A stretch of DNA of 64,000 nucleotides from Pelagibius sp. CAU 1746 (GTDB lineage: Bacteria > Pseudomonadota > Alphaproteobacteria > Kiloniellales > Kiloniellaceae): positions 3,410,001 through 3,474,000 of the forward strand of contig NZ_JBDOQT010000001.1 in NCBI RefSeq assembly GCF_039839785.1. Reading direction: 5' to 3'. Under the pieces are notes generated by a model. It was not told the DNA's origin. It ran no database searches and saw nothing but the letters and a program-made list of their open reading frames with translations. Position 1 is the stretch's first letter, and the number at the start of each line of letters is the position of its first letter. Below, piece after piece: positions 1 to 64,000 of the stretch. The position numbers and the translations under genes are program-made.

Positions 1-324
1 CCGATCCACCACGGCCTGGCCACCGCCCTGGGCCTGGAAATCACCCTCGCCTGGTCCGCCGCGGAAGATGACGGCTGTTTCGCCGCCGCGGCGCGGGCCT
101 GCGGCCTGACGAGCGCGGAAGACCTGCCCGGCTGGTACAGCGGCCTCATGACCCGCTGCGGCGTCGCGCGCCGCCTGCCCGAGGCCTTCCGAAGCTTCGA
201 CGCCGCAGCCCTGGCCGCCGAGATGCGGGCCGCGGAGAACCAGCCTATGCGCCTGGCCAGCGCCCGCGAGGTCACGGAAGCCGACATCGACCGCTTTGCC
301 GGCGCTATGATGGCCCTCGCCTAG
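1..324 (+). CDS. Iron-containing alcohol dehydrogenase, C-terminal fragment (truncated by window edge)
   Basis: An open frame runs from base 1 to a TAG at 322-324 and gives about 107 residues. The fragment begins PIHHGLATALGL, which matches the helix near the metal site of group III Fe-dependent alcohol dehydrogenases, where a His-x-x-Ala/Gly-x-Ala pattern follows the last iron ligands. It ends with the usual region in which a short Arg/Ser/Ala segment precedes a helix starting (T/V)EADIDRFA. The catalytic N-terminal part lies outside the window, so substrate cannot be judged. It probably forms an operon with the enolase-superfamily gene that starts 39 bases downstream on the same strand. Confidence 0.7.
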   Translation, partial: PIHHGLATALGLEITLAWSAAEDDGCFAAAARACGLTSAEDLPGWYSGLMTRCGVARRLPEAFRSFDAAALAAEMRAAENQPMRLASAREVTEADIDRFAGAMMALA

Positions 325-363
325 AGTCGCCCGACCGAGAGCCGAAGGAGAGCGGACCTACTC

Positions 364-1485
364 ATGACGATCATCGCCCGCATCGACGTCAGCCACCACC
401 GCCTGCCCCTGGACCCGCCTTTCGTGGCGAGTTGGGACGGCCGCCCGCGCCAGCACTTCGACGTCACCGTGGTGCGGGTCACCGACAACGAGGGGCGCGT
501 CGGCATCGGCTCGGGCGACCTGCTGCTCGGCCTGCAGGGACACGAGGACCTCTTCATCGGCCAGGACCCCCGCCGCGTGGAGCGCCACTACGAGGTGCTG
601 TCCCACATCCAGTTCCACTACGGGCGCTGCTGGCCGCTGGATTTGGCGCTCTGGGACCTGACCGGCAAGATCACGGGAGAGCCGGTGTGGCGCCTGCTGG
701 GCGGGCGCAGCGACCGGGTGCGGGCCTATGCCTCCTCCGGCGTGCTGCGCGACCCCAAGGCCATGGCGGAGACCGCCGAGCGCTTCGCCGAAGCCGGCTT
801 CGGCGCCATGAAGGTCCGCTTCCATCGAGGGCATCGCGGGGGCGACTGGCGCGACGACATCGCGGCGCTGGAATCCGTGCGCGAGCGGGTCGGTGCTCGA
901 TTGGAGCTGATGGTGGACTGCAACCAGGGTTGGCGCATGCCCTGGGACACCGAGGCCCCCTGGACGCTGAAGGACGCCATCGCCGTGGCGCGGGAACTGG
1001 AGCGCCTGGACGTCTACTGGATGGAGGAGCCGCTGCACCGCGCCGACCGCGACGGGCTGAAACGCCTGCGGAATTCCGTCGACCTGCGCATCGCCGGCGG
1101 TGAGATGACGCGCGAGCTCTACGAGTTCCGCGACCTCATCGCCGAGGGTTGCCTCGATGTGGTGCAGCCCGACTGCGCCCTGGTCGGCGGCATCACCGGC
1201 CTGCGCCGGGTGGCGGTCATGGCGCGGGAGTTCGGTATCGCCTTCACGCCGCACACCTGGTCCAACGGCTTCGGCGTGGTGGCCAACACCCACCTTGCCG
1301 CCGGGCTGGGCGAAGCCGCCTTCATCGAGTTCCCCTTCGATCCGCCGGAGTGGAGCCTCGAGCGGCGCGACTATCTGCTGACCCAGCCCTTCGCCCAGAA
1401 GGACGGCTGGCTACAACTCGGCGAGGCCCCCGGCTTCGGCGTGGAGCTGGACGAGGCCACCCTGGCGGCCACAAAAATCGGATGA
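364..1485 (+). CDS. Mandelate racemase/muconate lactonizing enzyme family protein (enolase superfamily)
   Basis: The 373-residue protein has the two-domain enolase-superfamily layout: an N-terminal capping domain (about 1-125) and a TIM barrel carrying the metal and acid/base residues. Visible residues are Lys150-x-Arg152 (the usual K-x-K with Arg in the second place), metal ligands Asp185, Glu221/222 and Glu247, an Asp270-His297 dyad and Glu322 in FIEFP. This is the mandelate-racemase arrangement, so proton abstraction next to a carboxylate is expected, for example sugar-acid dehydration or racemisation. The Arg in place of the second Lys argues for His297 as the main base. The start is supported by GAAGGAGAG at about 340-350. 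It follows an Fe-type alcohol dehydrogenase, suggesting polyol or sugar-acid catabolism. The substrate is unknown. Confidence 0.85.
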   Translation: MTIIARIDVSHHRLPLDPPFVASWDGRPRQHFDVTVVRVTDNEGRVGIGSGDLLLGLQGHEDLFIGQDPRRVERHYEVLSHIQFHYGRCWPLDLALWDLTGKITGEPVWRLLGGRSDRVRAYASSGVLRDPKAMAETAERFAEAGFGAMKVRFHRGHRGGDWRDDIAALESVRERVGARLELMVDCNQGWRMPWDTEAPWTLKDAIAVARELERLDVYWMEEPLHRADRDGLKRLRNSVDLRIAGGEMTRELYEFRDLIAEGCLDVVQPDCALVGGITGLRRVAVMAREFGIAFTPHTWSNGFGVVANTHLAAGLGEAAFIEFPFDPPEWSLERRDYLLTQPFAQKDGWLQLGEAPGFGVELDEATLAATKIG

Positions 1486-1602
1486 GTCATCTCCAGCATT
1501 ACAATCACTGCGCGCAGAACCTCTCGTTGCATTGATTAAGGGTGGATTCACCCAAATCCGTCAATATGCCCACCCCCGGTAAGCAGGGCCGGGAAAGAAA
1601 CA

Positions 1603-2733
1603 ATGCTGCGATGCAGCACGATGGGCTTCACGCGAAGGGGACCGCGCGTGTTCGACGGAAAGTCATTCGACGCGGACGAAGAGGTCCGCTGCCAGGCTTC
1701 GGTGCTGGAAGCCCTGGATGCCATGCATATCGGCATCTCCATCTTCGATGCCGGCCTGCGGCTGATCACCGTCAACAAGGCCTTCATGACCCTGCTCGCG
1801 TTCCCGCCGGAGATGGGCCGGCCGGGCACGCCCCTGGAAGCGCTTTTCCGCCTCAATGCCGAGCGCGGCGAGTACGGCGAGGGGGACATCGGCGCGATGG
1901 TCGAGGAACGCCTGGCATTGGCACGGAAGTTCGAACCGCACAACTTCCGCCGCGAACGCCCGGACGGCACGGTGCTGGAGATCATCGGCACGCCGCTGGC
2001 CTCCGGCGGCTTCGTCACCACCTATGCCGACGTGACCGAGATCACCCGGGCCAAGGAAGCCCTGGAGGAAAAGGAAAGGGAACTCACCCGCCACCTCGAG
2101 GACATGGAGCTGGAACGGGCCATGGTCGAGCAGCAGGCCGTCCAGGTCGTCGACATGGCCGAACAGCTCGCCGTGCAGAACAAGGAGATCGAGGCCAGCC
2201 GCAAGCAGAGCGATTTCCAGGCCCGCCATGACGAGCTTACCGGACTGCCCAACCGGCGCTACTTCACCGAATTCCTGGAACAATCCCTGCTGGTCGCCAG
2301 CCAGGCGGATACGCCGAAGGCCCTGCTTTTCATCGACCTCGACAACTTTAAGCCGGTGAACGATATCCTGGGCCACGACGAGGGCGATGCCCTGCTGAAG
2401 AAGGTGGCTCTGCGGCTGACCTCCTGCCTGCGCGACAGCGACTTCGTGGCGCGCCTGGGCGGCGACGAGTTCGCCGTGATTGCCGGCATGAAGCCGGGCA
2501 GCGGCATCGACGGAATACGCGTGGTAGCCGGACGCCTGCGCGAGGCGCTCAACATTTCCGTGCAGGACTCCGGCCAGCCCCTCTCGGTCACGGCCAGTAT
2601 CGGTGTCGCCCTGTTCCCCGCCGACGCCGGCAGTCGCGACGAGTTGCTCAAGCAGGCGGACAAGGCCATGTACGAAGCCAAGGCCGTAGGACGAAACCGC
2701 ATCGTCTTCGCCGAGGAACTGCCCGACGCCTAG
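1603..2733 (+). CDS. PAS-domain diguanylate cyclase (GGDEF)
   Basis: The 376-residue protein has a PAS_7-type sensor domain (about 30-150, with the DAMHIGISIFDAGLRLI core), a charged coiled-coil linker (about 150-205) and a GGDEF domain (about 210-370). The signature is intact at 286-290 and is preceded at the right distance by an RDSD inhibitory-site motif, so an active, product-inhibited synthase of cyclic di-GMP is expected. No transmembrane segment is seen, so it is cytoplasmic. It is convergent with the formate dehydrogenase operon and has no obvious partner gene. The ATG at 1603 is used; an alternative ATG at 1621 would remove only six residues. Confidence 0.88.
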   Translation: MLRCSTMGFTRRGPRVFDGKSFDADEEVRCQASVLEALDAMHIGISIFDAGLRLITVNKAFMTLLAFPPEMGRPGTPLEALFRLNAERGEYGEGDIGAMVEERLALARKFEPHNFRRERPDGTVLEIIGTPLASGGFVTTYADVTEITRAKEALEEKERELTRHLEDMELERAMVEQQAVQVVDMAEQLAVQNKEIEASRKQSDFQARHDELTGLPNRRYFTEFLEQSLLVASQADTPKALLFIDLDNFKPVNDILGHDEGDALLKKVALRLTSCLRDSDFVARLGGDEFAVIAGMKPGSGIDGIRVVAGRLREALNISVQDSGQPLSVTASIGVALFPADAGSRDELLKQADKAMYEAKAVGRNRIVFAEELPDA

Positions 2734-2764
2734 ACGGCGGCCTCCGGTCTCCCGCCGCGGCGCC

Positions 2765-5557
2765 CTACTCCGCCGCCGCCGCGGCTTTCAGCTTCTCCAC
2801 CTTACAGGCGCAGAACTTGAACTCCGGGATTTTTCCGAAGGGGTCGAGCTGCGGATTGGTCAGCATGTTGGCCGCCGCTTCGTTGAAGCAGAAGGGAATG
2901 AAGACCATGCCCTCCGGCACGTCGCGGTCCGAGCGCACGTTGAGCGCGATCTCGCCACGGCGCGTCGCCACCTTGACCATGTCGCCGGGCTCCAGGTCCA
3001 TGGTCCTGAGCTGGCGCGGGTGCAGGCTGGCCACGGCTTCCGGCTCCAGATTGTCCAGCACCGTGGCACGCCGGGTCATCGCGCCGGTATGCCAGTGCTC
3101 CAGCATGCGCCCGGTGGTCAGCACCAGCGGATAGTCGTCGTCCGGCAATTCGTCCGGCGGCACCAGCTTGGCCGGCACGATCTTGGCGCGGCCGTCGGCG
3201 GTCGGGAACCCTTCGGCGAAGAGGATTTCGTTGCCGGGCACGTCGGGACCGTCGCAAGGATAAGTCACCGAATCTTCACGCACCAGGCGATCCCAGGTGA
3301 TGTTCGCCAGCGAAGGCATGACCTCGGTCATCTCGGTAAAGACGTCCTTGGGATGGCTGTAGGTCCAGTCAAGGCCAAGGCGCTTCGCCAACTCCTGCGT
3401 CAGTTCCCAGTCCTGGCGCGCCTCGCCAGGCGGCGGCGCCACGGGCCGCCCGATCTGCACCTCGCGATTGGTGTTGGTGAAGCTGCCCCACTTCTCTGCA
3501 TGGGCGGAGGCCGGCAATACCACATCGGCGTGCCAAGCGGTCTCCGTCAGGAAGATGTCCTGCACCACCAGATGATCCAGTTTGGCCAGCGCCTTTCGGG
3601 CGTGCGCCTGGTCGGGATCGGACATCGCCGGGTTCTCACCCATGACGTACATGCCCTTGATCTGCCCGGCGATGATGGCGTCAACGATCTCCACCACTGT
3701 CAGGCCGCGCTTGGGATCCAGCTTGGTGCCCCAGAACTTCTCGTAGTGTTCGCGCACCTCATCCAGTTCCACCGACTTGTAGTCCGGGTAGACCATGGGA
3801 ATGAGGCCGGCATCGGAGGCACCCTGCACGTTGTTCTGCCCCCGCAGCGGGTGGAGGCCCGTTCCGGGACGGCCGACCTGGCCGGTGGTCATGGTCAGCG
3901 CGATGAGGCAGCGCGAGTTGTCGGTGCCGTGCACGTGCTGTGAGACGCCCATGCCCCAGAAGATGATCGACCGCTCCGAGCGCGCGTAGGTGCGCGCCAC
4001 GTCGCGGATCGTCGCCGCGTCGATGCCGCAGACCGACTCCATGGCCTCGGGCGAGAAGTCCTCCACCGTCTTCTTGAGATCCTCGAAGCCGGTGGTGTGG
4101 GCCTGGATGTACTGCTCGTCGGTGAGGCCTTCCTCGATGATGGTGTGCAGCATGGCGTTCAGCAGCGCCACATCGCGGCCCGGCGTGAATTGCAGGTGCT
4201 TGTAGACGTAGCGGTTGATCTGCTGGCCGCGCGGGTCCATCAGAATGATTTTCGCGCCGCGCTTCGCCGCGTTCTTCAGGAAGGTGGCGGCCACCGGGTG
4301 GTTCTGCTCCGGGCGCGCACCGATGATGATCATGCAGTCGCTGTCCTTGGCCGCCGTGAAAGGCGCCGTCACCGCGCCGGAGCCGATCCCTTCCATTAGC
4401 GCCGCCACCGAGGAGGCGTGGCACAGCCGGGTGCAGTGGTCCACGTTGTTGGTGTGGAAGGCGGTGCGGATGAGCTTCTGGAACAGATAGGCTTCCTCGT
4501 TGGAGCCCTTGGCCGAACCGAAGCCGGCCATGCCGGAAGGCCCCATCTCGTCATAGACCTTCTTCAGGCCCGCCGCCGCCTTGTCCAGCGCTTCGTCCCA
4601 GCTCGCCTCGCGGAAATGGGTCCAGGGGTTCAGGGGATCGACCTGGTCGTTCCACTTCTTCGGCGCGTCCTCGCGCCGAATCAGCGGCTTGGTCAGGCGC
4701 TGTGGGCTGTAGATGTAGTCGAAACCGAAGCGCCCCTTGACGCAGAGCCGATTCTGATTGGCCGGCCCGTCGCGCCCGTCGATGTAGAGGATCTTGTCAT
4801 CCTTGACGTGGACCGTGGTCTGGCAGCCGACACCGCAATAGGGACAGACGCTGTCCACCGAACGGTCCGCATATTCGGTCCGCGTGCCCTTGTCGTCCAG
4901 CAGATTGGCTTCCATCAGGGCCCCGGTCGGGCAGGCCTGCACGCACTCGCCGCAGGCCACGCAGGTGGAACTGCCCATGGGATCGTCGAAATCGAAGATC
5001 ACCTTGGCGCCGTGGCCGCGGTAGGCCATGCCGATGACGTCGTTGACCTGCACTTCGCGGCAGGCGCGCACACAGAGATTGCAGTTGATGCAGGCGTCCA
5101 GGTTCACCGCCATGGCGGTGTGGCTGTTGTCCGGCGCCCAGGTCTCGCGCGCCGGAAAGCGGCTTTCGGTAACGCCGATGTCGGAGGCCCAGTTCCAGAA
5201 CTTGCTCTCCGGGTCGTGCGAGGTCTCGCGCGCGGGCTGGTCGGCGACCAGCAGTTCGAAGACCATCTCGCGTGCCTTCTCGGCGCGATCGCTGGCGCTT
5301 TTCACCACCATGCCGTCGCGCGGCTCGCGGATGCAGGAGGCGGCCAGCACGCGCTCCCCCTCGATCTCCACCATGCAGGCGCGGCAGTTGCCGTCGGCGC
5401 GGTAGCCCGGCTCCGGCGAGTAGCAGAGGTGCGGGATCTTGGTGCCGTAGCGCGCCGCCGCTTCCCAGATGGTCTCGCCCGGCAGGGCCTCGACGTCCTG
5501 TCCATCCAGGGTGAAGCGAACCACTTCCGTCTTCGGTGCTGAGCTCATGCCGGTCAT
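2765..5557 (-). CDS. fdsA: NAD-dependent formate dehydrogenase, alpha (Mo/W-bisMGD catalytic) subunit
   Basis: This catalytic subunit oxidises formate to CO2 and passes electrons to the flavin subunit encoded just upstream. From the chosen start the protein has 930 residues: a [2Fe-2S] domain (Cys45, 58, 61, 75), an NADH-G-type His-Cys3 region, two ferredoxin-type 4Fe-4S motifs (CINCNLCVRAC and CVACGECVQAC), then the molybdopterin domain beginning CPYCGVGC. The active site reads RLCHASS, so the metal ligand is Cys rather than Sec, followed by the conserved His. The ATG at 5557 overlaps the stop of the preceding gene (ATGA), which favours it over a longer open frame reaching 5737. fdsC and fdsD, which often complete such operons, are absent here. 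Confidence 0.93.
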   Translation of the reverse strand: MTGMSSAPKTEVVRFTLDGQDVEALPGETIWEAAARYGTKIPHLCYSPEPGYRADGNCRACMVEIEGERVLAASCIREPRDGMVVKSASDRAEKAREMVFELLVADQPARETSHDPESKFWNWASDIGVTESRFPARETWAPDNSHTAMAVNLDACINCNLCVRACREVQVNDVIGMAYRGHGAKVIFDFDDPMGSSTCVACGECVQACPTGALMEANLLDDKGTRTEYADRSVDSVCPYCGVGCQTTVHVKDDKILYIDGRDGPANQNRLCVKGRFGFDYIYSPQRLTKPLIRREDAPKKWNDQVDPLNPWTHFREASWDEALDKAAAGLKKVYDEMGPSGMAGFGSAKGSNEEAYLFQKLIRTAFHTNNVDHCTRLCHASSVAALMEGIGSGAVTAPFTAAKDSDCMIIIGARPEQNHPVAATFLKNAAKRGAKIILMDPRGQQINRYVYKHLQFTPGRDVALLNAMLHTIIEEGLTDEQYIQAHTTGFEDLKKTVEDFSPEAMESVCGIDAATIRDVARTYARSERSIIFWGMGVSQHVHGTDNSRCLIALTMTTGQVGRPGTGLHPLRGQNNVQGASDAGLIPMVYPDYKSVELDEVREHYEKFWGTKLDPKRGLTVVEIVDAIIAGQIKGMYVMGENPAMSDPDQAHARKALAKLDHLVVQDIFLTETAWHADVVLPASAHAEKWGSFTNTNREVQIGRPVAPPPGEARQDWELTQELAKRLGLDWTYSHPKDVFTEMTEVMPSLANITWDRLVREDSVTYPCDGPDVPGNEILFAEGFPTADGRAKIVPAKLVPPDELPDDDYPLVLTTGRMLEHWHTGAMTRRATVLDNLEPEAVASLHPRQLRTMDLEPGDMVKVATRRGEIALNVRSDRDVPEGMVFIPFCFNEAAANMLTNPQLDPFGKIPEFKFCACKVEKLKAAAAAE

Positions 5558-7257
5558 TTCAGCTCCTCCGGGAAGTACTTGAGAATTGAGGACAGAGGAT
5601 TGGGCGCGGCCTGGCCGAGACCGCAGATCGAGGCGTCGCGCATGACCTGCGCCAGTTCCTCCAGCAGCGAGACGTCCCAGGTCGCGCGGCTCATCAACTG
5701 CACCGCCTTCTCCGTTCCGTTGCGGCAAGGCGTGCACTGGCCGCAGGACTCGTCCTCGAAGAAACGCATGAGATTGAGCGCCGCGGCCTTCAAGTCATCC
5801 TTGTCGGAGAGGATCACCACCGCGTGGGAACCGACGAAGCAGCCGAACTTGTCGAGAGCGCCGAACTCCAACGGCAGGTCGCCCATGGAGGCCGGCAGGA
5901 TGCCGCCCGAGGCGCCACCCGGCAGATAGGCGCGGAAGGTGTGACCCTCGGCCATGCCGTCGCAGAACTCGTCGATCAGTTCCTGAACCGAGATACCCGC
6001 CGGCGCCAGCTTCACGCCGGGCGACTTGACGCGGCCCGAGACGGAATAGGAGCGCAGCCCCTTGCCGCCGTTGCGGCCGTGGGAAGCGAACCATTCGGCC
6101 CCCTTCTCCACGATGTCGCGCACCCAGAACATCGTCTCGACGTTCTGATTCAGGGTCGGCTTGCCGAAGAGGCCCACTTCGGCGATGTAGGGCGGGCGGT
6201 GGCGCGGCAGACCGCGCTTGCCCTCGATGGATTCCAGCATCGCCGACTCTTCGCCGCAGATGTAGGCACCGGCGCCGCGGCGCAGCTCCAGCGGGCAGTG
6301 CTTCGTGAGGCCCGCGGCCTCCAGCTTGGCGATCTCCTTGGTCAGGATCTCGCGCACCGCCGGGTACTCGTCGCGCAGATAGATGTAGCAGCGCTCGCAG
6401 CCCACGGCCCAGGCCGCGATCAGCGCGCCTTCGAGGAAACGGTGCGGGTCGCTCTCCAGGTAATGGCGGTCCTTGAAGGTGCCGGGCTCGCCCTCGTCGG
6501 CGTTGATGGACATGAGGCGCGGACCGGAATAGCCGCGCACGATCTCCCACTTCTTGCCGGTGGGGAAGCCCGCGCCGCCAAGGCCGCGCAGGCTGGCATC
6601 GGACAGCGCCGCGATCAGTTCCTCCGGCGTGCGTTCGCCGGCCAGGCAGGCGCGCAACAGCTTGTAGCCGCCCTCGCCCTCATAGGCCGCGAAGTCCGTG
6701 TAGTCCGGAACGACTGGGTGATGATCGCCGGCGGCGGCCGCCGTCAGGCTCTCCACGGTGGCGTTGTCCACGTGGCGGTGCCCGACCTCGGCCACCGGCG
6801 CACAGGCGCAGCGTCCCATGCAGGGGGCGGCGACGACGCGGACCTGACTGCCGACTTCCTGGGGCAACGCCTTCAGAAGATCCTGGGCGCCCATCATCTC
6901 GCAGGTGATGGAATCGCAGATCCGGATGGTCAGCGGCGGTGGCGGAGCTTCACCATCCAGCACGATGTCGAAGTGGGCATAGAAAGACGCCACCTCGTAG
7001 ACCGCCGACATCGGCAGCTTCATCTCCTCCGACAGCGCCCGCATATGGCGCGCCGAGAGATGGCCGTACTTGTCCTGAATCAGGTGAAGATGCTCGATCA
7101 GCAAATCGGGCCGCCGCGGCGCGGCGCCGAGCAGCGCCTGGATCTCCTCCAGGGCGTCCGCATCGAGCTGACGGCCCTTGGGCGTGAACGGCGCCTTGCG
7201 GCGTCCCGAACCCGGATGAATCTGCCGCTCGAACGGGCGCGGCGTTCCCTCTGGCAT
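5554..7257 (-). CDS. fdsB: NAD-dependent formate dehydrogenase, fused gamma-beta subunit (NuoE-NuoF type)
   Basis: The 567-residue protein fuses two complex-I-like modules. Residues about 30-170 are the NuoE/FdsG thioredoxin-like [2Fe-2S] domain (cysteines in CDSITC and PCMGRCAC). The rest is the NuoF/FdsB domain with the RGLGGAGFPTG and NADEGEPGTFKD NAD/FMN-binding motifs, CGEES, and the 4Fe-4S motif CGQCTPC followed by CGLGQ. It takes electrons from the catalytic subunit and reduces NAD+. The fused form resembles the two-subunit formate dehydrogenase 1 of Methylorubrum extorquens rather than the separate FdsG/FdsB of Cupriavidus (family knowledge). It lies 130 bases downstream of the SucD-like gene and overlaps fdsA by four bases, so the four genes look like one operon. 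Confidence 0.93.
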   Translation of the reverse strand: MPEGTPRPFERQIHPGSGRRKAPFTPKGRQLDADALEEIQALLGAAPRRPDLLIEHLHLIQDKYGHLSARHMRALSEEMKLPMSAVYEVASFYAHFDIVLDGEAPPPPLTIRICDSITCEMMGAQDLLKALPQEVGSQVRVVAAPCMGRCACAPVAEVGHRHVDNATVESLTAAAAGDHHPVVPDYTDFAAYEGEGGYKLLRACLAGERTPEELIAALSDASLRGLGGAGFPTGKKWEIVRGYSGPRLMSINADEGEPGTFKDRHYLESDPHRFLEGALIAAWAVGCERCYIYLRDEYPAVREILTKEIAKLEAAGLTKHCPLELRRGAGAYICGEESAMLESIEGKRGLPRHRPPYIAEVGLFGKPTLNQNVETMFWVRDIVEKGAEWFASHGRNGGKGLRSYSVSGRVKSPGVKLAPAGISVQELIDEFCDGMAEGHTFRAYLPGGASGGILPASMGDLPLEFGALDKFGCFVGSHAVVILSDKDDLKAAALNLMRFFEDESCGQCTPCRNGTEKAVQLMSRATWDVSLLEELAQVMRDASICGLGQAAPNPLSSILKYFPEELK

Positions 7258-7311
7258 AGACTAGTCTCCGATCCTTGTACGTCCCCCCGCAGGAGGCCGT
7301 CTTACCCTGCC

Positions 7312-7346
7312 GATCGGTGTCGCTGCGGACTTCACCGATACCGACC
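7312..7346. other. Imperfect inverted repeat between the SucD-like gene and fdsB
   Basis: Two 11-base arms (7312-7322 GATCGGTGTCG and 7336-7346 CGATACCGACC) can pair with one mismatch and one G-U pair around a 13-base loop. The repeat sits about 55-90 bases upstream of fdsB inside the putative operon. There is no T run on the minus strand, so it is not an obvious terminator. It could be an RNA processing or stabilising structure or a protein site; I cannot decide. Confidence 0.3.
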
Positions 7347-7387
7347 GTTTATTCCGTATTTGCACGCCGCCCTGGGAGAATGATCTC

Positions 7388-8263
7388 TCAGGCCCGTGCC
7401 GCCTGACGCACGGTCAGGCCGATTTCCGCCGCCGAGGTCGCGATGGTGACACCGGCCGCCCGCAAGGCGCCGATCTTGGCCGCGGCATCGCCCTGGCCGA
7501 AGACGTTCACCGTACCCGCATGGCCCATGCGCCGCTCCGTCGGGGCGTGCAGGCCGGCGACGTAGGCGACGACCGGCTTGGGCGCCGGGTTGGCCTTCAG
7601 AAAGGCGGCGGCCTCTTCCTCGTCGCTGCCGCCGATCTCTCCCAGCAGTACAACGCACTCGGTATCCGGATCCTCGAAGAACAGCTTCAGGCAATCGACG
7701 AAACCCATGCCGTGTACGGGGTCTCCGCCGATCCCGATGGAGGCCGACTGGCCGAGCCGGTAGGTCGATATCTGCTCGATGACCTCGGAGGTGAGCGAGG
7801 CCGAACGCGAGGCGATGCCGACCTTGCCCGGGCGCTCCAGGTGCGCCGGCATGACGCCGATCTTGCAGCGCCCCGGAATCATGATGCCCTGGGAGTTGGG
7901 GCCGATCAAACGGGTGTTGGAGCCTTCCAGGCGCTGCTTCACGCGCACCATGTCCAGCACCGGAATGCGCTCGGTCACGCAAACCAGAAGCTCCATGCCG
8001 GCATCGATCGATTCGATGATGGCGTCGGCCGCGTTGCGCGGCGGCACGAAGACCGCCGAGGCGGTCGCGCCGGTGGCCGCACGGGCTTCGGCAACGGTGT
8101 CGAAGACCGGCAGGCCCAGATGCCCGCGCCCGCCCTTGCCCGGAACCACCCCGCCCACGACCTTGGTGCCATAAGCGATGGCGCGCTCCATGTGGTAGGT
8201 CGCCTGGGCTCCGGTGAAGCCCTGGCAGATGACCTTGGTGTCGCTGTCGATGAGAACCGCCAT
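7388..8263 (-). CDS. Atypical SucD/MtkB-like acyl-CoA ligase (ADP-forming), alpha subunit
   Basis: The 291-residue protein aligns along the whole length of succinyl-CoA synthetase alpha: a CoA-binding Rossmann domain starting with ICQGFTG, GTKVVGGVVPGKGG, GIGGDP, and the phosphohistidine segment RRMGHAG with His248. Several normally constant positions differ. GPNCPG is GPNSQG (121-126) and SRSGTLT is SRSASLT (152-158), so the CoA and phosphate pocket is remodelled. Succinate or malate are possible substrates, but the operon (formate dehydrogenase downstream, oxalate regulon operator upstream) suggests an oxalate- or formate-related acid. The ATG at 8263 shares one base with the stop of the beta subunit; a GTG three bases earlier is less likely. 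Confidence 0.8.
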   Translation of the reverse strand: MAVLIDSDTKVICQGFTGAQATYHMERAIAYGTKVVGGVVPGKGGRGHLGLPVFDTVAEARAATGATASAVFVPPRNAADAIIESIDAGMELLVCVTERIPVLDMVRVKQRLEGSNTRLIGPNSQGIMIPGRCKIGVMPAHLERPGKVGIASRSASLTSEVIEQISTYRLGQSASIGIGGDPVHGMGFVDCLKLFFEDPDTECVVLLGEIGGSDEEEAAAFLKANPAPKPVVAYVAGLHAPTERRMGHAGTVNVFGQGDAAAKIGALRAAGVTIATSAAEIGLTVRQAARA

Positions 8264-9438
8264 CACGCCGCCTTCCTGCCGGCGGCTTCCACCACCTTGG
8301 CGGCTGCCTGGCCCAAGCTCTGAGCAAAGGTTACGGGAACGCCCTGCGACATGAGGATCTTGCGCGCCAACTCGCCGTTGGTCCCCGCGGCGCGGACGAT
8401 GAGCGGCACGCGCAGCCCTTCCTCCTTGCAGGCCGCGGCAATGCCTTCCGCCACGGTGTCGCAGCGCAGGATGCCGCCGCCGTAGATGTTCACCAGGATG
8501 GCGCGCACCTCCGGATTGCGCAGCAGCAGTTTGAAGCCATGGGTGATCTGCGCGCGGGTCGCCTCCGGGCGCACGTCCATGAAGTCAGCGGGCTCGCCGC
8601 CCTGCTCCGTCAGCAGATCGACGGTGGCCAGCGCCAGCCCCGCGCCATTGACCATGACGCCGATATTGCCTTCCAGGCGGACGTAATTGAGGTTGTAGTC
8701 CCGCGCCTCGAGTTCCGCCGGATCGACCTCCTCCTCGTCACGCAGATTGGCCAGGTCCGCGTGGCGGAACTGGGCGTTGTCGTCCAGCACCATCTTGACG
8801 TCCAGGGCCAAGAGTTCCCCCGCAGCGGTCACCGCCAACGGATTGATCTCGATGAGGCTGGCGTCGAAGTCCTGGAAGGCCGCGTTCAGCGCCTTCATCA
8901 GGCCGACCGCCTGATCGGCGGCCGCGCCCTCCAACCCCAGCTTTCCGGCCAGAGCCGACGCGGCGGCGTCCTGCAATCCGCCCAGGGGATCGACCTCCAG
9001 GGTCAGCATCTTGTCCGGCGCCGCGGCCAGCCGCGCCTCGATATCGTTGCCGCCCTCGCGCGCGGCGATAATCGCCACCCGCCCCGCCGAGCGGTTGACC
9101 AGGGCCGCCAGGTAGATCTCGCGGTCATGATCGACGGCTTGCTCTACGTAGACCGAACGCACCAGCTTGCCCTTGGCGCCGGTCTGCGGCGTCACGAGGC
9201 GGCGCCCCAGGAGGCCCGCCGCCGCGTCGGCCACGGCTTGCGGCGACTCGCAGAGCTGCACTCCGCCGGCGTCCTGCCGCAACCCGGCGTGGATCTGCGC
9301 TTTGACGACCCAGCGGCCGCCTCCGATGGCCCGGGCGGCCTCAGCCGCCTCATCAGCGCTGCGCGCTACCCGGCCGGCGGGGCTGTTCACACCATGCCGC
9401 CGCAACAGTTCCTTGGCTTGGTATTCATGGAGGTTCAT
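8263..9438 (-). CDS. Atypical SucC/MtkA-like acyl-CoA ligase (ADP-forming), beta subunit
   Basis: The 391-residue protein starts MNLHEYQAKELL and has the ATP-grasp and ligase-CoA domains of succinate/malate-CoA ligase beta subunits, including EINPL (about 197-201) and VNGAGLA. Two signature loops are changed: HAGGRGKAGG of the nucleotide site is HAGLRQDAGG (50-59), and the near-invariant DVGGGA is DVRPEA (288-293). The later NIFGGIxRCD appears as NIYGGGILRCD. With the adjacent alpha subunit it should make or use an acyl-CoA at the expense or gain of ATP; these changes place it outside the standard TCA-cycle enzyme. It is the first gene of the ligase-formate dehydrogenase operon, 91 bases downstream of a TGGTATACCA operator. 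Confidence 0.8.
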   Translation of the reverse strand: MNLHEYQAKELLRRHGVNSPAGRVARSADEAAEAARAIGGGRWVVKAQIHAGLRQDAGGVQLCESPQAVADAAAGLLGRRLVTPQTGAKGKLVRSVYVEQAVDHDREIYLAALVNRSAGRVAIIAAREGGNDIEARLAAAPDKMLTLEVDPLGGLQDAAASALAGKLGLEGAAADQAVGLMKALNAAFQDFDASLIEINPLAVTAAGELLALDVKMVLDDNAQFRHADLANLRDEEEVDPAELEARDYNLNYVRLEGNIGVMVNGAGLALATVDLLTEQGGEPADFMDVRPEATRAQITHGFKLLLRNPEVRAILVNIYGGGILRCDTVAEGIAAACKEEGLRVPLIVRAAGTNGELARKILMSQGVPVTFAQSLGQAAAKVVEAAGRKAA

Positions 9439-9528
9439 GGATCCGCCCGCCTCATCATCCTTGAAAGCAAAATCAATGACTAAGACAGCGTTTTCTCACG
9501 AGGTCCCGGCATTTGGCTTTCTGGCATA

Positions 9529-9538
9529 TGGTATACCA
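9529..9538. promoter_or_regulatory. Putative FCD/GntR operator upstream of the acyl-CoA ligase-formate dehydrogenase operon
   Basis: A perfect 10-base palindrome TGGTATACCA fits the T.GT..AC.A core of FadR-subfamily GntR operators. It is nested in a wider repeat with arms TTCTGG (9519-9524) and CCAGAA (9536-9541). It lies 91 bases upstream of the SucC-like start, in the 237-base gap after tctA. Two close relatives occur at 13102 and 21171. Confidence 0.6.
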
Positions 9539-9675
9539 GAAGCCCTCCCACCAGCAATCGTTTTATCCCCTCGAACGCTGACCGGGACCCATGGATATCC
9601 GATCCGCCAGGCCCGCGACCAGGGTGTTTTTGGGGAGGGACAGGCCCGCACAGCCGCGGGCCCGCCCCCGCCTTC

Positions 9676-11202
9676 TCAACCTTCCGACGCGCCGGCCGTA
9701 GCGGCCTCCTTCTTGGGCAGGAACTTCCGGATCACCGGCACCAGGATCAGCCCGACGGCGCAGAGCAGAATGATGCCGGAAATGGGACGCTCCACGAAGG
9801 TCATGGGATCGCCCTGGGAGGACAGCAGCGACTGCCGCAGCGAGCGCTCCGCCAGGGTGCCGAGCACGATGGCCAGCACCGCCGGCGCCACGGGGTAATC
9901 CAGCTTGCGCAGGATGTAGCCGGCAACGCCGAAGAGCACCATCAGCCAGACGTCCGACAGCAGCGCATTCGGGGAATAGCCGCCGACCAGGCACAGCACG
10001 AAAATGATCGGCGCCAGGATGGTGAAAGGCATCACCAGCACCTTCACGAAGACCGGGATGAAGGCGATGTTGATGATGACCGTGAAGATGTTTGCCATGT
10101 AGAGCGAGCCGATCAGGCCCCAGACGAAGTCCGGGTGCTCCACGAAGAGCAGCGGTCCGGGGCGCAGACCCCAGATGATCATGCCGCCCAGCAGGATCGC
10201 CGTGGTCGGCGAGCCGGGAATGCCCAGCGTCAGCATCGGCAGCATGGACCCCGTCGAGGCCGCGTTGTTCGCCGACTCAGGCGCCGCGACGCCGGTGACG
10301 TTGCCCTTGCCGAAGGCCTCAGGGTTCTTGGAGAAGGTCTTCGCCAGGCCGTAGGCCATCAGCGAGCCCGGCGTGGCGCCGGCCGCCGGCAGAATGCCCA
10401 CGAAGTATCCCAGCAGGCCGCTCCACACCGCGGTGAAGAAGTACTCCCTGGCCCGCTTCACGTTCTCGACGATGCTTCTGAAGGTCGACTTCACGTAGTT
10501 GACCTGCATCTTGCCGCCGCTGGTCTCCATGGTCCAAAGGATCTCGCCGATGCCGTAGATGCCGATGGCGAGCACCAGGAAGCTGATCTGGCGCTGGAAG
10601 GCGGAGAGGTCGAAGAAGACGAGGCGCGGCTTGCCGGAGATGATGTCGAAGCCGACCGTCGCCAACACCAGACCTATGAAGATCGAGAACAGGGTTTTCG
10701 GAATGTCGTCACCGCCCAGGCCTACGAAGGTGGCGAAGGCCAGCACCATGAGGGCGAATTCCTCCTGCGGGCCGAACTTGAGGGCGAAGGCGGCCAGCGG
10801 CGGCGCGGCCAGGGTGAACAGCACGACGGACACTGTGCCGCCGATAAAGGACGCCAAGGCGGCGGCCATCAGCGCTTGGTCGCCCCTGCCCGACATGGCC
10901 AGAGGTCTTCCGTCGAAGACCGTCGCCACGGCCGTCGATGCTCCCGGAATCCCAAGCGTGATCGATGAGATCGCTCCACCGTACATGGCGCCGTAGTAGA
11001 TCGCTGCCAGGAAGATGATGGCGGCATTCGGCGGCACCAGAAAAGTCAGCGGCAACAGGATGGCGACGCCGTTCACGGAGCCCAGGCCCGGCATGGCGCC
11101 GACGAAGAGGCCCACGATGCAGCCCACGACCATCATCGTGAGGTTGATCGGCTGAACAGCCTCCAGCAGGCCGCCCATGAGTGGTTCGATGATAGTTTCC
11201 AT
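9676..11202 (-). CDS. tctA: Tripartite tricarboxylate transporter, large permease TctA
   Basis: The 508-residue integral membrane protein has the TctA signatures: an N-terminal GLFVGAMPGLG motif with YYGAMYGGAISSI, and a repeated second-half version around YFVGILPAAGATPG and GIPGSPTTAILLGG, giving about 11-12 membrane spans. It forms the channel part of a secondary, binding-protein-dependent carboxylate symporter. It is third in the order tctC-tctB-tctA. The substrate is not set by sequence; placement between the two halves of an oxalate/formate gene set and the shared operator upstream of tctC suggest oxalate or a related dicarboxylate. Confidence 0.93.
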   Translation of the reverse strand: METIIEPLMGGLLEAVQPINLTMMVVGCIVGLFVGAMPGLGSVNGVAILLPLTFLVPPNAAIIFLAAIYYGAMYGGAISSITLGIPGASTAVATVFDGRPLAMSGRGDQALMAAALASFIGGTVSVVLFTLAAPPLAAFALKFGPQEEFALMVLAFATFVGLGGDDIPKTLFSIFIGLVLATVGFDIISGKPRLVFFDLSAFQRQISFLVLAIGIYGIGEILWTMETSGGKMQVNYVKSTFRSIVENVKRAREYFFTAVWSGLLGYFVGILPAAGATPGSLMAYGLAKTFSKNPEAFGKGNVTGVAAPESANNAASTGSMLPMLTLGIPGSPTTAILLGGMIIWGLRPGPLLFVEHPDFVWGLIGSLYMANIFTVIINIAFIPVFVKVLVMPFTILAPIIFVLCLVGGYSPNALLSDVWLMVLFGVAGYILRKLDYPVAPAVLAIVLGTLAERSLRQSLLSSQGDPMTFVERPISGIILLCAVGLILVPVIRKFLPKKEAATAGASEG

Positions 11203-11296
11203 GTCCGATTACCGCCTGCGTTTCCTTATTTGATCTCTGCGTATGCGACCCGGACATCGGCCCCGGCGCATACCACCGATATGCCCGAGCCAGAAG

Positions 11297-11806
11297 TCAG
11301 TAGATGAGGTCGTAGAGCGGGTAGTAGAGCGGCTCGAGTGCGGACAGGCCCTTCGGCAAGGGGGTGCTCAACGCCCACTCGAACAGGCAGAACATGACCA
11401 CCGGTGCGCCGATCGCCAGCGACATGGTCATGGTCCAGGAATGACGGCCGAGAAAACGGACGAAGGCGATCATGAACAGGAAGACCGCGATGTACATGCC
11501 GACTAAGTGCGTCGCCAGCAACAGCAGCACCAAGCCCACCGCGACGGGGGCCACGACGGCCAAAGCATCGATGGAGATGAAGGGCTCCTCCGAGCGCGAC
11601 TGCGGCGTCACCCGGCGGAACCACCTGAAGATCGTCCAGAGGCAGCACAGCAGCATTCCGGTTGCCAGCCAGAAAGGCCAAGCGCCGCCGCCAGGGCCGC
11701 TCTTAGGCACCCAGCCGATGTTGAGCTCCGTGCTCTTCCACATGATCCCGGCGGACATGATGGCGAGGATGACCGCGACCAAGATTTCGGCAGTACGAAC
11801 CGTCAT
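11297..11806 (-). CDS. tctB: Tripartite tricarboxylate transporter, small permease TctB
   Basis: The 169-residue protein has four predicted membrane helices, the last two around WTMTMSLAIGAPVVMFCLFEWALSTPLP-like sequence, and ends with the PLPKG...P(L/Y)Y segment common in TctB. It starts with a membrane-targeted helix (TAEILVAVILAIMSAGI). It is the small membrane partner of TctA and lies between tctC and tctA; the 94-base gap to tctA and 153-base gap to tctC are compatible with a single transcript. Sequence conservation in this family is low, so the call rests mainly on size, topology and context. Confidence 0.88.
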   Translation of the reverse strand: MTVRTAEILVAVILAIMSAGIMWKSTELNIGWVPKSGPGGGAWPFWLATGMLLCCLWTIFRWFRRVTPQSRSEEPFISIDALAVVAPVAVGLVLLLLATHLVGMYIAVFLFMIAFVRFLGRHSWTMTMSLAIGAPVVMFCLFEWALSTPLPKGLSALEPLYYPLYDLIY

Positions 11807-11915
11807 ACCGGCGCCTCCTTAAAACGCACAGCTTCGAGTACGATCTGAACAGACCTGAACAGCTTTGAGTTGGGTCCGGATGCGGCCGCAGGGCCGCTGC
11901 AACTGCGCAAGGAAC

Positions 11916-11943
11916 GGGGGAGCGATCCGGAGGTCACTCCCCC
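11916..11943 (-). other. Intercistronic hairpin after tctC
   Basis: Arms GGGGGAG (11916-11922) and CTCCCCC (11937-11943) flank a 14-base loop, 16 bases after the tctC stop on the minus strand. There is no T run, so it is more likely an mRNA-stabilising or processing element than a full terminator. Confidence 0.4.
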
Positions 11944-11959
11944 TTCCCCATAACGTGAG

Positions 11960-12958
11960 TTACTCGCCGGTGATGGCCTTGGCTCCGACCTTCGCGATCA
12001 GAGCTTCGTGGCGCGCCAGCTGCTTCTTGTGGAATTCAGCCAAATCGTCGCCGGCAACCCAGTTGTCACACATCAGGCCTTCGTCGGTGCAGAACTTCTG
12101 CCACTCGTCCGATTTGAAGACCTTCTCGAAGAGACCGATGTAGAACTCCTGAGCTTCCTTCGACATGCCCGGAGGCGCATTGAAGGACCGCTGCATGAAG
12201 TAGACGATGTCGTGGCCCAGTTCCTTGGCCGTCGGCACGTCCGGGAAGGCCGCGAGACGCTCGTCCGTGAACTGAACCAGCGGCCTGCTCTGTCCCGCCT
12301 TGTAGAAAGCCATCTGCTCGGAGGGATTGTTGACCGTCGAAGCGATGTGCTTGCCGATCAGGTTCTTGGCCACGGTGCCGCCACCCGGGAAGGGAATGTA
12401 GGTGATGTTCTTGATGTTGTATTCGGCCTGCAGCATGGCGAAGAGGATCGAATCCTCCTGGCCCTTGCCGGTGCCGCCTACGTTCCAGGTATCAGCCGCC
12501 TTCACCGCCTTCACCCAGTCGTCCAGCGAGTTGATGCCGCTGTCGGAGGTCACCCAAAGCTGGAAGGTATCCAGCGCCATCAGGCCGATCGGCGTGAACT
12601 TCGTCACGTCGACACCCAGGCCCTCGTTGATGATCGGTGTGGTGTAATAGCTGTTCAGCGTGACCAGAACCGTATGATCGTCGCCAGCCTTGTCCTGGAG
12701 ATAACGCAAGGCCTCGGCCCCCGAACCACCAGGCTTGTTGATCGGGATGAACGGCCGTGGCGACAGTTTCTTCTGGTCGATGATGCCTTGGATCAGACGC
12801 GCGAGCTGGTCGGCGCCGCCGCCAGTGCCCGCCATGATGATCATCTCAACGGGCTTCTTCGGTTCCCACGCCTGGGCCGGCGTTACGACGCCCGACACCG
12901 CGACGCTCAGGCCCAGCGCAAGCGCGCAGCCGGTCAGAGCTCTTCTCGTAACTGTCAT
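11960..12958 (-). CDS. tctC: Tripartite tricarboxylate transporter substrate-binding protein TctC (Bug family)
   Basis: The 332-residue periplasmic binding protein has a signal peptide (TRRALTGCALALGLSVAVSG, cleavage likely after TPAQA near residue 30). The mature part begins with the Bug-family pattern WEPKKPVEMIIMAGTGGGADQLAR, followed by the family's PGGSGAEALRYL loop and the late segment with LGHDIVYFMQRSFNAPPG. It delivers its ligand to TctAB. It is the first gene of its operon, with a TGGTATACAA operator 144 bases upstream of the start. An oxalate-type ligand is inferred from context only. Confidence 0.92.
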   Translation of the reverse strand: MTVTRRALTGCALALGLSVAVSGVVTPAQAWEPKKPVEMIIMAGTGGGADQLARLIQGIIDQKKLSPRPFIPINKPGGSGAEALRYLQDKAGDDHTVLVTLNSYYTTPIINEGLGVDVTKFTPIGLMALDTFQLWVTSDSGINSLDDWVKAVKAADTWNVGGTGKGQEDSILFAMLQAEYNIKNITYIPFPGGGTVAKNLIGKHIASTVNNPSEQMAFYKAGQSRPLVQFTDERLAAFPDVPTAKELGHDIVYFMQRSFNAPPGMSKEAQEFYIGLFEKVFKSDEWQKFCTDEGLMCDNWVAGDDLAEFHKKQLARHEALIAKVGAKAITGE

Positions 12959-13101
12959 GCTGATTTACCTCCCGTGGTTTTGGATAGGCGTTCAGGGTAT
13001 TCCCCATAGGGTTGAAACCCTAGAACAAACTGAACCTTGAACCTTATCCTTTTCCTTATTTCTTAGCGTTCCATAGGCGCAACACGACCATCCATGGTGT
13101 G

Positions 13102-13117
13102 TGGTATACAAAATACC
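13102..13117. promoter_or_regulatory. Putative FCD/GntR operator upstream of tctCBA
   Basis: TGGTATACAA at 13102-13111 is the relative of the palindromes at 9529 and 21171. It overlaps a second perfect dyad, GGTAT-ACAAA-ATACC (13103-13117). It lies 144 bases upstream of the tctC start codon in an AT-rich stretch. Regulation of the transporter together with the catabolic genes follows if the three sites bind the same protein. Confidence 0.5.
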
Positions 13118-13528
13118 GGCAAGTTTGGTCCAGGTCTACTCTTCTTATCGTCGAAACAGGAATTAGCGGCCTTTATTGCACTGCGGCATTTTACGACTTT
13201 GAGCCTTAGAGATGTCTCATTCTCTGTGTTTCTCAATACTGAGCAAATAGTTAGACCGCATGTTCCGGGATACCCCGGCACCGCTTCCCGCGCGGGGCGA
13301 CCACACCCCTTCGCAGGCGCACCATCGAATGCGCCGGCCGCGCGCCGGGCATAAGCATACGCCGACCCGGCGCGAGCGGCGAGGAATGACATTGGTCTGA
13401 AAATTAAACCACAAGTTGATAGGGACGCAGCCGGCAAGGCCGTCCCGCCTGGCGGACAAGGCCGGACGGCCGGTGTCGCACGGTACGGCATTACCTGCCC
13501 TCTGCGGCCGCCCCGCGGAGCGGCCGAC

Positions 13529-13552
13529 GGCGGAGGTCGGAACGCCTCCGCC
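13529..13552 (-). terminator. Hairpin at the end of the oxc-frc-fhs-usp operon
   Basis: Perfect 8-base arms GGCGGAGG (13529-13536) and CCTCCGCC (13545-13552) lie directly after the stop of the universal stress gene on the minus strand. No T run follows, so termination efficiency is uncertain; a 3'-end stabilising structure is equally possible. Confidence 0.45.
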
Positions 13553-13554
13553 CT

Positions 13555-14415
13555 CTAGTGCATAAGCAGGATCGGCAGGTCGGCGTGATCGACAACATAT
13601 TGCGTCACTCCACCCATGATCAGTTCGCGCTGCCGGCTCTGGCCGTAGGCGCCCATCAGAAGGCAGTCGGCGCCGGCGTTCCTGGCGACTTCGAGCAGCG
13701 CCTTGCCCACCGAGGAAGAGCCCCGCTCGAACGTCTGCAAGCTGCAGGAAACGCCGTGGGTTTCCAGGTAGACCTTCGCTTCCTCGGCGGAGATCGGCAG
13801 AGCCTTCCCCGAAGGCGCGAGAATCACCACCGCATCCGCCTTCTTCAAGACCGGCAAGGCGGCGGTCATGGCGCGCGACGCCTCGCCGCTGCCGTTCCAG
13901 GCGATGGCGATCTTGGCGCCCAACTGCGAAACCGGCTTCGCCGGACACATGAGTACCAGCTTGCCCGACTCCAGCAGCGCGGCCTGCAGGGTGTTGAGGC
14001 CCAAGCCTTGCTCGTGGTCGGGCTGCGGCACCGCGATAAGATCGACCAGGCGCCCACGCAGGCCGATCACGTTCGCCTGCTTGCCGGTGGCTTCCCGCCA
14101 GGTGGCGGATACGGCGTCCTGGGGCCACGGAAAACCGTCGACCTCCGGAAGGCCGCGATCCGCACAGTAGTCATCGAACAGCTTGCGGATCTTCTCCTCT
14201 TCCTCGTCGGCGAGGCTGCTGGCGGAGCTCACGATGCTCTTGCGCAGGCTGGAGGGGATCGGCACGCCGTAAGGGATCATGTCCTCGGGCTTCGGCCGGC
14301 AATGGAGCACTTCCAGATGTGCATTGTGACGCTTGGCCAGGCTCAAGGCATGATCCAGCACGCCCTCCCCCTTACCGTCGCCACGAACCGGCACCAAGAT
14401 CGAACGCAAAGTCAT
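13555..14415 (-). CDS. Universal stress protein (UspA-type)
   Basis: The 286-residue protein opens with MTLRSILVPVRGD and ends with GADCLLMGAYGQS...GGVTQYVVDHADLPILLMH. The C-terminal half is a canonical UspA fold with a nucleotide-binding pattern G-2x-G-9x-G-(G), close to the ATP-binding form. The N-terminal half is a second, more divergent Usp unit containing a charged insert around EEEEKIRKLFDDY. It is the last gene of the minus-strand run that starts at gntR, 116 bases after fhs. A role in tolerance of acid or energy stress while using oxalate is only a guess from position. Confidence 0.85.
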   Translation of the reverse strand: MTLRSILVPVRGDGKGEGVLDHALSLAKRHNAHLEVLHCRPKPEDMIPYGVPIPSSLRKSIVSSASSLADEEEEKIRKLFDDYCADRGLPEVDGFPWPQDAVSATWREATGKQANVIGLRGRLVDLIAVPQPDHEQGLGLNTLQAALLESGKLVLMCPAKPVSQLGAKIAIAWNGSGEASRAMTAALPVLKKADAVVILAPSGKALPISAEEAKVYLETHGVSCSLQTFERGSSSVGKALLEVARNAGADCLLMGAYGQSRQRELIMGGVTQYVVDHADLPILLMH

Positions 14416-14531
14416 CCAGATTCCTCCCTGTAAGCCTGCTTCGGCTTATTCTTGCAGGTGTCAACCGGCCCCTTCGGCGGCCGGGATTTCTCGCCATCCC
14501 TTTGCCGGCCGCCGAGGGTTGTAAGCGGCCC

Positions 14532-16205
14532 CTAGAAGAGACCCTGTATCTGACCGGCATCGTCGAGCCGGATGCTGTTGGCCGAGGGCACGCGCGGCAG
14601 ACCCGGCATGGTCATGATCTCGCCGCAGATGGCGACGATGAAGCCGGCTCCGGCGGAAAGGCGCACTTCGCGCACCGGCACCGCGTGATCGCTCGGCGCG
14701 CCGCGCAGGTTGGGATCGGTGGAGAAGCTGTACTGCGTCTTGGCCATGCAGACCGGCAGGTTACCGTAGCCCTCGTCCTCCCACTGCTTGAGCTGATCGC
14801 GCACCTTCTTGTCCGCAATGGCCCCGGAGGCGCCATAGATCTCCTTGCAGATCGTATCGATCTTCTCGAAGAGAGGCAGCTTGTCGTCATAGAGCGGCGC
14901 GAACTTGGCGCCGCCGGCATCGAGCAGGCCGACCACCTTGTTGGCCAGTTCCTCGGTCCCCTCGGACCCCTTGCCCCAGTGCTCGCAGATCACCGCCTCG
15001 ACGCCCTGGCTCTCGGCGAATTCCTGGATCGCCGCCAGCTCCGCTTCGCTGTCCTTGATGAAGCGGTTGATGGCGACCACGGCCGGAACACCGAACTTCT
15101 TCACGTTGGCAATGTGCCGGCCCAGGTTGGCGCAGCCCTTCTTCAAGGCGTCGACGTTCTCGTCGCCCAAAGCGTCCTTGGCGACCCCGCCGTGCATCTT
15201 CAGTGCCCGCACCGTGGCGACGATGACCACGGCCTCGGGATTGAGGCCGGCCTTGCGGCACTTGATGTCGAAGAACTTCTCCGCCCCCAGGTCTGCGCCG
15301 AAGCCTGCCTCGGTGACCACGTAGTCGGCCAGCTTCAGGGCCGCCTTGGTGGCGGAAACAGAGTTGCAGCCGTGGGCGATGTTGGCGAAGGGGCCGCCAT
15401 GGATGAAGGCCGGGTTGTTCTCCAGGGTCTGCACGAAGTTCGGCATCAGCGCGTCTTTCAGCAGCACGGTCATCGGGCCGTCGGCCTTCACGTCGCGGGC
15501 ATAGATCGGCTTGCGGTCGCGGGTATAGGCGATGACGATATCGCCCAGGCGCTTCTGGAGGTCGGCCAGGCCGTCGGCCAGGCAGAAGATCGCCATGATC
15601 TCCGAGGCCACGGTGATGTCGAAACCGGTCTGACGCGGGAAGCCGTTGGCCACTCCGCCCAGGGAGGTGATGGTGTCGCGCAGCGCCCGGTCGTTCATGT
15701 CCAGCACCCGGCGCCAGGCGACCCGGCGCGCATCGATGCCCAGCTCGTTGCCCCAATAGATGTGATTGTCGATCAGGGCCGAGAGCAGGTTGTGGGCCGA
15801 GGTGATGGCGTGGAAATCGCCGGTGAAGTGAAGATTGATGTCCTCCATCGGCACCACCTGGGCATAGCCGCCGCCGGCGGCGCCGCCCTTCATGCCGAAG
15901 CAGGGGCCCAGCGAAGGCTCGCGCAGGCAGATCATGGCCTTCTTGCCGATACGGTTCAGGCCGTCGCCCAGGCCCACGGTCGTGGTGGTCTTGCCCTCGC
16001 CGGCCGGCGTCGGGGAGATCGCCGTCACCAGGATCAGCTTGCCGTCCTTGTTCTTCTTGATGGACTCCAGATAGTCGAAGCTGACCTTCGCCTTGGTCGG
16101 CCCGTACTGCATCAGGGCCTCCGCCGGCATGTCCAGCTTGGCGCCGATCTCGGTGATCGGCTTCATGTTGGCTTCGCGGGCAATTTCGATGTCGGACTTG
16201 GGCAT
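14532..16205 (-). CDS. fhs: Formate--tetrahydrofolate ligase
   Basis: This enzyme joins formate to tetrahydrofolate using ATP, giving 10-formyl-THF, or runs in reverse to release formate with ATP gain. The 557-residue length is standard. Visible signatures include the P-loop-like [15 protein letters not shown], the [20 protein letters not shown] block, HLTGD-type [15 protein letters not shown], and [13 protein letters not shown]. It lies 63 bases downstream of the formyltransferase-type gene in the oxc-frc operon, which links oxalate-derived C1 units to folate metabolism. Confidence 0.97.
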
Positions 16206-16268
16206 AGCGCTATTCTGCCTGTTCTCTAATGATTGCTGTCTGTCTCGGCGGGCCGGAACGCTTCCTGC

Positions 16269-17183
16269 TCAGCCGCCGAGTTTTGCCCCTTCGGCAAGGC
16301 CGGACTTCGCCGCGAAGTCACCGGCGGAGATCTTCTTGTCGTCGTGCGGACGCACACGCTCGATCCGAATCGCGCCTCCCTGGGCGGCAACCGTAAAGCT
16401 GTCGCCGTCCACTGCCAGGACGGTGCCCGGCTCGCCGGAACCGTCGACCTTGCGGCTGTCGAAGACCTTCAGCTCGTTGCCGTTGCAAGTGGTCCAGGCG
16501 CCGGGCTGCGGGTTGGTGCCGCGGATCAGGTTATAGACCTCGTCCACAGGCTTCGACCAGTCGATCTCGGCATCGGCCTTGCGGCACCAGCTTTCGTAGG
16601 TCGCCTTGCTGTGGTCCTGCGGCGTCTTGGTAGCCTTGCCGTCACGCACCAAGTCGACGCATTCGCACATGGCGTCGACGCCCATCGGGAACAGGTGGTT
16701 GAAGTACAACGTTCCCAGGGTGTCGTCGGGGCCGATGTCCACCGTCTTCTGCATGATGACCGGCCCCTCGTCCAGGCCCTCGTCCGGCTCGAAGATGGTC
16801 AGCCCGGTCTGCTTCGCACCCATGATGATCGGCCAGTTGATCGAACTGGGGCCACGGTGCAGCGGCAGCAGCGAGGGATGGTACTGGATGGTTCCCTTGG
16901 TCGGCAGGTCGATCACGGGCTGCGGCACGAAGAGGGTCACGTAGGCCATGACGCAGAGGTCCGGGTTGAAGGAACGCATCAGTTCCTCCGCTTCCGGCGT
17001 CTTCCACGACGACGGCTGGTGCAGCGGCAGGCCCTTTTCCAGCGCGAACTCCTTCAACGGGTCGGTCGGCCGCCCCTCCTTGTCCGGCGCGCAGAACACG
17101 CCGACGACGTTCTCACCTCGCTCGAGAAGCTTCTCGAGCACCGCTTTTCCGAAGGCCTGCTGGCCGTGGACGACAATCCGCAT
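16269..17183 (-). CDS. Free-standing formyltransferase / formyl-THF hydrolase-type protein
   Basis: The 304-residue protein matches the N-terminal folate hydrolase domain of 10-formyltetrahydrofolate dehydrogenase (and more distantly methionyl-tRNA formyltransferase). It starts MRIVVHGQQAFGKAVLEKL and has YHPSLLPLHRGPSSINW with catalytic His102, then LDEGPVIMQ with Asp138. A C-terminal FMT_C-like domain (about 200-300) follows, starting IDWSKPVDEVYNLIRG. The C-terminal aldehyde-dehydrogenase part of the eukaryotic enzyme is absent. It sits between frc and fhs, so formyl exchange between formyl-CoA, formate and THF is the obvious role. Whether it hydrolyses 10-formyl-THF or accepts formyl from CoA cannot be told from sequence. 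Confidence 0.85.
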   Translation of the reverse strand: MRIVVHGQQAFGKAVLEKLLERGENVVGVFCAPDKEGRPTDPLKEFALEKGLPLHQPSSWKTPEAEELMRSFNPDLCVMAYVTLFVPQPVIDLPTKGTIQYHPSLLPLHRGPSSINWPIIMGAKQTGLTIFEPDEGLDEGPVIMQKTVDIGPDDTLGTLYFNHLFPMGVDAMCECVDLVRDGKATKTPQDHSKATYESWCRKADAEIDWSKPVDEVYNLIRGTNPQPGAWTTCNGNELKVFDSRKVDGSGEPGTVLAVDGDSFTVAAQGGAIRIERVRPHDDKKISAGDFAAKSGLAEGAKLGG

Positions 17184-17278
17184 CCCGTATTCCCCGTATC
17201 TCTCTAGACCAATGCTCTCGGTTATCGATGAGCATTACCTCGCATCGCGGCGTCTGGTCCCGCCGCGACGCGAATTAT

Positions 17279-18556
17279 TCACTCGGCGGCAGCCTGCTCC
17301 GGCGTGTCGCCGAGCGCTCCGCTCGCCCAAGTTTCCTGTACCTCTTCGTCCGAGAGGCCGAGCACATCCTTGAGGATCTCATTGGTGTGCTCACCCAGCA
17401 GCGGCGACCGCTGGACATCGGCCGGCGAGGCGGACAGCTTCACCGGGCAGCCCACGGTCAGGTACTTGCCGCGCTCCGGGTGGTCCACCTCGACGATGGT
17501 CCCGGTCTCGCGCAGGCTCGGCTCCTCGGCCAGTTCCTTCATGGAGAGGATCGGGCCGCAGGGAATGTTGAGCGGGTTGCAGGCTTCCATGACCTCGAAC
17601 TTGGTCTTGGTCTTGGTCCACTCCTCGATGGTGTCGAAGATCTGCGGGATCTTGTCGAGGCGCGCCTCCGGCTTGGCGTAGCCCGCATCCTCTTTCCACT
17701 CCGGCTTGCCGATCAGGTCGCAGATGTTGCCCCAGACGGCCGCCTGGGTGATGAAGTAGACATAGGCATTGGGGTCGGTCTCCCAGCCCTTGCACTTCAG
17801 GATCCAGCCCGGCTGGCCGCCGCCGGAGTCGTTGCCGGCCCGCGGCACCGCGTCGCCGAACTCGATGCCCTGGCCGAACTGGCTGTACTCCTTCAGGGGA
17901 CCGTGCTCGAGGCGCTGCTGATCGCGCAGCTTCACGCGGCAGAGGTTCAGCACGCCGTCCTGCATGGCCGCCAGGACGCGCTGGCCCTTGCCGGACTTCT
18001 CGCGGTGGAACAGCGCCGTCACGATGCCGAGGGCGAGGTGCAGTCCGGTGCCGGAATCGCCGATCTGAGCGCCGGTGACTGTCGGCGGACCGTCCAGGAA
18101 ACCGGTGGTCGAAGCCGAGCCGCCGGTGCACTGGGCGACGTTCTCGTAAACCTTGCAGTCCTCATAGGGGCCCGGGCCGAAGCCCTTGACCGAGGCGTAG
18201 ATCATGCGCGGGTTGATCTTCTGCACGTCGTCCCAGCCGAAGCCCATGCGGTCCAGCGCGCCGGGAGCGAAGTTCTCGACCAGCACATCGCAGGACTGCA
18301 CCAGCTTGGTCAGCACTTCCTTGCCCTTCTCGCTCTTGGTGTTGAGCGTGATGGACCGCTTGTTGTGGTTCAGCATGGTGAAGTAGAGGCTGTCGACATC
18401 GGGAATGTCGCGCAACTGGCCGCGGGTGGCGTCACCAACGCCCGGACGCTCGACCTTGATCACGTCGGCGCCGAACCAGGCCAGAAGCTGCGTGCAGGTC
18501 GGGCCGGACTGGACGTGGGTGAAATCGAGAATACGGACGCCTTCGAGAGCTTTCAT
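17279..18556 (-). CDS. frc: Formyl-CoA:oxalate CoA-transferase
   Basis: This class III CoA-transferase moves CoA from formyl-CoA to oxalate, giving oxalyl-CoA and formate. The 425-residue protein starts [19 protein letters not shown] and has the catalytic Asp in [10 protein letters not shown] (Asp167; Asp169 in the Oxalobacter enzyme) and the glycine-rich loop DSGGGQPGW that closes over the active site in Frc. These two features and its neighbour oxc separate it from other CaiB-like enzymes. It lies 42 bases downstream of oxc and 95 bases upstream of the formyltransferase-type gene on the same strand. Confidence 0.96.
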
Positions 18557-18598
18557 CTTTTGCTCCTGTATCTGAATAGCTGGCTCGCGCGAGCCCGA

Positions 18599-20353
18599 TT
18601 ATTTCTTGGAAACCACGCTCTGCGGGTTGAGATTTCCGATGCGGCCGCTTTCGGTGCCGGCCTTCTCGTCGATCACCGCGTTGACCAGGGACGGCTTGCC
18701 GGAGTCGAGGGCCTCCTTGACGGCGCGGCTCAGCTCGTCCGGCGAGGTGGCGTAATAGCCGACGCCGCCGAAGGCCTCCATCATCTTGTCGTAGCGCGAA
18801 TCCTTGACGAAAACCGTGGTCGCGGCGTCGCTGCCCCCGGAGGGATTGACGTCGGTGCCGCGATAGATGCCGTTGTTGTTGAAGACGACGACGCAGACCG
18901 GCAGGTTGTAGCGGCAGATCGTCTCGATCTCCATGCCCGAGAAGCCGAAGGCGCTGTCACCCTCGACGGCCAGCACCGGGCAGCCGGTCTCCACCGCCGC
19001 GGCGACGGCCTGGCCCATGCCGATGCCCATCACGCCCCAGGTGCCGACGTCCAGGCGCTTGCGCGGCTTGTACATGTCGATGATGGAACGCGCGAAGTCG
19101 AGCGTGTTGGCGCCTTCGTTGACGAGGATGGTGTCCGGCCGCTCGGCGATGATGTCGCGCAGCGCGCCCAGCGCGCCGTGGAAATCCATCGGCACGTTGT
19201 TGTTGCGCAGGCGCGGCGCCATCTTGGCGATGTTGCCGTCCTTCTTTTCCTTCACCGTGTTGATCCACTCGGCGGGCGGCTGCACCCAGTTGCCGCCCAT
19301 GCCTTCCAGCAGGGCGGAAACGCAGGAGCCGATGTCGCCGACCAACGGGGCCGCGATCTCGACGTTGCTGTCCATCTCCTTGGGATCGATGTCGATGTGG
19401 ATGAACTTCTTCGGCGCCGTGCCCCACTGCTTGCCCTTGCCGTGCGACAGCAGCCAATTGAGGCGGGCGCCGATCAGCATCACGACGTCGGCCTCCTTCA
19501 ACACCAGCGAGCGTGCGGGGCCCGCCGACTGCGGATGGTCGTCCGGCAGCAGCCCCTTCGCCATGCTCATCGGCAGGTAGGGGATACCGCTCTTCTCGAC
19601 CAAAGCGCGGATATCGTCGTCGACCTGCGCATAAGCCGCGCCCTTGCCGAGAATGATGAGTGGCTTCTTGGCGCCCTTCAGCACATCGAGCGCCCGCTTG
19701 ACGGCGTCCGGCGCCGGGATCTGCGCCGGCGCGGCGTCGATCACCTTGACCAGGGACTTGCGCCCGGCCTCGGCGTCCATGACCTGGCCCATCAACTTGG
19801 CCGGCAGATCCAGATAGACGCCGCCGGGGCGCCCGGAGACCGCGGCGCGGATGGCACGCGCGATACCGATGCCGATGTCCTCGGCATGAAGAACGCGATA
19901 GGCCGCCTTACACAGCGGCTTGGCGACGGCAAGCTGGTCCATCTCTTCGTAGTCGCCCTGCTGCAGGTCGACGATCTCGCGCTCGGAAGAGCCGCTGATC
20001 AGGATCATCGGGTAGCAGTTGGTCGTGGCATGGGCCAGGGAGGTCAGGCCATTGAGGAAACCCGGCGCCGACACGGTCATGCAGATGCCGGGCTTCTGGG
20101 TCAGGAAGCCGGCGATGGCTGCCGCGTAGCCAGCGTGCTGTTCATGCCGGAACGACAGAACGCGCAGGCCCGCGGCCTGCATGTAGCGGCCCAGATCCGT
20201 GATCGGGATGCCGGGCACGTTGTAGATCGTCTTGATGCCGTTCAGCTTCAGCGCGTCGATGATGAGATGAAAGCCGTCCGTCAGCTCCTGCTGTCCTGCG
20301 GCTTCGCCGGAAGCAAGCGTGTCGAGAGCCGGATCGCTCATGCGTGTCTCCAT
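18599..20353 (-). CDS. oxc: Oxalyl-CoA decarboxylase (ThDP-dependent)
   Basis: This enzyme decarboxylates oxalyl-CoA to formyl-CoA and CO2. The 584-residue protein has the three-domain ThDP fold: catalytic Glu in [11 protein letters not shown], central Rossmann domain, and the ThDP motif [30 protein letters not shown]-like region (GDS...NN). IYRGTDVNP after the ThDP site is typical of oxalyl-CoA rather than acetolactate enzymes. The ATG at 20353 is used; one at 20341 with GGAGA just upstream is an equal alternative. It follows gntR by 59 bases and precedes frc by 42, forming the core of the oxalate operon. Confidence 0.96.
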
Positions 20354-20412
20354 AATTCCATGTTGCCTTCGAAGCGGCCCGCTATTGGCTGCGGTTTCCG
20401 CCAGGTATTCGT

Positions 20413-21111
20413 TCAGTCCAGATAGTCGACGTGCTTTTCGATATGCGCCGCCAAATTCAGGGTGTGCTCGCGCGACAGCCGCTCGGCCAGCTCCGCGTCG
20501 CGCGCCTCCAAAGCTTCTATGATGTGCATATGATCGATGATCGAGCGATTGGCGCGATCCTGCTCGTTGATGGTGCGCGCGCGGATGCCCTTCATGTGCA
20601 GGAACAGGCGATCCGCCGTTTCCTTCAGCAGCGCGCAGCCGCTCATTTCCAGGATGGCCTGGTGGAACTCGATGTTGCGGTCAGAGTACTCGTCGATGTG
20701 GGCCTGCATCTGACCGTTCTCGAAGGAGGTGAAGATCTTGCGCAGCGAAGCGATCTGCTGGTCGCTGGCCTTCTCCGTGATCAGGCGGCAGGCCATGCTC
20801 TCCAAGGCCGCCCAGACGGTGATCATCTCCAGGATTTCCTTGCGCGTCTTGCGCACGATGAAGACACCGCGGCGCGGGATGACCGTGACCAGGCCTTCCT
20901 GCTCCAAACGCGCCAAGGCTTCCCGGATCGGCGTCCGGCTGATGCCAAGCTGCTCGGAGAGCTGCCGCTCGTCGAGCTTCAGTTCCGCGTCGTCGGCATA
21001 GATGTTCATTGACGTGATGCCGTCGCGCAGCGTCTCGTAGATATGCCCCTTCAAACTGAAGGTATTTTCGATCGGCTTGAATTCGAGCTTGCTCGGCAGC
21101 ATGGCGACCAT
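20413..21111 (-). CDS. FCD-domain GntR-family regulator, probable oxalate regulon controller
   Basis: An N-terminal winged helix ([37 protein letters not shown]) is followed by an all-helical FCD ligand-binding domain with the metal-type residues D...H in [10 protein letters not shown] and later [19 protein letters not shown], typical of regulators sensing carboxylates. The open frame extends upstream to a GTG at 21192, but that part encodes no conserved sequence and contains the palindrome at 21171-21180. I prefer ATG 21111 (or 21102), giving about 232 residues with the operator in the leader. No convincing Shine-Dalgarno decides the start. It is probably autoregulated and the first gene of the oxc-frc operon. 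Confidence 0.85.
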
Positions 21112-21170
21112 CGGAGTCAAAAGCTTCGTGAAAGGACTGCATCGGCGTGCGGCCGAGGGCGTCTGGTTCG

Positions 21171-21180
21171 TGGTATACAT
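21171..21180. promoter_or_regulatory. Putative FCD/GntR operator upstream of gntR-oxc
   Basis: TGGTATACAT at 21171-21180 matches the sites at 9529 (TGGTATACCA) and 13102 (TGGTATACAA) in the eight positions TGGTATAC. It lies 60 bases upstream of the preferred gntR start, where it would allow negative autoregulation of the gntR-oxc-frc transcript. Confidence 0.55.
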
Positions 21181-21530
21181 TAGCCCAGGCACCAGAGAGC
21201 GACAACAAGAATCCCGTTATGCAGGTACCGGGAAGTTATCCACAGACCTGACCTCGCCTCTCAGGCAACGAAGGATAACGTTCTGTCATCGCACAGCAAT
21301 CGGCAGCCATTGCGGCGCAAACAATCGGCCGACCCGCGCAGGCTTCCCGCGGCTTGGCGCAGCGAGACGGCGCCCGTTGAGGCCGGCTCCGGACCGATCT
21401 GGAAGCTATTTTCCGACATCCATAAGGGGAATTTTCGCGCAAAAGGCGCAGCCAAGCGGCGCGGACCAATCCCTGAACAGGCACCGAGCCGGCGTTGACG
21501 CAGGCGGCAGAGCGGTTCCCGCACCGCCAT

Positions 21531-21575
21531 CGCTTGGGTGGGAATCGTTTGGGTGGGAATCGTTTGGATGGGACC
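21531..21575. repeat. Three 15-base tandem repeats
   Basis: Units CGCTTGGGTGGGAAT, CGTTTGGGTGGGAAT and CGTTTGGATGGGACC follow one another without spacer in non-coding sequence. The period is a multiple of three but no gene is evident. It may be replication slippage or spaced protein sites. Confidence 0.7.
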
Positions 21576-21746
21576 GGCAGGAGCCGCCGGAGCGGGTGGC
21601 CCTGGCCGTGGCGACCGCCCCGGATCACACTGCGGCAGGATCTCTCTTGCCGGGACCGGACGGCAAGAGCCCCGGAAAGGTCCGGCACGGCGAAAGAGTC
21701 CGCACGCCGGGCCCTTCCGTCGCGGCCGGCCCTACCCGAAGGCCGG

Positions 21747-23120
21747 TCAGGTACGCTCGAAGCCGCGCTTCAATTCCCAGTCGGTGACGCGGCGGTCATA
21801 TTCCAGCTGCTCCCACTTGGCGGTATGCACATAGTGGTCGACCACATTGTCGCCCAGGGCGGCGCGTAGCATCTTGGATTTTTCCAGCGCCGCGATCGCC
21901 TCGCGCAGGGTCTTGGGGATGTCGTGCAGCTTCTTGCCGCCGGAGTAGGCGTCGCCGGAGTACGGCGCCGGCAGGTCCAGCTTCTCCTCGATACCGGCAA
22001 GGCCCGCCGCCAGCAGCGCCGAGAAGGCCAGGTAGGGATTGAGGTCGCCGCCGCCGACCCGACACTCGATGCGGATCGCCTTGGAACCCTCGCCGCAGAG
22101 GCGGAAGCCGGCGGTACGGTTGTCCAGGCTCCAGATCGCCTTGGTCGGCGCGAAGGTGCCGGCCTGGAAGCGCTTGTAGGAGTTGATGTAGGGCGCAAGG
22201 AAGTAGGTGATGTCGTCGGCGTACTTCAGCTGCCCGGCGACGAACTGGCGCATGGTCTTCGACATCGTGTACTCGGCCTTGGGGTCGAAGAACAGCGGCT
22301 TCTTGCCGGCCTTGTCCCACAGCGAGGCGTGGATGTGGCAGGAGTTGCCGGCCAGTTCGTAGTTCCACTTGGCCATGAAGGTCAGCGCCTTGCCCTTCTG
22401 GTGGGCGATCTCTTTGCAGGCGTTCTTCAGGATCACGTGGTTGTCGGCCATGGGCAGGGCCGCGTCGTAGCGCACGTTGATCTCTTCCTGGCCCGGCCCC
22501 CACTCGCCCTTGGAGTTCTCCACCGGGATGCCGGCGCCCTGCAGGCCCTTGCGAATGGCCCGCATCACCTCTTCCTCCTTGGTGGTCTGGAAGATGTGAT
22601 AGTCCTCGATGTAATAGCCCTCGGTCTTGAGGTCCTGATAATGCTTCTGGTGGGCGCTCTCGTAGGTCTCGTCGAAGAGGTAGAATTCCAGTTCGGAGGC
22701 CAGGAAGGGCTTATAGCCCTTCTTTTCCAGGCGCTCGATCTGTCTCCTCAGGATGGCCCGGGGCGAATGCGGAACGGGCTCGTGACGGTGATGGTCCAGT
22801 ACGTCGCACAGCACCATGGCCGTGCCTTCCAGCCAGGGCAGCACCCTGAGGGTCGAAAGGTCGGGCCTGAGGGCGAAGTCGCCGTAGCCTTGCGCCCAGT
22901 TGGCGGCCTGGTATCCGGGAACCGGCTCCATATCGATGTCGTCGGCCAGCAGGTAATTGCAGGCATGGGTCTCGTCCTCGGCGGTATCGACGAAGAACTC
23001 AGCCTGGAAGCGCTTGCCCACCAGGCGGCCTTGCATGTCGACCATGCAGACGAGAACGGTATCAATGCTGCCGTCGGCAACGGCTTCCTTCAGCTTCGGG
23101 AGACTCAAAAGACCAGACAT
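21747..23120 (-). CDS. Glutamine synthetase family protein (gamma-glutamyl-amine ligase-like)
   Basis: The 457-residue protein has the GS beta-grasp (about 15-110, VCMVDMQGRLVGKRF) and catalytic domain with metal-binding ELEFYLF, GPGQEEINV, the CHIHASLWD loop, APYINSYKRF and the C-terminal RIECRVGGGDLNPYLAF. These motifs resemble PuuA-type gamma-glutamylputrescine ligases and related amine ligases more than GlnA; the Tyr adenylylation site of GlnA is not evident. It should ligate glutamate to ammonia or an amine using ATP. It is downstream (157 bases) of the FGGY kinase on the same strand and may be co-transcribed. A PuuD-like hydrolase lies at 39304. Confidence 0.85.
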   Translation of the reverse strand: MSGLLSLPKLKEAVADGSIDTVLVCMVDMQGRLVGKRFQAEFFVDTAEDETHACNYLLADDIDMEPVPGYQAANWAQGYGDFALRPDLSTLRVLPWLEGTAMVLCDVLDHHRHEPVPHSPRAILRRQIERLEKKGYKPFLASELEFYLFDETYESAHQKHYQDLKTEGYYIEDYHIFQTTKEEEVMRAIRKGLQGAGIPVENSKGEWGPGQEEINVRYDAALPMADNHVILKNACKEIAHQKGKALTFMAKWNYELAGNSCHIHASLWDKAGKKPLFFDPKAEYTMSKTMRQFVAGQLKYADDITYFLAPYINSYKRFQAGTFAPTKAIWSLDNRTAGFRLCGEGSKAIRIECRVGGGDLNPYLAFSALLAAGLAGIEEKLDLPAPYSGDAYSGGKKLHDIPKTLREAIAALEKSKMLRAALGDNVVDHYVHTAKWEQLEYDRRVTDWELKRGFERT

Positions 23121-23277
23121 CGGAAACTCCGGTTCGGAAAGATCGGGGGGCGGACGCCCCCTTCACTGGAATGGAAAACGACCCTGCACAATAATCGCCT
23201 CTAACGCACCGGTCGAGGCTCGTTAGGAGACAGAAGTCCCCCCTGCTTGCAACCCTCCGGCGCAGCCCGCCGGCGCG

Positions 23278-24777
23278 TCAGGCCCCGTCGTGGAGGCGGT
23301 GGTTGATGCCGGTCAGGCCGCGCCGCGCCTCGTCGTAGAGCCCGAAGAGCCGCACATAGGCGGCATGGCGTTCGGCGTCCGGGCAGTTCTCCTCGACGAT
23401 CCTGGCGCAGCGGCGCACCGCCGCCTCGGGCGTGGCGAAAACGCCGCCGCCGACCCCGGCCACCAGCGCCGCCCCGAAGGAGGCATCCCCGTTGGCCGGC
23501 ACCTTGACGGTCAGCCCGGTGACGTCGGCGATGATCTGGCGCCAGGTGGCGCTGCGCGCGCCGCCGCCCAGCAGGCGCATGTCGCCGAAGGTCGCCCCCG
23601 ACAGCTCCTTGGCCGCCAGCAGCACGTCGTTGAGCGCGAAGGCGATGCCCTCGTAGCAGGCCCGGGCGAAGTGGGCGCGGGTGTGGCCCAGGGTCAGGCC
23701 GATGAAGTCGCCGCGCAGCTTGGGGTCCCAGTGCGGCGCCCGCTCGCCCAGCAGGTAGGGATGGAAGAGGAGGCCGTCCGAGCCCGGCGCGATGCCGGCG
23801 GCCAGGCGGTCCATCTCCGCGTAGGCGCTGTCCGGCGCCAGGTCGGCGAAGAAGGTGTCGCGCACCCAGCGGTGCGCGGTGGCGCAGGCATTGATGCCGG
23901 AGGCCATGTACCAGAGGCCGGGCAGGATGTGCGGATAGCAAGAGACCGGCGGATGCACCTCCGGCCGGTCGCAGGCCAGGAAGACCACACCGGCCGTGGC
24001 CAGCTTGATCGCCCCCTGCCCCGCCTCGATGGCGCCGGCGCCGTAGAGCTCCACCGTGGTGTCGTTGGAGCCGATCACCACCGGCGTGCCGGCGGCGAGC
24101 CCGGTCGCCGCCGCCGCGCCCCCTGTGACCTCCCCGGCGATCGCCTCGGGCGCGCCGACCGGCGACAGGGTTTCCATGCCCCAATCAATCAGGCCGCAGA
24201 GGTCCGGCGACCAGTCGCGGGTCTCGACGTCGGACAGAAGCGCGCCCAGAACGTCGGAATAGTCCGTGATCCAGTCGCCGGTGAGCCGGCTGCGCAGCCA
24301 GTCCTTGGCGATGTAGAGGCGCCGGGTGCGGGCCACGGCTTCCGGTTCGTGCTTCTGCAGCCAGGCGAGCTGGCAGAGGGTCCAGGTCGGGTTGGCGCGG
24401 TTGAGGCCCCTGGCGATGATCATGTCGCCGGCGCGCGCGTGCAGCTCGGCCGCCTCGGCGGTGCTGCGCTGGTCGTTCCACATGATGGCCGGGCGGATGA
24501 CCTGCCCCTCGGCATCCTCCAGCACCGCGATATGAGCGCCGGCCGAGATGCCGACGGCAGCGATGTCGGCCGCCGGCAGGCCCGCCTTCTCCAGCACCTT
24601 GGGCACCACGGTGCAGAGTGCCTGCCACCACTCCGCCGGGTCCTGCTCGGACCAGCCGGGCTTGGGGTTCCGGGTGGTGATGGGCGCCGCGGCCTCGGCC
24701 AGGGTCGCGCCAGCGTCGTCGATCAGGGTCGCCTTGAGGCTGCCCGCCCCCAGGTCCACGCCGAGGATGGCAGTCAT
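23278..24777 (-). CDS. FGGY-family carbohydrate kinase (xylulokinase-like)
   Basis: The 499-residue kinase begins with the actin-fold phosphate motif MTAILGVDLGAGSLKATLID and carries the FGGY features GISAGAHIAVLEDAEG, MWNDQRSTAEAAEL, VIGSNDTTVELYGAG and LLGGGARSATWRQIIADVTG. It phosphorylates a ketose or polyol in the cytoplasm; the substrate is not determined by sequence. ATG 24777 overlaps the SDR stop by four bases (ATGA), so the two are translationally coupled. The same frame stays open upstream through the SDR gene, but that extension is a GC-driven shadow, not a fusion. Confidence 0.9.
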   Translation of the reverse strand: MTAILGVDLGAGSLKATLIDDAGATLAEAAAPITTRNPKPGWSEQDPAEWWQALCTVVPKVLEKAGLPAADIAAVGISAGAHIAVLEDAEGQVIRPAIMWNDQRSTAEAAELHARAGDMIIARGLNRANPTWTLCQLAWLQKHEPEAVARTRRLYIAKDWLRSRLTGDWITDYSDVLGALLSDVETRDWSPDLCGLIDWGMETLSPVGAPEAIAGEVTGGAAAATGLAAGTPVVIGSNDTTVELYGAGAIEAGQGAIKLATAGVVFLACDRPEVHPPVSCYPHILPGLWYMASGINACATAHRWVRDTFFADLAPDSAYAEMDRLAAGIAPGSDGLLFHPYLLGERAPHWDPKLRGDFIGLTLGHTRAHFARACYEGIAFALNDVLLAAKELSGATFGDMRLLGGGARSATWRQIIADVTGLTVKVPANGDASFGAALVAGVGGGVFATPEAAVRRCARIVEENCPDAERHAAYVRLFGLYDEARRGLTGINHRLHDGA

Positions 24778-25583
24778 GGGGCGGCGTCTCCCTCGGCTGC
24801 GTCCAGAGGCGTGACGTAGGCTGCGTGAATGCCGCCGTCGACCAGGTAGCCGGCGCCGGTCACGTAGCTGGCCGCGTCGGAACAGAGGAAGAGCGCCACC
24901 TCCGCCACCTCGACCGCCTTGCCAAAGCGGCCCATGGGCATGTGGACGCGGCGGCGCTCCAGCTTCTCCTCGGTATCGAAGAGCTGCGCGGTCAGCGGGG
25001 TGCCGATCGGCCCCGGCAGCAGGGCATTGGCGCGGATATTGCGGCGGCCGTACTGCACGGCGATCTCCCGGGTCATGGCGAGGACTCCGCCCTTGGACGC
25101 GGTGTAGGCGAGTTGCGGCACCGCCGCCCCCATGACCGCCACCAGGGAGGACATGTTGAGGATGGACCCGCCGCCGGCCCGCTGCAACGCCGGCAGTCCG
25201 AATCTGCAGCAATGGAAAACGCCGGTCAGGTTGATGGCGATGGTGCGGTCCCAAACCGACTGCTCGGTATCTTCGGGGCCGTTGTCGCCGCTCAGCATGA
25301 CCCCCGCATTGTTGAACAGCGTATCCACCGCTCCCAGGCCCTGTTCCGCCGCGGCGATCATCGCCGACACCGAATCGGGGTCGGCCACGTCGACCGTGAT
25401 GGCGATCGCCCTGCCGCCGGCCGCGGCGATCTCGCCGGCCGTCGCCTCGGCGGCCCTGGCATCGACATCGGCCACCGCCACCGCAGCACCCTCGGCCGCG
25501 AAAAGCAATGCCGTCTCCCGGCCGATGCCCGCACCGCCGCCGGTGATCACCGCATGCTTGGCCGTCATGCGTCCTGAACTCAT
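24774..25583 (-). CDS. Short-chain dehydrogenase/reductase
   Basis: The 269-residue classical SDR has the dinucleotide motif TGGGAGIGRE (about 15-24), NNAG (about 91-94), the catalytic Ser in NMSSLVAV and YTASK with Tyr and Lys, and a C-terminal DGG near VTGAGYLVDGGIHAAY. It interconverts an alcohol and a ketone with NAD(P). Being coupled to an FGGY kinase, it probably oxidises a polyol to the ketose that the kinase phosphorylates. It is the first gene of the minus-strand run and diverges from the glutamine synthetase at 25793 across a 209-base promoter region. Confidence 0.9.
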   Translation of the reverse strand: MSSGRMTAKHAVITGGGAGIGRETALLFAAEGAAVAVADVDARAAEATAGEIAAAGGRAIAITVDVADPDSVSAMIAAAEQGLGAVDTLFNNAGVMLSGDNGPEDTEQSVWDRTIAINLTGVFHCCRFGLPALQRAGGGSILNMSSLVAVMGAAVPQLAYTASKGGVLAMTREIAVQYGRRNIRANALLPGPIGTPLTAQLFDTEEKLERRRVHMPMGRFGKAVEVAEVALFLCSDAASYVTGAGYLVDGGIHAAYVTPLDAAEGDAAP

Positions 25584-25721
25584 GCCTTACTCCCCCTGCT
25601 GCCCTGATCACTTGTGAATTGGACCTTTGCCGGGCCGGACCGGCTGGGCAATCGCCCGCAGGCCCGATACCTTGCTTCCGGCGCCGAATGGCTTGCTGCC
25701 CAAGAAGGTAGCTTGCACCAT

Positions 25722-25755
25722 TTGGTAACTACAACATAATGTTGGCAAGTACCAA
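25722..25755. promoter_or_regulatory. Nested dyad in the divergent SDR / glutamine synthetase promoter region
   Basis: Outer arms TTGGTA (25722-25727) and TACCAA (25750-25755) enclose a perfect inner palindrome CAACAT-A-ATGTTG (25732-25744). Inner and outer arms are almost concentric, giving a 34-base symmetrical site about 40 bases upstream of the plus-strand glutamine synthetase start and 140 bases from the SDR start. The block TACAACA..ATGTTGG..TACCAA recurs at 33478-33504. Confidence 0.6.
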
Positions 25756-25792
25756 CCTATAGACAACGGATAATCCGACGAGGAGGTAGAGA

Positions 25793-27121
25793 ATGGCGGG
25801 GGACGAGGTCAAGGAGATGATGGCGGCACTTAAGAAGATGGGCGCGCGCTACGTCCGCTTCGAACTGCCGGATCTGCACGGGACCAGCCGCACCAAGGTT
25901 ATTCCCGTGAGCAAGGCCGAAGGCTATGCCCGCAAAGGCCTGAACTTCTACGGCGGCACCATCGGCCTCGACACCGCCTCCAACGTGATCGGCGGCAGCG
26001 GCGTCCACGAGGAGGTCAGCTACCGCGACCAGACCCTGATCCCCGACCCCACGACCCTGCGGGCCGTGCCCTGGGTGGAGGACACGGCCAAGGTGATCTG
26101 CGATGCCTACTGGGCGCCGGGCGAGCCGGTCGGCGGTACGCCGCGCACGGTCCTGGCCGACATGCTGAAGATCGCCGACAAGATGGGCTACAAGGTGATG
26201 ATGGGTCACGAGTTCGAGTTCTACCTGCTCGACCCCGAGACCAAGGAGCCGCTCTTCCAGGGCGTCCACATCTTCAACGCCACCCGCAACCAGTACGTCC
26301 CCTTCCTGGACGTGCTCCTGGACGTGCTGCAGGAAGCGGGCATCGACGTCATCACCCATAACTGCGAATACTCACCCTCGCAGTTCGAGATCAACTTCGG
26401 CCCCGGCGTCGGCCTGGAGGGTGCCGACAAGGCCTTCACCTTCAAGAACGCGATCAAGGAGTTGGCTCACCGCAGCGGCTATCTGGCCACCTTCATGTCC
26501 AAACCGGCGACCGCCATGGCCGGCTGCGGCTGCCACCTGCACATCAGCCTGCTGGACAAGAAGACGGGCAAGAGCGCCTTCTACACCAAGGGCGCCAAGG
26601 AGGGGATGAACCCGCTGATCCGCAGCTTCGCCGCCGGCCTGCTGAGCCACGCCAAGGCCATGCAGCCGCTGATCAACCCGACGCCCAACTGCTATCACCG
26701 CCTGAGGCCGCACACCTTCGCGCCCTCCAACATCTCCTGGGGGGTCGAGGACCGCACGGCCATGGTCCGCATGAAGGACGTCGGAGAGGAGAACTGCCAC
26801 ATCGAGATGCGGGCGGCCTCCGGCCTCTCCAACCCCTATCTCTCCATCGCCGCCGTGATCGCCGCCGGCCTGCTGGGCATCCGGAACAAGGACGAACTGC
26901 CGAAGCCCTCGGAAGGCCCATCCGAGGACGACCCCCGGCACAAGAAGCTGGCCGGCAGTCTCGAGGAATCGCTGGCCGCCTTGAAGAAAGACAAGGCCAT
27001 GCAGGAGATGCTGGGCGAGGACTTCGTGAAGCTCTTCACCACCGTGAAGCAGGCCGAACTCGACCGCTTCCGCAGCCACGTCACCGACTGGGAGCGCGAC
27101 GAGTACCTGGAGCTTTACTGA
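25793..27121 (+). CDS. Glutamine synthetase family protein (type III/GlnT-like)
   Basis: The 442-residue enzyme has a beta-grasp part (RFELPDLHGTSRTKVIPVS) and a catalytic part with HEFEFYLLD, EYSPSQFEINFGPG, CGCHLHISL, NPTPNCYHRLRPHTFAPSNISWG and HIEMRAASGLSNPYLSIAA. This set resembles GlnT and gamma-glutamylmethylamide synthetase-like enzymes; ammonia or a small amine could be the acceptor. AGGAGGT at 25780-25786 supports the start. It is monocistronic by appearance, with a 488-base gap downstream, and its promoter carries the dyad at 25722. Confidence 0.87.
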   Translation: MAGDEVKEMMAALKKMGARYVRFELPDLHGTSRTKVIPVSKAEGYARKGLNFYGGTIGLDTASNVIGGSGVHEEVSYRDQTLIPDPTTLRAVPWVEDTAKVICDAYWAPGEPVGGTPRTVLADMLKIADKMGYKVMMGHEFEFYLLDPETKEPLFQGVHIFNATRNQYVPFLDVLLDVLQEAGIDVITHNCEYSPSQFEINFGPGVGLEGADKAFTFKNAIKELAHRSGYLATFMSKPATAMAGCGCHLHISLLDKKTGKSAFYTKGAKEGMNPLIRSFAAGLLSHAKAMQPLINPTPNCYHRLRPHTFAPSNISWGVEDRTAMVRMKDVGEENCHIEMRAASGLSNPYLSIAAVIAAGLLGIRNKDELPKPSEGPSEDDPRHKKLAGSLEESLAALKKDKAMQEMLGEDFVKLFTTVKQAELDRFRSHVTDWERDEYLELY

Positions 27122-27609
27122 GCCGCGGCCCGCTCCCTTCGCTCTGCCGCGCGCTTGCGAGCACGGCGCCGGCAGACCGCGGCAGAGCCGGGAGAGCGCT
27201 GTTCCCAGCGTAAGAAACCTGCGCCAGAGAGGCCGAAACGACTCCGGCACGGCGGTTCGATTCGTCCCGAAACAGCGCTCCCCGAGCGGATTCCGGCACC
27301 CCTGCGGCGGTCATGGCGCCGGGTCATCGAAGCCGCTTGCCGTGGGCCTGCGGCAGGCAAGACGGTCCTTGCCGCACGCAGGGGCAGACTCCCGCCCCTC
27401 CGGAATCGTCATTCCACATCAGGTACATAGGCAAGCGCCTGACAGCGGAACCCCTATATACAAAGGACTCTCGAGCCATGAATCGGGGCCCCCGGCCGCA
27501 TCGGATCGACTCAAGCCCTTGAGCCGGGGAATGAGCCCCCGTTGACCTTTTTGCAGAGCTTGGCGTATCAGGCGGACTCATCGGCACCCCTGAAAAGGAA
27601 CCCCTCGTC
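27122..27609. other. Intergenic region upstream of the HU gene with a sigma70-like promoter
   Basis: The 488-base gap shows no gene. Near its end TTGACC (27542-27547) and TATCAG (27566-27571) are spaced by 18 bases, a plausible sigma70 promoter 39 bases upstream of the HU start. AAAAGGAAC (27594-27602) is the ribosome-binding site. The GC-rich first part shows no clear terminator for the glutamine synthetase. Confidence 0.45.
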
Positions 27610-27978
27610 ATGGCTAAAAAGCCCGCGAAAAAAGCCGCGAAGAAGTCCGCGGCGAAGAAGCCCGCCGCCAAGAAGGCGGTGAGAGTTACCGCCACCCCGG
27701 CCGGCTCCAGCGACCGCGAGAAGCTGGTCGAGGTCATCAAGGCCGGCACCGGCTGCACCAACGCCGCGGCGCGCGATACCGTGACGGCGCTGCTCGGCAC
27801 GGTCTCCGCCTCGCTGAAGAAGAACAACAAGGTCCAGCTTCCCGGCTTCGGCACCTTCATGGTCACCAAGCGCGCGGCGCGCAAGGGCATCAACCCGCGC
27901 ACCGGCGAGGCGATCAAGATCAAGGCCTCGAAGTCGGTCCGCTTCAAGCCCGGGCAAGCGCTGAAGGGCTCGCTGTAA
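27610..27978 (+). CDS. HU-family DNA-binding protein with a lysine/alanine-rich N-terminal tail
   Basis: The 122-residue nucleoid protein has a standard HU/IHF core of about 90 residues (DREKLVEVIKAG..., PGFGTFMVTKRAARKGINPRTGEAI with the DNA-intercalating NPRTG arm). It is preceded by about 30 residues made of AKK, PAKK and AAKK repeats, like the tail of eukaryotic histone H1. HU alone has about 90 residues, so the tail is an addition that should raise DNA affinity or bridging and could be a site of lysine acetylation. A strong terminator follows. Confidence 0.93.
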   Translation: MAKKPAKKAAKKSAAKKPAAKKAVRVTATPAGSSDREKLVEVIKAGTGCTNAAARDTVTALLGTVSASLKKNNKVQLPGFGTFMVTKRAARKGINPRTGEAIKIKASKSVRFKPGQALKGSL

Positions 27979-28037
27979 GCCGCCCGCCCCTCCAAGGGAC
28001 GGAGAAGGATTCCCGGCCCCAAGGCCGGATGAAAGAG

Positions 28038-28080
28038 CGGCCGCGGTGACCTCAAAGGGTCGCCGCGGCCGTTTCAGTTT
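28038..28080 (+). terminator. Rho-independent terminator of the HU gene
   Basis: Arms of 14 bases (28038-28051 and 28058-28071) pair with a single G-U pair around a 6-base loop, and TTTCAGTTT follows on the plus strand. It lies 60 bases after the HU stop and could also serve the convergent gene that ends at 28105. Confidence 0.85.
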
Positions 28081-28104
28081 GCCCGGTGCTGAGCCGGGAC
28101 AGGC

Positions 28105-29184
28105 TCAGGCGGAGAGACGCTGATTCTCCGAGAGCCTGGCATCGACCGTCGCGACGACGGCGTCGATGGCGGGATTTTCCATGCCCAGAGACTTGCCGAT
28201 GAGCCGCACCAGCATGTCGACGCGCTCGATGGCCGGCGCGCCGGCGGCCACCGCGCGGGCGGCCGAAGACGGCTTCAGCAGGTTCTCGGCGGCCTTGGCG
28301 TATTTCTCGAAGGGCACCTGGTCGGCCGGGTCGGCGCCCAGGCGCCGGGCGATGGCGTCCACGTGGGCGTAGATCGTCCGCGACAGCTCCAGGTCGCCGT
28401 GCACGGCCTCGCGGATCGGGCGCGGCTCGCTGGCGGTGATGCAACGGTAGTTGCCGGTCAGCAGCATCGACCACTTGGCCAGCGGCACGAAGAGCGAGTC
28501 GAAGACCCGCAGCTTCACCGGCACGTCGCAAGGGCCGTTGGGGCCGTCCAGACGCACGGCGGCGATGTCCGCCTCGAGTTGCTTCAGCATCGCATTGTGC
28601 TTGGGATTGCCGAAGGCCGCGGCCTTGAAGTTGGTCGGCAGACCGACGTGCAGCACGTTGGCCTTCTCCTCCGGCGGGCGGAAGGCCTGCGGGTCCGGGC
28701 TGCACAGTGTCATGAGCTCCGGATCGAAGCGGTCCCAGACGCGCGGCGAGGTGAAGCTGCGCTCCAGCTTCGTGGCGTCCAGGCCGGGGATGCGCTTCAG
28801 GTAGGCCAGCGGCGGCATGTTCATGATGGAGAGGCAGGGCACGCCCGCCTCGGCGATGCGCACCATGAGGGTCCAGATGGCGTGCACGCCGTACTGCGGT
28901 TCCTGCATCGCCAGGCCCACCAGATCGTACTCGGAAGGATCCACCTCCTCCGGCGTCTTGGCGTCCAGGCGCCCCCCTTTGATCCCTGCGGGCAGGTCCG
29001 CCGAGCGGATCGCGCGGTGTGCGTCTTCGTCCTTCAGCTTGATGCGGACTTCCGTGCCTTCGGCGTTGATCAGCTCGGCCGTCTGCGAGCGGCAGACGAG
29101 GGTCACGTCGTGGCCGGCCATGAGCAGCTTGGTGCCGAGGAGCGAGCCGTAGGAAGCGCCGAGGATGAGGATCTTGTAAGCCAT
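28105..29184 (-). CDS. Ketopantoate reductase-family (ApbA/PanE-like) oxidoreductase, long form
   Basis: The 359-residue protein starts MAYKILILGASYGSLLGTKLLMAGHDVTLVCR, a Rossmann NADP-binding motif with G-x-S-x-G in place of G-x-G-x-x-G, as in the 2-dehydropantoate 2-reductase superfamily. The helical C-terminal half around VFDSLFVPLAKWSMLLTGNYRCI is weakly conserved. It is about 50 residues longer than PanE, so pantothenate synthesis is unlikely and a 2-keto-acid or related substrate is more probable. It diverges from the XRE/ScfR-type regulator at 29370. A shorter family member lies at 30878. Confidence 0.7.
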   Translation of the reverse strand: MAYKILILGASYGSLLGTKLLMAGHDVTLVCRSQTAELINAEGTEVRIKLKDEDAHRAIRSADLPAGIKGGRLDAKTPEEVDPSEYDLVGLAMQEPQYGVHAIWTLMVRIAEAGVPCLSIMNMPPLAYLKRIPGLDATKLERSFTSPRVWDRFDPELMTLCSPDPQAFRPPEEKANVLHVGLPTNFKAAAFGNPKHNAMLKQLEADIAAVRLDGPNGPCDVPVKLRVFDSLFVPLAKWSMLLTGNYRCITASEPRPIREAVHGDLELSRTIYAHVDAIARRLGADPADQVPFEKYAKAAENLLKPSSAARAVAAGAPAIERVDMLVRLIGKSLGMENPAIDAVVATVDARLSENQRLSA

Positions 29185-29369
29185 CTGTTCCGTCCCGTTT
29201 TTCTGTCGAGGCCCGAGGAAGAGGCCCTGTGGGTTTCCGCCAGGTTCTGCTGAGGAAGGTCAGGCTAGCCGCAGCGGAAAAGGGACGCACGAATTCTCGC
29301 GTTTATGTGTTGCTAGTGTTCACAACATCAATCATATTCTGTTAATATGTTAATTCGCGATCTCAACCC

Positions 29370-30776
29370 ATGCGCAAGACCCTGATCGGCCCGCGGCTGC
29401 GTCAGTTGCGGCGCGAGCACAAGCAGACCCAGGCGGAAATGGCCAAGGCGCTGGGCGTCAGCGCGGCCTATGTGAACCTGCTGGAAAACAACCAGCGCAG
29501 CCTTTCCGTAAAGATGCTGCTGGCGCTGTCGGACGCTTACAACGTCGACTGGCGCGACCTCATCAAGGACGAGTCCTCCACCCTCCTGACCGACCTTCGC
29601 AACGCGGTCCAGGATCCGGTCTTCGGCGCCAGCACGCCCGACCTGCAGGAGCTGCGCGCGGCCATCGACCACGCTCCGCGCCTCGTCGGGCATTTCCTGA
29701 AGCTCTACAACAGCCACCGTTCGGCCCTGGAAAAGATGATGAGCCTGGGCAGCGAGCGCATGCCCGACAACCTGCTGTCCTCCTCGCCGGAGACCATCAT
29801 CCACGACTTCTTCCGCGACCATGCCAACTACTTCGGCGAACTGGAGCAGGCAGCCGAGAAACTGCGCGCTGCCGAGCCCTGCAACGCCGACGACGTCTAC
29901 GCCGTGCTGAAGGCGCGGCTGCGCGACGTCCACGGCATCGGGGTCCGCACCGCCCCTGTCGAGGAGATGAGCCGGGCCCTGCGCATCTATGACGAGACCG
30001 CGGCGGTCGTACATCTTTCGGAAGCTCTGGACCACCAGAACCGGGTTTTCCAGATCGCCCACGTACTCTGCCTGGTGGAGTTGCCGGAGCTGCTGGAGAC
30101 CCTCACCGCCGACAGCGGCATCCGGTCGGAAAGCGGCCTGGCGCGATGTCACGTGGAACTTGCCAACTACTTCGCCGCCGCCTTCCTCATGCCTTACGAG
30201 CCCTTCCACGCAGCCGCGGAGCGCAGCAACTACGACGTCGACCGCATCGCGGCGGCCTTCGGCGTCTCCTTCGAGCAGGTCTGCCATCGGCTCACCACCC
30301 TGCAGCGCGAAGGCGCCAAGGGCGTGCCCTTCTTCTTCCTGCGCGTCGACAAGGCCGGCAACGTGACCAAGCGGTTCAACGCCACCTCCTTCAACCTGGC
30401 GGAATACGGCGGCGCCTGCCCGGTGTGGAACATCCACACCTCCTTCCGCACGCCCGGCGTGATCGTCCCGCAATTCGTCGAGCTGCCCGACGGCGAGCGC
30501 TTCTTCACCATCAGCCGGACCACCGACCGCCCGGTCTTCAGCCGCGAGTCCCAAGACCGGCGACTTGCTCTCTCGCTGGGCTGCGAGTTGAAGCACGCCC
30601 ACCGCCTGGGCTATAGCGCGCCCTTCAATACCCAGGACGACAGCCTTTTCAGCCCCATCGGAATCAACTGCCACCTCTGCCCGCGCCAGGCTTGCTCCCA
30701 GCGCGCGCACCAGCCGCTGTTCACCGAGTTGCCCATCGACACCAAGCGCCGCGGCAACACCCGCTACGAGAGCTGA
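29370..30776 (+). CDS. XRE-family regulator with IrrE-like and DUF2083 domains (ScfR/short-chain fatty-acid regulator type)
   Basis: The 468-residue protein has an N-terminal XRE helix-turn-helix (RLRQLRREHKQTQAEMAKALGVSAAYVNLLE), a middle ImmA/IrrE-peptidase-like segment around VFQIAHVLCLVELPE, and a C-terminal DUF2083 domain with a Cys-x2-Cys pair (GINCHLCPRQAC). The peptidase HExxH motif is degenerate (HVLCL), so proteolysis is not expected. Relatives sense short-chain acyl-CoAs and control glyoxylate or propionate metabolism. The AT-rich 185-base gap upstream contains TTAAT repeats near -20 and probably its promoter. It is divergent from the ketopantoate-reductase-like gene, a candidate target. 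Confidence 0.87.
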   Translation: MRKTLIGPRLRQLRREHKQTQAEMAKALGVSAAYVNLLENNQRSLSVKMLLALSDAYNVDWRDLIKDESSTLLTDLRNAVQDPVFGASTPDLQELRAAIDHAPRLVGHFLKLYNSHRSALEKMMSLGSERMPDNLLSSSPETIIHDFFRDHANYFGELEQAAEKLRAAEPCNADDVYAVLKARLRDVHGIGVRTAPVEEMSRALRIYDETAAVVHLSEALDHQNRVFQIAHVLCLVELPELLETLTADSGIRSESGLARCHVELANYFAAAFLMPYEPFHAAAERSNYDVDRIAAAFGVSFEQVCHRLTTLQREGAKGVPFFFLRVDKAGNVTKRFNATSFNLAEYGGACPVWNIHTSFRTPGVIVPQFVELPDGERFFTISRTTDRPVFSRESQDRRLALSLGCELKHAHRLGYSAPFNTQDDSLFSPIGINCHLCPRQACSQRAHQPLFTELPIDTKRRGNTRYES

Positions 30777-30877
30777 CAGCCCTCCCTTGCGGCGGGCCTC
30801 GCCCCGCCTGGCCCTTCTCGCGCCCTCCCCCTCTCGTGTATGACTGAAGGCAGCAACCGAAAGGAAGGAACATCACT

Positions 30878-31804
30878 TTGCGTATTGCGATAGTGGGCTG
30901 CGGGGCCATGGGCTCGGTCTATGCCGCCCTGCTGGCCCACGCCGGCAACGAGGTGCTGGCCATCGACCGCTGGGAAGACCACGTGCAGGCGATGAACGCC
31001 CGAGGCCTTCACGTCGAGGGGGCCAGCGGCGACCGCACCGTCAAGGTCGCGGCGTCCACCACGGCGTCGCCCGAGGCAGCCGAAATGCCGGTCGACATGA
31101 TCGTCGTCGCCGTGAAGGCGGCCGATGCCGCCGCGGCGGCGCAGGCGGCCAGCCCGCTGCTCGGCCCGGAGACGCTGGTGGTCACCATCCAGAACGGCCT
31201 GGGCAGCGCCGAGGGTGTGGCTACAGCGCTCGGCGCCGAGCGCCTGATGGTCGGCATCGCCGGCGGCTTCGGCGCCTCCTTCCGCGGCCCGGGCCACGTC
31301 CACCATAACGGCATGAAGACCATCCGCATGGGCGCCTACGCCGGCCTGCCCTTCGACCGCGTCGAGCAGGCAGTGCAGGTCTGGCGCGACGCCGGCTTCT
31401 CGGCGGAGGCCGCGCGCGACATCGCGGTGATGCAGTGGGAGAAGCTGATCTGCAACGTCGCCTACAGCGCGCCCTGTACCCTGACGGGGCTGACCATCGG
31501 CCAGGCCATGGAGGACCCGGACATCGGCCCGATCAGCCGCGCCGCCGCGACGGAGGCCTGGGAGGTGGCACGCGCCGCCGGGGTCGCGCTCACCGTCGAG
31601 GATCCCGTCGCCCACGTGCGGACCTTCGGCGCCGCCATTCCCAACGCCAAGCCCTCCCTGCTGCTGGACTTCGAGGCCGGACGGCGCGGCGAGATCGACT
31701 TCATCAACGGCGCCATCCCGCGCGAGGCGGCGAGGCTCGGCCGCCAGGCGCCGGTCAACGCCACCCTGGTCGGACTGGTGAGGTTCAAGGAGCGCGGGTT
31801 TTAG
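30878..31804 (+). CDS. Ketopantoate reductase-family oxidoreductase
   Basis: The 308-residue protein starts RIAIVGCGAMGSVYAALLAHAGNEVLAID, the canonical G-x-G-x-x-G NADP fold, and has VVAVKAADAAAAAQ, TIQNGLGSAE, the catalytic Lys region MQWEKLICNVAYSAPCTLTGL with conserved Asn, and the C-terminal EIDFINGAIPREAARLG, all typical of 2-dehydropantoate 2-reductases. No other pantothenate genes are nearby, so the true substrate may differ. The start is TTG at 30878, preceded by a strong AAGGAAGGAA at 30861-30870; no in-frame ATG fits this N-terminus. Confidence 0.87.
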   Translation: MRIAIVGCGAMGSVYAALLAHAGNEVLAIDRWEDHVQAMNARGLHVEGASGDRTVKVAASTTASPEAAEMPVDMIVVAVKAADAAAAAQAASPLLGPETLVVTIQNGLGSAEGVATALGAERLMVGIAGGFGASFRGPGHVHHNGMKTIRMGAYAGLPFDRVEQAVQVWRDAGFSAEAARDIAVMQWEKLICNVAYSAPCTLTGLTIGQAMEDPDIGPISRAAATEAWEVARAAGVALTVEDPVAHVRTFGAAIPNAKPSLLLDFEAGRRGEIDFINGAIPREAARLGRQAPVNATLVGLVRFKERGF

Positions 31805-31811
31805 GAGACGC

Positions 31812-32663
31812 CTAAGCCACCACCGTGGTGACGCCGGCAGCGGCCGCCGCCTCGGCGAGCTTGGCCGGCAGGGGCCTGTCGACCACCAGGTCGGTGAGCT
31901 CGCCGAGCGGCATCACGACCTCCAGGAGGCGGATGTTGAACTTGGTGTGGTCCATCATGAAGATGCGCCGCTCGGCGCGGCGGAACATGGTGCGCTTGAT
32001 CCAACAGGCCTGGGAGTCGACGTCGGTGATCCCGCTCTCGGTAAGGCCGCCGGCCGACGTGAAGGCGACGTTGGCATGGAATCGCTGCAGGTACTCACAG
32101 GTGTCCTGACCGTAGACGCCCTTTTCGTGCGCCGAATAGGCGCCCGGGCAGAGGATCACCTTCACCCGGTCGGAGACCCCGGCCGCCTCGGCGATGTCCA
32201 GGCCGTTGGTGATCACCGTCGCCTCGATGCGCTCGGCGGCGATCTTCTCGGCGAGATGATGGGCGGTGGCGCCGGAGTCGATCATTACCACGTCGCCCGG
32301 CGCGATGGCCTGAATGGCCACGGTGGCGATGCGCTGGCGCTCGGCGACCATGGCCGCGGTGCGCTCGCCGATCGAGGGTTCGCGTCCCATGGGCGCGGCG
32401 GCGCCGCCATAGGTACGCTCCACCAGGCCGCGCGACGACAGATCGTCGATGTCGCGACGCACCGTCTCTGTCGAGACCTTGAAGGCCTCGGCCAAGTGCG
32501 AGATGCGGACGATAGGATTGGATTTAAGTTCCGCGATGATACGGCGATGACGCTCGTCCCGATCGAGCCGCCCGCCGCTCTTCACCGGCTTGAGTTCCGC
32601 CTTATGGGCGCCCCGGTCTGCGGCGCCGGCGCTCTTGCTTCCGGATTTCCCCGATACGGCCAT
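31812..32663 (-). CDS. DeoR-family transcriptional regulator
   Basis: The 283-residue protein has a basic, low-complexity extension (1-40), a DeoR winged helix (RHRRIIAELKSNPIVRISHLAEAFKVSTETVRRDIDDLSSRGLVERTYGGA) and a DeoRC sugar-phosphate sensor domain with DSGATAHHLAEKI, VITNGLDIAEAA and FTSAGGLTESGITD. These proteins normally repress catabolic operons and respond to a phosphorylated sugar. It ends 10 bases after... the TIM-barrel gene upstream (32674) with which it is probably co-transcribed, and the pair diverges from the ABC transporter operon at 33583, the likely target. Confidence 0.92.
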   Translation of the reverse strand: MAVSGKSGSKSAGAADRGAHKAELKPVKSGGRLDRDERHRRIIAELKSNPIVRISHLAEAFKVSTETVRRDIDDLSSRGLVERTYGGAAAPMGREPSIGERTAAMVAERQRIATVAIQAIAPGDVVMIDSGATAHHLAEKIAAERIEATVITNGLDIAEAAGVSDRVKVILCPGAYSAHEKGVYGQDTCEYLQRFHANVAFTSAGGLTESGITDVDSQACWIKRTMFRRAERRIFMMDHTKFNIRLLEVVMPLGELTDLVVDRPLPAKLAEAAAAAGVTTVVA

Positions 32664-32673
32664 GCAGGCTCCG

Positions 32674-33369
32674 TCACGCCGCCGATCTCATGACGGCGGC
32701 CGCCAGGATGTCCTCCAACTGAGACCCCAACGCCCCCTTGCGCGGGCTGAAGGAGCCGTCGAAGGCGGCGGAACCGATGGTGAAGGCATCGGCCCCCGCC
32801 TCCGCCAAAGCCCGGATGCGATCCGGCGAATCGACGCTGCCAGCCACCACCAGGGTCCCCTTGGTGGCGCGGCGTGCGGCGCGCACCAACTCCAAAGGAT
32901 CGGCCTCGGTGGCGCGATAGGCCAGCAGGTCGACGCCGGCGCAGCCCATGGCCTCGAAGCGGCGGCAATCCTCTTCCACATCGCCGGGCCTGCCGCCCAA
33001 CGCCGTCGGATGACCGGCCGGCCGGCCGGGGAACGGCAGGTAGTCGATACCGCTGCCGTCCAGAATTTCGAGGATTTCGGCCGCCTCGGTGCCGCCCATA
33101 ACCCAGTCGACGCCGATTCTGCGCGCCGCGCGGGCGGACTCCAGGCAGGCCTCCTTGGTCGCGGACACCACCTCCAGGTAGCTGGCCGCGCCGGCATCCT
33201 TGATGCGGCGGTTCAGCTCCACCAGAGTATCGAAGTCCACGCCGATATCCTTGAACCCCATATGCTTCACACCCGCCCGCGCCACGGTCTCGAAGACCTC
33301 GAGACAATCTTCGACCGTCTGGTCTGCGCGCGTAAACATGAAAATGAAATCAATTGAGGTTCGCGTCAT
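32674..33369 (-). CDS. TIM-barrel protein of unknown function
   Basis: From ATG 33369 the protein has 231 residues. Repeated beta-alpha units are visible: IDFIFMFTR, VKHMGFKDIGVD, SYLEVVSATKEACLESAR, VDWVMGGTEA, YLPFPGRPAGHPTALGG, VDLLAYRATEADPLELVRAAR, TLVVAGSVDSPDRIRALAEAGADAFTIGSAAFDG. The last two strands carry the Gly-Ser/Gly phosphate-binding pattern found in HisA/HisF-like and related barrels, so a phosphorylated ligand is likely. I cannot assign a reaction. An open frame extends upstream to 33465, but the conserved part and a GGAGAA 11-16 bases upstream favour 33369. It is paired with the DeoR gene, 10 bases away. Confidence 0.7.
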   Translation of the reverse strand: MTRTSIDFIFMFTRADQTVEDCLEVFETVARAGVKHMGFKDIGVDFDTLVELNRRIKDAGAASYLEVVSATKEACLESARAARRIGVDWVMGGTEAAEILEILDGSGIDYLPFPGRPAGHPTALGGRPGDVEEDCRRFEAMGCAGVDLLAYRATEADPLELVRAARRATKGTLVVAGSVDSPDRIRALAEAGADAFTIGSAAFDGSFSPRKGALGSQLEDILAAAVMRSAA

Positions 33370-33477
33370 GAAGGACCGTTCTCCACATCGAAACTGCGGT
33401 CCGCCGCGCCGGAGCCCGCTCGACGACAAGGGAGCGGCGGATGCCTTGCATCGGTTATGCCCCAAGTTCGTGGCGAG

Positions 33478-33504
33478 TACAACAAATCATGTTGGAATTA
33501 CCAA
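33478..33504. promoter_or_regulatory. Operator-like motif upstream of the polyamine-type ABC operon
   Basis: TACAACA (33478-33484), ATGTTGG (33489-33495) and TACCAA (33499-33504) occur in the same order as in the dyad at 25730-25755, with spacings that differ by one or two bases. CAACA/TGTTG form an inverted repeat, and TACCA (33499-33503) pairs with TGGTA (33513-33517). The site lies in the 213-base region between the divergent TIM-barrel-DeoR pair and the transporter genes. Confidence 0.45.
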
Positions 33505-33582
33505 ATTTCGCGTGGTACTTTCATCATCAACGAAGAGACAGGGATAAACAGGGCACACCAAACAAACTCGGGAGGCGTGATC

Positions 33583-34731
33583 ATGCAGTTCGACCGTCGC
33601 AGTCTTTTGAAGTATTCCGCCGCCGCCGGCGCCGTCGGCTTGGCAGGGGGGCTGGCCGGCCCCTCCGTGAACAAGGCCTTCGCCGCGCGTGAGAAGGAAA
33701 TGAACATCCTCTGCTGGGAAGGATACAACTCGGCAGACGTTCTCGATCCCTTCCGCAACGACAAGAGCGCCACGATCAAGGCGGAGTCGCTCACCAACGA
33801 TCCGACCATGATCAATCGCCTGCGCGCGGGCGAGACCAATGTCTGGGACCTGATCAACGTCAACAATCCCTGGGCGCGCAAGGTCATGGCCCCGGAAGGG
33901 CTGATCAAGCCGCTCGACCGGGCCCGCTTCGAGCCTTACTTCGAGACCATGCTGCCGGGCTTCAAGCCGCCTTATAAGTGGTCCATGAGCGAGGACGGCA
34001 AGGATCTCCTGGGCATGGCCCAGCGCTTCGGCCCCTACAGCTTCGTCGTCAACACCGACAAGATCAGCCGCAAGACCGCCGAAGACCAGGGTTGGGACCT
34101 GTGGAACGACCCAGCCAATGCGGGCAGGTACGGTGTCCTGGAATCCGACGACTGGAACGTCTTCGACATCTTCCTGATCGCCGGCATCGATCCTTTCCGC
34201 GAGCACACGGATGACGAATTCGCCAAGTTCGACGCGGCCGCGAAGACGGTCTTCAAGGGCGCCAAGGTGGTCGGCGACATCGCCACCATGAACCAGGCGC
34301 TGGTCTCGGGGGAAATCGACTTCCACCTGACGGGCGGCACCTACTCCGCCTCGCCGGCGCGTTTCGACGGCTATCCGAACATCCGCGGCATCACCCCGCT
34401 GAAGAGCGCCATCCCCGGCAAGGGCGGCGTCGCCTGGATCGAAATCACCTCGACGGTGAACAACCGGCAGCTCTCGCCGCTGGCGGTCGATTTCCTGGAA
34501 TACGTCCAGGATCCCAAGGTCGCGCACACTGTCGCCTTCGCCGAAGGCACCTTCAATCCGGTGACCCAAATGGGCAACCCCAAGTGCTTCGAGCTGTTCA
34601 GCAAGGACGAGCTCGATGCCATCCAGTGGGACGGGCTGGAAGAAGAGATGGCGCGGTCCGCGGAGTACGATATCGTACCCGACTACGACCGGGCGCTGGA
34701 TCTGATGACCGCCGCCAAGCGCGAGGCCTGA
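33583..34731 (+). CDS. Polyamine-type ABC transporter substrate-binding protein (PotD-like)
   Basis: The 382-residue protein has a twin-arginine-type signal (DRRSLLKYSAAAGAVGLAGGLAG; cleavage likely near AFAA, about residue 32), so it may be exported folded. The mature part begins MNILCWEGYNSADVLDPF, the strand-helix start of the spermidine/putrescine-binding family. It then has DPTMINRLRAG, the hinge segment IDFHLTGGTYSASPARF and a C-terminal SPLAVDFLEYVQDP. GGAGG at 33571 fixes the start. It is the first gene of a plus-strand operon with ATPase, two permeases and three catabolic enzymes. The ligand is a polyamine or another small cation by family, not proven. Confidence 0.88.
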   Translation: MQFDRRSLLKYSAAAGAVGLAGGLAGPSVNKAFAAREKEMNILCWEGYNSADVLDPFRNDKSATIKAESLTNDPTMINRLRAGETNVWDLINVNNPWARKVMAPEGLIKPLDRARFEPYFETMLPGFKPPYKWSMSEDGKDLLGMAQRFGPYSFVVNTDKISRKTAEDQGWDLWNDPANAGRYGVLESDDWNVFDIFLIAGIDPFREHTDDEFAKFDAAAKTVFKGAKVVGDIATMNQALVSGEIDFHLTGGTYSASPARFDGYPNIRGITPLKSAIPGKGGVAWIEITSTVNNRQLSPLAVDFLEYVQDPKVAHTVAFAEGTFNPVTQMGNPKCFELFSKDELDAIQWDGLEEEMARSAEYDIVPDYDRALDLMTAAKREA

Positions 34732-34756
34732 GGAGAGCGCAGAGTTAAGGAAATGT

Positions 34757-34794
34757 CCGCGGTCCCGGGGGAACGCCATCGCCCGGGGCCGCGG
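34757..34794 (+). other. Intercistronic hairpin after the PotD-like gene
   Basis: Arms of 13 bases (34757-34769 and 34782-34794) pair with one T-G pair around a 12-base loop, 25 bases after the stop codon. No T run follows. It probably stabilises the upstream part of the mRNA or partly terminates transcription, keeping binding protein in excess over membrane components. Confidence 0.6.
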
Positions 34795-34842
34795 CGCCAG
34801 CTTGTTGTTGAAACGTCTCCGTCTGCGAAAGTGTAGAATTCC

Positions 34843-35904
34843 GTGGCCGAACCCATTCTTCGACTCTCCGGGCTGACCAAGCGCTTCGGCGGTTTCTCAG
34901 CGGTCGACGCAATCGACCTCGACGTCGACGAGGGCGAGTTCTTCACCATCGTCGGCCCTTCCGGCTCCGGCAAGTCGACGCTGGTGCGTATGCTGGCCGG
35001 CCTGGAAGAGCCGAGCGGCGGCGATATCCTGCTGCGCGGCCAGCGCATCAACGAAACCCCGGCCAACCGGCGGCCGACCTGTATGGTGTTCCAGTCGCTG
35101 GCCCTCTTTCCGCACCGCACGGTCGGACAGAACATCGAATTCCCCCTGAAGATGCGCGGCGTCGCGCCCGGGGCCCGTCGGCAACGCGCCCTGGAATTGC
35201 TGCGCCTGCTGCGCCTGCCGGAAGCCTATTACGGCAAGAACGTCACCCAATGCTCCGGCGGTGAACGTCAACGCGTGGCACTGGCCCGCGCCTTCGCCTA
35301 CGATCCGGAGATCCTGTTCTTTGACGAGCCGCTGTCGGCCATCGACTACAAGCTTCGCAAGACGCTCGAAAAAGAACTGAAGGACATCCACAAGGAGACC
35401 GGCAAGACTTTCATGTACATCACCCACAGCCTGGAAGAGGCCATGGTGATGTCGGACCGTATCGGCGTCATGCGCGCCGGCAAGCTGGTCCAGGTCGGCA
35501 CGCCGGAGGAGATCTATACCCGCCCGCGCGACAAGTTCGTCTCGGAGTTCATGGGCGAGGTGAACGTGATCGACGTGCGCCGCGGCGTCAACGGGCGGGC
35601 CAGCGGCGTCGGTATCGCCGGCGAGTTCCTGCTGCCGGAGGCGCCCGAGGGCTTCGAGAGCGGTCACCTGGTGGTGCGGCCCGAGTTCCTGCGTTTCGTC
35701 GACACGCCCGGCGACGCCGACAACCACCTGCGCGGCCGCCTCTACAACGAATACGCCCTGGGCTCGCGCATCCAGTACCAAGTCCGTGTCGGCGAAAGAG
35801 TCTTTATCGTCGAGCGCTTGCGCCAGCAGGCCTTCTCCGGCGCCTTGGATCAGGACGTTCTGATCGGCTGGGACGCCAAAGATTCGATCCTGGTGGCCGA
35901 TTGA
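34843..35904 (+). CDS. ABC transporter ATP-binding protein (PotA-like)
   Basis: The 353-residue ATPase starts with GTG. It has Walker A GPSGSGKST, Q-loop VFQSLALFPH, signature CSGGERQRVALARA, Walker B ILFFDEPLSAID and H-loop ITHSLEEA, then a TOBE-type C-terminal domain (about 280-345, LRGRLYNEYALGSRIQYQV) typical of the spermidine/putrescine importer group. The signature begins CSGG instead of LSGG, a conservative change. It energises the importer encoded with it. Its stop shares one base with the next start (TGATG). Confidence 0.93.
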   Translation: MAEPILRLSGLTKRFGGFSAVDAIDLDVDEGEFFTIVGPSGSGKSTLVRMLAGLEEPSGGDILLRGQRINETPANRRPTCMVFQSLALFPHRTVGQNIEFPLKMRGVAPGARRQRALELLRLLRLPEAYYGKNVTQCSGGERQRVALARAFAYDPEILFFDEPLSAIDYKLRKTLEKELKDIHKETGKTFMYITHSLEEAMVMSDRIGVMRAGKLVQVGTPEEIYTRPRDKFVSEFMGEVNVIDVRRGVNGRASGVGIAGEFLLPEAPEGFESGHLVVRPEFLRFVDTPGDADNHLRGRLYNEYALGSRIQYQVRVGERVFIVERLRQQAFSGALDQDVLIGWDAKDSILVAD

Positions 35905-36809
35905 TGGCGGCGATCGCAACAGCGGCGGCGGACAGCCGTTCGGCGCCCATCAGACGGTGGATGCGGCTGTCCCGCGGCGCCCGCTACGCCCTGCCCGTCG
36001 TGGCGCTGCTCGCCATCGGCTTCCTGGCGCCGCTCCTCGCCGTGATTGCCTTCAGCTTCGCCGAGCCGCGCAGCTTCGACGTCTTCGGCACGCCGACCCT
36101 GGAAAACTACGAGACCATCTTCGACCCGGCGAACACGGTCTATCTCTCCTTCATCTGGTCTCTGGTCTTCGCCGCCATCTCGGTGGTGGTGCTGGCGGCG
36201 GTCTGTTATCCGGTCGCCTACGGCCTCGCCCATGTCTTCGGGCGCTGGGCCAACGCCATTACCCTGCTGCTGGTCTTCCCGCTGTTCATCTCGGAGAACA
36301 TCCGCCTCTTCGGCTGGGTGCTGTTCTTCATCAAGAACGGGGTCCTGGACGGCACCCTGAAGAGCATCTTCGGCTTGGAGCTGGAGTCCGTCCTCTTCAC
36401 GCCGCCGATCATCGTCTTCGGCATGGTCTACGTCTACCTCCCCTTCATGCTGTTCCCCATGGTGCTGGGACTTTCCATGGTGCCGCGCGAAGTGGTGGAA
36501 GCGGCGGGCGACCTGGGCGCCTCGCGCCTGCAGATCTTCCGCGAGGTCGAACTGCCGCTGGCCATGCCAGGCATCATCATCGGCGGCCTGCTGACCTTCG
36601 TTCTGGCAGTGGGCGCGGTCGCCGAGTCCAAGGTGCTGGGCGGGCAATCGGTGATCGTCATCACCCATGACATCGAGATCGCCTTCACCTATTCGCAAAA
36701 CTGGCCGCTGGGCGCGGCGCTGTCCGTGCTGTTGATGCTGGTGGTCGGCATCCTGGTGCTGATGGTGCTGCGCTATCTCGACCTCGACCGCATTCTGGGG
36801 AGACGGTGA
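35904..36809 (+). CDS. ABC transporter permease (PotB-like)
   Basis: The 301-residue inner-membrane protein has six predicted helices and the binding-protein-dependent permease EAA loop EVVEAAGDLGASRLQIFREVELPLAMPGI, which contacts the ATPase. It begins with a basic cytoplasmic segment (RRWMRLSRGARYALPVVALL). ATG 35904 overlaps the ATPase stop by one base; a TTG three bases upstream is ignored. It pairs with the next permease as a heterodimer. Confidence 0.92.
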   Translation: MAAIATAAADSRSAPIRRWMRLSRGARYALPVVALLAIGFLAPLLAVIAFSFAEPRSFDVFGTPTLENYETIFDPANTVYLSFIWSLVFAAISVVVLAAVCYPVAYGLAHVFGRWANAITLLLVFPLFISENIRLFGWVLFFIKNGVLDGTLKSIFGLELESVLFTPPIIVFGMVYVYLPFMLFPMVLGLSMVPREVVEAAGDLGASRLQIFREVELPLAMPGIIIGGLLTFVLAVGAVAESKVLGGQSVIVITHDIEIAFTYSQNWPLGAALSVLLMLVVGILVLMVLRYLDLDRILGRR

Positions 36810-37618
36810 TGAACGCGCCGGGACGACCGCGAAGCAGTGCCTGGATCGCCGTCTGGACGGCGGCCCTCATCGTCTTCCTCTACCTGCCAGTCGTCTGCGG
36901 CGTCCTCGCCTCTCTGTCGCAGTCGCGCTACTTCGGCTTCCCCATCAATCGCTGGTCGACGCGGTGGTGGGAACGCACGCTGGACTCCATCGAGATCGGC
37001 ATCCTCATCCAGACCTCCGTCTTGATCGCCCTCATGGTGACCGTCATCTCCGTGGTGCTGGCCTTCGCCGGGGCGCTGGCCTTCGCCCGCTACGACTGGG
37101 CCGGCCGCAAGCTGTATCAGCGCATCGTTCTGCTGCCGATCTTCTTTCCTCAGGCGGTGCTGGGCTTGGCCTTGCTGCTGTGGTTCAACACCCTGGGCCT
37201 GCCGCTTTCGTGGAAGACGGCGGTCCTCGCCCACCTGGTGTGGATCGTGCCGATCGTCACCCTGATCATCTCCATTCAGGTCTACAGCTTCGATCCGGCG
37301 CTGGAGGAAGCCGCGATGGATCTCGGCGCCTCGCGCTGGCAGGTCCTGCGCGAAGTGACCCTGCCGGTTCTCTGGCCCGGCATATTTTCCGGCGCTCTCT
37401 TCGCCTTCCTGCTGTCCTGGGGCAACTTTCCCCTCTCGCTCTATACCACCGGGGCCGACTCGACGGTGCCCGAATATCTCTACGCCAAGATGGTGGCGGG
37501 CTACACGCCCGGCGTCCCGACCCTGGGCGCGATGACGACCGGCGGTGCCGCGGTCATCATGATCGTCGGCTACCTTTCCTGGGTCCTGATGCGGCGTGCG
37601 CAAGGAGCAAGATCATGA
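36809..37618 (+). CDS. ABC transporter permease (PotC-like)
   Basis: The 269-residue protein has six predicted helices and an EAA loop (ALEEAAMDLGASRWQVLREVTLPVLWPGI). The run LPVVCGVLASLSQSRYFGFPINRWSTRWW before the first periplasmic loop is typical of PotC-like subunits. ATG 36809 shares one base with the stop of the PotB-like gene, and its own stop overlaps the dioxygenase start (ATGA), so transporter and enzyme genes are translationally coupled. Confidence 0.92.
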   Translation: MNAPGRPRSSAWIAVWTAALIVFLYLPVVCGVLASLSQSRYFGFPINRWSTRWWERTLDSIEIGILIQTSVLIALMVTVISVVLAFAGALAFARYDWAGRKLYQRIVLLPIFFPQAVLGLALLLWFNTLGLPLSWKTAVLAHLVWIVPIVTLIISIQVYSFDPALEEAAMDLGASRWQVLREVTLPVLWPGIFSGALFAFLLSWGNFPLSLYTTGADSTVPEYLYAKMVAGYTPGVPTLGAMTTGGAAVIMIVGYLSWVLMRRAQGARS

Positions 37619-38646
37619 GCGACAGCGTCGAAGTGGACGAAAGCCTGCGCGGCCGGCGCATCGCGCTGGAGGAAATCCCGCTGATCGACTTCGGCCCCTT
37701 CCTGACCGGCGGCCTGGCCGCGCGCAAGGAAGTAGCCGACAGGATCGGCCACGCCTGCCGCAACATCGGCTTCTTCTACCTGACCAACCACGGCATCTCC
37801 GAAGCCCAACTGACCCGCACCTTCGCCGAGGCCAAGCGCTTCTTCGACCAGCCGATGGAACGGAAGCTGGAGATCGACATCGAGAAATCGCCCTGCCACC
37901 GCGGTTACTTCAAGGTCGGCGGCGAGAACCTGGACCCGGCGAAACAGAAGGAGGGCGGCGACCTGAAGGAAGGCGTCAAGATCGGCCGCGACCTGGCGGC
38001 CGATCACCCGCTGGTGCTGGCGGGCACGCCGCTGCACGGCGCCAACCTCTGGCCGCGGGACCTGCCTGGCTGGCAGGGATCCATGCAATCCTATTTCGAC
38101 GCCCTGGTGGGGCTCGGCAAGCAGATCATGCACGCTTTCGCCCTGTCGCTGGACCTGGACGAGTGCTACTTCGACCGCCTGCTGACCGACCCCATGGCGA
38201 CGCTGGGGCCCCTGCACTACCCGCCGCAGCAGGGCAGCATTACCGAAAAGCAGATCGGCGCCGGAGCCCACACCGACTTCGGCTGCCTGACCATCCTGGC
38301 GCAGGACATGAACGGCGGCCTGCAGGTGAAGAACGCCGCGGGCGCCTGGATCGACGCGACGCCGGTGCCAGGCGCCTTCGTCATCAACATCGGCGACATG
38401 ATGGCGCGCTGGACCAACAACCTCTTCGCCTCCACCCTGCACCGGGTGATCAACACCTCGGGGGCCGAGCGCTACTCCATTCCCTTCTTCTTCGACCCCA
38501 ACTTCTCCGCCGAGGTGGCGGCCTTGCCGACCTGCACCGGGCCGGACAGTCCGCCCAAGTTCCCACCGACCACCGGCGGCCAGCATCTGCTGGACATGAT
38601 CAACGCCACCTTCGATTATCATCGGGAAAAAGCCGGTAAGAACTGA
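37615..38646 (+). CDS. 2-oxoglutarate/Fe(II) dioxygenase, isopenicillin-N-synthase-like
   Basis: The 343-residue enzyme has a DIOX_N domain (LIDFGPFLTGG..., IGFFYLTNHGIS) and a double-stranded beta-helix core with the iron ligands His219-x-Asp221 (AHTDFG) and His276 (TLHRVIN), followed by an R-x-S motif (RYSIPFF) that binds 2-oxoglutarate. It should hydroxylate or oxidatively cleave a small molecule, plausibly the solute taken up by the coupled transporter. AAGGAG at 37602-37607 and the ATGA overlap fix the start; the open frame upstream in this phase is a shadow of the permease gene. The substrate is unknown. Confidence 0.9.
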   Translation: MSDSVEVDESLRGRRIALEEIPLIDFGPFLTGGLAARKEVADRIGHACRNIGFFYLTNHGISEAQLTRTFAEAKRFFDQPMERKLEIDIEKSPCHRGYFKVGGENLDPAKQKEGGDLKEGVKIGRDLAADHPLVLAGTPLHGANLWPRDLPGWQGSMQSYFDALVGLGKQIMHAFALSLDLDECYFDRLLTDPMATLGPLHYPPQQGSITEKQIGAGAHTDFGCLTILAQDMNGGLQVKNAAGAWIDATPVPGAFVINIGDMMARWTNNLFASTLHRVINTSGAERYSIPFFFDPNFSAEVAALPTCTGPDSPPKFPPTTGGQHLLDMINATFDYHREKAGKN

Positions 38647-38662
38647 GAAAGAGCTGATCTCG

Positions 38663-39307
38663 ATGGGTTACGACTTCTCCCTCTCGGCCGGGCGCGCGGC
38701 CCTTCTGGTGGTCGACCTGCAGCGCGGCTTCTGCGACCGGGCAGTCAGCGAGGCGCTGGGCTTCGCCAGCAGCGACCACTTCTGGTACCGGGTCGACGAC
38801 CTGGTGCTGCCCAATGCCGGCAAGCTGATCAAGGCGGCGCGCGCGGCGGGCGTCGAGGTCATCTACACGGTGATCGAGGCCCTGACAGAGGACGGCCGCG
38901 ACCGCAGCCTGGATCACAAGCGCTCCGACTTCCTCATCCCCAAGGGCTCGCCCGGCGGCGAGGTCATGCCGCAGATCGCGCCGCAGGGCGACGAGATGGT
39001 GATCCCCAAGTCGGCCTCCGGCATCTTCAACGCCACCAACATCGAGTACATCCTGCGCAACCTGGGTGTCGAGCGGCTCTGCATCTTCGGCGTCTACAGC
39101 CACCAGTGCGTCGAGAGCGCCGTGCGCGACGCCTCGGACCGCGGCTTCCTGGTGACCCTGGTGCCCGACGCCTGCGCCGCCAAGACCGAGGGACAGGAAG
39201 CGGCGACCGCCGAAGGCATGAAGGCCTACGCCCGGGTTGCCACGACGGTGGAGGTGCTGAAGGAACTCGGCGCGGCAGGGGCTTCAGGCGGGGCGTCGGC
39301 GGCATGA
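38663..39307 (+). CDS. Isochorismatase-family cysteine hydrolase
   Basis: The 214-residue protein carries the hydrolase triad: Asp in LLVVDLQRGF (about 18), Lys in IPKSASG (about 118) and Cys in HQCVESAVRDA (about 152). This group cleaves amide or ureido bonds (nicotinamidase, N-carbamoylsarcosine and biuret hydrolases) as well as isochorismate. In an import-plus-dioxygenase operon, an amidase or carbamoyl-amide hydrolase role is most likely. It lies 16 bases after the dioxygenase and overlaps the next gene by four bases (ATGA). Confidence 0.88.
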   Translation: MGYDFSLSAGRAALLVVDLQRGFCDRAVSEALGFASSDHFWYRVDDLVLPNAGKLIKAARAAGVEVIYTVIEALTEDGRDRSLDHKRSDFLIPKGSPGGEVMPQIAPQGDEMVIPKSASGIFNATNIEYILRNLGVERLCIFGVYSHQCVESAVRDASDRGFLVTLVPDACAAKTEGQEAATAEGMKAYARVATTVEVLKELGAAGASGGASAA

Positions 39308-40044
39308 AGCGCCCCCTCGTCGGCGTCACCGCCGACTACCGGACCTACGGCAACGCGCCCTACCACGTCGTGGGAGACAAGTACCTGCGCGCGGTCTGGG
39401 AGGTCTCGGGCTGCACGCCGATCATCATCCCGGCCATGGCGGAAAGCCAGGAAGCGGCGGAGCTACTGGACTCCCTGGACGGCCTGCTGTTCACCGGCAG
39501 CCCCTCCAACGTCCACCCGACGCGCTACGGCCATACGCCGAGCGAGCGCTACGAGCCGCACGACGAGGCGCGCGACGCCATGACCTTCCAACTCATCGAG
39601 GCGGCGCTGGAAAAGGGCCTGCCCTCCCTCTTCGTCTGCCGCGGCTTTCAGGAACTCAACGCCGCCCTGGGCGGCACCCTCTTTCCCAAGCTGCAGGAGG
39701 TCCCGGGCCGCCTGGACCATCGCCAGCCCAAGGACGACGACCCGGACGTGCGCTATGGCCTGCGCCACTCCATGAGCTTCACCCCCGGCGGCCGCTTCGC
39801 CGAGATCGCCGGCGCGACGGAGATCCAGGTGAATTCGCTGCACGGTCAGGGCATTGACCAGGTCGCGCCCGGCATCGAGGTCGAGGGCCTCGCCCCCGAC
39901 GGCACGCCGGAGGCGGTGACCGTAAAGGGCGCCAAGCGCTTCGCCCTCGGCGTCCAGTGGCACCCCGAGTACAAGGCCGCAGAGAACGACTTCTCCACCC
40001 GCCTCTTTCGCGCCTTCTCCGACGCGGTGCGCGGCAAAGGCTGA
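39304..40044 (+). CDS. Gamma-glutamyl-gamma-aminobutyrate hydrolase family protein (class I amidotransferase, PuuD-like)
   Basis: The 246-residue peptidase C26 protein has the nucleophile elbow FVCRGFQELN (Cys about 119) and the catalytic His-x-Glu in VQWHPEY. LLFTGSPSNVHPTRYG is the family's oxyanion-side loop. PuuD removes glutamate from gamma-glutamyl-GABA in putrescine breakdown. Together with gamma-glutamyl-ligase-like genes at 21747 and 25793, this hints at a gamma-glutamylated amine pathway. It is the last gene of the operon, 9 bases from the convergent muramidase-like gene. Confidence 0.9.
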   Translation: MKRPLVGVTADYRTYGNAPYHVVGDKYLRAVWEVSGCTPIIIPAMAESQEAAELLDSLDGLLFTGSPSNVHPTRYGHTPSERYEPHDEARDAMTFQLIEAALEKGLPSLFVCRGFQELNAALGGTLFPKLQEVPGRLDHRQPKDDDPDVRYGLRHSMSFTPGGRFAEIAGATEIQVNSLHGQGIDQVAPGIEVEGLAPDGTPEAVTVKGAKRFALGVQWHPEYKAAENDFSTRLFRAFSDAVRGKG

Positions 40045-40053
40045 CTGCCCTCC

Positions 40054-40671
40054 TCAGCCGAAGGTCCGTTCGCAGAAGGCCTTGCGCCGCTCGAAGCGGT
40101 CGCGCGGCACGTTCGGCCAGTTGTCGGGATTGCAGAGCTGCTGGGAGAAGGCCCTGGTGTCGTTCCTGGCGACGTGGACCTGCAGGAACCTGCGTGAGGC
40201 GGGCGTGTAATCGCCCCGAAAGCGCAGGTCCACCAGTATCTCCCTGATGCCTTCGTGCAAGCCGTCCCAGTCGGTCGCCCCGTAAACGCGCGTCACGTCG
40301 GCCTTGGTGGCGAGACGCCGGGTGTCGCTCACCTTCCTGGCGTATTCGACCTCGAACAGCCCGAGTTGCTGTTCCGGCGTGATCTCGAAGTCTTCCAGGT
40401 CGTTTTCCTCGATGAACTCCTCGGCCCGGTCACCCTGCAGGCCGGCGGCCTGGGAGATGAGCGCGGCCTTGGCCGGCTCGACGCCGGCGGCAAGCAAGTC
40501 GTCGCGGATATCCGCCTTGCTGCGCAGCTTCATGTCGTAGCCGCGTCCGATGGTGAGGCCCGAGGAAGAGTTGGGTACATGGAAGTGGCGGCTGTGGAAA
40601 CGCCCGCCCTCCTGGCCCTCGGCGTCGAAGGTCAGGCGGCCCGCCGCTGGAGAAGGGATCGTATCGTTCAC
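40054..40671 (-). CDS. Pesticin-like lysozyme-fold protein (probable muramidase)
   Basis: The 205-residue protein contains SSGLTIGRGYDMKLRS, the signature of the pesticin C-terminal/T4-lysozyme-like family, where an upstream Glu (FDAEGQEGG region) and the Thr/Asp of the TIGRGYD loop form the catalytic site. The downstream part (LFEVEYARKVSDTRRL..., WDGLHEGIREILVDLRFRGDYTP, RRFLQVHVARND) fits the helical lobe. The start is GTG at 40671 because GGGAGG lies 7-8 bases upstream. No signal peptide or membrane segment is seen, and no phage genes surround it. It might act on peptidoglycan after another export route, or be a toxin-like effector. Confidence 0.7.
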   Translation of the reverse strand: MNDTIPSPAAGRLTFDAEGQEGGRFHSRHFHVPNSSSGLTIGRGYDMKLRSKADIRDDLLAAGVEPAKAALISQAAGLQGDRAEEFIEENDLEDFEITPEQQLGLFEVEYARKVSDTRRLATKADVTRVYGATDWDGLHEGIREILVDLRFRGDYTPASRRFLQVHVARNDTRAFSQQLCNPDNWPNVPRDRFERRKAFCERTFG

Positions 40672-40756
40672 AGGACGCCTCCCTTTTGTTATCGCCGTTG
40701 TCTGGGGGAACACTACTGCGGCCCAACGCCTTCGCGGGACAGCAATTCGGGGCTAG

Positions 40757-41767
40757 CTAGCCCTTTGCCACCCTCTGCTCGATCCTCCCGAAGATCGAGC
40801 GTCCCTCGCGATCCAGCATCTCGATGCGAACGGTGTCGCCGAACCTGAGGAAGGGCGTCTTGGCTTCGCCGTGCAGAATGGTCTCCACCGTGCGCTGCTC
40901 GGCGATGCAGGAATAGCCGCGCCCGCCCTCGGCCACCGGCTTGCCCGGGCCGCCTTCGGCGTCACGGTTGGAGACGGTGCCGGAGCCGACGATGGTGCCG
41001 GCGGAAAGCCGCCGGGTGCGCGCGGCGTGGGCGATGAGCGCCGGGAAGTCGAAGGTCATGTCCTCCCCGGCCTCGGCCTTGCCGAAGGGCTCCCCGTTGA
41101 GACTGACCAGCATGGGCAGGTTCAGCTTGCCGCCGTCCCAGGCCTCGCCCAGGTCGTCCGGCGTCACCGCGACCGGCGAGGCGGCGCAGGAGGGCTTGGA
41201 CTGGAAGAAGCCGAAGCCCTTGGCCAGCTCTCCCGGGATCAGGTTGCGCAGGCTGACGTCATTGACCAGCAGCACCAGGCGGATCGCCTCCGCGGCCTGC
41301 TGCGGCGTGGCCCCCATGGGCACGTCGTCGAGGATGACCGCCACCTCGGCCTCGAAATCGATGCCCCAGGACTCCTCCGCCATCACGATGGGCTCGCGCG
41401 GCCCCAGGAAGACGTCGGAGCCGCCCTGATACATCAGCGGCTCGGTCCAGAAGCTTTCCGGCATCTCGGCGCCGCGCGCCTGCCGCACCAGGGCCACGTG
41501 GTTCACATAGGCGGAGCCGTCCGCCCACTGGTAGGCGCGCGGCAGCGGCGCCATCAGGTGGTTGGCATCGAAGGCGAAAGCATCCTCGCGGGCGTGGCGC
41601 GCCAAGGCATCGGCCTCGTGCGCCAGTTTCGGCGCGACCTCCGCCCAGTCGTCCAGCGCGGCCTGCAGGGTGTGCACCGTCTCGGCCATGACCGCGCGCT
41701 CCAGGTCGGCCCGCACGATCAGCAGGCGGCCGTCGCGCGACCCGTCGACAAGGGTTGCAAGCTTCAT
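40757..41767 (-). CDS. fahA: Fumarylacetoacetate hydrolase family protein
   Basis: The 336-residue enzyme has the FAH-fold metal and active-site segments: MYQGGSDVFLGP, WGIDFEAEVAVILDDVP (acidic Ca/Mg ligands), LLVNDVSLRN, FFQSKPSCAASP and GSGTVSN. It cleaves fumarylacetoacetate to fumarate and acetoacetate, the last step of tyrosine/homogentisate breakdown. It lies 12 bases downstream of hmgA in the same operon. The maleylacetoacetate isomerase and 4-hydroxyphenylpyruvate dioxygenase genes are not in this window. Confidence 0.92.
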   Translation of the reverse strand: MKLATLVDGSRDGRLLIVRADLERAVMAETVHTLQAALDDWAEVAPKLAHEADALARHAREDAFAFDANHLMAPLPRAYQWADGSAYVNHVALVRQARGAEMPESFWTEPLMYQGGSDVFLGPREPIVMAEESWGIDFEAEVAVILDDVPMGATPQQAAEAIRLVLLVNDVSLRNLIPGELAKGFGFFQSKPSCAASPVAVTPDDLGEAWDGGKLNLPMLVSLNGEPFGKAEAGEDMTFDFPALIAHAARTRRLSAGTIVGSGTVSNRDAEGGPGKPVAEGGRGYSCIAEQRTVETILHGEAKTPFLRFGDTVRIEMLDREGRSIFGRIEQRVAKG

Positions 41768-41779
41768 GGAATCAGCCTC

Positions 41780-43081
41780 TTAAGGCTTGCCGTTGAAGTG
41801 CTTCTCCAGGCCCGCCCAACACTCCTGATAACGCACATCAAGAGTCTCCAAATTTGCTGCAAATTGAGTCACTTGCTGCGGCAATCTCGTCTCGAACATG
41901 AAAGCCAGCGTGCCACGCTGCTTCTCCGGCTGCAGGTCCTCGCTGGAGGCCGTTTCGAAGGCCTGGCGATCAGGTCCGTGGGGCAGCATGCAGTTGTGCA
42001 GGCTCATGCCGCCGGGGACGAAACCGCCCGGCTTGGCGTCGTAGACGCCCTCGATGAGGCCCATGAATTCCGACATCACGTTGCGATGATACCACGGCGG
42101 GCGGAAGGTGTTCTCGGCCACCATCCAGCGCTCGGGAAAGATCACGAAATCGACATTGGCCGTGCCCGGCACCGCGGTGGGCGCCGTCAGTACCGTGAAG
42201 ATCGAAGGGTCGGCATGGTCGAAGAGCACCGCGTTCATCGGGCAGAACTTCTTCAGGTCGTACTTGTAGGGCACGTAGTTGCCGTGCCAGGCGGCCACGT
42301 CCAGGGGCGACTGCGCAATCTCGCAAATGTGGAAGGCCCCGCCCCACTTCACGGTGAGGCTCGAGGGCTCCTCCTTGTCCTCAAAGGCGGCCACGGGGGT
42401 CAGGAAGTCGCGCGGGTTGGCCAGGCCGTTGGCGCCGATCGGCCCCAGGTTGGGCAGGGTCAGCGGCGCACCATAGTTCTCGCAGACGTAGCCGCGTGAG
42501 GGGCCCTCGATGGGCTCGGCGCGGAAGGTGACGCCGCGCGGGATGACCAGGGCCTCGCCCGGCCCGACATCCAGCACCCCGAACTCGGTGGCGAAGCGCA
42601 GGCGGCCCAGCTGCGGCAGTACCAGCAGCTCGCCGTCGGCGTTATAGAAGTACTCCCGCTCCATGGCCGCGGTGACCAGGTAGACGTGCGCGGCCATGCC
42701 GGTATGGGTGGTGATGTCGCCCGCCGTGGTCATGGTGCGCAGGCCGGTCAGGAAGGTGAGTTCCTCCCCTGCCGGGATCGGCACCGGCCCCCATCTGAGC
42801 TGGCCCAGCGGCAGGCGGTCCCAGGCCGGGTCCGGCGGCGAGATCCAGCAGTGCAGGTCGCGCAGGACGAAGCGCCCCTGGTGCTTCACCGAGGGGCGGA
42901 TGCGGTAGAGCCAGGAGCGCTTGTTCTCCGCCCGGGGCGCAGTGAAGGCCGAACCGCTGAGCTGCTCGGCATAGAGCCCGTAGGGGCAGCGCTGCGGCGA
43001 ATTCTGGCCTTCCGGCAAGGCGCCGGGCAGCGCCTCGCTGGCGAATTCGTTGCCGAAACCGGAGAGATAGCTGAGCGGCAT
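41780..43081 (-). CDS. hmgA: Homogentisate 1,2-dioxygenase
   Basis: The 433-residue enzyme opens the ring of homogentisate to maleylacetoacetate. It starts [22 protein letters not shown] and contains the iron ligands in [12 protein letters not shown] (His and Glu) and MLPHGPD (His). The length is standard. ATG 43081 has GGGAG eight bases upstream; the open frame continues to 43477 but that part overlaps the divergent MarR gene and is not homologous. The promoter region with a perfect 24-base palindrome separates it from that regulator by 117 bases. Confidence 0.97.
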
Positions 43082-43143
43082 GGCGGACTCCCAATAAGCT
43101 TGCGGCCAGTCAGCGGCGCGGCTTGCTGGCGACGGCCCTGTTG

Positions 43144-43167
43144 TGATAGTTACATTTGTAACTATCA
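43144..43167. promoter_or_regulatory. Perfect MarR-type operator between hmgA and its regulator
   Basis: Ten-base arms TGATAGTTAC (43144-43153) and GTAACTATCA (43158-43167) are exact inverted repeats separated by ATTT. The site is 63 bases from the hmgA start and 32 bases from the marR start, where one bound dimer could block both promoters. It is AT-rich against a GC-rich background. Confidence 0.85.
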
Positions 43168-43198
43168 AGAACCCCTCCCGAGAGGCACCAGAAGCCCT

Positions 43199-43663
43199 AT
43201 GGACCTGCGACTCGAACGCTTCCTGCCCTACCGACTGAACAGGGCCACGGCGGTGGCAAGCAAGCAGTTTTCCCGCATCTACCGCGACGAGTTCGGCCTG
43301 ACGGTGCCGGAATGGCGGGTGCTGGCGACCCTGAGCGCGCTGGGCACCGCCAGCGCTAAGGAGATCGGCCGCGATTCCGCCATGCACAAGACCAAGGTCA
43401 GCCGCGCCGTCGCCTCCCTGCAGCAACGCCGCTGGGTGACCCGCGAGACCGACGGCCTCGACCGCCGCATCGAGCATCTCTCCCTCACCGCCGCCGGCGA
43501 GAGCGCCTTCCGCCGCCTGGCCCCCAAGATGCTGGCCTTCGAGGAGCAGATCATGGCACGGCTCTCCCCCAAGGAGCGCGCCGAGATGCTGCAGGGCCTC
43601 GCCCTGCTGGAGAAGGCGCTGGGAATTCCGGCTATCGAAGACGCCGGGGAAAAGGTAGTCTGA
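43199..43663 (+). CDS. MarR-family regulator, probable repressor of the homogentisate operon
   Basis: The 154-residue protein has the MarR winged helix: [67 protein letters not shown]-like sequence, with the D-x-R wing motif ([12 protein letters not shown]). Dimerisation helices lie at both ends ([20 protein letters not shown] and the last 40 residues). It diverges from hmgA-fahA with a perfect palindrome between, so it probably represses hmgA and itself until homogentisate or a related aromatic acid binds. Confidence 0.92.
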
Positions 43664-43670
43664 AGCCGAG

Positions 43671-44483
43671 ATGAAAATTCGGGCCGGTTTCTCCCTGGGC
43701 TATGACTGTCCGCAGCCAACGCCGATGCTGCTCACCCTCCATGTCCATCCCTCGCGGCAGCCCGACCTCCTGACCTCCGACAGTCTGACCTTCGACCCGC
43801 CGATCGAGGCGGCGGACTACACCGACAGTTTCGGCAACATCTGCACGCGGATCGTGGCCCCCGCCGGCGTCACCACCATCTCGAGCGCCTTCGAGATTTA
43901 CGACAGCGGCAAGCCCGACGAAGTCGCCGAGGACGCCCGGCAGCACGAGATCATGGAACTGCCGGACGAGGTGCTGCAATACCTGCTCGGCAGCCGCTAC
44001 TGCGATACCGACCGGCTGGCGAACCTCGCCGGCACCCTGTTCAACGACACGCCGCCGGGCTGGGCGCGGGTTCAGGCCATCTGCGACTACGTGCACCAGC
44101 ACATCGTCTTCAACTACATGAACGCGGATTCCTGGCGCACGGCCTATGGCGGCTACAGCGAAAGGACCGGCGTCTGCCGGGATTTCGCGCACCTCGCCAT
44201 CACGCTCTGCCGCTGCATGAACATCCCGGCGCGCTATTGCACCGGCTACCTCGGCGACATCGGCGTGCCGCCCGACGGGGAGCCCATGGATTTCAGCGCC
44301 TGGTTCGAGGTCTACCTCGGCGGACGCTGGTACACGGTCGACGCCCGCCACAACAAGCCGCGTATCGGCCGCATCCTCATGGCCCGCGGGCGCGACGCCA
44401 CCGACGTCGCCCTCGCCACCATCTTCGGCCCCGCCCTCATCGCCCGCTTCGAGGTGGTGACGGAAGAGGTACCGGAAGCGTAG
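43671..44483 (+). CDS. Transglutaminase-like family protein
   Basis: The 270-residue protein has an N-terminal beta-rich domain (about 1-110) and a transglutaminase core with the Cys in [35 protein letters not shown] (Cys near 166) and the Asp in [15 protein letters not shown]. Where active enzymes have His (HAW-VEVY), this protein has DFSAWFEVY, with Ser. It may therefore be inactive or use a nearby His such as that in DARHN. It starts seven bases after marR and may be co-transcribed. No signal peptide is seen. Confidence 0.85.
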
Positions 44484-44510
44484 CTTCCAGGAGCCGACAC
44501 CCGGCGGCCC

Positions 44511-44670
44511 CCTCACCCTCCCGCTAACGCCGTCCCCTCCCTCTCCCACGAGGGGAGAGGGGCTAAGAGCGCGCCTTCTGTTCCCTCTCCCCTTGCGGGA
44601 GAGGGCTGCGCAGCCTTGGTGAGGGAAGCGAGCCCCAGTGACTCCAGGGGCGAATGGGTGAGGGGTAAAG
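44511..44670. repeat. GC-rich dispersed intergenic repeat
   Basis: CCCTCACCC, CCCTCTCCC..GGGGAGAGGGG (44539-44562) and CCCTCTCCCCTTGCGGGAGAGGG (paired arms CCCTCTCCC / GGGAGAGGG around 44583-44605) followed by GGTGAGGG make nested hairpins. This pattern is common in intergenic regions of many proteobacteria and is probably a REP-like element. It separates the transglutaminase-like gene from the next small gene and may act as a terminator. Confidence 0.6.
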
Positions 44671-44741
44671 CGCTGCCGCCATACTGTCGCCATTTTGCTG
44701 GAGCAAAGAGATCGCACCCGTTCCGACGCTCATTAGGAAAT

Positions 44742-45098
44742 ATGATCTTGCCTCGATCGCGCAGCCAGCTTTGGCAACGGCCGGGCATGCCCCTGTGGTC
44801 AGTAGCCCTCCTGTTCTGGCTCACGGTCAGCCCAGCGCAGGCGGAGGAACCGTCCTGGGCCTTTGACGTCGCCCATGCCCACATTGCTAAGAACTACGCT
44901 TGGCCTGAGACGGACTACATCCTGCGCATTGCCGGCCAGGATCCGGATCGCGTTGTCGTCTATGTCCATCACAGGGATGATGAAGACCTTGGCCGGCGGA
45001 ACAGCCAGGGTTCCTGGATCGCGGGCGGTGGCAAGTCGTTCGAGATAGTTCTCAGCCGCAAGACGCACAGCGTCATCTGGGAATGGCACTTTCAGTAG
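44742..45098 (+). CDS. Small secreted protein of unknown function
   Basis: From ATG 44742 (AGGAAA just upstream) the protein has 118 residues. A signal peptide is clear: basic start, hydrophobic MPLWSVALLFWLTVSP, cleavage after AQA near residue 34. The mature 84 residues (WAFDVAHAHIAKNYAWPETDY..., RVVVYVHHRDDED, GGGKSFEIVLSRKTHSVIWEWHFQ) look like a small alpha+beta domain of the NTF2/PepSY size class, but I do not recognise the family. It has no partner gene; repeats flank it on both sides. Confidence 0.6.
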   Translation: MILPRSRSQLWQRPGMPLWSVALLFWLTVSPAQAEEPSWAFDVAHAHIAKNYAWPETDYILRIAGQDPDRVVVYVHHRDDEDLGRRNSQGSWIAGGGKSFEIVLSRKTHSVIWEWHFQ

Positions 45099-45124
45099 GA
45101 GGCTTGGCCATCTAGCTACTCGAT

Positions 45125-45218
45125 TGTCACCCTCGGGCTTGACCCGAGGGTCCATTCAGCTGCTCGCACGATCCAGTCCGGCTTTGAAATGGATTGCCGG
45201 ATCAAGTCCGGCAATGAC
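45125..45218. repeat. Pair of alphaproteobacterial intergenic palindromes
   Basis: Two related hairpins face each other: one with arms CCCTCGGG/CCCGAGGG around CTTGA (45130-45150) and one with arms TGCCGGA/TCCGGCA around TCAAG (45195-45213). Both are bounded by GTCA/TCCA-type ends in opposite orientation. This is the widespread GTCAT-CCCGGACTTGATCCGGG-ATCCA type element of Alphaproteobacteria. It lies between convergent genes and may end both transcripts. Confidence 0.75.
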
Positions 45219-45260
45219 GATAGGGGAGCGTGGAACCGGTGGTGCGTGCGGCCCTCTTTG

Positions 45261-45946
45261 TCACACTCCCAAAAACCGGTCCTGCAGGGCCGCGTCGTCG
45301 GCCAGCTCCGCCGCGCTGCCGGACCACACCGACGCACCCTTCTCCAGGATGACGCAGGCGTCGGTGAGCGGCAGCAGATCCTTCAGGTTCTTGTCGACGA
45401 TGAGGATGGCCTGGCCTCTGCCCTTCACGTCGCGGATGGCGGCCCAGATCTCCTGCCTGATCACCGGGGCCAGGCCCTCGGTGGCTTCGTCGAGGATCAG
45501 CAGCTTCGGGTTGGTCATGAGCGCGCGGCCGATGGCCAGCATCTGCTGCTCCCCGCCGGAAAGGGTGCGGGCGATCTGACCGGCGCGCTCCCCGAGACGC
45601 GGGAAGAGCGCAGCGACGCTGTCCAGGTCCCAGCCTTCCCCTCTTGCTGTCGCGACCAGGTTCTCGCGCACCGTGAGGTTCGGGAAACAGCGCCGCCCCT
45701 CCGGCACCAGGCCGACGCCGAGGCGCGCGACGCGGAAGGCGCGCAGCCCGGCGATTTCGCGATCCAGGAAGCGGACGGCTCCCCGCCGCGGCGGGGTCAG
45801 GCCGCAGATCGAGCGGATGGTCGTCGTCTTGCCCATGCCGTTGCGGCCGAGCAGCGCCACCATCTGACCTTCGCCGACCTGAAGATCGACGCCGAAGAGT
45901 GCCTGGGACGCGCCGTAGAAGGTCTCGATGCCCCTTACCTCCAACA

Positions 45947-45947
<1 letters not shown>
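45261..45947 (-). CDS. livF: Branched-chain amino-acid-type ABC transporter ATPase LivF
   Basis: The 228-residue ATPase has Walker A GRNGMGKTTT, Q-loop VPEGRRCFPNLTV (the EGR/PNLTV pattern marks LivF), signature LSGGEQQMLAIGRALM, Walker B LLILDEATEGLAP and an H-loop that reads IVDKNLKD in place of the usual VEQN. The missing H-loop His is also common in LivF, which tends to pair with a canonical LivG. ATG 45947 shares one base with the livG stop. It is the last gene of the livKHMGF operon. Confidence 0.95.
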
Positions 45948-46739
<792 letters not shown>

Positions 46740-46747
<8 letters not shown>

Positions 46748-47729
46748 GGCGCGCCTTCCCGGCCAGGAGGCCGATAACGCCGCCGCGGGCGAAGAGCACT
46801 ACGCTCAGCAGGATAAGGCCGAGGATGAGCTGCCAGCGGTCGGTGAGGCCGCCGATGAAGCTTTCCAACAGGATGAAGAGCGCCGCCCCGGCGAGCGGCC
46901 CGAAGAGCCGCCCCACCCCACCCAGGATGACGAAGATGATGATCTCGCCGGAAAGCTGCCAGGACAGCATGGAAGGGCTGACGAAGCCGTTCAGTTCGGC
47001 GAAGAGCGCGCCGGCCAAACCGGTAATCATGGCCGAGAGCGTGAAGGCGGTGAGCTTCACCGGGAAAGGCGCGATGCCCAGGGTCGCCAGGCGCTCCGGG
47101 TTCATGCGCGCGCACTGCAATGCGGCACCGAAGCGCGAGTCCACCAGGCGGTGCAGCAGGTAGATGACACCCAACAGCAGCGCATAGCAGACCAGGAAGA
47201 AGGTCAGAGGGTCGTCGGCCTCGATGCCCGGCAGCCGGCTGCGCAGGTAGATGGAGAGCCCATCCTCGCCGCCATAGGTCGGCAGCGAGATGGCGAAGTA
47301 GTAGATCATCTGGGCGAAGGCCAGGGTGATCATGATGAAGTAGACGCCCGAGGTGCGCAGCGAGACGGCGCCGATGCCCAGCGCCACCACCGCGGTGACC
47401 AGCAAAGCGATGCCCCAGATGACCAACATGTGCTCGCTGCCGCCGACCTCCAAGGGCCAGGCGATGAAGGATGAACCCTCGAAGCCGTGCAGCGCGGCGA
47501 CGCCGGCGACATAGCCGCCCAGGCCGAAGAAGGCGGCGTGGCCGAAGCTCACCATGCCGCCGGTCCCCAGCGCCAGGTTGAGGCCGACGCCAGCCAGCGC
47601 CAGGATCGCCACCCTGCTGGCGAGCGTCACGTAGAAGGGCTCGTCCAGCGCTACGGCGATCAGCGGCGCCGCCAGAAGGGCCAGCGCCAGCACCACGTTG
47701 ACCAGGGTTTCTCGGCTCGCCTCAGGCAT
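46740..47729 (-). CDS. livM: Branched-chain amino-acid-type ABC transporter permease LivM
   Basis: The 329-residue permease has about nine predicted helices and the LivM motifs GLNLALGTGGMVSFGHAAFFGLGGYVAG and RMNPERLATLGI...KLTAFTLSAMITGLAGALFA. It forms a heterodimer with LivH. Its start overlaps the livH stop by eight bases, showing tight coupling. Confidence 0.95.
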
Positions 47730-48642
47730 CGACGGGAAAAAGTCCCTTGGGCTTGAAGGCCAGCACGCCGGCCATTAGCAGGTAGATCGACATGGCCGAG
47801 AGCGAGGCGCCGACCGAAGTCGCCTCCGACGGCGGCAGGAAGAGACCGAAGAGCTGTGGCAGGAAGACCCGCCCCAGGGTGTCGGTGACGCCCACCAGGA
47901 CGGCGCTGATGAGAGCCCCCTTCACCGAGCCGATGCCGCCGATGATGATGACCACGAAGGCGAGGATCAGCACCGGCTCGCCCATGCCGACCTGCACCGA
48001 CTGCAAGGCGCCGACCATGCCGCCGGCGAGGCCGGCCAGCGCGGCGCCGAGGGCGAAGACGGCGGTGTAGAGCGTGCGGATGTCGACACCGAGCGCACCG
48101 ATCATCTCGCGGTCCGACTCGCCGGCGCGGATCTGCATGCCCAGGCGGGTGCGCGCGATCAGCAGGTACAGCCCGACGGCGGTCACCAGGCCAGCACCGA
48201 TGATGGCCAGGCGGTAGGCCGGATAGCCGCCGCCGCCGGGCAGCGGCACCGCGCCCGAGAGGCCCGGCGGGATGTCGAGGTAGAGCGGCCGGTCGCCGAA
48301 GACCCAGCGCGTCAGTTCGGAAAAGATGAGGATCAGGGCGAAGGTCGCCAGCACCTGGTCCAGGTGGTCGCGGTCGTAGAGCCGGCGGATGACGAGCACC
48401 TCGACCAGGGCCCCGGCCGCCGCCGCGGCCAGGAAGCCGCCGCCCAGCCCGGCCCAGAAGGAACCCGTCTGCCCCGCGATCCACGAGCAGAAGAAGGCGC
48501 CGACCATGAACAGCGAGCCGTGCGCCAGGTTGATCAACCCCATGACGCCGAAGACCAGCGTCAGCCCGGCGGCCATGAGGAACAGCATGACGCCCAGTTG
48601 CACGCCGTTCAGAAGCTGTTCGATGAGGAAGGCCGCAGACAC
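47722..48642 (-). CDS. livH: Branched-chain amino-acid-type ABC transporter permease LivH
   Basis: The 306-residue permease has eight predicted helices and the LivH pattern LLNGVQLGVMLFLMAAGLTLVFGVMGLINLAHGSLFMVGAF, the cytoplasmic loop MIGALGVDIRTLYTAVFALGAALAGLAGGMVG, and GGIGSVKGALISAVLVGVTDTLGR near the C-terminus. It follows livK after a terminator-like hairpin. Confidence 0.95.
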   Translation of the reverse strand: MSAAFLIEQLLNGVQLGVMLFLMAAGLTLVFGVMGLINLAHGSLFMVGAFFCSWIAGQTGSFWAGLGGGFLAAAAAGALVEVLVIRRLYDRDHLDQVLATFALILIFSELTRWVFGDRPLYLDIPPGLSGAVPLPGGGGYPAYRLAIIGAGLVTAVGLYLLIARTRLGMQIRAGESDREMIGALGVDIRTLYTAVFALGAALAGLAGGMVGALQSVQVGMGEPVLILAFVVIIIGGIGSVKGALISAVLVGVTDTLGRVFLPQLFGLFLPPSEATSVGASLSAMSIYLLMAGVLAFKPKGLFPVDA

Positions 48643-48666
48643 GGAAAGGCCGTCGCTCCCTTGGTT

Positions 48667-48700
48667 GAAAACGCGAGGGGCCGCCCTAAAGCGGCCCCTC
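48667..48700 (-). terminator. Attenuator/terminator-like hairpin between livK and livH
   Basis: Perfect 10-base arms GAGGGGCCGC (48675-48684) and GCGGCCCCTC (48691-48700) enclose a 6-base loop; the minus-strand transcript continues GCGTTTTCAA. It lies 21 bases after the livK stop and before livH, so partial termination would leave livK more abundant than the membrane genes. Confidence 0.75.
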
Positions 48701-48721
48701 CCAGGTCACTGCCGTCGCAGA

Positions 48722-49897
48722 CTACATCTTGCAGTCGTCGACGTAGGCGTTGGCATGCTGCTTCAGACCGACACCGACGATCTTGTTGGTCAGCACGTCG
48801 CCTTCCTTCACCACCTCGCGGACATAGATGTCCTGGATCGGGTGGTGATTGCTGGCGAACTTGAAAGCGCCGCGCACCGAGGCGAAGTCTGCTTCCACCA
48901 GCGCCTGGCGAAAGGCGTCCTTATCGCCGATGCCGCCCGCCTTCTTCCTGGCCGCGAGGATCAGGTTGGCCGCGTCGTAGCCCTGGCTGGCGTAGAGCGA
49001 CGGCAAACGGCCGTATTCTTCCTGGAAGGCCGCGACGAAGGCCTTGTTGGCGGCATTGTCGAGATCCTTGGACCACTGGGAGGTGTTCTTGACCCCCAGC
49101 GCCGCCTCGCCCACCGCGCCCAGGATGCCTTGGTCGAAGGAGAAGGCCGGGCCGAGGACCGGCACCTTCAGCCCCGACTGGGCGTACTGCTTCATGAAGG
49201 CGATGCCCATGCCGCCGGGCAGGAAGAAGAAGATCGAGTCCGGGTCGGCCTCGCGGATCTGCGCGATCTCGGCGGCATAATCGGTCTGCCCCAGCTTGGT
49301 ATAGATCTCACCCGCCAGTTCGCCGGTATAGAAGCGCTTGAAGCCGGTCAGCGCATCCTTCCCTGCCGGATAGTTCGGCGCCAGGATGAAGGGCTTCTTG
49401 AAGCCATTGTCCTGGACGTAGCCGCCCATGGCCTCGTGCAGGTTGTCGTTCTGCCAGGCGACGTTGAAGTAGTTCGGATGACAGGCCTTGCCCGCCAGCG
49501 CCGAGGGCCCGGCGTTGGGGCTGATGTAGAAGACCCCGTCCTTCACCGCCGCCGGCACCACCGCCATGGCCAGGTTGGACCAGATGATGCCGGTCAGGAT
49601 GTCGACCTTGTCACGCTGGATGAACTTGGTGGCGATCTGCTTGGCGATGTCCGGCTTGCGGGCGTCGTCCTCGACCAGCAGTTCGACGTCGCTCGCACCG
49701 GCCTGCTTCAGCGCCAACTGGAAACCGTCCCGCACGTCGATGCCCAGGCTGGAGCCGCCGCCGGACAGGGTGGTGATCATGCCGATCTTCAGGTCGGCGG
49801 CCTGGGCGGCGTTCTGGGCCGCGCCCAGGGCCGTGCTCAGCCCCAAGGCCGCGCCGGCCGCCAGGGCGAGCACGGCGCCCTTGTATCCGTTCCTCAT
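48722..49897 (-). CDS. livK: Branched-chain amino-acid-type ABC transporter substrate-binding protein
   Basis: The 391-residue periplasmic protein (Peripla_BP_6 family) has a signal peptide (YKGAVLALAAGAALGLSTALG, cleavage after AAQA near residue 34). The mature start DLKIGMITTLSGGGSSLGIDVRDGFQLA is the family hallmark, followed by KQIATKFIQRDKVDILTG and the hinge around ADPDSIFFFLPGGMGIAFMKQY. The absence of the usual SGP tripeptide at the ligand site suggests an aromatic acid, amide or another solute instead of leucine. ATG 49897 has GGAGG nine bases upstream; it is the first gene of the operon. Confidence 0.9.
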   Translation of the reverse strand: MRNGYKGAVLALAAGAALGLSTALGAAQNAAQAADLKIGMITTLSGGGSSLGIDVRDGFQLALKQAGASDVELLVEDDARKPDIAKQIATKFIQRDKVDILTGIIWSNLAMAVVPAAVKDGVFYISPNAGPSALAGKACHPNYFNVAWQNDNLHEAMGGYVQDNGFKKPFILAPNYPAGKDALTGFKRFYTGELAGEIYTKLGQTDYAAEIAQIREADPDSIFFFLPGGMGIAFMKQYAQSGLKVPVLGPAFSFDQGILGAVGEAALGVKNTSQWSKDLDNAANKAFVAAFQEEYGRLPSLYASQGYDAANLILAARKKAGGIGDKDAFRQALVEADFASVRGAFKFASNHHPIQDIYVREVVKEGDVLTNKIVGVGLKQHANAYVDDCKM

Positions 49898-50162
49898 AAT
49901 TAACCTCCGGTTCTCCCCGAGAGGCGCCTTGGCGGGCGCCTTTTGATTCTGCCCGAAGCCCGGTCGCCAGGCCCCGAAGAACCCAAGGATATACCGCGTT
50001 CCGCGCGCTTTCGCCATAGCGGGCGTCCGGACCTGCCGGCGCCTTCCGGGCCCGGGCGGGCTGACCGGCCCGGTGATTTCCACCTCGACCCCCACCGGCG
50101 AAGCCCTACAATCCAGCGGCACGGCGACAACGGCAGAACTGCCAGAATCCGGGAGAAAACCA

Positions 50163-50543
50163 ATGGACAGGGAACGCTTCGAACTCGGCCTGAAGCAGCG
50201 CAAGGCCACCCTGGGCGACGACTACGTCACCAAGGCTCTGGACCAGGCCGACGACTTCAGCCGGCCCTTTCAGGAGGCCATGACCGAGTGGTGCTGGGGC
50301 TTCGGCTGGGGCGACCCGGCGATCGACCCGAAGACCCGCAGCCTGATGAACCTCGCGATGATCGGCGCCCTCAGCAAGATGCAGGAGTGGGAGACCCACT
50401 GCCGCGGCGCCCTCAATAACGGCTGCAGCGTCGAGGAGATCCGCGCCGTCTGCCACGTCATCGGCATCTACTGCGGCGTACCCCAGGCCATGGAATGCTT
50501 CCGCGCCGCCCGCAAAGTGCTGCAGGAAGCGGGCAAGCTCTAG
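50163..50543 (+). CDS. Carboxymuconolactone decarboxylase family protein
   Basis: The 126-residue all-helical protein matches the CMD family: WGDPAIDPKTRSLMNLAMIGAL, WETHCRGALNNGCSVEEIRAVCHVIGIYCGVPQAMECFR. The pattern H-x3-AL-N-x-G-x(4)-EI and Y-x-G-x-P is that of gamma-carboxymuconolactone decarboxylases. It could act in a protocatechuate-like ring-cleavage route or be a related enzyme; no other pca genes are present. AAAACC(A)ATGG follows GGGAGA, a fair ribosome-binding site. Its stop codon abuts the stop of the convergent MliC-like gene without a spacer. Confidence 0.85.
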   Translation: MDRERFELGLKQRKATLGDDYVTKALDQADDFSRPFQEAMTEWCWGFGWGDPAIDPKTRSLMNLAMIGALSKMQEWETHCRGALNNGCSVEEIRAVCHVIGIYCGVPQAMECFRAARKVLQEAGKL

Positions 50544-50864
50544 TCAGTCGCGCGCGTCGACCCGGCAGTTGCGCGCCACGGCGCGCGGACGCTCGTAGCG
50601 CGCTTCATCACCCTTGACCCAGAACGTCGTGGCGCCGAGGCCGTCGCTCGAGGCGTAACGCGCGCCGCTGGCCGAGCGCCGGAGCGGCAGCACTTGCAGG
50701 CGCCCGGCCTCGGCAATGACGGCCGCTTGCGGATCGCTTTGCAGAAAGGTCGCCGTGACCTCGCTGCCATCGTCGCAGCGATAGGTCACCGGCTCCGCCC
50801 CCCAGGCCGAACCGAAGGCGGCGAAGAACAGCGTGCAGCAAAGCAGCGCAAAGGCCCGGAGCAC
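50544..50864 (-). CDS. MliC-family secreted protein (C-type lysozyme inhibitor-like)
   Basis: The 106-residue protein has a signal peptide (LRAFALLCCTLFFAAFGSAWG) and the small beta-barrel MliC domain: VTYRCDDGSEVTATFL, LPLRRSASGARYASSDG, FWVKGDEARYER and a closing Cys. MliC proteins bind and inhibit C-type lysozymes in the periplasm or outer membrane. The lipobox Cys is not obvious, so it is probably soluble. The start is GTG at 50864 with AGGAG eight bases upstream, which overlaps the stop codon of the gene before it; the two are surely co-transcribed. Confidence 0.8.
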   Translation of the reverse strand: MLRAFALLCCTLFFAAFGSAWGAEPVTYRCDDGSEVTATFLQSDPQAAVIAEAGRLQVLPLRRSASGARYASSDGLGATTFWVKGDEARYERPRAVARNCRVDARD

Positions 50865-50876
50865 CGCGGCCGGCTC

Positions 50877-51452
50877 CTATTGTCCTGGCATGGCCATCAT
50901 CTGGATACCGGCCGGTGGCTCGAAGAGACCCGCCGGCTGGGGGCCACGCCGCAGATCGCTCATCACCATCTCGAAGCTGCCTTCGGGCGTGCGGCCCTCC
51001 ATGCGCAGGGGGATGCCGTCGTCGGTCACCCAAATGAGAACGGTACCTTCCTGGCCGCCGCTGTTGCCCTCGATGCGGTATTTGGTCACCGCCTCGCCGT
51101 TCAGCGTTTCCTCGCCGAGCTTCTCCGGCTTCAGCTCCGCGTAGTCGTCGGCGCTGGGCATGGCTTGGGGAGCATCGAGGCTCATCTCCATTCCCATGCC
51201 CATGTCGGGCATGATCATGTAGAGGCGCCGGACGTCAGGCCGCCGGATCATGACTTGGCGCTGCCCGTCGACCGTGAGCTCGAACCGCTCCTTGCCGTTA
51301 TCATGGTGCAGAGGCCCGCTGACTTCCTGCCCGGCGGCCCGCATGGTCCGCATCGCCGAGTAGGCCGCGTCCTGCTGCAGCCAATCGGCGGCAGCGGCGG
51401 GCAAGATGGCGGAAAAGAAAAACAGAAACACAAAGGCGGCCGAGCGGCGCAT
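50877..51452 (-). CDS. Secreted DUF4412-like protein
   Basis: From ATG 51452 (GGGAG about nine bases upstream) the protein has 191 residues with a signal peptide (RRSAAFVFLFFFSAILPAAAA). The mature part has antiparallel beta-strands typical of LolA-like or DUF4412 proteins: RQVMIRRPDVRRLYMIMPDMGMGMEM, YRIEGNSGGQEGTVLIWVTDDGIPLRMEG, FEMVMSDLRRGPQPAGLFEPPAGI. The methionine-rich MIMPDMGMGMEM segment might bind a soft metal, but this is speculative. It is the first gene of a two-gene operon with the MliC-like protein. Confidence 0.65.
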   Translation of the reverse strand: MRRSAAFVFLFFFSAILPAAAADWLQQDAAYSAMRTMRAAGQEVSGPLHHDNGKERFELTVDGQRQVMIRRPDVRRLYMIMPDMGMGMEMSLDAPQAMPSADDYAELKPEKLGEETLNGEAVTKYRIEGNSGGQEGTVLIWVTDDGIPLRMEGRTPEGSFEMVMSDLRRGPQPAGLFEPPAGIQMMAMPGQ

Positions 51453-51546
51453 GGGGCGACTCCCTGAAAACGAAAGTGCCCCAATCTGCCAAATCCCGCC
51501 CCGCCATACGAAGGACATTATGGGGTAATCCGACGACGCTACGGCC

Positions 51547-51684
51547 TAGAGCAGATCAGGGTCGGCTGGAATCGCCGAAGGCGACCCACCGGCCCTGTGA
51601 ATCTGCTCAATACCTATGAAGTAGATCGGATTCACACGATGAGACGGGACCACATCGTGGCTCCGTCTCATCGTGATCCGATCT
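51547..51684. repeat. Nested inverted repeats downstream of the cytochrome P460 gene
   Basis: An outer pair, GAGCAGAT near 51549-51556 and ATCTGCTC at 51601-51608, forms one stem-loop. A second strong one has arms 51623-51647 and 51663-51684 (8 plus 12 paired bases with a small bulge). The second overlaps the P460 stop codon. TAGAGC(A/G)GATC-type ends also occur at 53356, so this is probably a dispersed element, and the second hairpin may terminate the P460 transcript. Confidence 0.55.
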
Positions 51685-52339
51685 AGGGCACCATGCGGGC
51701 CGGCAGGCCGGTCTTCGCTTCCTGGACCGTGCCGAGCACCGGATAGCCCTCCACGTAGATCCAGTCGCTCGCCTTGGCAGGCTCGTGGCAGGCAACGCAT
51801 TCGGCCTGGAAGTCTTCGGTGACCGGCGTGGCGGGATCGGCGGCATCGAAGTAGGCCCACCCCCAGCCCTCGCCCCACAGGGGATTGCCCGCGAAGCGCC
51901 CCGAGGAGTCCTTCACCATGACGAACCAGCCGGCGCGCGCCGCGGCGCGGGAGACGTGGCCCGTGGTCATGTCCTCGGAGACGGCGGAAAAGAGCTCCTT
52001 CACCAGCACGCTGCCCTCCGGAAAGGTGCCGGTCTTCCGGTAGGCTTCGATGACGCCGGGCTGGGCATAGACGACGTGGAACTCCGCGGCGCCGCCGCCG
52101 GGCTCATCGCCCGCGATCGACCAGCCGCCGAGCAGGCGCCAGTCGGCGCCGTAGTCGATCGCCGGCACGCGGATGTTGCCCTGGGCGTCGACCGCCGCCT
52201 CGTAACCGGGCAGGTAGCCGCCGGCCCCAGTGCCCGCCGGGCCGCTCACCTGGGCCGCCGTCGCGGCGGCGACAATGAAAATGCCCAGCAGAACGAGCGC
52301 CAGGGCAAGGGCCAGAAATCTTGAGGAAAATGTACGCAT
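51683..52339 (-). CDS. Cytochrome P460 family protein
   Basis: The 218-residue protein has an N-terminal export signal (RFLALALALVLLGIFIVAAATAA) and one haem site CVACHEPA near residue 182. DYGADWRLLGGWSI, VVYAQPGVIEAYRKTGTFPEGSVLVKELF and GWGWAYFDA are typical of cytochromes P460, periplasmic c-type haem enzymes that oxidise hydroxylamine or related nitrogen compounds. The Lys that cross-links haem in P460 cannot be placed with certainty. It diverges from the LysR gene at 52465. Confidence 0.85.
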   Translation of the reverse strand: MRTFSSRFLALALALVLLGIFIVAAATAAQVSGPAGTGAGGYLPGYEAAVDAQGNIRVPAIDYGADWRLLGGWSIAGDEPGGGAAEFHVVYAQPGVIEAYRKTGTFPEGSVLVKELFSAVSEDMTTGHVSRAAARAGWFVMVKDSSGRFAGNPLWGEGWGWAYFDAADPATPVTEDFQAECVACHEPAKASDWIYVEGYPVLGTVQEAKTGLPARMVP

Positions 52340-52431
52340 CTCTCGGACTTTCTATACTGAACAGGGGGAAATCCAAGCCAGAAGCTGTGCCCGAGAAGTC
52401 ACCTTTACAAATATAAATTTCTCACATATCC

Positions 52432-52446
52432 ATAACCAACAGTTAT
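52432..52446. promoter_or_regulatory. LysR-type box between P460 and LysR genes
   Basis: ATAAC-CAACA-GTTAT is a perfect dyad with five-base arms and contains the T-N11-A core of LysR-family sites. It lies 18 bases upstream of the LysR start and 93 bases from the P460 start in an AT-rich stretch. Confidence 0.5.
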
Positions 52447-52464
52447 CAATGGAAAGACACCGCC

Positions 52465-53358
52465 GTGGAGCTTTACCAGATCCGCTATTTCCTGGCCGTT
52501 GCCCGCAGCCTGCATTTCACCCAGGCGGCGGAGGAAGCCGGCGTCTCCCAGCCCGCCCTCACCAAGGCGGTGCGCAAGCTGGAGGAGGAACTGGGCGCAC
52601 CCCTCTTCCTGCGCCAGGGCCGCCAGGTGTTGCTCACCGACTTCGGCCGCGTGATGCGCGAAAAGCTGGAGCGGGTGGTGGCCGCGCGCGAGGAGGCCGA
52701 GGAGGCCGCGCGTCAGTTCCTCAAGCCGGCAGAGATCCGCCTCAATGCCGGGGTCATGTGCACCCTCGGCCCCCGGCCGCTGCTCGGCTTCCTCGACCGC
52801 TTCCGCCTGGAACACCCGAACATCGAACTGCACCTGCACGACGTGACGGCCGCCAACGCCGTCGACAAGCTGAAGGGCGGCGAGGTCGACTGCGCCGTCC
52901 TGGCCTGCCCCGCCGGCAAGCTGCCGGCGCCCCTGAAAGGCAAGCGGCTCTACCGCGAGCGCATGATCGTCGCCTTCTCCCGCGACCACCGCTTCAACAC
53001 GCAAAGACAAGTGCGCTTCGAAGAGCTTGACGGGGAGCGTTACATCGACCGCCTGCACTGCGAGTTCCGCTCGGCCTTCCTGGACCGGGTCGGCAGTCAC
53101 GATATGTCGCTGACCTTCCCTTACGCCAGCGAACGCGAGGACTGGATCCAGGCGATGATCGCCAATGGCATGGGCATCGGCCTGCTGCCGGAGTTCAGCG
53201 TCCTGCAGCCCGACATCGCCAAACGCCCGGTGATCGAGCCGAGACTCTACCGCAGCGTCGAACTCGCCTACCTGCCGGGCCGCGAAGCCTCCGCCGGGGT
53301 GAAGGCCCTGGTCGAGTTGGCAGGGCGGCACCTCTGGCCGCAAGCCGCGGACAACTAG
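52465..53358 (+). CDS. LysR-family transcriptional regulator
   Basis: The 297-residue protein has the LysR helix-turn-helix (LYQIRYFLAVARSLHFTQAAEEAGVSQPALTKAVRKLEEELGAPLFLRQGR) and a periplasmic-binding-protein-like effector domain (from about 90: IRLNAGVMCTLGPRPLLGFLDRFRLEHPNIELHLHD). The start is GTG at 52465. The divergent P460 gene is the natural candidate target, but no ligand can be named. Confidence 0.9.
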   Translation: MELYQIRYFLAVARSLHFTQAAEEAGVSQPALTKAVRKLEEELGAPLFLRQGRQVLLTDFGRVMREKLERVVAAREEAEEAARQFLKPAEIRLNAGVMCTLGPRPLLGFLDRFRLEHPNIELHLHDVTAANAVDKLKGGEVDCAVLACPAGKLPAPLKGKRLYRERMIVAFSRDHRFNTQRQVRFEELDGERYIDRLHCEFRSAFLDRVGSHDMSLTFPYASEREDWIQAMIANGMGIGLLPEFSVLQPDIAKRPVIEPRLYRSVELAYLPGREASAGVKALVELAGRHLWPQAADN

Positions 53359-53365
53359 AGCGGAT

Positions 53366-53638
53366 CTACAGCCGCGGCACGGCCCAGCGCGCCGCTTCGG
53401 CGATATTGTGCAGACGCCGCGACGAAGCGACTGGCGGCGCTACGGCGTAGTCCTGGACATCTCGACCCGCGCCGCAGTCGTGCCGGGCCGCCCGCTCCAG
53501 ACTCCCGAACATCCTTTGCGTCTCCAACCCGGCGCCGGGGCAGCGGCGCAGGACGGCGGCCAAACGCGCGAAGGCGCGGCCGAGTTGCCAAGACGCGGCC
53601 AAGCCGATGTTCTCCCGTACCGAAACGATGCGCGTCAT
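53366..53638 (-). CDS. Small hypothetical protein (DUF1127-like size)
   Basis: A 90-residue reading frame starts at ATG 53638 with GGAGGA 7-12 bases upstream. The sequence begins TRIVSVRENIGLAASWQLGRAFARLAAVLRRC, an amphipathic helix rich in Arg and Ala, and has no recognisable domain. It diverges from the LysR gene at 53748 across the dyad at 53696, the usual position of a LysR target. The good ribosome-binding site and position are the only support; it could be spurious. Confidence 0.4.
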   Translation of the reverse strand: MTRIVSVRENIGLAASWQLGRAFARLAAVLRRCPGAGLETQRMFGSLERAARHDCGAGRDVQDYAVAPPVASSRRLHNIAEAARWAVPRL

Positions 53639-53695
53639 GGCGTCCTCCATCACGAAAATCGGGTTTGGAGGGAATTTAGGCGCTCCGCGTATCCA

Positions 53696-53727
53696 GGATA
53701 ATATGGTATATTCGGAAAATATTATCC
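53696..53727. promoter_or_regulatory. AT-rich dyad upstream of the second LysR gene
   Basis: Nine-base arms GGATAATAT (53696-53704) and ATATTATCC (53719-53727) are exact inverted repeats with a 14-base spacer. It ends 20 bases upstream of the LysR start and lies 58 bases from the divergent small gene; it is the probable autoregulatory site. Confidence 0.65.
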
Positions 53728-53747
53728 CGAATTATGGGACATAGAAT

Positions 53748-54650
53748 ATGAACCTTCACACCGCCATGTCCGTCTTCGTCGAGGTCGCCAAGGCGGGCGG
53801 ATTTGCCGAGGCGGCGCGCAGACTTGGCATGTCCACCACGACGGTCAGCCGCCACGTCGCCGACCTGGAAAGCGAACTGGGCGCCACCCTGCTGCGCCGC
53901 ACGACACGCCACGTCAGCCTGACCGAAGCGGGCAACCGTTACCTGCCGCGCGCGGCGACGCTGCTGGAGGAACTTGCCAGCCTCAACGCCGAGATCAGCA
54001 GCGCCGATGCGACACCGCAGGGCCGGCTCCGCATCACCGCTCCGCCGGCGCTCGGCAACGACTGGATCACCGAACTGGCGGTCGACTTCGTGGAAGCCTA
54101 TCCGGACATCGAACTGGAACTCGACCTGACCGAGCGCATGGTCGACCTGGTCGAGGAAGGCTACGACGCGGCCATCCGCAGCGGTGCCCTGCCGGACTCC
54201 TCGCTGATCGCCCACCGCATCGTCGAGATGCGCTACGTCCTCTGCGCCAGCCCCACTTACCTGGAGAACTACGGCACCCCGCAACAGGCGGAAGACCTCG
54301 CGGGCCATCGCAGCGTCTATTGGTGCGGCGGCGCAAACCCCGGCCACTGGCCCCTGACGCGCAACGGCGTTCCGGTCCAGGCGCCGCTGCGGCCGCGCCT
54401 GCAGGTCAGCAACTTCGCCGCCCTGCTGGAGTCGGCGCGCCGCGGGATCGGGCTCGCCGTGCTGCCGCTGATCACGGTGCGCGACGACCTCGAGGCCGGG
54501 CGCCTCCTGCGCGTGCTGCCGGACTGCGAGGCCGACCACGGCATGCTGAACCTGGTGCGCCCGCCGACCCCCTTCGAGCCGGCAAAGCTGCGCGTCTTCA
54601 TCGACTACATCACCGAGGCGCTGCGCGCGCGGGCCGAGGGCCGCGCGTGA
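53748..54650 (+). CDS. LysR-family transcriptional regulator
   Basis: The 300-residue protein belongs to the AaeR/DsdC-like CrgA-type LysR group: HTAMSVFVEVAKAGGFAEAARRLGMSTTTVSRHVADLESELGATLLRRTTRHVSLTEAG, then an effector domain beginning GRLRITAPPALGNDWITELAVDFVEAYPDIELELDL. A clear dyad lies in the promoter. No neighbouring catabolic gene points to an inducer; the divergent small gene may be a target. Confidence 0.92.
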   Translation: MNLHTAMSVFVEVAKAGGFAEAARRLGMSTTTVSRHVADLESELGATLLRRTTRHVSLTEAGNRYLPRAATLLEELASLNAEISSADATPQGRLRITAPPALGNDWITELAVDFVEAYPDIELELDLTERMVDLVEEGYDAAIRSGALPDSSLIAHRIVEMRYVLCASPTYLENYGTPQQAEDLAGHRSVYWCGGANPGHWPLTRNGVPVQAPLRPRLQVSNFAALLESARRGIGLAVLPLITVRDDLEAGRLLRVLPDCEADHGMLNLVRPPTPFEPAKLRVFIDYITEALRARAEGRA

Positions 54651-54687
54651 AAGCCTGGACCGTTGCCGGCGCCAGCACGGCCCCACT

Positions 54688-55620
54688 TCAAGGCCGCAAC
54701 GCCGGGGCCAGCCTTTCGTTCCAGTAGCGATGATCGGCGGTATGGGTCGAGAACTGCCAACCGCCGATCCCGCCGAAGTCCGCGCCATAGCGCGACACGA
54801 GCGGCGCCACGATCCGATCGCGCACCACCTCGGGCGGCTGGTAACCATTGCTCGCGTCGTCCCGGTAGATCGGCAGGCCGACGAGCGTTTTCTGCGCCGG
54901 CCAGGCGAAGCCCAGGGCACCACCGGTGATGCCCGCGTAGGAGGCCGGGAAAGGGTCTTTCTCGGCGCCGACAAGATGGCTGGCGATGGGCAGGTCGAAG
55001 TCCGGGTTGTTGTAGTACTGGACCATGATCCAGTCGATGTCCGCTCCGGCCTGACGCAGAATGTCGAGGTAGGGGCCGCCGTGCCAGGACGGATCCAGAT
55101 AGGGCGCCTGCGGGGCATGGGTGATCAACGCGCCCTCCGGCAAGGCCTTGCGCAGCTCGCGGGTCAGCGCCACGAGGAAGCCCCGGCCATCGAAGGCGCC
55201 CTTTGCGGGCGGGCGCTGCAAGGCGGCCTCAATTTCGAAGTCAATATCGACGCCATCCAGGCCGTGCGCGGCAACAAAGCCGGCAAGCACGGCGGCCAGC
55301 GCAGCTTCCCGGCCGACAGCGGCGCGGTAAGCCTCCAAGCGCATGTAGCCGCCGCCGAAGGAGATCAGCACCTTCTTGCCGTCCGCCTGCAACCTGCCGA
55401 CCGCCGCCAGAGGCGCCTCCAGCCGTGGGTCGGGTGCCAGCTTCAGGCCATCCGACAGGGTCACGAAGGAAAGGATGACATGGCTGTACGGCAGCCCGAC
55501 CAGATCCTCCGCCGGGCTGGCATCGGAATTGTAGTAGACGACGAACCTGGGCGTGCCGGGGCTCTCAGCCGCTGCGGCGCAGGGCAGCAGGAGAAGAAAG
55601 ATCAGGCACAGCAGGCGCAA
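54688..55620 (-). CDS. Secreted glycoside hydrolase family 18 protein (chitinase-like)
   Basis: The 310-residue protein has a signal peptide (LLCLIFLLLLPCAAAA) and a GH18 TIM barrel: VVYYNSDASPAEDLVGLPYSHVILSFV, KVLISFGGGYM (the SxGG motif) and the catalytic DGVDIDFE with the acid Glu. WIMVQYYNNP and GIGGWQFSTHTAD supply the later barrel strands. It should hydrolyse beta-1,4-linked N-acetylglucosamine polymers or related glycans outside the cytoplasm. No chitin-binding domain is present. It stands alone, convergent with the LysR gene. Confidence 0.9.
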   Translation of the reverse strand: MRLLCLIFLLLLPCAAAAESPGTPRFVVYYNSDASPAEDLVGLPYSHVILSFVTLSDGLKLAPDPRLEAPLAAVGRLQADGKKVLISFGGGYMRLEAYRAAVGREAALAAVLAGFVAAHGLDGVDIDFEIEAALQRPPAKGAFDGRGFLVALTRELRKALPEGALITHAPQAPYLDPSWHGGPYLDILRQAGADIDWIMVQYYNNPDFDLPIASHLVGAEKDPFPASYAGITGGALGFAWPAQKTLVGLPIYRDDASNGYQPPEVVRDRIVAPLVSRYGADFGGIGGWQFSTHTADHRYWNERLAPALRP

Positions 55621-55654
55621 GAGCTTCTCCCTCGGAACAAGGGCGTAGCATAGC

Positions 55655-58105
55655 CTAGGCTTTCACCCGCGCCATCTGCGGATCATACAGCGCCTCCAGG
55701 TGCAGGGCACAGGGAACCCGTTCCGCAGCGACTTCCAGCTCGTAGCTGCCGGAGGTCAGGAAAGCCTCGTCGACGCCCGCCGCGTTGCGCACGTAGCCGT
55801 AGCCGATGGGCTTGCCCACCGTGTGGCCGTAGCCCGCCGAGGTCAGCCAGCCGACACGCTGGCCGTCGCGGTAGATGGTCTCGCGGCCCAGCAGCACGAC
55901 CTCGGGGTTCTCGACGGTGAAGCAGGCCAGCATCTTCTTCACGCCGCCGGAGACCTGCGCCTCGATGGCGGCGCGGCCCTTGAAGTCGATATTCTTCTTC
56001 AGCTTCACCGCCCAGCCGAGCCCGGCCTCGACGGGCGTGTGGTCAGGGCCGATGTCACTGCCCCAGGCGCGGTAGCCCTTTTCCAGGCGCAGGGTCTCGA
56101 TGGCGCGGTAGCCGGCATTGGCCAGGCCGTGGCCCTCGCCCGCCTTCATCAATGCCTCGTAGACGTTGACCGCGTACTCGGTCGGCAGGTGCAGCTCCCA
56201 GCCCAGCTCGCCCACGTAGGTGACGCGCAGGGCCAGCACCGGGCAGCCGGCGATGCCGATGCGCTTCGCCGTGCCGAACTTGAAGCCCTCGTTGCTGACG
56301 TCGTCGCGGGTCACCTGCGCCAGGATGTCGCGCGACCTGGGGCCCATGAGCGACAGCACCGCGTTGGCCGAGGTGACGTCGAAGAGCTGCGCGTTCATGC
56401 CATCCGGGATGTTGCGCTTGATCCAGTCGAAGTCGTGGGTGGCGAAGCCGGTGCCGGTGACGATGTAGAACTCGTCGTGGGCCGTGCGCGCCACCGTCAG
56501 GTCGCACTCGATGCCGCCCTTGTCGTTCAGCATCTGGGTGTAGGTCAGCGAGCCCACCGGCTTGGCCACGTTGTTGGCGCAGATCCAGGACAGCGCGTCC
56601 TCGGCGTCGGGGCCTTTGAGGACGAACTTGGCGAAGCTCGACTGGTCGAAGAGCACGGCGGCCTCGCGCGCCGCCTTGTGCTCGCGCCCCACCGGCTCGA
56701 ACCAGTTGGGGCGGCCAAAGCTGTAGCGGTCCCTGGCCTCCTCGCCCTTGCCGGCATCGGCGTACCAGTTGGGCCGCTCCCAGCCCAGCTTCTCGCCGAA
56801 GCAGGCGCCCTGCTGCTTCAGGATCGAATAGAGCGGCGAGCGGCGGCAGGGCCGGCCGCTGTCGTGCTCCTCCGAAGGCCAGGCGATGGTGTAGTGCTTG
56901 CCGTAGGCCTCCAGGGTGCGGGTGCGCACCCAGTCGGTGTCGAAGTGCGGGCGCCCGAAGCGGCGGATATCGACAGGCCAGAGATCGTAGGGCGGCTCGC
57001 CGGCGTGAACCCATTCGGCCAGCGCCTGCCCCGCGCCGCCGCCCGCGGCGATGCCGAAAGCGTTGAAGCCGGCGCCGACGAAGAAGTTCTTCAACTCCGG
57101 CGCCTCACCCAGGATGAAATTGCCGTCGGGGGTGAAGCTCTCCGGCCCGTTGATCAGCTCGCGCACGCCCGCGGTTTCCAGCGCCGGTACGCGGCCCAGC
57201 GCCAGTTCCATGAGCTGCTCGAAATGGTCGAAGTTGGAATCCAGCAGCGAGTAGTGGAAGCCCTCCGGGATGCCGTCCATGGCCCAGGGGATGGGGTTGG
57301 GCTCGTAACCCCCCATGACCAGGCCGCCGACCTCCTCCTTGTAGTAGGTCAGGCGGTCGGGATCGCGCAGGGTCGGCAGCTTCGAGGGCACACCCTCTAT
57401 GGGCTCCGTCACCATGTACTGATGTTCGACGGAAACCAGCGGCACGTTGACGCCGACGGTGGCGGCGAGATCGCGCGACCACTGGCCGGCGCAGCAGACC
57501 ACGACCGCGCAGTCGATGCGCCCCTTGTCGGTCACCACCGCCGTTACCCTGCCGTCCTCAACCTCTATGGAGAGCACGGCGGTATCCTCGCAGATCTTCA
57601 CGCCGTTCTGGCGTGCGCCTTTGGCCAGAGCCTGGGTGATGTCGGCTGGGTTGGCCTGGCCGTCGGTCGGCAGGAAAGCGGCGCCGACCACATCGTCGAC
57701 GGTCATCAACGGCCAGAGCTCCTGCGCCTCCTTCGGCGTCATCAGGTGCATCTCCAACCCGAAGGAGTGCGCGGTGGTGGCCTGGCGCTTGACCTCCGTC
57801 CAGCGTTCCTCGTTGCAGGCCAGGCGCAGGCCGCCGTTCATCTTCCAGCCGGTGGCGAGCCCGGTCTCCCCTTCCAGGGTGTTGTAGAGCTCCACCGAGT
57901 TTCCCAGCAACTGCGTGATGTTGGCGTTGGAGCGCAACTGGCCGACCAGTCCGGCGGCGTGGAAAGTCGTCCCGGAGGTCAGCTTGTGGCGCTCGATCAA
58001 AACGGTGTCGCTCCAGCCGAGCTTGCCCAGGTGGTAAGCGGTGGAACAGCCGACAATGCCGCCGCCGATGACGACCGCCTTTGCCGTGGAAGGGAACTCG
58101 CTCAT
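55655..58105 (-). CDS. Dimethylglycine/sarcosine dehydrogenase-type flavoprotein
   Basis: The 816-residue enzyme has a FAD-binding DAO domain (AVVIGGGIVGCSTAYHLGKLGW; FHAAGLVGQLRS marks the covalent-flavin region), a central FAO_M domain, and a C-terminal GcvT-like folate domain (from about 440, with ARTAHDEFYIVTGTGFATHDFDWI and YRAIETLRLEKGYRAWGSDIGPDHTPVEAGLGW). It oxidatively demethylates N-methylated glycine and passes the C1 unit to THF as 5,10-methylene-THF. It is the last gene of a glycine-betaine-type import operon, which fits dimethylglycine or sarcosine as substrate. Confidence 0.9.
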   Translation of the reverse strand: MSEFPSTAKAVVIGGGIVGCSTAYHLGKLGWSDTVLIERHKLTSGTTFHAAGLVGQLRSNANITQLLGNSVELYNTLEGETGLATGWKMNGGLRLACNEERWTEVKRQATTAHSFGLEMHLMTPKEAQELWPLMTVDDVVGAAFLPTDGQANPADITQALAKGARQNGVKICEDTAVLSIEVEDGRVTAVVTDKGRIDCAVVVCCAGQWSRDLAATVGVNVPLVSVEHQYMVTEPIEGVPSKLPTLRDPDRLTYYKEEVGGLVMGGYEPNPIPWAMDGIPEGFHYSLLDSNFDHFEQLMELALGRVPALETAGVRELINGPESFTPDGNFILGEAPELKNFFVGAGFNAFGIAAGGGAGQALAEWVHAGEPPYDLWPVDIRRFGRPHFDTDWVRTRTLEAYGKHYTIAWPSEEHDSGRPCRRSPLYSILKQQGACFGEKLGWERPNWYADAGKGEEARDRYSFGRPNWFEPVGREHKAAREAAVLFDQSSFAKFVLKGPDAEDALSWICANNVAKPVGSLTYTQMLNDKGGIECDLTVARTAHDEFYIVTGTGFATHDFDWIKRNIPDGMNAQLFDVTSANAVLSLMGPRSRDILAQVTRDDVSNEGFKFGTAKRIGIAGCPVLALRVTYVGELGWELHLPTEYAVNVYEALMKAGEGHGLANAGYRAIETLRLEKGYRAWGSDIGPDHTPVEAGLGWAVKLKKNIDFKGRAAIEAQVSGGVKKMLACFTVENPEVVLLGRETIYRDGQRVGWLTSAGYGHTVGKPIGYGYVRNAAGVDEAFLTSGSYELEVAAERVPCALHLEALYDPQMARVKA

Positions 58106-58113
58106 GGATATCC

Positions 58114-58989
58114 TCAGCTTTGCTGAAATTCTTTAACGGCGGCCTGGAAGCGCGCCAGGTTCTCGGCGGTGTAGGCCGGATAGTCGAAGTCGATGTCCGA
58201 GTGGATTTCGGAAACCATGGACCACAGGGTCTCGCGCAGTAGGGAAGCGCACTTCATCGCCTGGTAGCGCCGCCGCAGGCCGTCATCCACCGGCCGCTCG
58301 AAGTAGGTCTCCAGCATCCAGTCTTCCTGCGCGGGCGAGAGGCCGTTGTTGGAGGCCAGCCCGCCGAGATCGAAGAGCGGCGAATTGAAACCGGCATAGT
58401 CCCAGTCGATGAGCCACAGGCGCGCGCCGTCGTCGATGAAGTTGGCGGGCAGCAGGTCGTTGTGGCCGAAGACCATCGAGACGTCGCCCACCGCCTCCTC
58501 CAGCTTCTGCGCCAGGGTCAGCAGGGACGGCAGCAGGCTGGCATGCGCGCTGTCGCCTTCCTTCAGGGTCCAGGCGTAGTCGCGGATCACGTGGAAAACC
58601 CAGAAGGCCAGCGCGGGCCCGCGCAGGAACTTCGGCAACTCCCGGTGACAACGGATGACCAGCGGCAGCGCGCGCTCCAGGGTCTCCTGGCGGCGCAGGT
58701 CCTCCTCGCCCAGGGTCTTACCTTCGATGAAGTCGATCACCAGCACGCCGGGCTCGTGATAGACCACCGCCGGGGAGATCCCCGCCTCGGCCGCGGCGCG
58801 GCTGGCCGCCAGCTCGTTGAAGCGCATGACTTGGTGGATTGGGATGTCGTCGCCGACGCGCACCACGTACCTGCGCCCGGCGTCCTCCACCAGGAAGTTC
58901 ACGTTGGTGATCCCGCCGGAAAGCGGCTGCGGCTCGACCTTGCCCTGCCAGAGCTTCAGCGACGTGACTTTCTTGCGCGGATCGGTCAT
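58114..58989 (-). CDS. Choline/ethanolamine kinase-like phosphotransferase (APH family)
   Basis: The 291-residue protein has a kinase-like fold with GGITNVNFLVEDAGRRYVVRVG (nucleotide loop and Lys/Arg region), the catalytic Brenner loop FGHNDLLPANFI (Asp and Asn) and the metal motif LWLIDWDYAGFNSPLFDLGGLA. These are choline kinase/aminoglycoside phosphotransferase features. In an operon with a betaine-type importer and a dimethylglycine dehydrogenase, choline or a related amino alcohol is the probable substrate. It is spaced one base from the permease gene and eight from the dehydrogenase. Confidence 0.85.
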   Translation of the reverse strand: MTDPRKKVTSLKLWQGKVEPQPLSGGITNVNFLVEDAGRRYVVRVGDDIPIHQVMRFNELAASRAAAEAGISPAVVYHEPGVLVIDFIEGKTLGEEDLRRQETLERALPLVIRCHRELPKFLRGPALAFWVFHVIRDYAWTLKEGDSAHASLLPSLLTLAQKLEEAVGDVSMVFGHNDLLPANFIDDGARLWLIDWDYAGFNSPLFDLGGLASNNGLSPAQEDWMLETYFERPVDDGLRRRYQAMKCASLLRETLWSMVSEIHSDIDFDYPAYTAENLARFQAAVKEFQQS

Positions 58990-58990
58990 G

Positions 58991-61036
58991 TCAGCGGCCT
59001 CCTTCCGCGGCCAAGCCGAGGCGCGCGCGGGCGCGCCGGGCCCCGGCGGCGATCAGGCGGTCCGCAATGATGGCGATGAAGGCGACGGAGAGGCCGGCGA
59101 CGATGCCGCGCCCGGTGTCCGCCTTGGTCAGTGCGATGTAGACCTCCTGGCCCAGGTCGCGGGTACCGACCAGCGCGGTGATCACCAGCATGGACAGCGC
59201 CAGCATGATGGTCTGGTTGATGCCCAGCATGATCTCCGGCAGGGCCAGCGGAAGCTTGATGCGCCACAAGAGCTGCCAGCGGGTACAGCCGGAAACCGTG
59301 CCGGCTTCGACGAGCTGCGGATCGATGGAGCGGATGCCGTGGGCGGTGTAGCGCACCGCCGGCGCCAGGGCGTAGAGCACCACGGCGATCATGGCGGTGA
59401 AGTCCCCGACGCGGAACAGCATGACCACCGGGATCAGGTAGACGAAGCTGGGCAGCGTCTGCAGGGTGTCGATGAAGCCGCCGATGACGCGCCCTGCCTT
59501 GTCGTTCTGCGCCGCCACGATGCCCAGCGGGATGCCGATCAGCGCGGCGATGAGCACCGAGACGCCGCAGAGATAGATCGTCTCCATGGCGTCCTGCCAC
59601 AGGCCGTTGACCAGGATGAAGCCGGACAGCAGGAAGCAGAGCAGAGCCAGCTTCCAGCGCCCGAGCTGCCAGCCGGCCAGCGTGACCAGCGCGATGAACC
59701 AGGGCCAGGGCACCCCCAGCAGGAAGCGCTTCACCGGCACCAGCAGGTTCAGCACCATGAAGGTCTTCACCGCCTCCAGCTGGTCGAAGTAGTTGACGTT
59801 GATGGTCTGGACCAGGTTTTCCCAGAAGGCCCCGGTGGTGATCTGCGCCGTCGCGGGATAGCTCTGCAGGGCCGGCAGCACCAGGCCCAGCAGGCCGGTC
59901 GCGAGGATGACCGCCAGCGCCGCCAGGGTGTAGGGATGGCGCTTCGCGAAGGACGGAGCGGTCTCGCCATGCTCCGGTGGCGGCCGGTTCACGAAGGCCT
60001 GGCTCAGCCGGTCCAGCGCGATGGCCAGCACGACGATGGCCACGCCGGCCTCCAGCCCGCCGCCGATATCGAGGCGGCGCAGCGAGGTCAACACGTCGTA
60101 GCCCAGGCCGCCGGCGCCGATCATCGAGGCGATGATCACCATGTTCAACGACAGCATGATCACCTGGTTCACGCCGACCATGAGGCCGGGCATGGCCGAA
60201 GGCACCAGCACCCGCCAGGTCATCTGCCGGCCGGTGCAGCCGACCATGGTGCCGAACTCGCGGATTTCCGAGGGCACGCCGCGCAGCGCCAGGGTGGTGA
60301 TCCGCACCATGGGCGGCATGGCATAGATCACCGTGGCCACCAGGGCGGACACCGGGCCGAAACCGAAGAGGAAGAGGATCGGCACCAAGTAGGCGAAGAT
60401 CGGCACCGTCTGCATGAGGTCCAGCACCGGCGTCAGCATCCGGTCGAACCAGCGCCAGCGGTATCCGGCGATGCCCAGCAGCAGGCCGCCGCCCACGCCC
60501 AGAGGCACGGCGATGAGGATCGAGGCCAGGGTAACCATGGCGCTTTCCCACTGGCCGAAGATCGCGAGATAGAGGAAACAGAGGCCGACGAAGACCGCCA
60601 GGCCGATGCTCTTGGCGTAGTGGCCGATGGCCGCAACCACGAAGACCACGGCGATCCAGGAGAGCGGCGGCAGCCACTGCACGGCCTCGTCGCCCAGGCC
60701 CTGCACGAAGCCGCTGACCAGCACCGCCTTGGCCAACTCGTAGGGCTGTTCCAGCAGCCAGGCGATGCCGCGGGTCAGGTCGGTAAAGCTGAAGAGCCCG
60801 AAGTGGGCGTCCTCAACCAGCCACGACATGAAGGTGCTGATGTCGTCCTTCACGGAGACCCGCAGATCGCGCGGCACCTTGACCAGCCAGCGCGCGTCGA
60901 GCGCCTTGGAGAGGTCTCGGCTGGTGTGCGCCAGGACGAAGGTCGCCACCCCCAGCAGCAGCCAGGTCAGCGCAGCCGGCGAAACCGGCAGCGCCTTCGC
61001 CTTGGAGGCGGCGGTGTCCAGCGCCGGCTCGGCCAT
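58991..61036 (-). CDS. Glycine betaine/proline-type ABC transporter permease, fused double-permease form
   Basis: The 681-residue inner-membrane protein contains two ProW-like permease domains in tandem (about 110-350 and 430-660). Each has an EAA-type loop: VPSEIREFGTMVGCTGRQMTWRVLVPSAMPGLMVGVNQ and IDPQLVEAGTVSGCTRWQLLWRIKLPLALPEIMLGINQ. Normal ProW works as a homodimer of about 350-residue chains, so this fused chain should supply both halves of the pore. It overlaps the ATPase stop by one base. Confidence 0.93.
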   Translation of the reverse strand: MAEPALDTAASKAKALPVSPAALTWLLLGVATFVLAHTSRDLSKALDARWLVKVPRDLRVSVKDDISTFMSWLVEDAHFGLFSFTDLTRGIAWLLEQPYELAKAVLVSGFVQGLGDEAVQWLPPLSWIAVVFVVAAIGHYAKSIGLAVFVGLCFLYLAIFGQWESAMVTLASILIAVPLGVGGGLLLGIAGYRWRWFDRMLTPVLDLMQTVPIFAYLVPILFLFGFGPVSALVATVIYAMPPMVRITTLALRGVPSEIREFGTMVGCTGRQMTWRVLVPSAMPGLMVGVNQVIMLSLNMVIIASMIGAGGLGYDVLTSLRRLDIGGGLEAGVAIVVLAIALDRLSQAFVNRPPPEHGETAPSFAKRHPYTLAALAVILATGLLGLVLPALQSYPATAQITTGAFWENLVQTINVNYFDQLEAVKTFMVLNLLVPVKRFLLGVPWPWFIALVTLAGWQLGRWKLALLCFLLSGFILVNGLWQDAMETIYLCGVSVLIAALIGIPLGIVAAQNDKAGRVIGGFIDTLQTLPSFVYLIPVVMLFRVGDFTAMIAVVLYALAPAVRYTAHGIRSIDPQLVEAGTVSGCTRWQLLWRIKLPLALPEIMLGINQTIMLALSMLVITALVGTRDLGQEVYIALTKADTGRGIVAGLSVAFIAIIADRLIAAGARRARARLGLAAEGGR

Positions 61037-62082
61037 CAGCCCTTCTCCCCGCTTGGGTTGGGCCGGCCGATGAGAGTGTCGATGACCGCACGGCGGTCGA
61101 GGCTGCCGACGACGGTGCCGGACTCGTCGACCACCGCGAAGGGCTTGCCGGCGGCTTCCACCCGGTCCGCCACGGTCTCGATGCGGTCGCCGGCGGCGAC
61201 CTGCCCCGCCACTTCGCCGGCGGGCGTCCCGGGCTGCATCACCGCGCGCACGCTCAAGACCTTGGCACGCGGAATGTGGCGGGTGAATTCGGCCACGTAG
61301 TCGTCGGCCGGGGCCAGCACCAAACGCTCGGGCGTATCGACCTGGATCACCGCGCCGTCCTTCATGATCGCGATGCGGTCGGCCAGGCGGATGGCCTCAT
61401 CGAAGTCGTGGGTGATGAAGACGATGGTCTTCTGCAGCATGGACTGCAGGCGCAGGAACTCGTCCTGCATCTCACGGCGAATCAATGGGTCAAGCGCCGA
61501 GAAGGGCTCGTCCAGGAACCAGATCTCCGGCTCCACCGCCAGCGAGCGGGCGATGCCGACGCGCTGCTGCTGGCCGCCGGAGAGCTCTCGGGGGTAATAG
61601 GCCTCTCGACCCTTGAGGCCGACCAGTTCGATGACTTCCAGGGCGCGCGCCTCGCGGCGGCCGCGGGCGACGCCCTGGACCTCCAGCGGAAAAGCCACGT
61701 TCTGCAGCACCGTTAGATGCGGCAGCAGGGCGAAATGCTGGAACACCATGCCCATCTTGTGACGCCGGATCCGGATCATCTCGCGCTCGCTGGCGCGCAG
61801 CAGGTCGGTGTCCTCGAAGAGAATCTGACCCGCTGTCGGCTCGATCAGCCGCGAGAGGCACCGCACCAGCGTCGACTTGCCCGAACCGGACAGGCCCATG
61901 ATGACGAAGATCTCGCCCTGGCAGACCTCGATATTGGCCTCGCGCACCGCGCCGATGAGGCCGGCGGCCTGAATCTCCGCCAGACCGGGAGGGTCCGCTT
62001 GTTCGGCCAGGAAGCGCTCCGCGCCATTCCCGAAGAGTTTCCAAACGTCGCGGCACGCCAGCTTGACGGGCTTGTTCTGCAT
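61036..62082 (-). CDS. Glycine betaine/proline-type ABC transporter ATPase with CBS-type C-terminus
   Basis: The 348-residue ATPase has Walker A GLSGSGKST, Q-loop VFQHFALLPHLTV, signature LSGGQQQRVGIARSLAV, Walker B IWFLDEPFSALDP and H-loop ITHDFDEA, in the ProV/OpuAA style with a long N-terminal lead (CRDVWKLFGNGAE). The last 70 residues (RAVMQPGTP..., DRVEAAGKPFAVVDESGTVVGSLDRRAVIDTL) form a CBS domain, which in OpuA-type systems senses ionic strength or nucleotides. ATG 62082 is preferred, with GAGG six to nine bases upstream; the open frame continues to 62268 without conserved sequence. Confidence 0.93.
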   Translation of the reverse strand: MQNKPVKLACRDVWKLFGNGAERFLAEQADPPGLAEIQAAGLIGAVREANIEVCQGEIFVIMGLSGSGKSTLVRCLSRLIEPTAGQILFEDTDLLRASEREMIRIRRHKMGMVFQHFALLPHLTVLQNVAFPLEVQGVARGRREARALEVIELVGLKGREAYYPRELSGGQQQRVGIARSLAVEPEIWFLDEPFSALDPLIRREMQDEFLRLQSMLQKTIVFITHDFDEAIRLADRIAIMKDGAVIQVDTPERLVLAPADDYVAEFTRHIPRAKVLSVRAVMQPGTPAGEVAGQVAAGDRIETVADRVEAAGKPFAVVDESGTVVGSLDRRAVIDTLIGRPNPSGEKG

Positions 62083-62094
62083 CATCGCCTCGAA

Positions 62095-62114
62095 GTTCCC
62101 CTGTTCGGGGGAAC
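62095..62114. promoter_or_regulatory. Hairpin/palindrome just upstream of the betaine ATPase gene
   Basis: Arms GTTCCCC (62095-62101) and GGGGAAC (62108-62114) enclose a 6-base loop ending 13 bases before the start codon. It could be an operator for an internal promoter or a translational control hairpin close to the ribosome-binding site. Confidence 0.4.
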
Positions 62115-62180
62115 GATGAGATACCCGGCACCCAAACTCAATGGCCGAACCCAAATCTCTTGGTGATGGAAGCTGCGTCC

Positions 62181-62219
62181 GCCGCCGTCCGGGCAGGTCT
62201 TTCGGCCCCGGACGGCGGC
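62181..62219 (-). other. Strong intercistronic hairpin after the betaine-binding protein gene
   Basis: Perfect 13-base arms (62181-62193 and 62207-62219) enclose a 13-base loop about 97 bases after the stop of the binding-protein gene. There is no T run on the minus strand. It probably protects the 3' end of the binding-protein message or causes partial termination before the ATPase gene. Confidence 0.6.
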
Positions 62220-62315
62220 CGGCGTCTCCCGCGGGATCACGCCGGTCGCCTCCCAGACCCCTGATCACTCAGGGGACACACGCGCAGGGGGTCTCACTGC
62301 GCATCACGTCATGGA

Positions 62316-63272
62316 TCACTTGATCCAGCCGCTCCAGGTTGCCTCGTTCTTGGCAATCCAGTCGGCGACCACGCCGTCCAGGTCCTTGCCGTCCAGATCG
62401 ACGTCGGCGACCATGGCGCCCATTTCCTCGTTGCTGACCTTGAAGGCCTTGATGGCCGCGTAGGCGCCCGGCCACTTGTCTTTCACACCAGCCCAGGAAA
62501 CCTTCCAGATCGGCCCGCGCGGCTTGCCGCAATCGTAGGCCATGTCGGGATTGCTGCCCCAGGAAGGATCGTTGTAGCACTCTGCGGTGTAGGCCGGAAA
62601 TTCGACCCACTCACCCTCGTACTTGATCGGCGCCCAGTGCGGTGCATAGACCCACAGCAGAACCGGCGCCTTGCGCTGATAGGCGGATTCGAGCTCGGCG
62701 AAGAGCGCCGCGTCGGTCCCGGCGTGCACCACCTCGTAGTCCAGTTCCAGAGCCTCGGCGCGCTCGTCGTCGAAGCCGCCCCAGGTCACGGGACCGCCCA
62801 GGTAGCGGCCGTTGGGCGCCGTCTCCGGCGTGGAGAAGGCCTCGGCGCAGTCGTTGAGGGCTTCCCAATCGGGCAGGCCCGGGCACTTCTCTTTCATGTA
62901 GGCGGGATACCACCACTCCTCGATGGCCTGCATTCCGGTCTCGCCCAGGTTCTCGACCTTGCCGGTGGCGGTGGCCTCGTCCATGGCCTCGCGGCCCGTG
63001 GTTTCCCAGATTTCCATGGCGACGTGCAGGTCGCCGGTCTTCAGGCCCGCGAACTGCGCGATGTAGTCGGCCTGAACGTATTCGACGTTGTAGCCGGCCT
63101 TCTTCAGCACCTCGCCCATGAGCTTCGTGGTGATGAGCTGGCCCGTCCAGTCGTGCAGCGTGAGCTTGATGGGATCCTTGGATTCCACCTCCGCCAGCGC
63201 GCCCCCGGCCGCGCCCAGGCCGACCGCCAGGCACAGTCCCGCGCCCAGCAGCTTCTTCAGATGTGTCCGCAT
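62316..63272 (-). CDS. Glycine betaine-type ABC transporter substrate-binding protein (OpuAC family)
   Basis: The 318-residue periplasmic protein has a signal peptide (LKKLLGAGLCLAVGLGAAGGALA, cleavage after ALA near 28). The mature part matches OpuAC: DPIKLTLHDWTGQLITTKLMGEVLKKAGY, LHVAMEIWE, WYPAYMKEKCPGLPDW and APVLLWVYAPHWAPIKYEG, with several Trp and Tyr residues of the kind that form a cage for a quaternary ammonium group. ATG 63272 is preceded by GGAAGGAC. It is the first gene of the operon and diverges from a DeoR gene across 250 bases. Confidence 0.92.
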   Translation of the reverse strand: MRTHLKKLLGAGLCLAVGLGAAGGALAEVESKDPIKLTLHDWTGQLITTKLMGEVLKKAGYNVEYVQADYIAQFAGLKTGDLHVAMEIWETTGREAMDEATATGKVENLGETGMQAIEEWWYPAYMKEKCPGLPDWEALNDCAEAFSTPETAPNGRYLGGPVTWGGFDDERAEALELDYEVVHAGTDAALFAELESAYQRKAPVLLWVYAPHWAPIKYEGEWVEFPAYTAECYNDPSWGSNPDMAYDCGKPRGPIWKVSWAGVKDKWPGAYAAIKAFKVSNEEMGAMVADVDLDGKDLDGVVADWIAKNEATWSGWIK

Positions 63273-63364
63273 CCTACTGTCCTTCCCGTTCCGATTCTTT
63301 TGTGCCTCTTTTTCCCCGGCTCCCGGCCGGCATTGCGGCCAGGGAACGGGAACATTCTTCTGCC

Positions 63365-63417
63365 AATACCCACATCTGTCAACGCAAGATATGTGGTTTT
63401 GTGGGTTTTCGGGTATT
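63365..63417. promoter_or_regulatory. Overlapping inverted repeats between betaine operon and DeoR gene
   Basis: AATACCC (63365-63371) pairs with GGGTATT (63411-63417), and CCACAT (63370-63375) pairs with ATGTGG (63391-63396). The stretch is AT-rich and lies 93-145 bases upstream of the betaine-binding gene and 106 bases upstream of deoR. It is a candidate operator region for the DeoR protein. Confidence 0.45.
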
Positions 63418-63522
63418 TCTAGTTGCCCGCCCAACCAAGGTTGCGAAATACTGGGGTCCGAGCCGCGCGGGAGCCACCGCCCCCGGGCGCCCAATGTCGT
63501 TACCTGCCGATGGTTTCAGAAA

Positions 63523-64000
63523 ATGCACTCAACGCACCGCGAGATGGAGATTCTCGACGAGCTGAAAGTCTCCGGGTCGTGCCGCATCCAAGACCTGGCA
63601 CGGCGCCTCGACGTCTCCGAGGAAACCATCCGCCGTAATGTGAAGAAGCTCGCCGGGCGCGGCCTGGTGCGCAAGGTGCACGGCGGTGTCTACCTGCCCG
63701 ATGCGGTGCAGGAAGCGCCCTTCGCACAGCGCATGGACGAGAACCCGGACGCCAAGCGCCTCATCGCCGGGCAGTTGGCGCGGATGATCAAGAACGGCGA
63801 CTCGCTGATCCTCGATATCGGGTCCACCACCGCCTATGTGGCCCGCGCGCTGCGCGGTCACCACGACCTCTTCGTGGTGACCAACTCGATCGCCGCGGCG
63901 CAGATGCTGGCGACGCGCAACAACAACCGGGTCTTCATGGCCGGCGGCGAGCTGCGCGCCCACGACGCCGGCGCCTTCGGGCGCGAGGCGATCAGTTTCG
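63523..64000 (+). CDS. DeoR-family regulator, N-terminal part (truncated by window edge)
   Basis: The frame starts at ATG 63523 and is open to the window end (159 residues visible). It has a DeoR winged helix (HREMEILDELKVSGSCRIQDLARRLDVSEETIRRNVKKLAGRGLVRKVHGGVYLPDA) and the first part of the DeoRC sensor domain (LILDIGSTTAYVARAL, VVTNSIAAAQMLA, VFMAGGELRAHDAGAFG). The recognition helix reads SEETIRRNVKKL, with Asn where most DeoR proteins have Asp. It diverges from the betaine operon and may regulate it, although DeoR effectors are usually phosphorylated sugars. Confidence 0.9.
   Translation, partial: MHSTHREMEILDELKVSGSCRIQDLARRLDVSEETIRRNVKKLAGRGLVRKVHGGVYLPDAVQEAPFAQRMDENPDAKRLIAGQLARMIKNGDSLILDIGSTTAYVARALRGHHDLFVVTNSIAAAQMLATRNNNRVFMAGGELRAHDAGAFGREAISF

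Follow-up and report, generated by a model that had tools for sequence, protein, structure and literature searches.

The window, the whole 64-kb stretch of DNA analysed, carries three operons on its minus strand, gntR-oxc-frc-fmt-fhs-usp, tctCBA and sucCD-fdh (Table 1), each preceded by a GTATAC-containing palindrome. A preliminary description of the sequence placed these palindromes at 9529 (TGGTATACCA), 13102 (TGGTATACAA) and 21171 (TGGTATACAT). All three were recovered, no further GTATAC occurs in the window, and the distances to the downstream genes agreed: sucC (start 9438) begins 91 nt away, tctC (start 12958) 144 nt away, and gntR 60 nt away with ATG 21111 as its start or 69 nt with ATG 21102. 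The sites at sucC (TGGTATACCA) and tctC (TGGTATACAA) also fit the FadR-subfamily pattern TKGT/ACMA with 2-3 nt spacing, and TGGTATACAT at gntR fits it less well.

Table 1. Genes, operators and probable promoters of the three operons (window positions)
Feature	Position	Strand	Remarks
FCD/GntR regulator (gntR)	20413..21111	-	232 aa from ATG 21111; start perhaps ATG 21102; Pfam FCD and GntR
oxc, oxalyl-CoA decarboxylase	18599..20353	-	TIGR03254, 1016.6 bits
frc, formyl-CoA transferase	17279..18556	-	TIGR03253, 731.3 bits
Formyltransferase, Fmt-like	16269..17183	-	below fmt cut-off
fhs, formate-tetrahydrofolate ligase	14532..16205	-	PRK13505, 936.3 bits
Universal stress protein (usp)	13555..14415	-	Pfam Usp
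tctC, receptor of tripartite tricarboxylate-type transporter	11960..12958	-	Pfam TctC, 90.7 bits
tctB	11297..11806	-	Pfam TctB
tctA	9676..11202	-	Pfam TctA, 481.9 bits
SucC-like ADP-forming CoA ligase beta subunit, divergent	8263..9438	-	NCBIfam succinate-CoA ligase, 457.7 bits
SucD-like alpha subunit	7388..8266	-	
NuoE-NuoF-like fusion, probable NAD-linked formate dehydrogenase subunit	5554..7257	-	
Formate dehydrogenase alpha subunit	2765..5557	-	TIGR01591, 740.7 bits; start picked by codon model
Operator O-suc	9522..9538	.	TGGCATATGGTATACCA on plus strand; upstream of minus-strand sucCD-fdh operon
Probable sucC promoter	9530..9557	-	TTGCTG (9557-9552), 16-nt spacer, TATACC (9535-9530) inside O-suc; inferred from sequence
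Operator O-tct	13095..13118	.	CGGTATTTTGTATACCA (13118-13102, minus strand) and 7-bp-shifted overlapping copy at 13095
Operator O-gntR	21164..21194	.	TGGTGCC TGGGCTAATGTATACCA CGAACCA (minus strand); 17-mer 21187-21171, flanked at 7 bp by an outer half-site on each side
Probable gntR promoter	21177..21205	-	TTGTCG (21205-21200), 17-nt spacer, TAATGT (21182-21177) inside O-gntR

The regulator scored above the cut-offs of Pfam PF00392 (GntR) and PF07729 (FCD), which makes it a FadR-subfamily (FCD) GntR protein. Residues N146, H150, H194 and H216 are invariant among 46 aligned proteins and match the VanR-type FCD metal-site pattern (Asp/Asn-x3-His plus two distal His 22 residues apart), with the same spacing of 4 and 22 residues as in Atu1419 and NanR. 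The structure model (pLDDT 85.2) matched PmiR, McbR, VanR Atu1419 and TM0439 in a PDB fold search, all of them GntR/FCD proteins. The regulator is not NanR itself: it scored 69.8 bits against a NanR model cut-off of 260, and the operator core is inverted rather than made of one-direction GGTATA repeats. In the GntR tree, two broken sequences (L063 and L078) sit on a false long branch. The longest gntR reading frame (GTG 21192) would engulf the operator; relatives in the genus match the product only from MLPSKLE/MLPNKLE on (ATG 21102), and an in-frame stop separates operator and gntR in 39 of 71 operator-bearing loci.

The operator and its conservation

The unit proposed in the preliminary description, TGGTATAC, proved too short, being only part of a conserved 17-bp dyad, TGGnATAnnGTATACCA (TGG-N11-CCA), with extra half-sites at 7-bp steps. 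In an anchor-free spacing test, TGG-N11-CCA was present in 61 of 79 gntR upstream regions (mean 6.85 and maximum 11 over 20 shuffle rounds), with additional peaks at N4, N18 and N25. An alternative reading takes the 10-bp TGGTATAC palindrome as the functional unit and the outer TGG as no more than part of the promoter or a weak additional box. Sites of the FadR subfamily usually consist of TKGT/ACMA spaced by 2-3 nt, accompanied by weaker boxes at 7-12 nt from their centre (PMC4494728), VanR Atu1419 binds a 10-mer, ATGTATACAT, overlapping a -10 box (PMC7797058), T6 and T11 of the operator may be -10 bases, and three genomes (G010, G017 and G028) retain the 10-mer while the outer TGG has become GAG, CGG or TGA. 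We regard this as unlikely, given that conservation of the outer TGG comes close to that of the core in an alignment anchored on GTATAC (68, 67 and 68 of 71), that N11 spacing is far more frequent than N4 (23 of 79), and that 7 of 17 loci lacking GTATAC keep the 17-mer within two mismatches (for example TGGTATTCTGCATACCA; three of the seven are one sequence).

Taken alone, the number of GTATAC sites in the window is poor evidence, at three against an expected 1.13 (sd 1.07), with 10 of 100 shuffles also reaching three. The 8-mer TGGTATAC is not enriched genome-wide, because its 18 matches (at 13 places) compare with 26 for a reversed-pattern control. Three of the 13 places, however, fall within 12 kb, each ahead of a related operon, and this clustering together with conservation in relatives exceeds chance. 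The preliminary description had counted many unrelated genomic copies as evidence against its reading; the 8-mer does occur at 10 other places, but the 17-bp operator with no more than one mismatch is found in the 4.66 Mb only at sucC, gntR and gcl. With up to three mismatches allowed, the 17-mer gave 132 genome matches versus 207 for the reversed control.

A position weight matrix (PWM) built from 66 sites of other genera, and so independent of the window, placed the three sites first in it. O-suc ranked first, has no mismatch to the consensus and is the best place genome-wide; 16 of its 17 positions are invariant in seven aligned sequences of the genus, and G006, which departs at the remaining one, has a more symmetric site. 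At O-gntR, which scored 19.2 where the next unrelated site reached 2.85, all four TGG/CCA half-sites are invariant in seven aligned genus sequences. O-tct took ranks 2 and 3 and contains a 19-nt block invariant across six aligned genus sequences. It is nevertheless the poorest fit of the three, with two mismatches to the consensus (a rank common to seven other genome places), a TTG at -17 to -19 in only 2 of 33 tctC regions, and a distance of 144 nt from the start codon.

Of 20 sucC regions, 16 have a -35-like TTG at -18 or -19 relative to the operator, and such a TTG occurs at -17 to -19 in 37 of the 61 gntR regions left after deduplication. A sigma-70 scan listed no promoter at the three sites, the probable sucC and gntR promoters included. 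Repression is likely because the operator covers the probable -10 box at both gntR and sucC. This is the usual position for a repressor and makes it quite improbable that the regulator is an activator or acts by DNA looping instead, despite the 144 nt that separate the tctC site from its gene, the pairs of 17-mers roughly 100-220 bp apart in 13 of 20 sucC regions, and the precedent of Atu1419, an FCD tetramer that loops DNA between palindromes 190 bp apart (PMC7797058).

As expected for one regulon, the same operator stands ahead of all three operons in relatives. GTATAC was found upstream of gntR in 61 of 78 loci (absent from 17), tctC in 38 of 44 and sucC in 19 of 20, the last two counts overlapping because they largely concern one divergent region. 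Upstream of operon-internal genes it is nearly absent (frc, 0 of 74; oxc, 1 of 77). The 17-mer within three mismatches precedes gntR in 71 of 78 orthologous loci and is missing from seven; it also occurs at tctA (7 of 52) and fdhGB (4 of 15) regions. The simple gene caller returned only one gene in locus L020. The relatives are not independent, and 45 of 54 sites remained after removal of similar flanks.

All seven other genomes of the genus have one sucC-type and one gntR-type site each. Across 54 genomes of the order, 20 had motif and regulator, two the motif only, six the regulator only and 26 neither (Fisher 1.5e-7, uncorrected for relatedness), with 46 motif places versus 4 for the reversed pattern. 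In both motif-only genomes gntR is cut at a contig end. Of the six regulator-only genomes, which have no exact motif, four were inspected (G010, G017 and G028 in full, G196 for two of its three copies), the other two being G013 and G015. An exact operator stands ~400 bp upstream of the fdh operon in G192 and G193, where gntR is on another contig. Conservation of the sites, their near absence inside operons and their tie to the presence of the FCD regulator support the single regulon of the preliminary description.

The GTATAC core alone cannot identify this regulator, because at least two other FCD genes adjoin a 10-bp TTGTATACAA (C1:210553 and C1:2763974); yet it is very unlikely that the sites serve one of the other FCD proteins among the 13 matched in the genome, serve several of them, or represent a general FCD motif, even with another FCD gene (28 % identity) close to 17-bp TGGAATAT-type sites and perfect TGGTATACCA copies between TetR and MMPL genes and before a 3-hydroxyisobutyrate-dehydrogenase-family gene, since the operator precedes gntR in 71 of 78 orthologous loci, the 17-mer tracks the regulator across 54 genomes, and most other own-genome sites tested lack TGG-N11-CCA or carry different bases. 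Names of neighbouring genes in the genome were partly checked, those of ABC and TRAP genes being assigned by eye.

Regulon membership and enzymes

Two candidate members were rejected. The glyoxylate genes gcl-hyi-glxR are preceded by a perfect TGGTATACCA and a 17-mer with one mismatch, but among 12 gcl loci GTATAC was present only in this genome and G001, and the closest relative (97 % identity) has none there; gcl was not counted as a member because the site is not conserved. At the 3-hydroxyisobutyrate-dehydrogenase-family gene, palindromes numbered two in this genome and one each in G007 and G004, five of eight genomes had none, and the best 17-mer had a PWM score of 4.9.

The SucCD-like pair exceeds the NCBIfam succinate-CoA ligase cut-offs (457.7 versus 370 and 380.5 versus 336 bits). 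The canonical SucC loops (DVGGGAT, GG-I) are absent from the window SucC, which has DVRPEAT and an extra Gly. It falls, with most SucC of these loci, on a branch separate from canonical SucC in a midpoint-rooted tree without support values that leaves out sequences of <300 residues. A canonical sucCD (595.5 bits) lies elsewhere in the genome after mdh; genes named SucA/SucB by eye follow it. Assignment as malate-CoA ligase (MtkA) was rejected (435.1 bits versus a cut-off of 604, with the NIFAGINRCDW motif absent), as was a single signature for the branch, which has RP or RT in most members and PP in three gammaproteobacterial loci. We suggest a change of substrate in this branch only tentatively, because the signature varies and canonical SucC occupies the place of the divergent protein in L102 and L107.

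A tctC relative is present in 46 of 80 loci, many of which are cut short. The preliminary description named the regulon after oxalate. Joint control of the operons is supported, but the name is too narrow for the orthologous regulons because in 37 of 80 loci Oxc gives way to a different ThDP enzyme.

Discussion

The three sites are conserved control elements that probably serve one repressor of oxalate uptake, oxalate breakdown and formate use. We consider it highly likely, judging from sequence, that the FCD-type GntR protein encoded at 20413-21111 owns the three 17-bp operators and represses the three operons until a carboxylate effector releases it. The sites, their conservation, the half-site spacing and the co-occurrence with the regulator were all computed, and we infer from them that the protein binds the 17-bp inverted repeat, helped by half-sites lying a further 7 bp outward. 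Binding would probably involve a tetramer or several dimers and would cover the -10 region at the promoters of gntR-oxc-frc-fmt-fhs-usp and sucCD-fdh; tctCBA would also be controlled. Repression would most likely be relieved by a carboxylate at the FCD metal site, either oxalate or oxalyl-/formyl-CoA, whereupon import, CoA activation, decarboxylation, formate oxidation and C1 transfer would start jointly.

A doubtful but possible extension is that the regulon centres on formyl-CoA/formate and not on oxalate. The ThDP enzyme that releases formyl-CoA would then be interchangeable (Oxc or an uncharacterised 2-hydroxyacyl-CoA-lyase-like enzyme), and the divergent SucCD pair would act as an ADP-forming ligase of a new kind, for formyl-CoA or oxalyl-CoA, either priming the Frc cycle or recovering ATP from formyl-CoA. 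The analysis in any case draws attention to two enzymes that lack an assigned function, namely the SucCD-like ligase and the ThDP enzyme standing in place of Oxc.

No regulator of the bacterial oxc-frc oxalate pathway was found among the open-access literature matches listed. One match that also names GntR concerns other genes (PMC8305402), and the word oxalate does not appear in the text of PMC4494728. A defined operator shows which genes act with oxalate in marine alphaproteobacteria and allows a direct test. The enzymes are those of the Oxc-Frc oxalate pathway with NAD-formate dehydrogenase; beyond that pathway, as the available parts of these sources present it, the window adds the divergent SucCD pair, Fhs, the Fmt-like protein and a common operator (PMC12927642, PMC3720670).

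Known FCD systems offer close parallels in the parts of their descriptions available. E. coli NanR binds a (GGTATA)3 operator as three dimers via a 32-residue N-terminal extension; it is likewise an FCD-type GntR protein with GGTATA half-sites in multiples and a metal-binding-type FCD domain, its Asp172, His176, His222 and His244 corresponding to N146, H150, H194 and H216, but the core described here is an inverted repeat with 7-bp steps, unlike the NanR repeats (PMC8012715). Atu1419 of Agrobacterium fabrum (VanR group) shares a GTATAC-centred palindrome, one of which overlaps a -10 box, a metal site of Asn and three His, and a similar fold; it is a repressor, as the present protein would be, but its 10-bp ATGTATACAT sites lie 190 bp apart, it controls hydroxycinnamate genes and its effector is methylene-tetrahydrofolate (PMC7797058). 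FadR-subfamily sites in general combine a TKGT/ACMA core with an extra box 7-12 nt from the centre, as here; those extra boxes score about half of true half-sites, whereas the outer TGG in the window is nearly as conserved as the core (PMC4494728). An inverted array at 7-bp steps with such an outer half-site makes this operator a clean case for the assembly of an FCD protein on DNA.

Operator-like sites and their placement

The preliminary description reported three palindromes with a GTATAC core upstream of the predicted sucCD-fdh, tctCBA and gntR-oxc-frc-fmt-fhs-usp operons. The sites were confirmed, with the claimed extensions, at 9531, 13104 and 21173, and they are the only GTATAC occurrences in the window. 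Their count alone is ordinary: 1.13 are expected, and 10 of 100 shuffles contained three or more. The short motif is also not enriched across the whole genome (G000, 4.66 Mb) because reversed or control patterns are equally or more frequent; TGGTATAC occurs at 13 places, with 18 matches versus 26 for the reversed pattern, and TNGTATACNA at 11 places, with 12 matches per strand for the control. It is the placement of the sites, not the number of motifs, that carries the weight.

A search with the regulator returned 262 stretches encoding a relative, and the best 80 of the 262 loci (60–99% identical) were used; these came from Pelagibius, other Kiloniellales/Rhodospirillales, Hyphomicrobiales, some Gammaproteobacteria and Acidobacteria. 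GTATAC was present no more than 300 nt upstream of gntR in 61/78, tctC in 38/44 and sucC in 19/20, although the sucC and tctC counts are not independent, the genes being divergent in many loci with one common region. For control genes, the same search gave oxc 1/77, frc 0/74, fmt 0/44, fhs 1/31, usp 0/19, tctA 4/52, fdhGB 1/15 and glnA 0/1. When up to three mismatches to the 17-bp unit TGGTATANNNTATACCA were allowed, sites were found upstream of gntR (71/78), tctC (37/44), sucC (19/20), tctA (7/52) and fdhGB (4/15), and none upstream of oxc, frc, fmt, fhs or usp. Seven of the 17 gntR loci lacking GTATAC within 300 nt retain the 17-mer with at most two mismatches; three of the seven are one sequence. 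Conservation in orthologous loci, on which the proposed regulon depended, held at gntR, tctC and sucC, and the sites were nearly absent at genes inside the operons.

Two ATG codons, 21111 and 21102, are candidates for the gntR start, the latter being the more likely. The site most likely lies upstream of gntR and not inside the gene because agreement of genus relatives with the window begins at MLPSKLE/MLPNKLE, with none before, and an in-frame stop separates operator and gntR in 39/71 operator-bearing loci.

Coordinates of the features discussed
Feature	Location	Remarks
SucCD-like pair	window 7388-9438	
Putative sucC operator	window 9522..9538	
Putative tctC operator	window 13095..13118	
Fmt-like formyltransferase	window 16269-17183	below fmt cut-off; relative in 43/80 loci
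Putative gntR operator	window 21164..21194	
PanE-like protein	window 28105-29184	below NCBIfam cut-off
RamB-like regulator	window 29370-30776	below NCBIfam cut-off
TGGTATACCA	L126 (G000:C1:1924000-1942000) 9636-9652	upstream of gcl-hyi-glxR, opposite IclR-type regulator
Two perfect TGGTATACCA, 54 bp apart	L024 5231 and 5285	upstream of 3-hydroxyisobutyrate-dehydrogenase-family gene; weakly conserved
TGGAATAT/ATATTCCA-type 17-bp sites	L125 (G000:C2:400000-415000) 5106-5129, 10307-10323	flank another FCD regulator, 28% identity
TTGTATACAA	L129 (G000:C1:2760000-2770000) ~3975	adjoins FCD gene next to malonyl-CoA synthase gene (829.9 bits)
Replacement ThDP enzyme, 2-hydroxyacyl-CoA lyase/acetolactate synthase kind	L057:10728-12404; L051:10719-12395	beside close Frc relative

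Architecture of the putative operator

Alignment of the gntR sites on GTATAC revealed a second conserved block; T, G and G occupy the positions 9, 8 and 7 bases before the core in 68/71, 67/71 and 68/71 sites, respectively, and the resulting unit is TGGnATAnnGTATACCA. In an anchor-free test, TGG-Nk-CCA (k = 0 to 30) was counted upstream of gntR in 79 regions, and TGG-N11-CCA occurred in 61/79 versus a shuffle mean of 6.85 and a maximum of 11 (20 rounds). Further peaks were found at k = 18 (25 regions), k = 4 (23) and k = 25 (17), with 13 or fewer at the remaining values, so the peak spacing grows by 7-bp steps. After removal of sites with similar flanks (45/54 left), an extra TGG lay 7 bp upstream in 14/45 sites (background ~1.0) and an extra CCA 7 bp downstream in 6/45 (background ~0.6). 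All four half-sites of the gntR operator are invariant among seven genus sequences, as are a 19-nt block of the tctC operator among six and 16/17 positions of the sucC operator among seven, where the exception, genome G006, has a more symmetric site.

A symmetrised matrix built from 66 gntR sites out of 74 non-genus loci scored 26.4 at 9522, 21.0 at 13102 and 19.2 at 21171 in the window. Overlapping copies shifted by 7 bp scored 19.5 at 13095 and 8.2 at 9529, and the best non-overlapping other site scored 2.85. The places in G000 with zero or one mismatch to TGGNATANNNTATACCA are at sucC, gcl and gntR; with two mismatches, the tctC site ties in rank with seven other places.

Co-occurrence with the regulator and limits of the proposed regulon

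Each of seven other same-genus genomes carries one sucC-type and one gntR-type site (0–1 mismatch), and the reversed pattern had a single match, in one genome. A survey of 54 genomes from the order located the exact pattern TGGNNTANNGTATACCA at 46 places in 22 genomes (reversed pattern, 4) and the regulator (E up to 1e-60) in 26; both are present in 20, the motif only in two, the regulator only in six and neither in 26 (Fisher 1.5e-7, uncorrected for kinship among the genomes). In both motif-only genomes, gntR is cut at a contig end (L215 and L228). Four of the six regulator-only genomes were inspected, and three of these retain TGGTATACCA before gntR with the outer half-site changed; in regulator-only G196, the regulator copy on contig C144 has no TGGTATACCA and that on C99 only a weak upstream site. 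In G192 and G193, where fdh and gntR are on different contigs, an exact operator precedes the fdhGB match by ~400 bp, which supports fdh as a true regulon member.

The gcl site was rejected as a member because it is not conserved (of 12 gcl loci, just those of G000 and G001 have GTATAC), and the pair of sites at the 3-hydroxyisobutyrate-dehydrogenase-family gene was rejected for the same reason. Other FCD genes in G000 also adjoin related sites, and the operator geometry described here may likewise serve other FCD proteins. One of the L125 sites is doubled with a 7-bp shift, and the L129 site resembles the MatR operator. The PanE-like protein neighbouring the RamB-like regulator could, by analogy with Methylobacterium PanE2, be an oxalyl-CoA reductase candidate; the whole-window scan found no GTATAC at 28105-30776.

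Enzymes of the cluster

Searches backed the original reading of the genes as Oxc, Frc, Fhs, an Fmt-like formyltransferase, formate dehydrogenase and a SucCD-like pair, and likewise the identities of TctC, TctB, TctA, Usp and the FCD/GntR regulator. Canonical SucCD is also encoded in G000, after malate dehydrogenase (595.5 and 463.1 bits). The window SucC and 18/20 SucC proteins of related loci branch apart from canonical SucC and malate-CoA ligases; in these divergent proteins the first two glycines of the DVGGGAT loop become RP, RT or PP, and the next loop has an extra glycine. By tree and loop motifs the window pair is neither a canonical succinate-CoA nor a malate-CoA ligase, although by NCBIfam score it still passes as the former. 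Canonical SucC occupies the equivalent position in L102 and L107, and L107 is the sole sucC region of 20 without the 17-mer. Our guess from context is that the pair is an oxalyl- or formyl-CoA ligase.

Of the 80 loci, 42 have Oxc as the ThDP enzyme of the cluster, 37 have a different enzyme in its place and one has neither. The replacement is 24–30% identical to Oxc and 67–99% within its own group, and it directly follows gntR in 36/37 (exception, L067); its best copy in the window's genome reaches 30%, which is not close. A 19-residue Oxc segment is absent from the replacement in the 9/37 aligned, with the C-terminal part mostly outside the compared stretch. Its best NCBIfam matches scored 436–445 versus a cut-off of 587 bits in L051, L057, L218 and L222, a scan covering three of the 37 plus region L222; region L218 may repeat a counted locus. 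The closest solved structures to the L057 enzyme, the one compared, are 2-hydroxyacyl-CoA lyases. Replacement-type loci contain frc in 32/37, tctA in 27/37, tctC in 20/37, fmt in 19/37 and sucC in 10/37, and Oxc-type loci in 39/42, 30/42, 26/42, 24/42 and 10/42, respectively, so that their presence is alike in the two types; many of the loci are truncated. Enzyme type required 12 parsimony changes on the GntR tree, whereas 200 shuffles needed 26 on average and never fewer than 18. The regulon may thus centre on formyl-CoA and formate rather more than on oxalate.

Probable mode of control and comparison with known regulators

TTG lies 17–19 nt before the operator in 37/61 deduplicated gntR regions and 18–19 nt before it in 16/20 sucC regions, with this placement in only 2/33 tctC regions. 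We infer a -10 box inside the operator, TAnnnT at positions 6–11 for gntR and TATACC for sucC; a sigma-70 scan listed no promoter at these two operators. Because the putative box falls within the operator, repression is the natural reading at gntR and sucC. DNA looping is possible, since 13/20 sucC regions contain two 17-mers.

Among the matches listed from the open-access literature, neither a GntR regulator of oxalate metabolism nor a SucCD-type enzyme in oxalate metabolism was described; PMC8305402 names both oxc/frc and GntR, in passages with no link between them. The regulator model (pLDDT 85.2) has the fold of FCD proteins, with PmiR, a Brucella GntR protein, McbR, VanR Atu1419 and TM0439 as best matches. 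Residues N146, H150, H194 and H216 are invariant, and their spacing (4 and 22) equals that of the metal sites described for NanR (PMC8012715) and Atu1419 (PMC7797058). The effector may plausibly be a chelating carboxylate, for example oxalate; a folate would be a rival, since methylene-tetrahydrofolate is the compound to which Atu1419 responds (PMC7797058).
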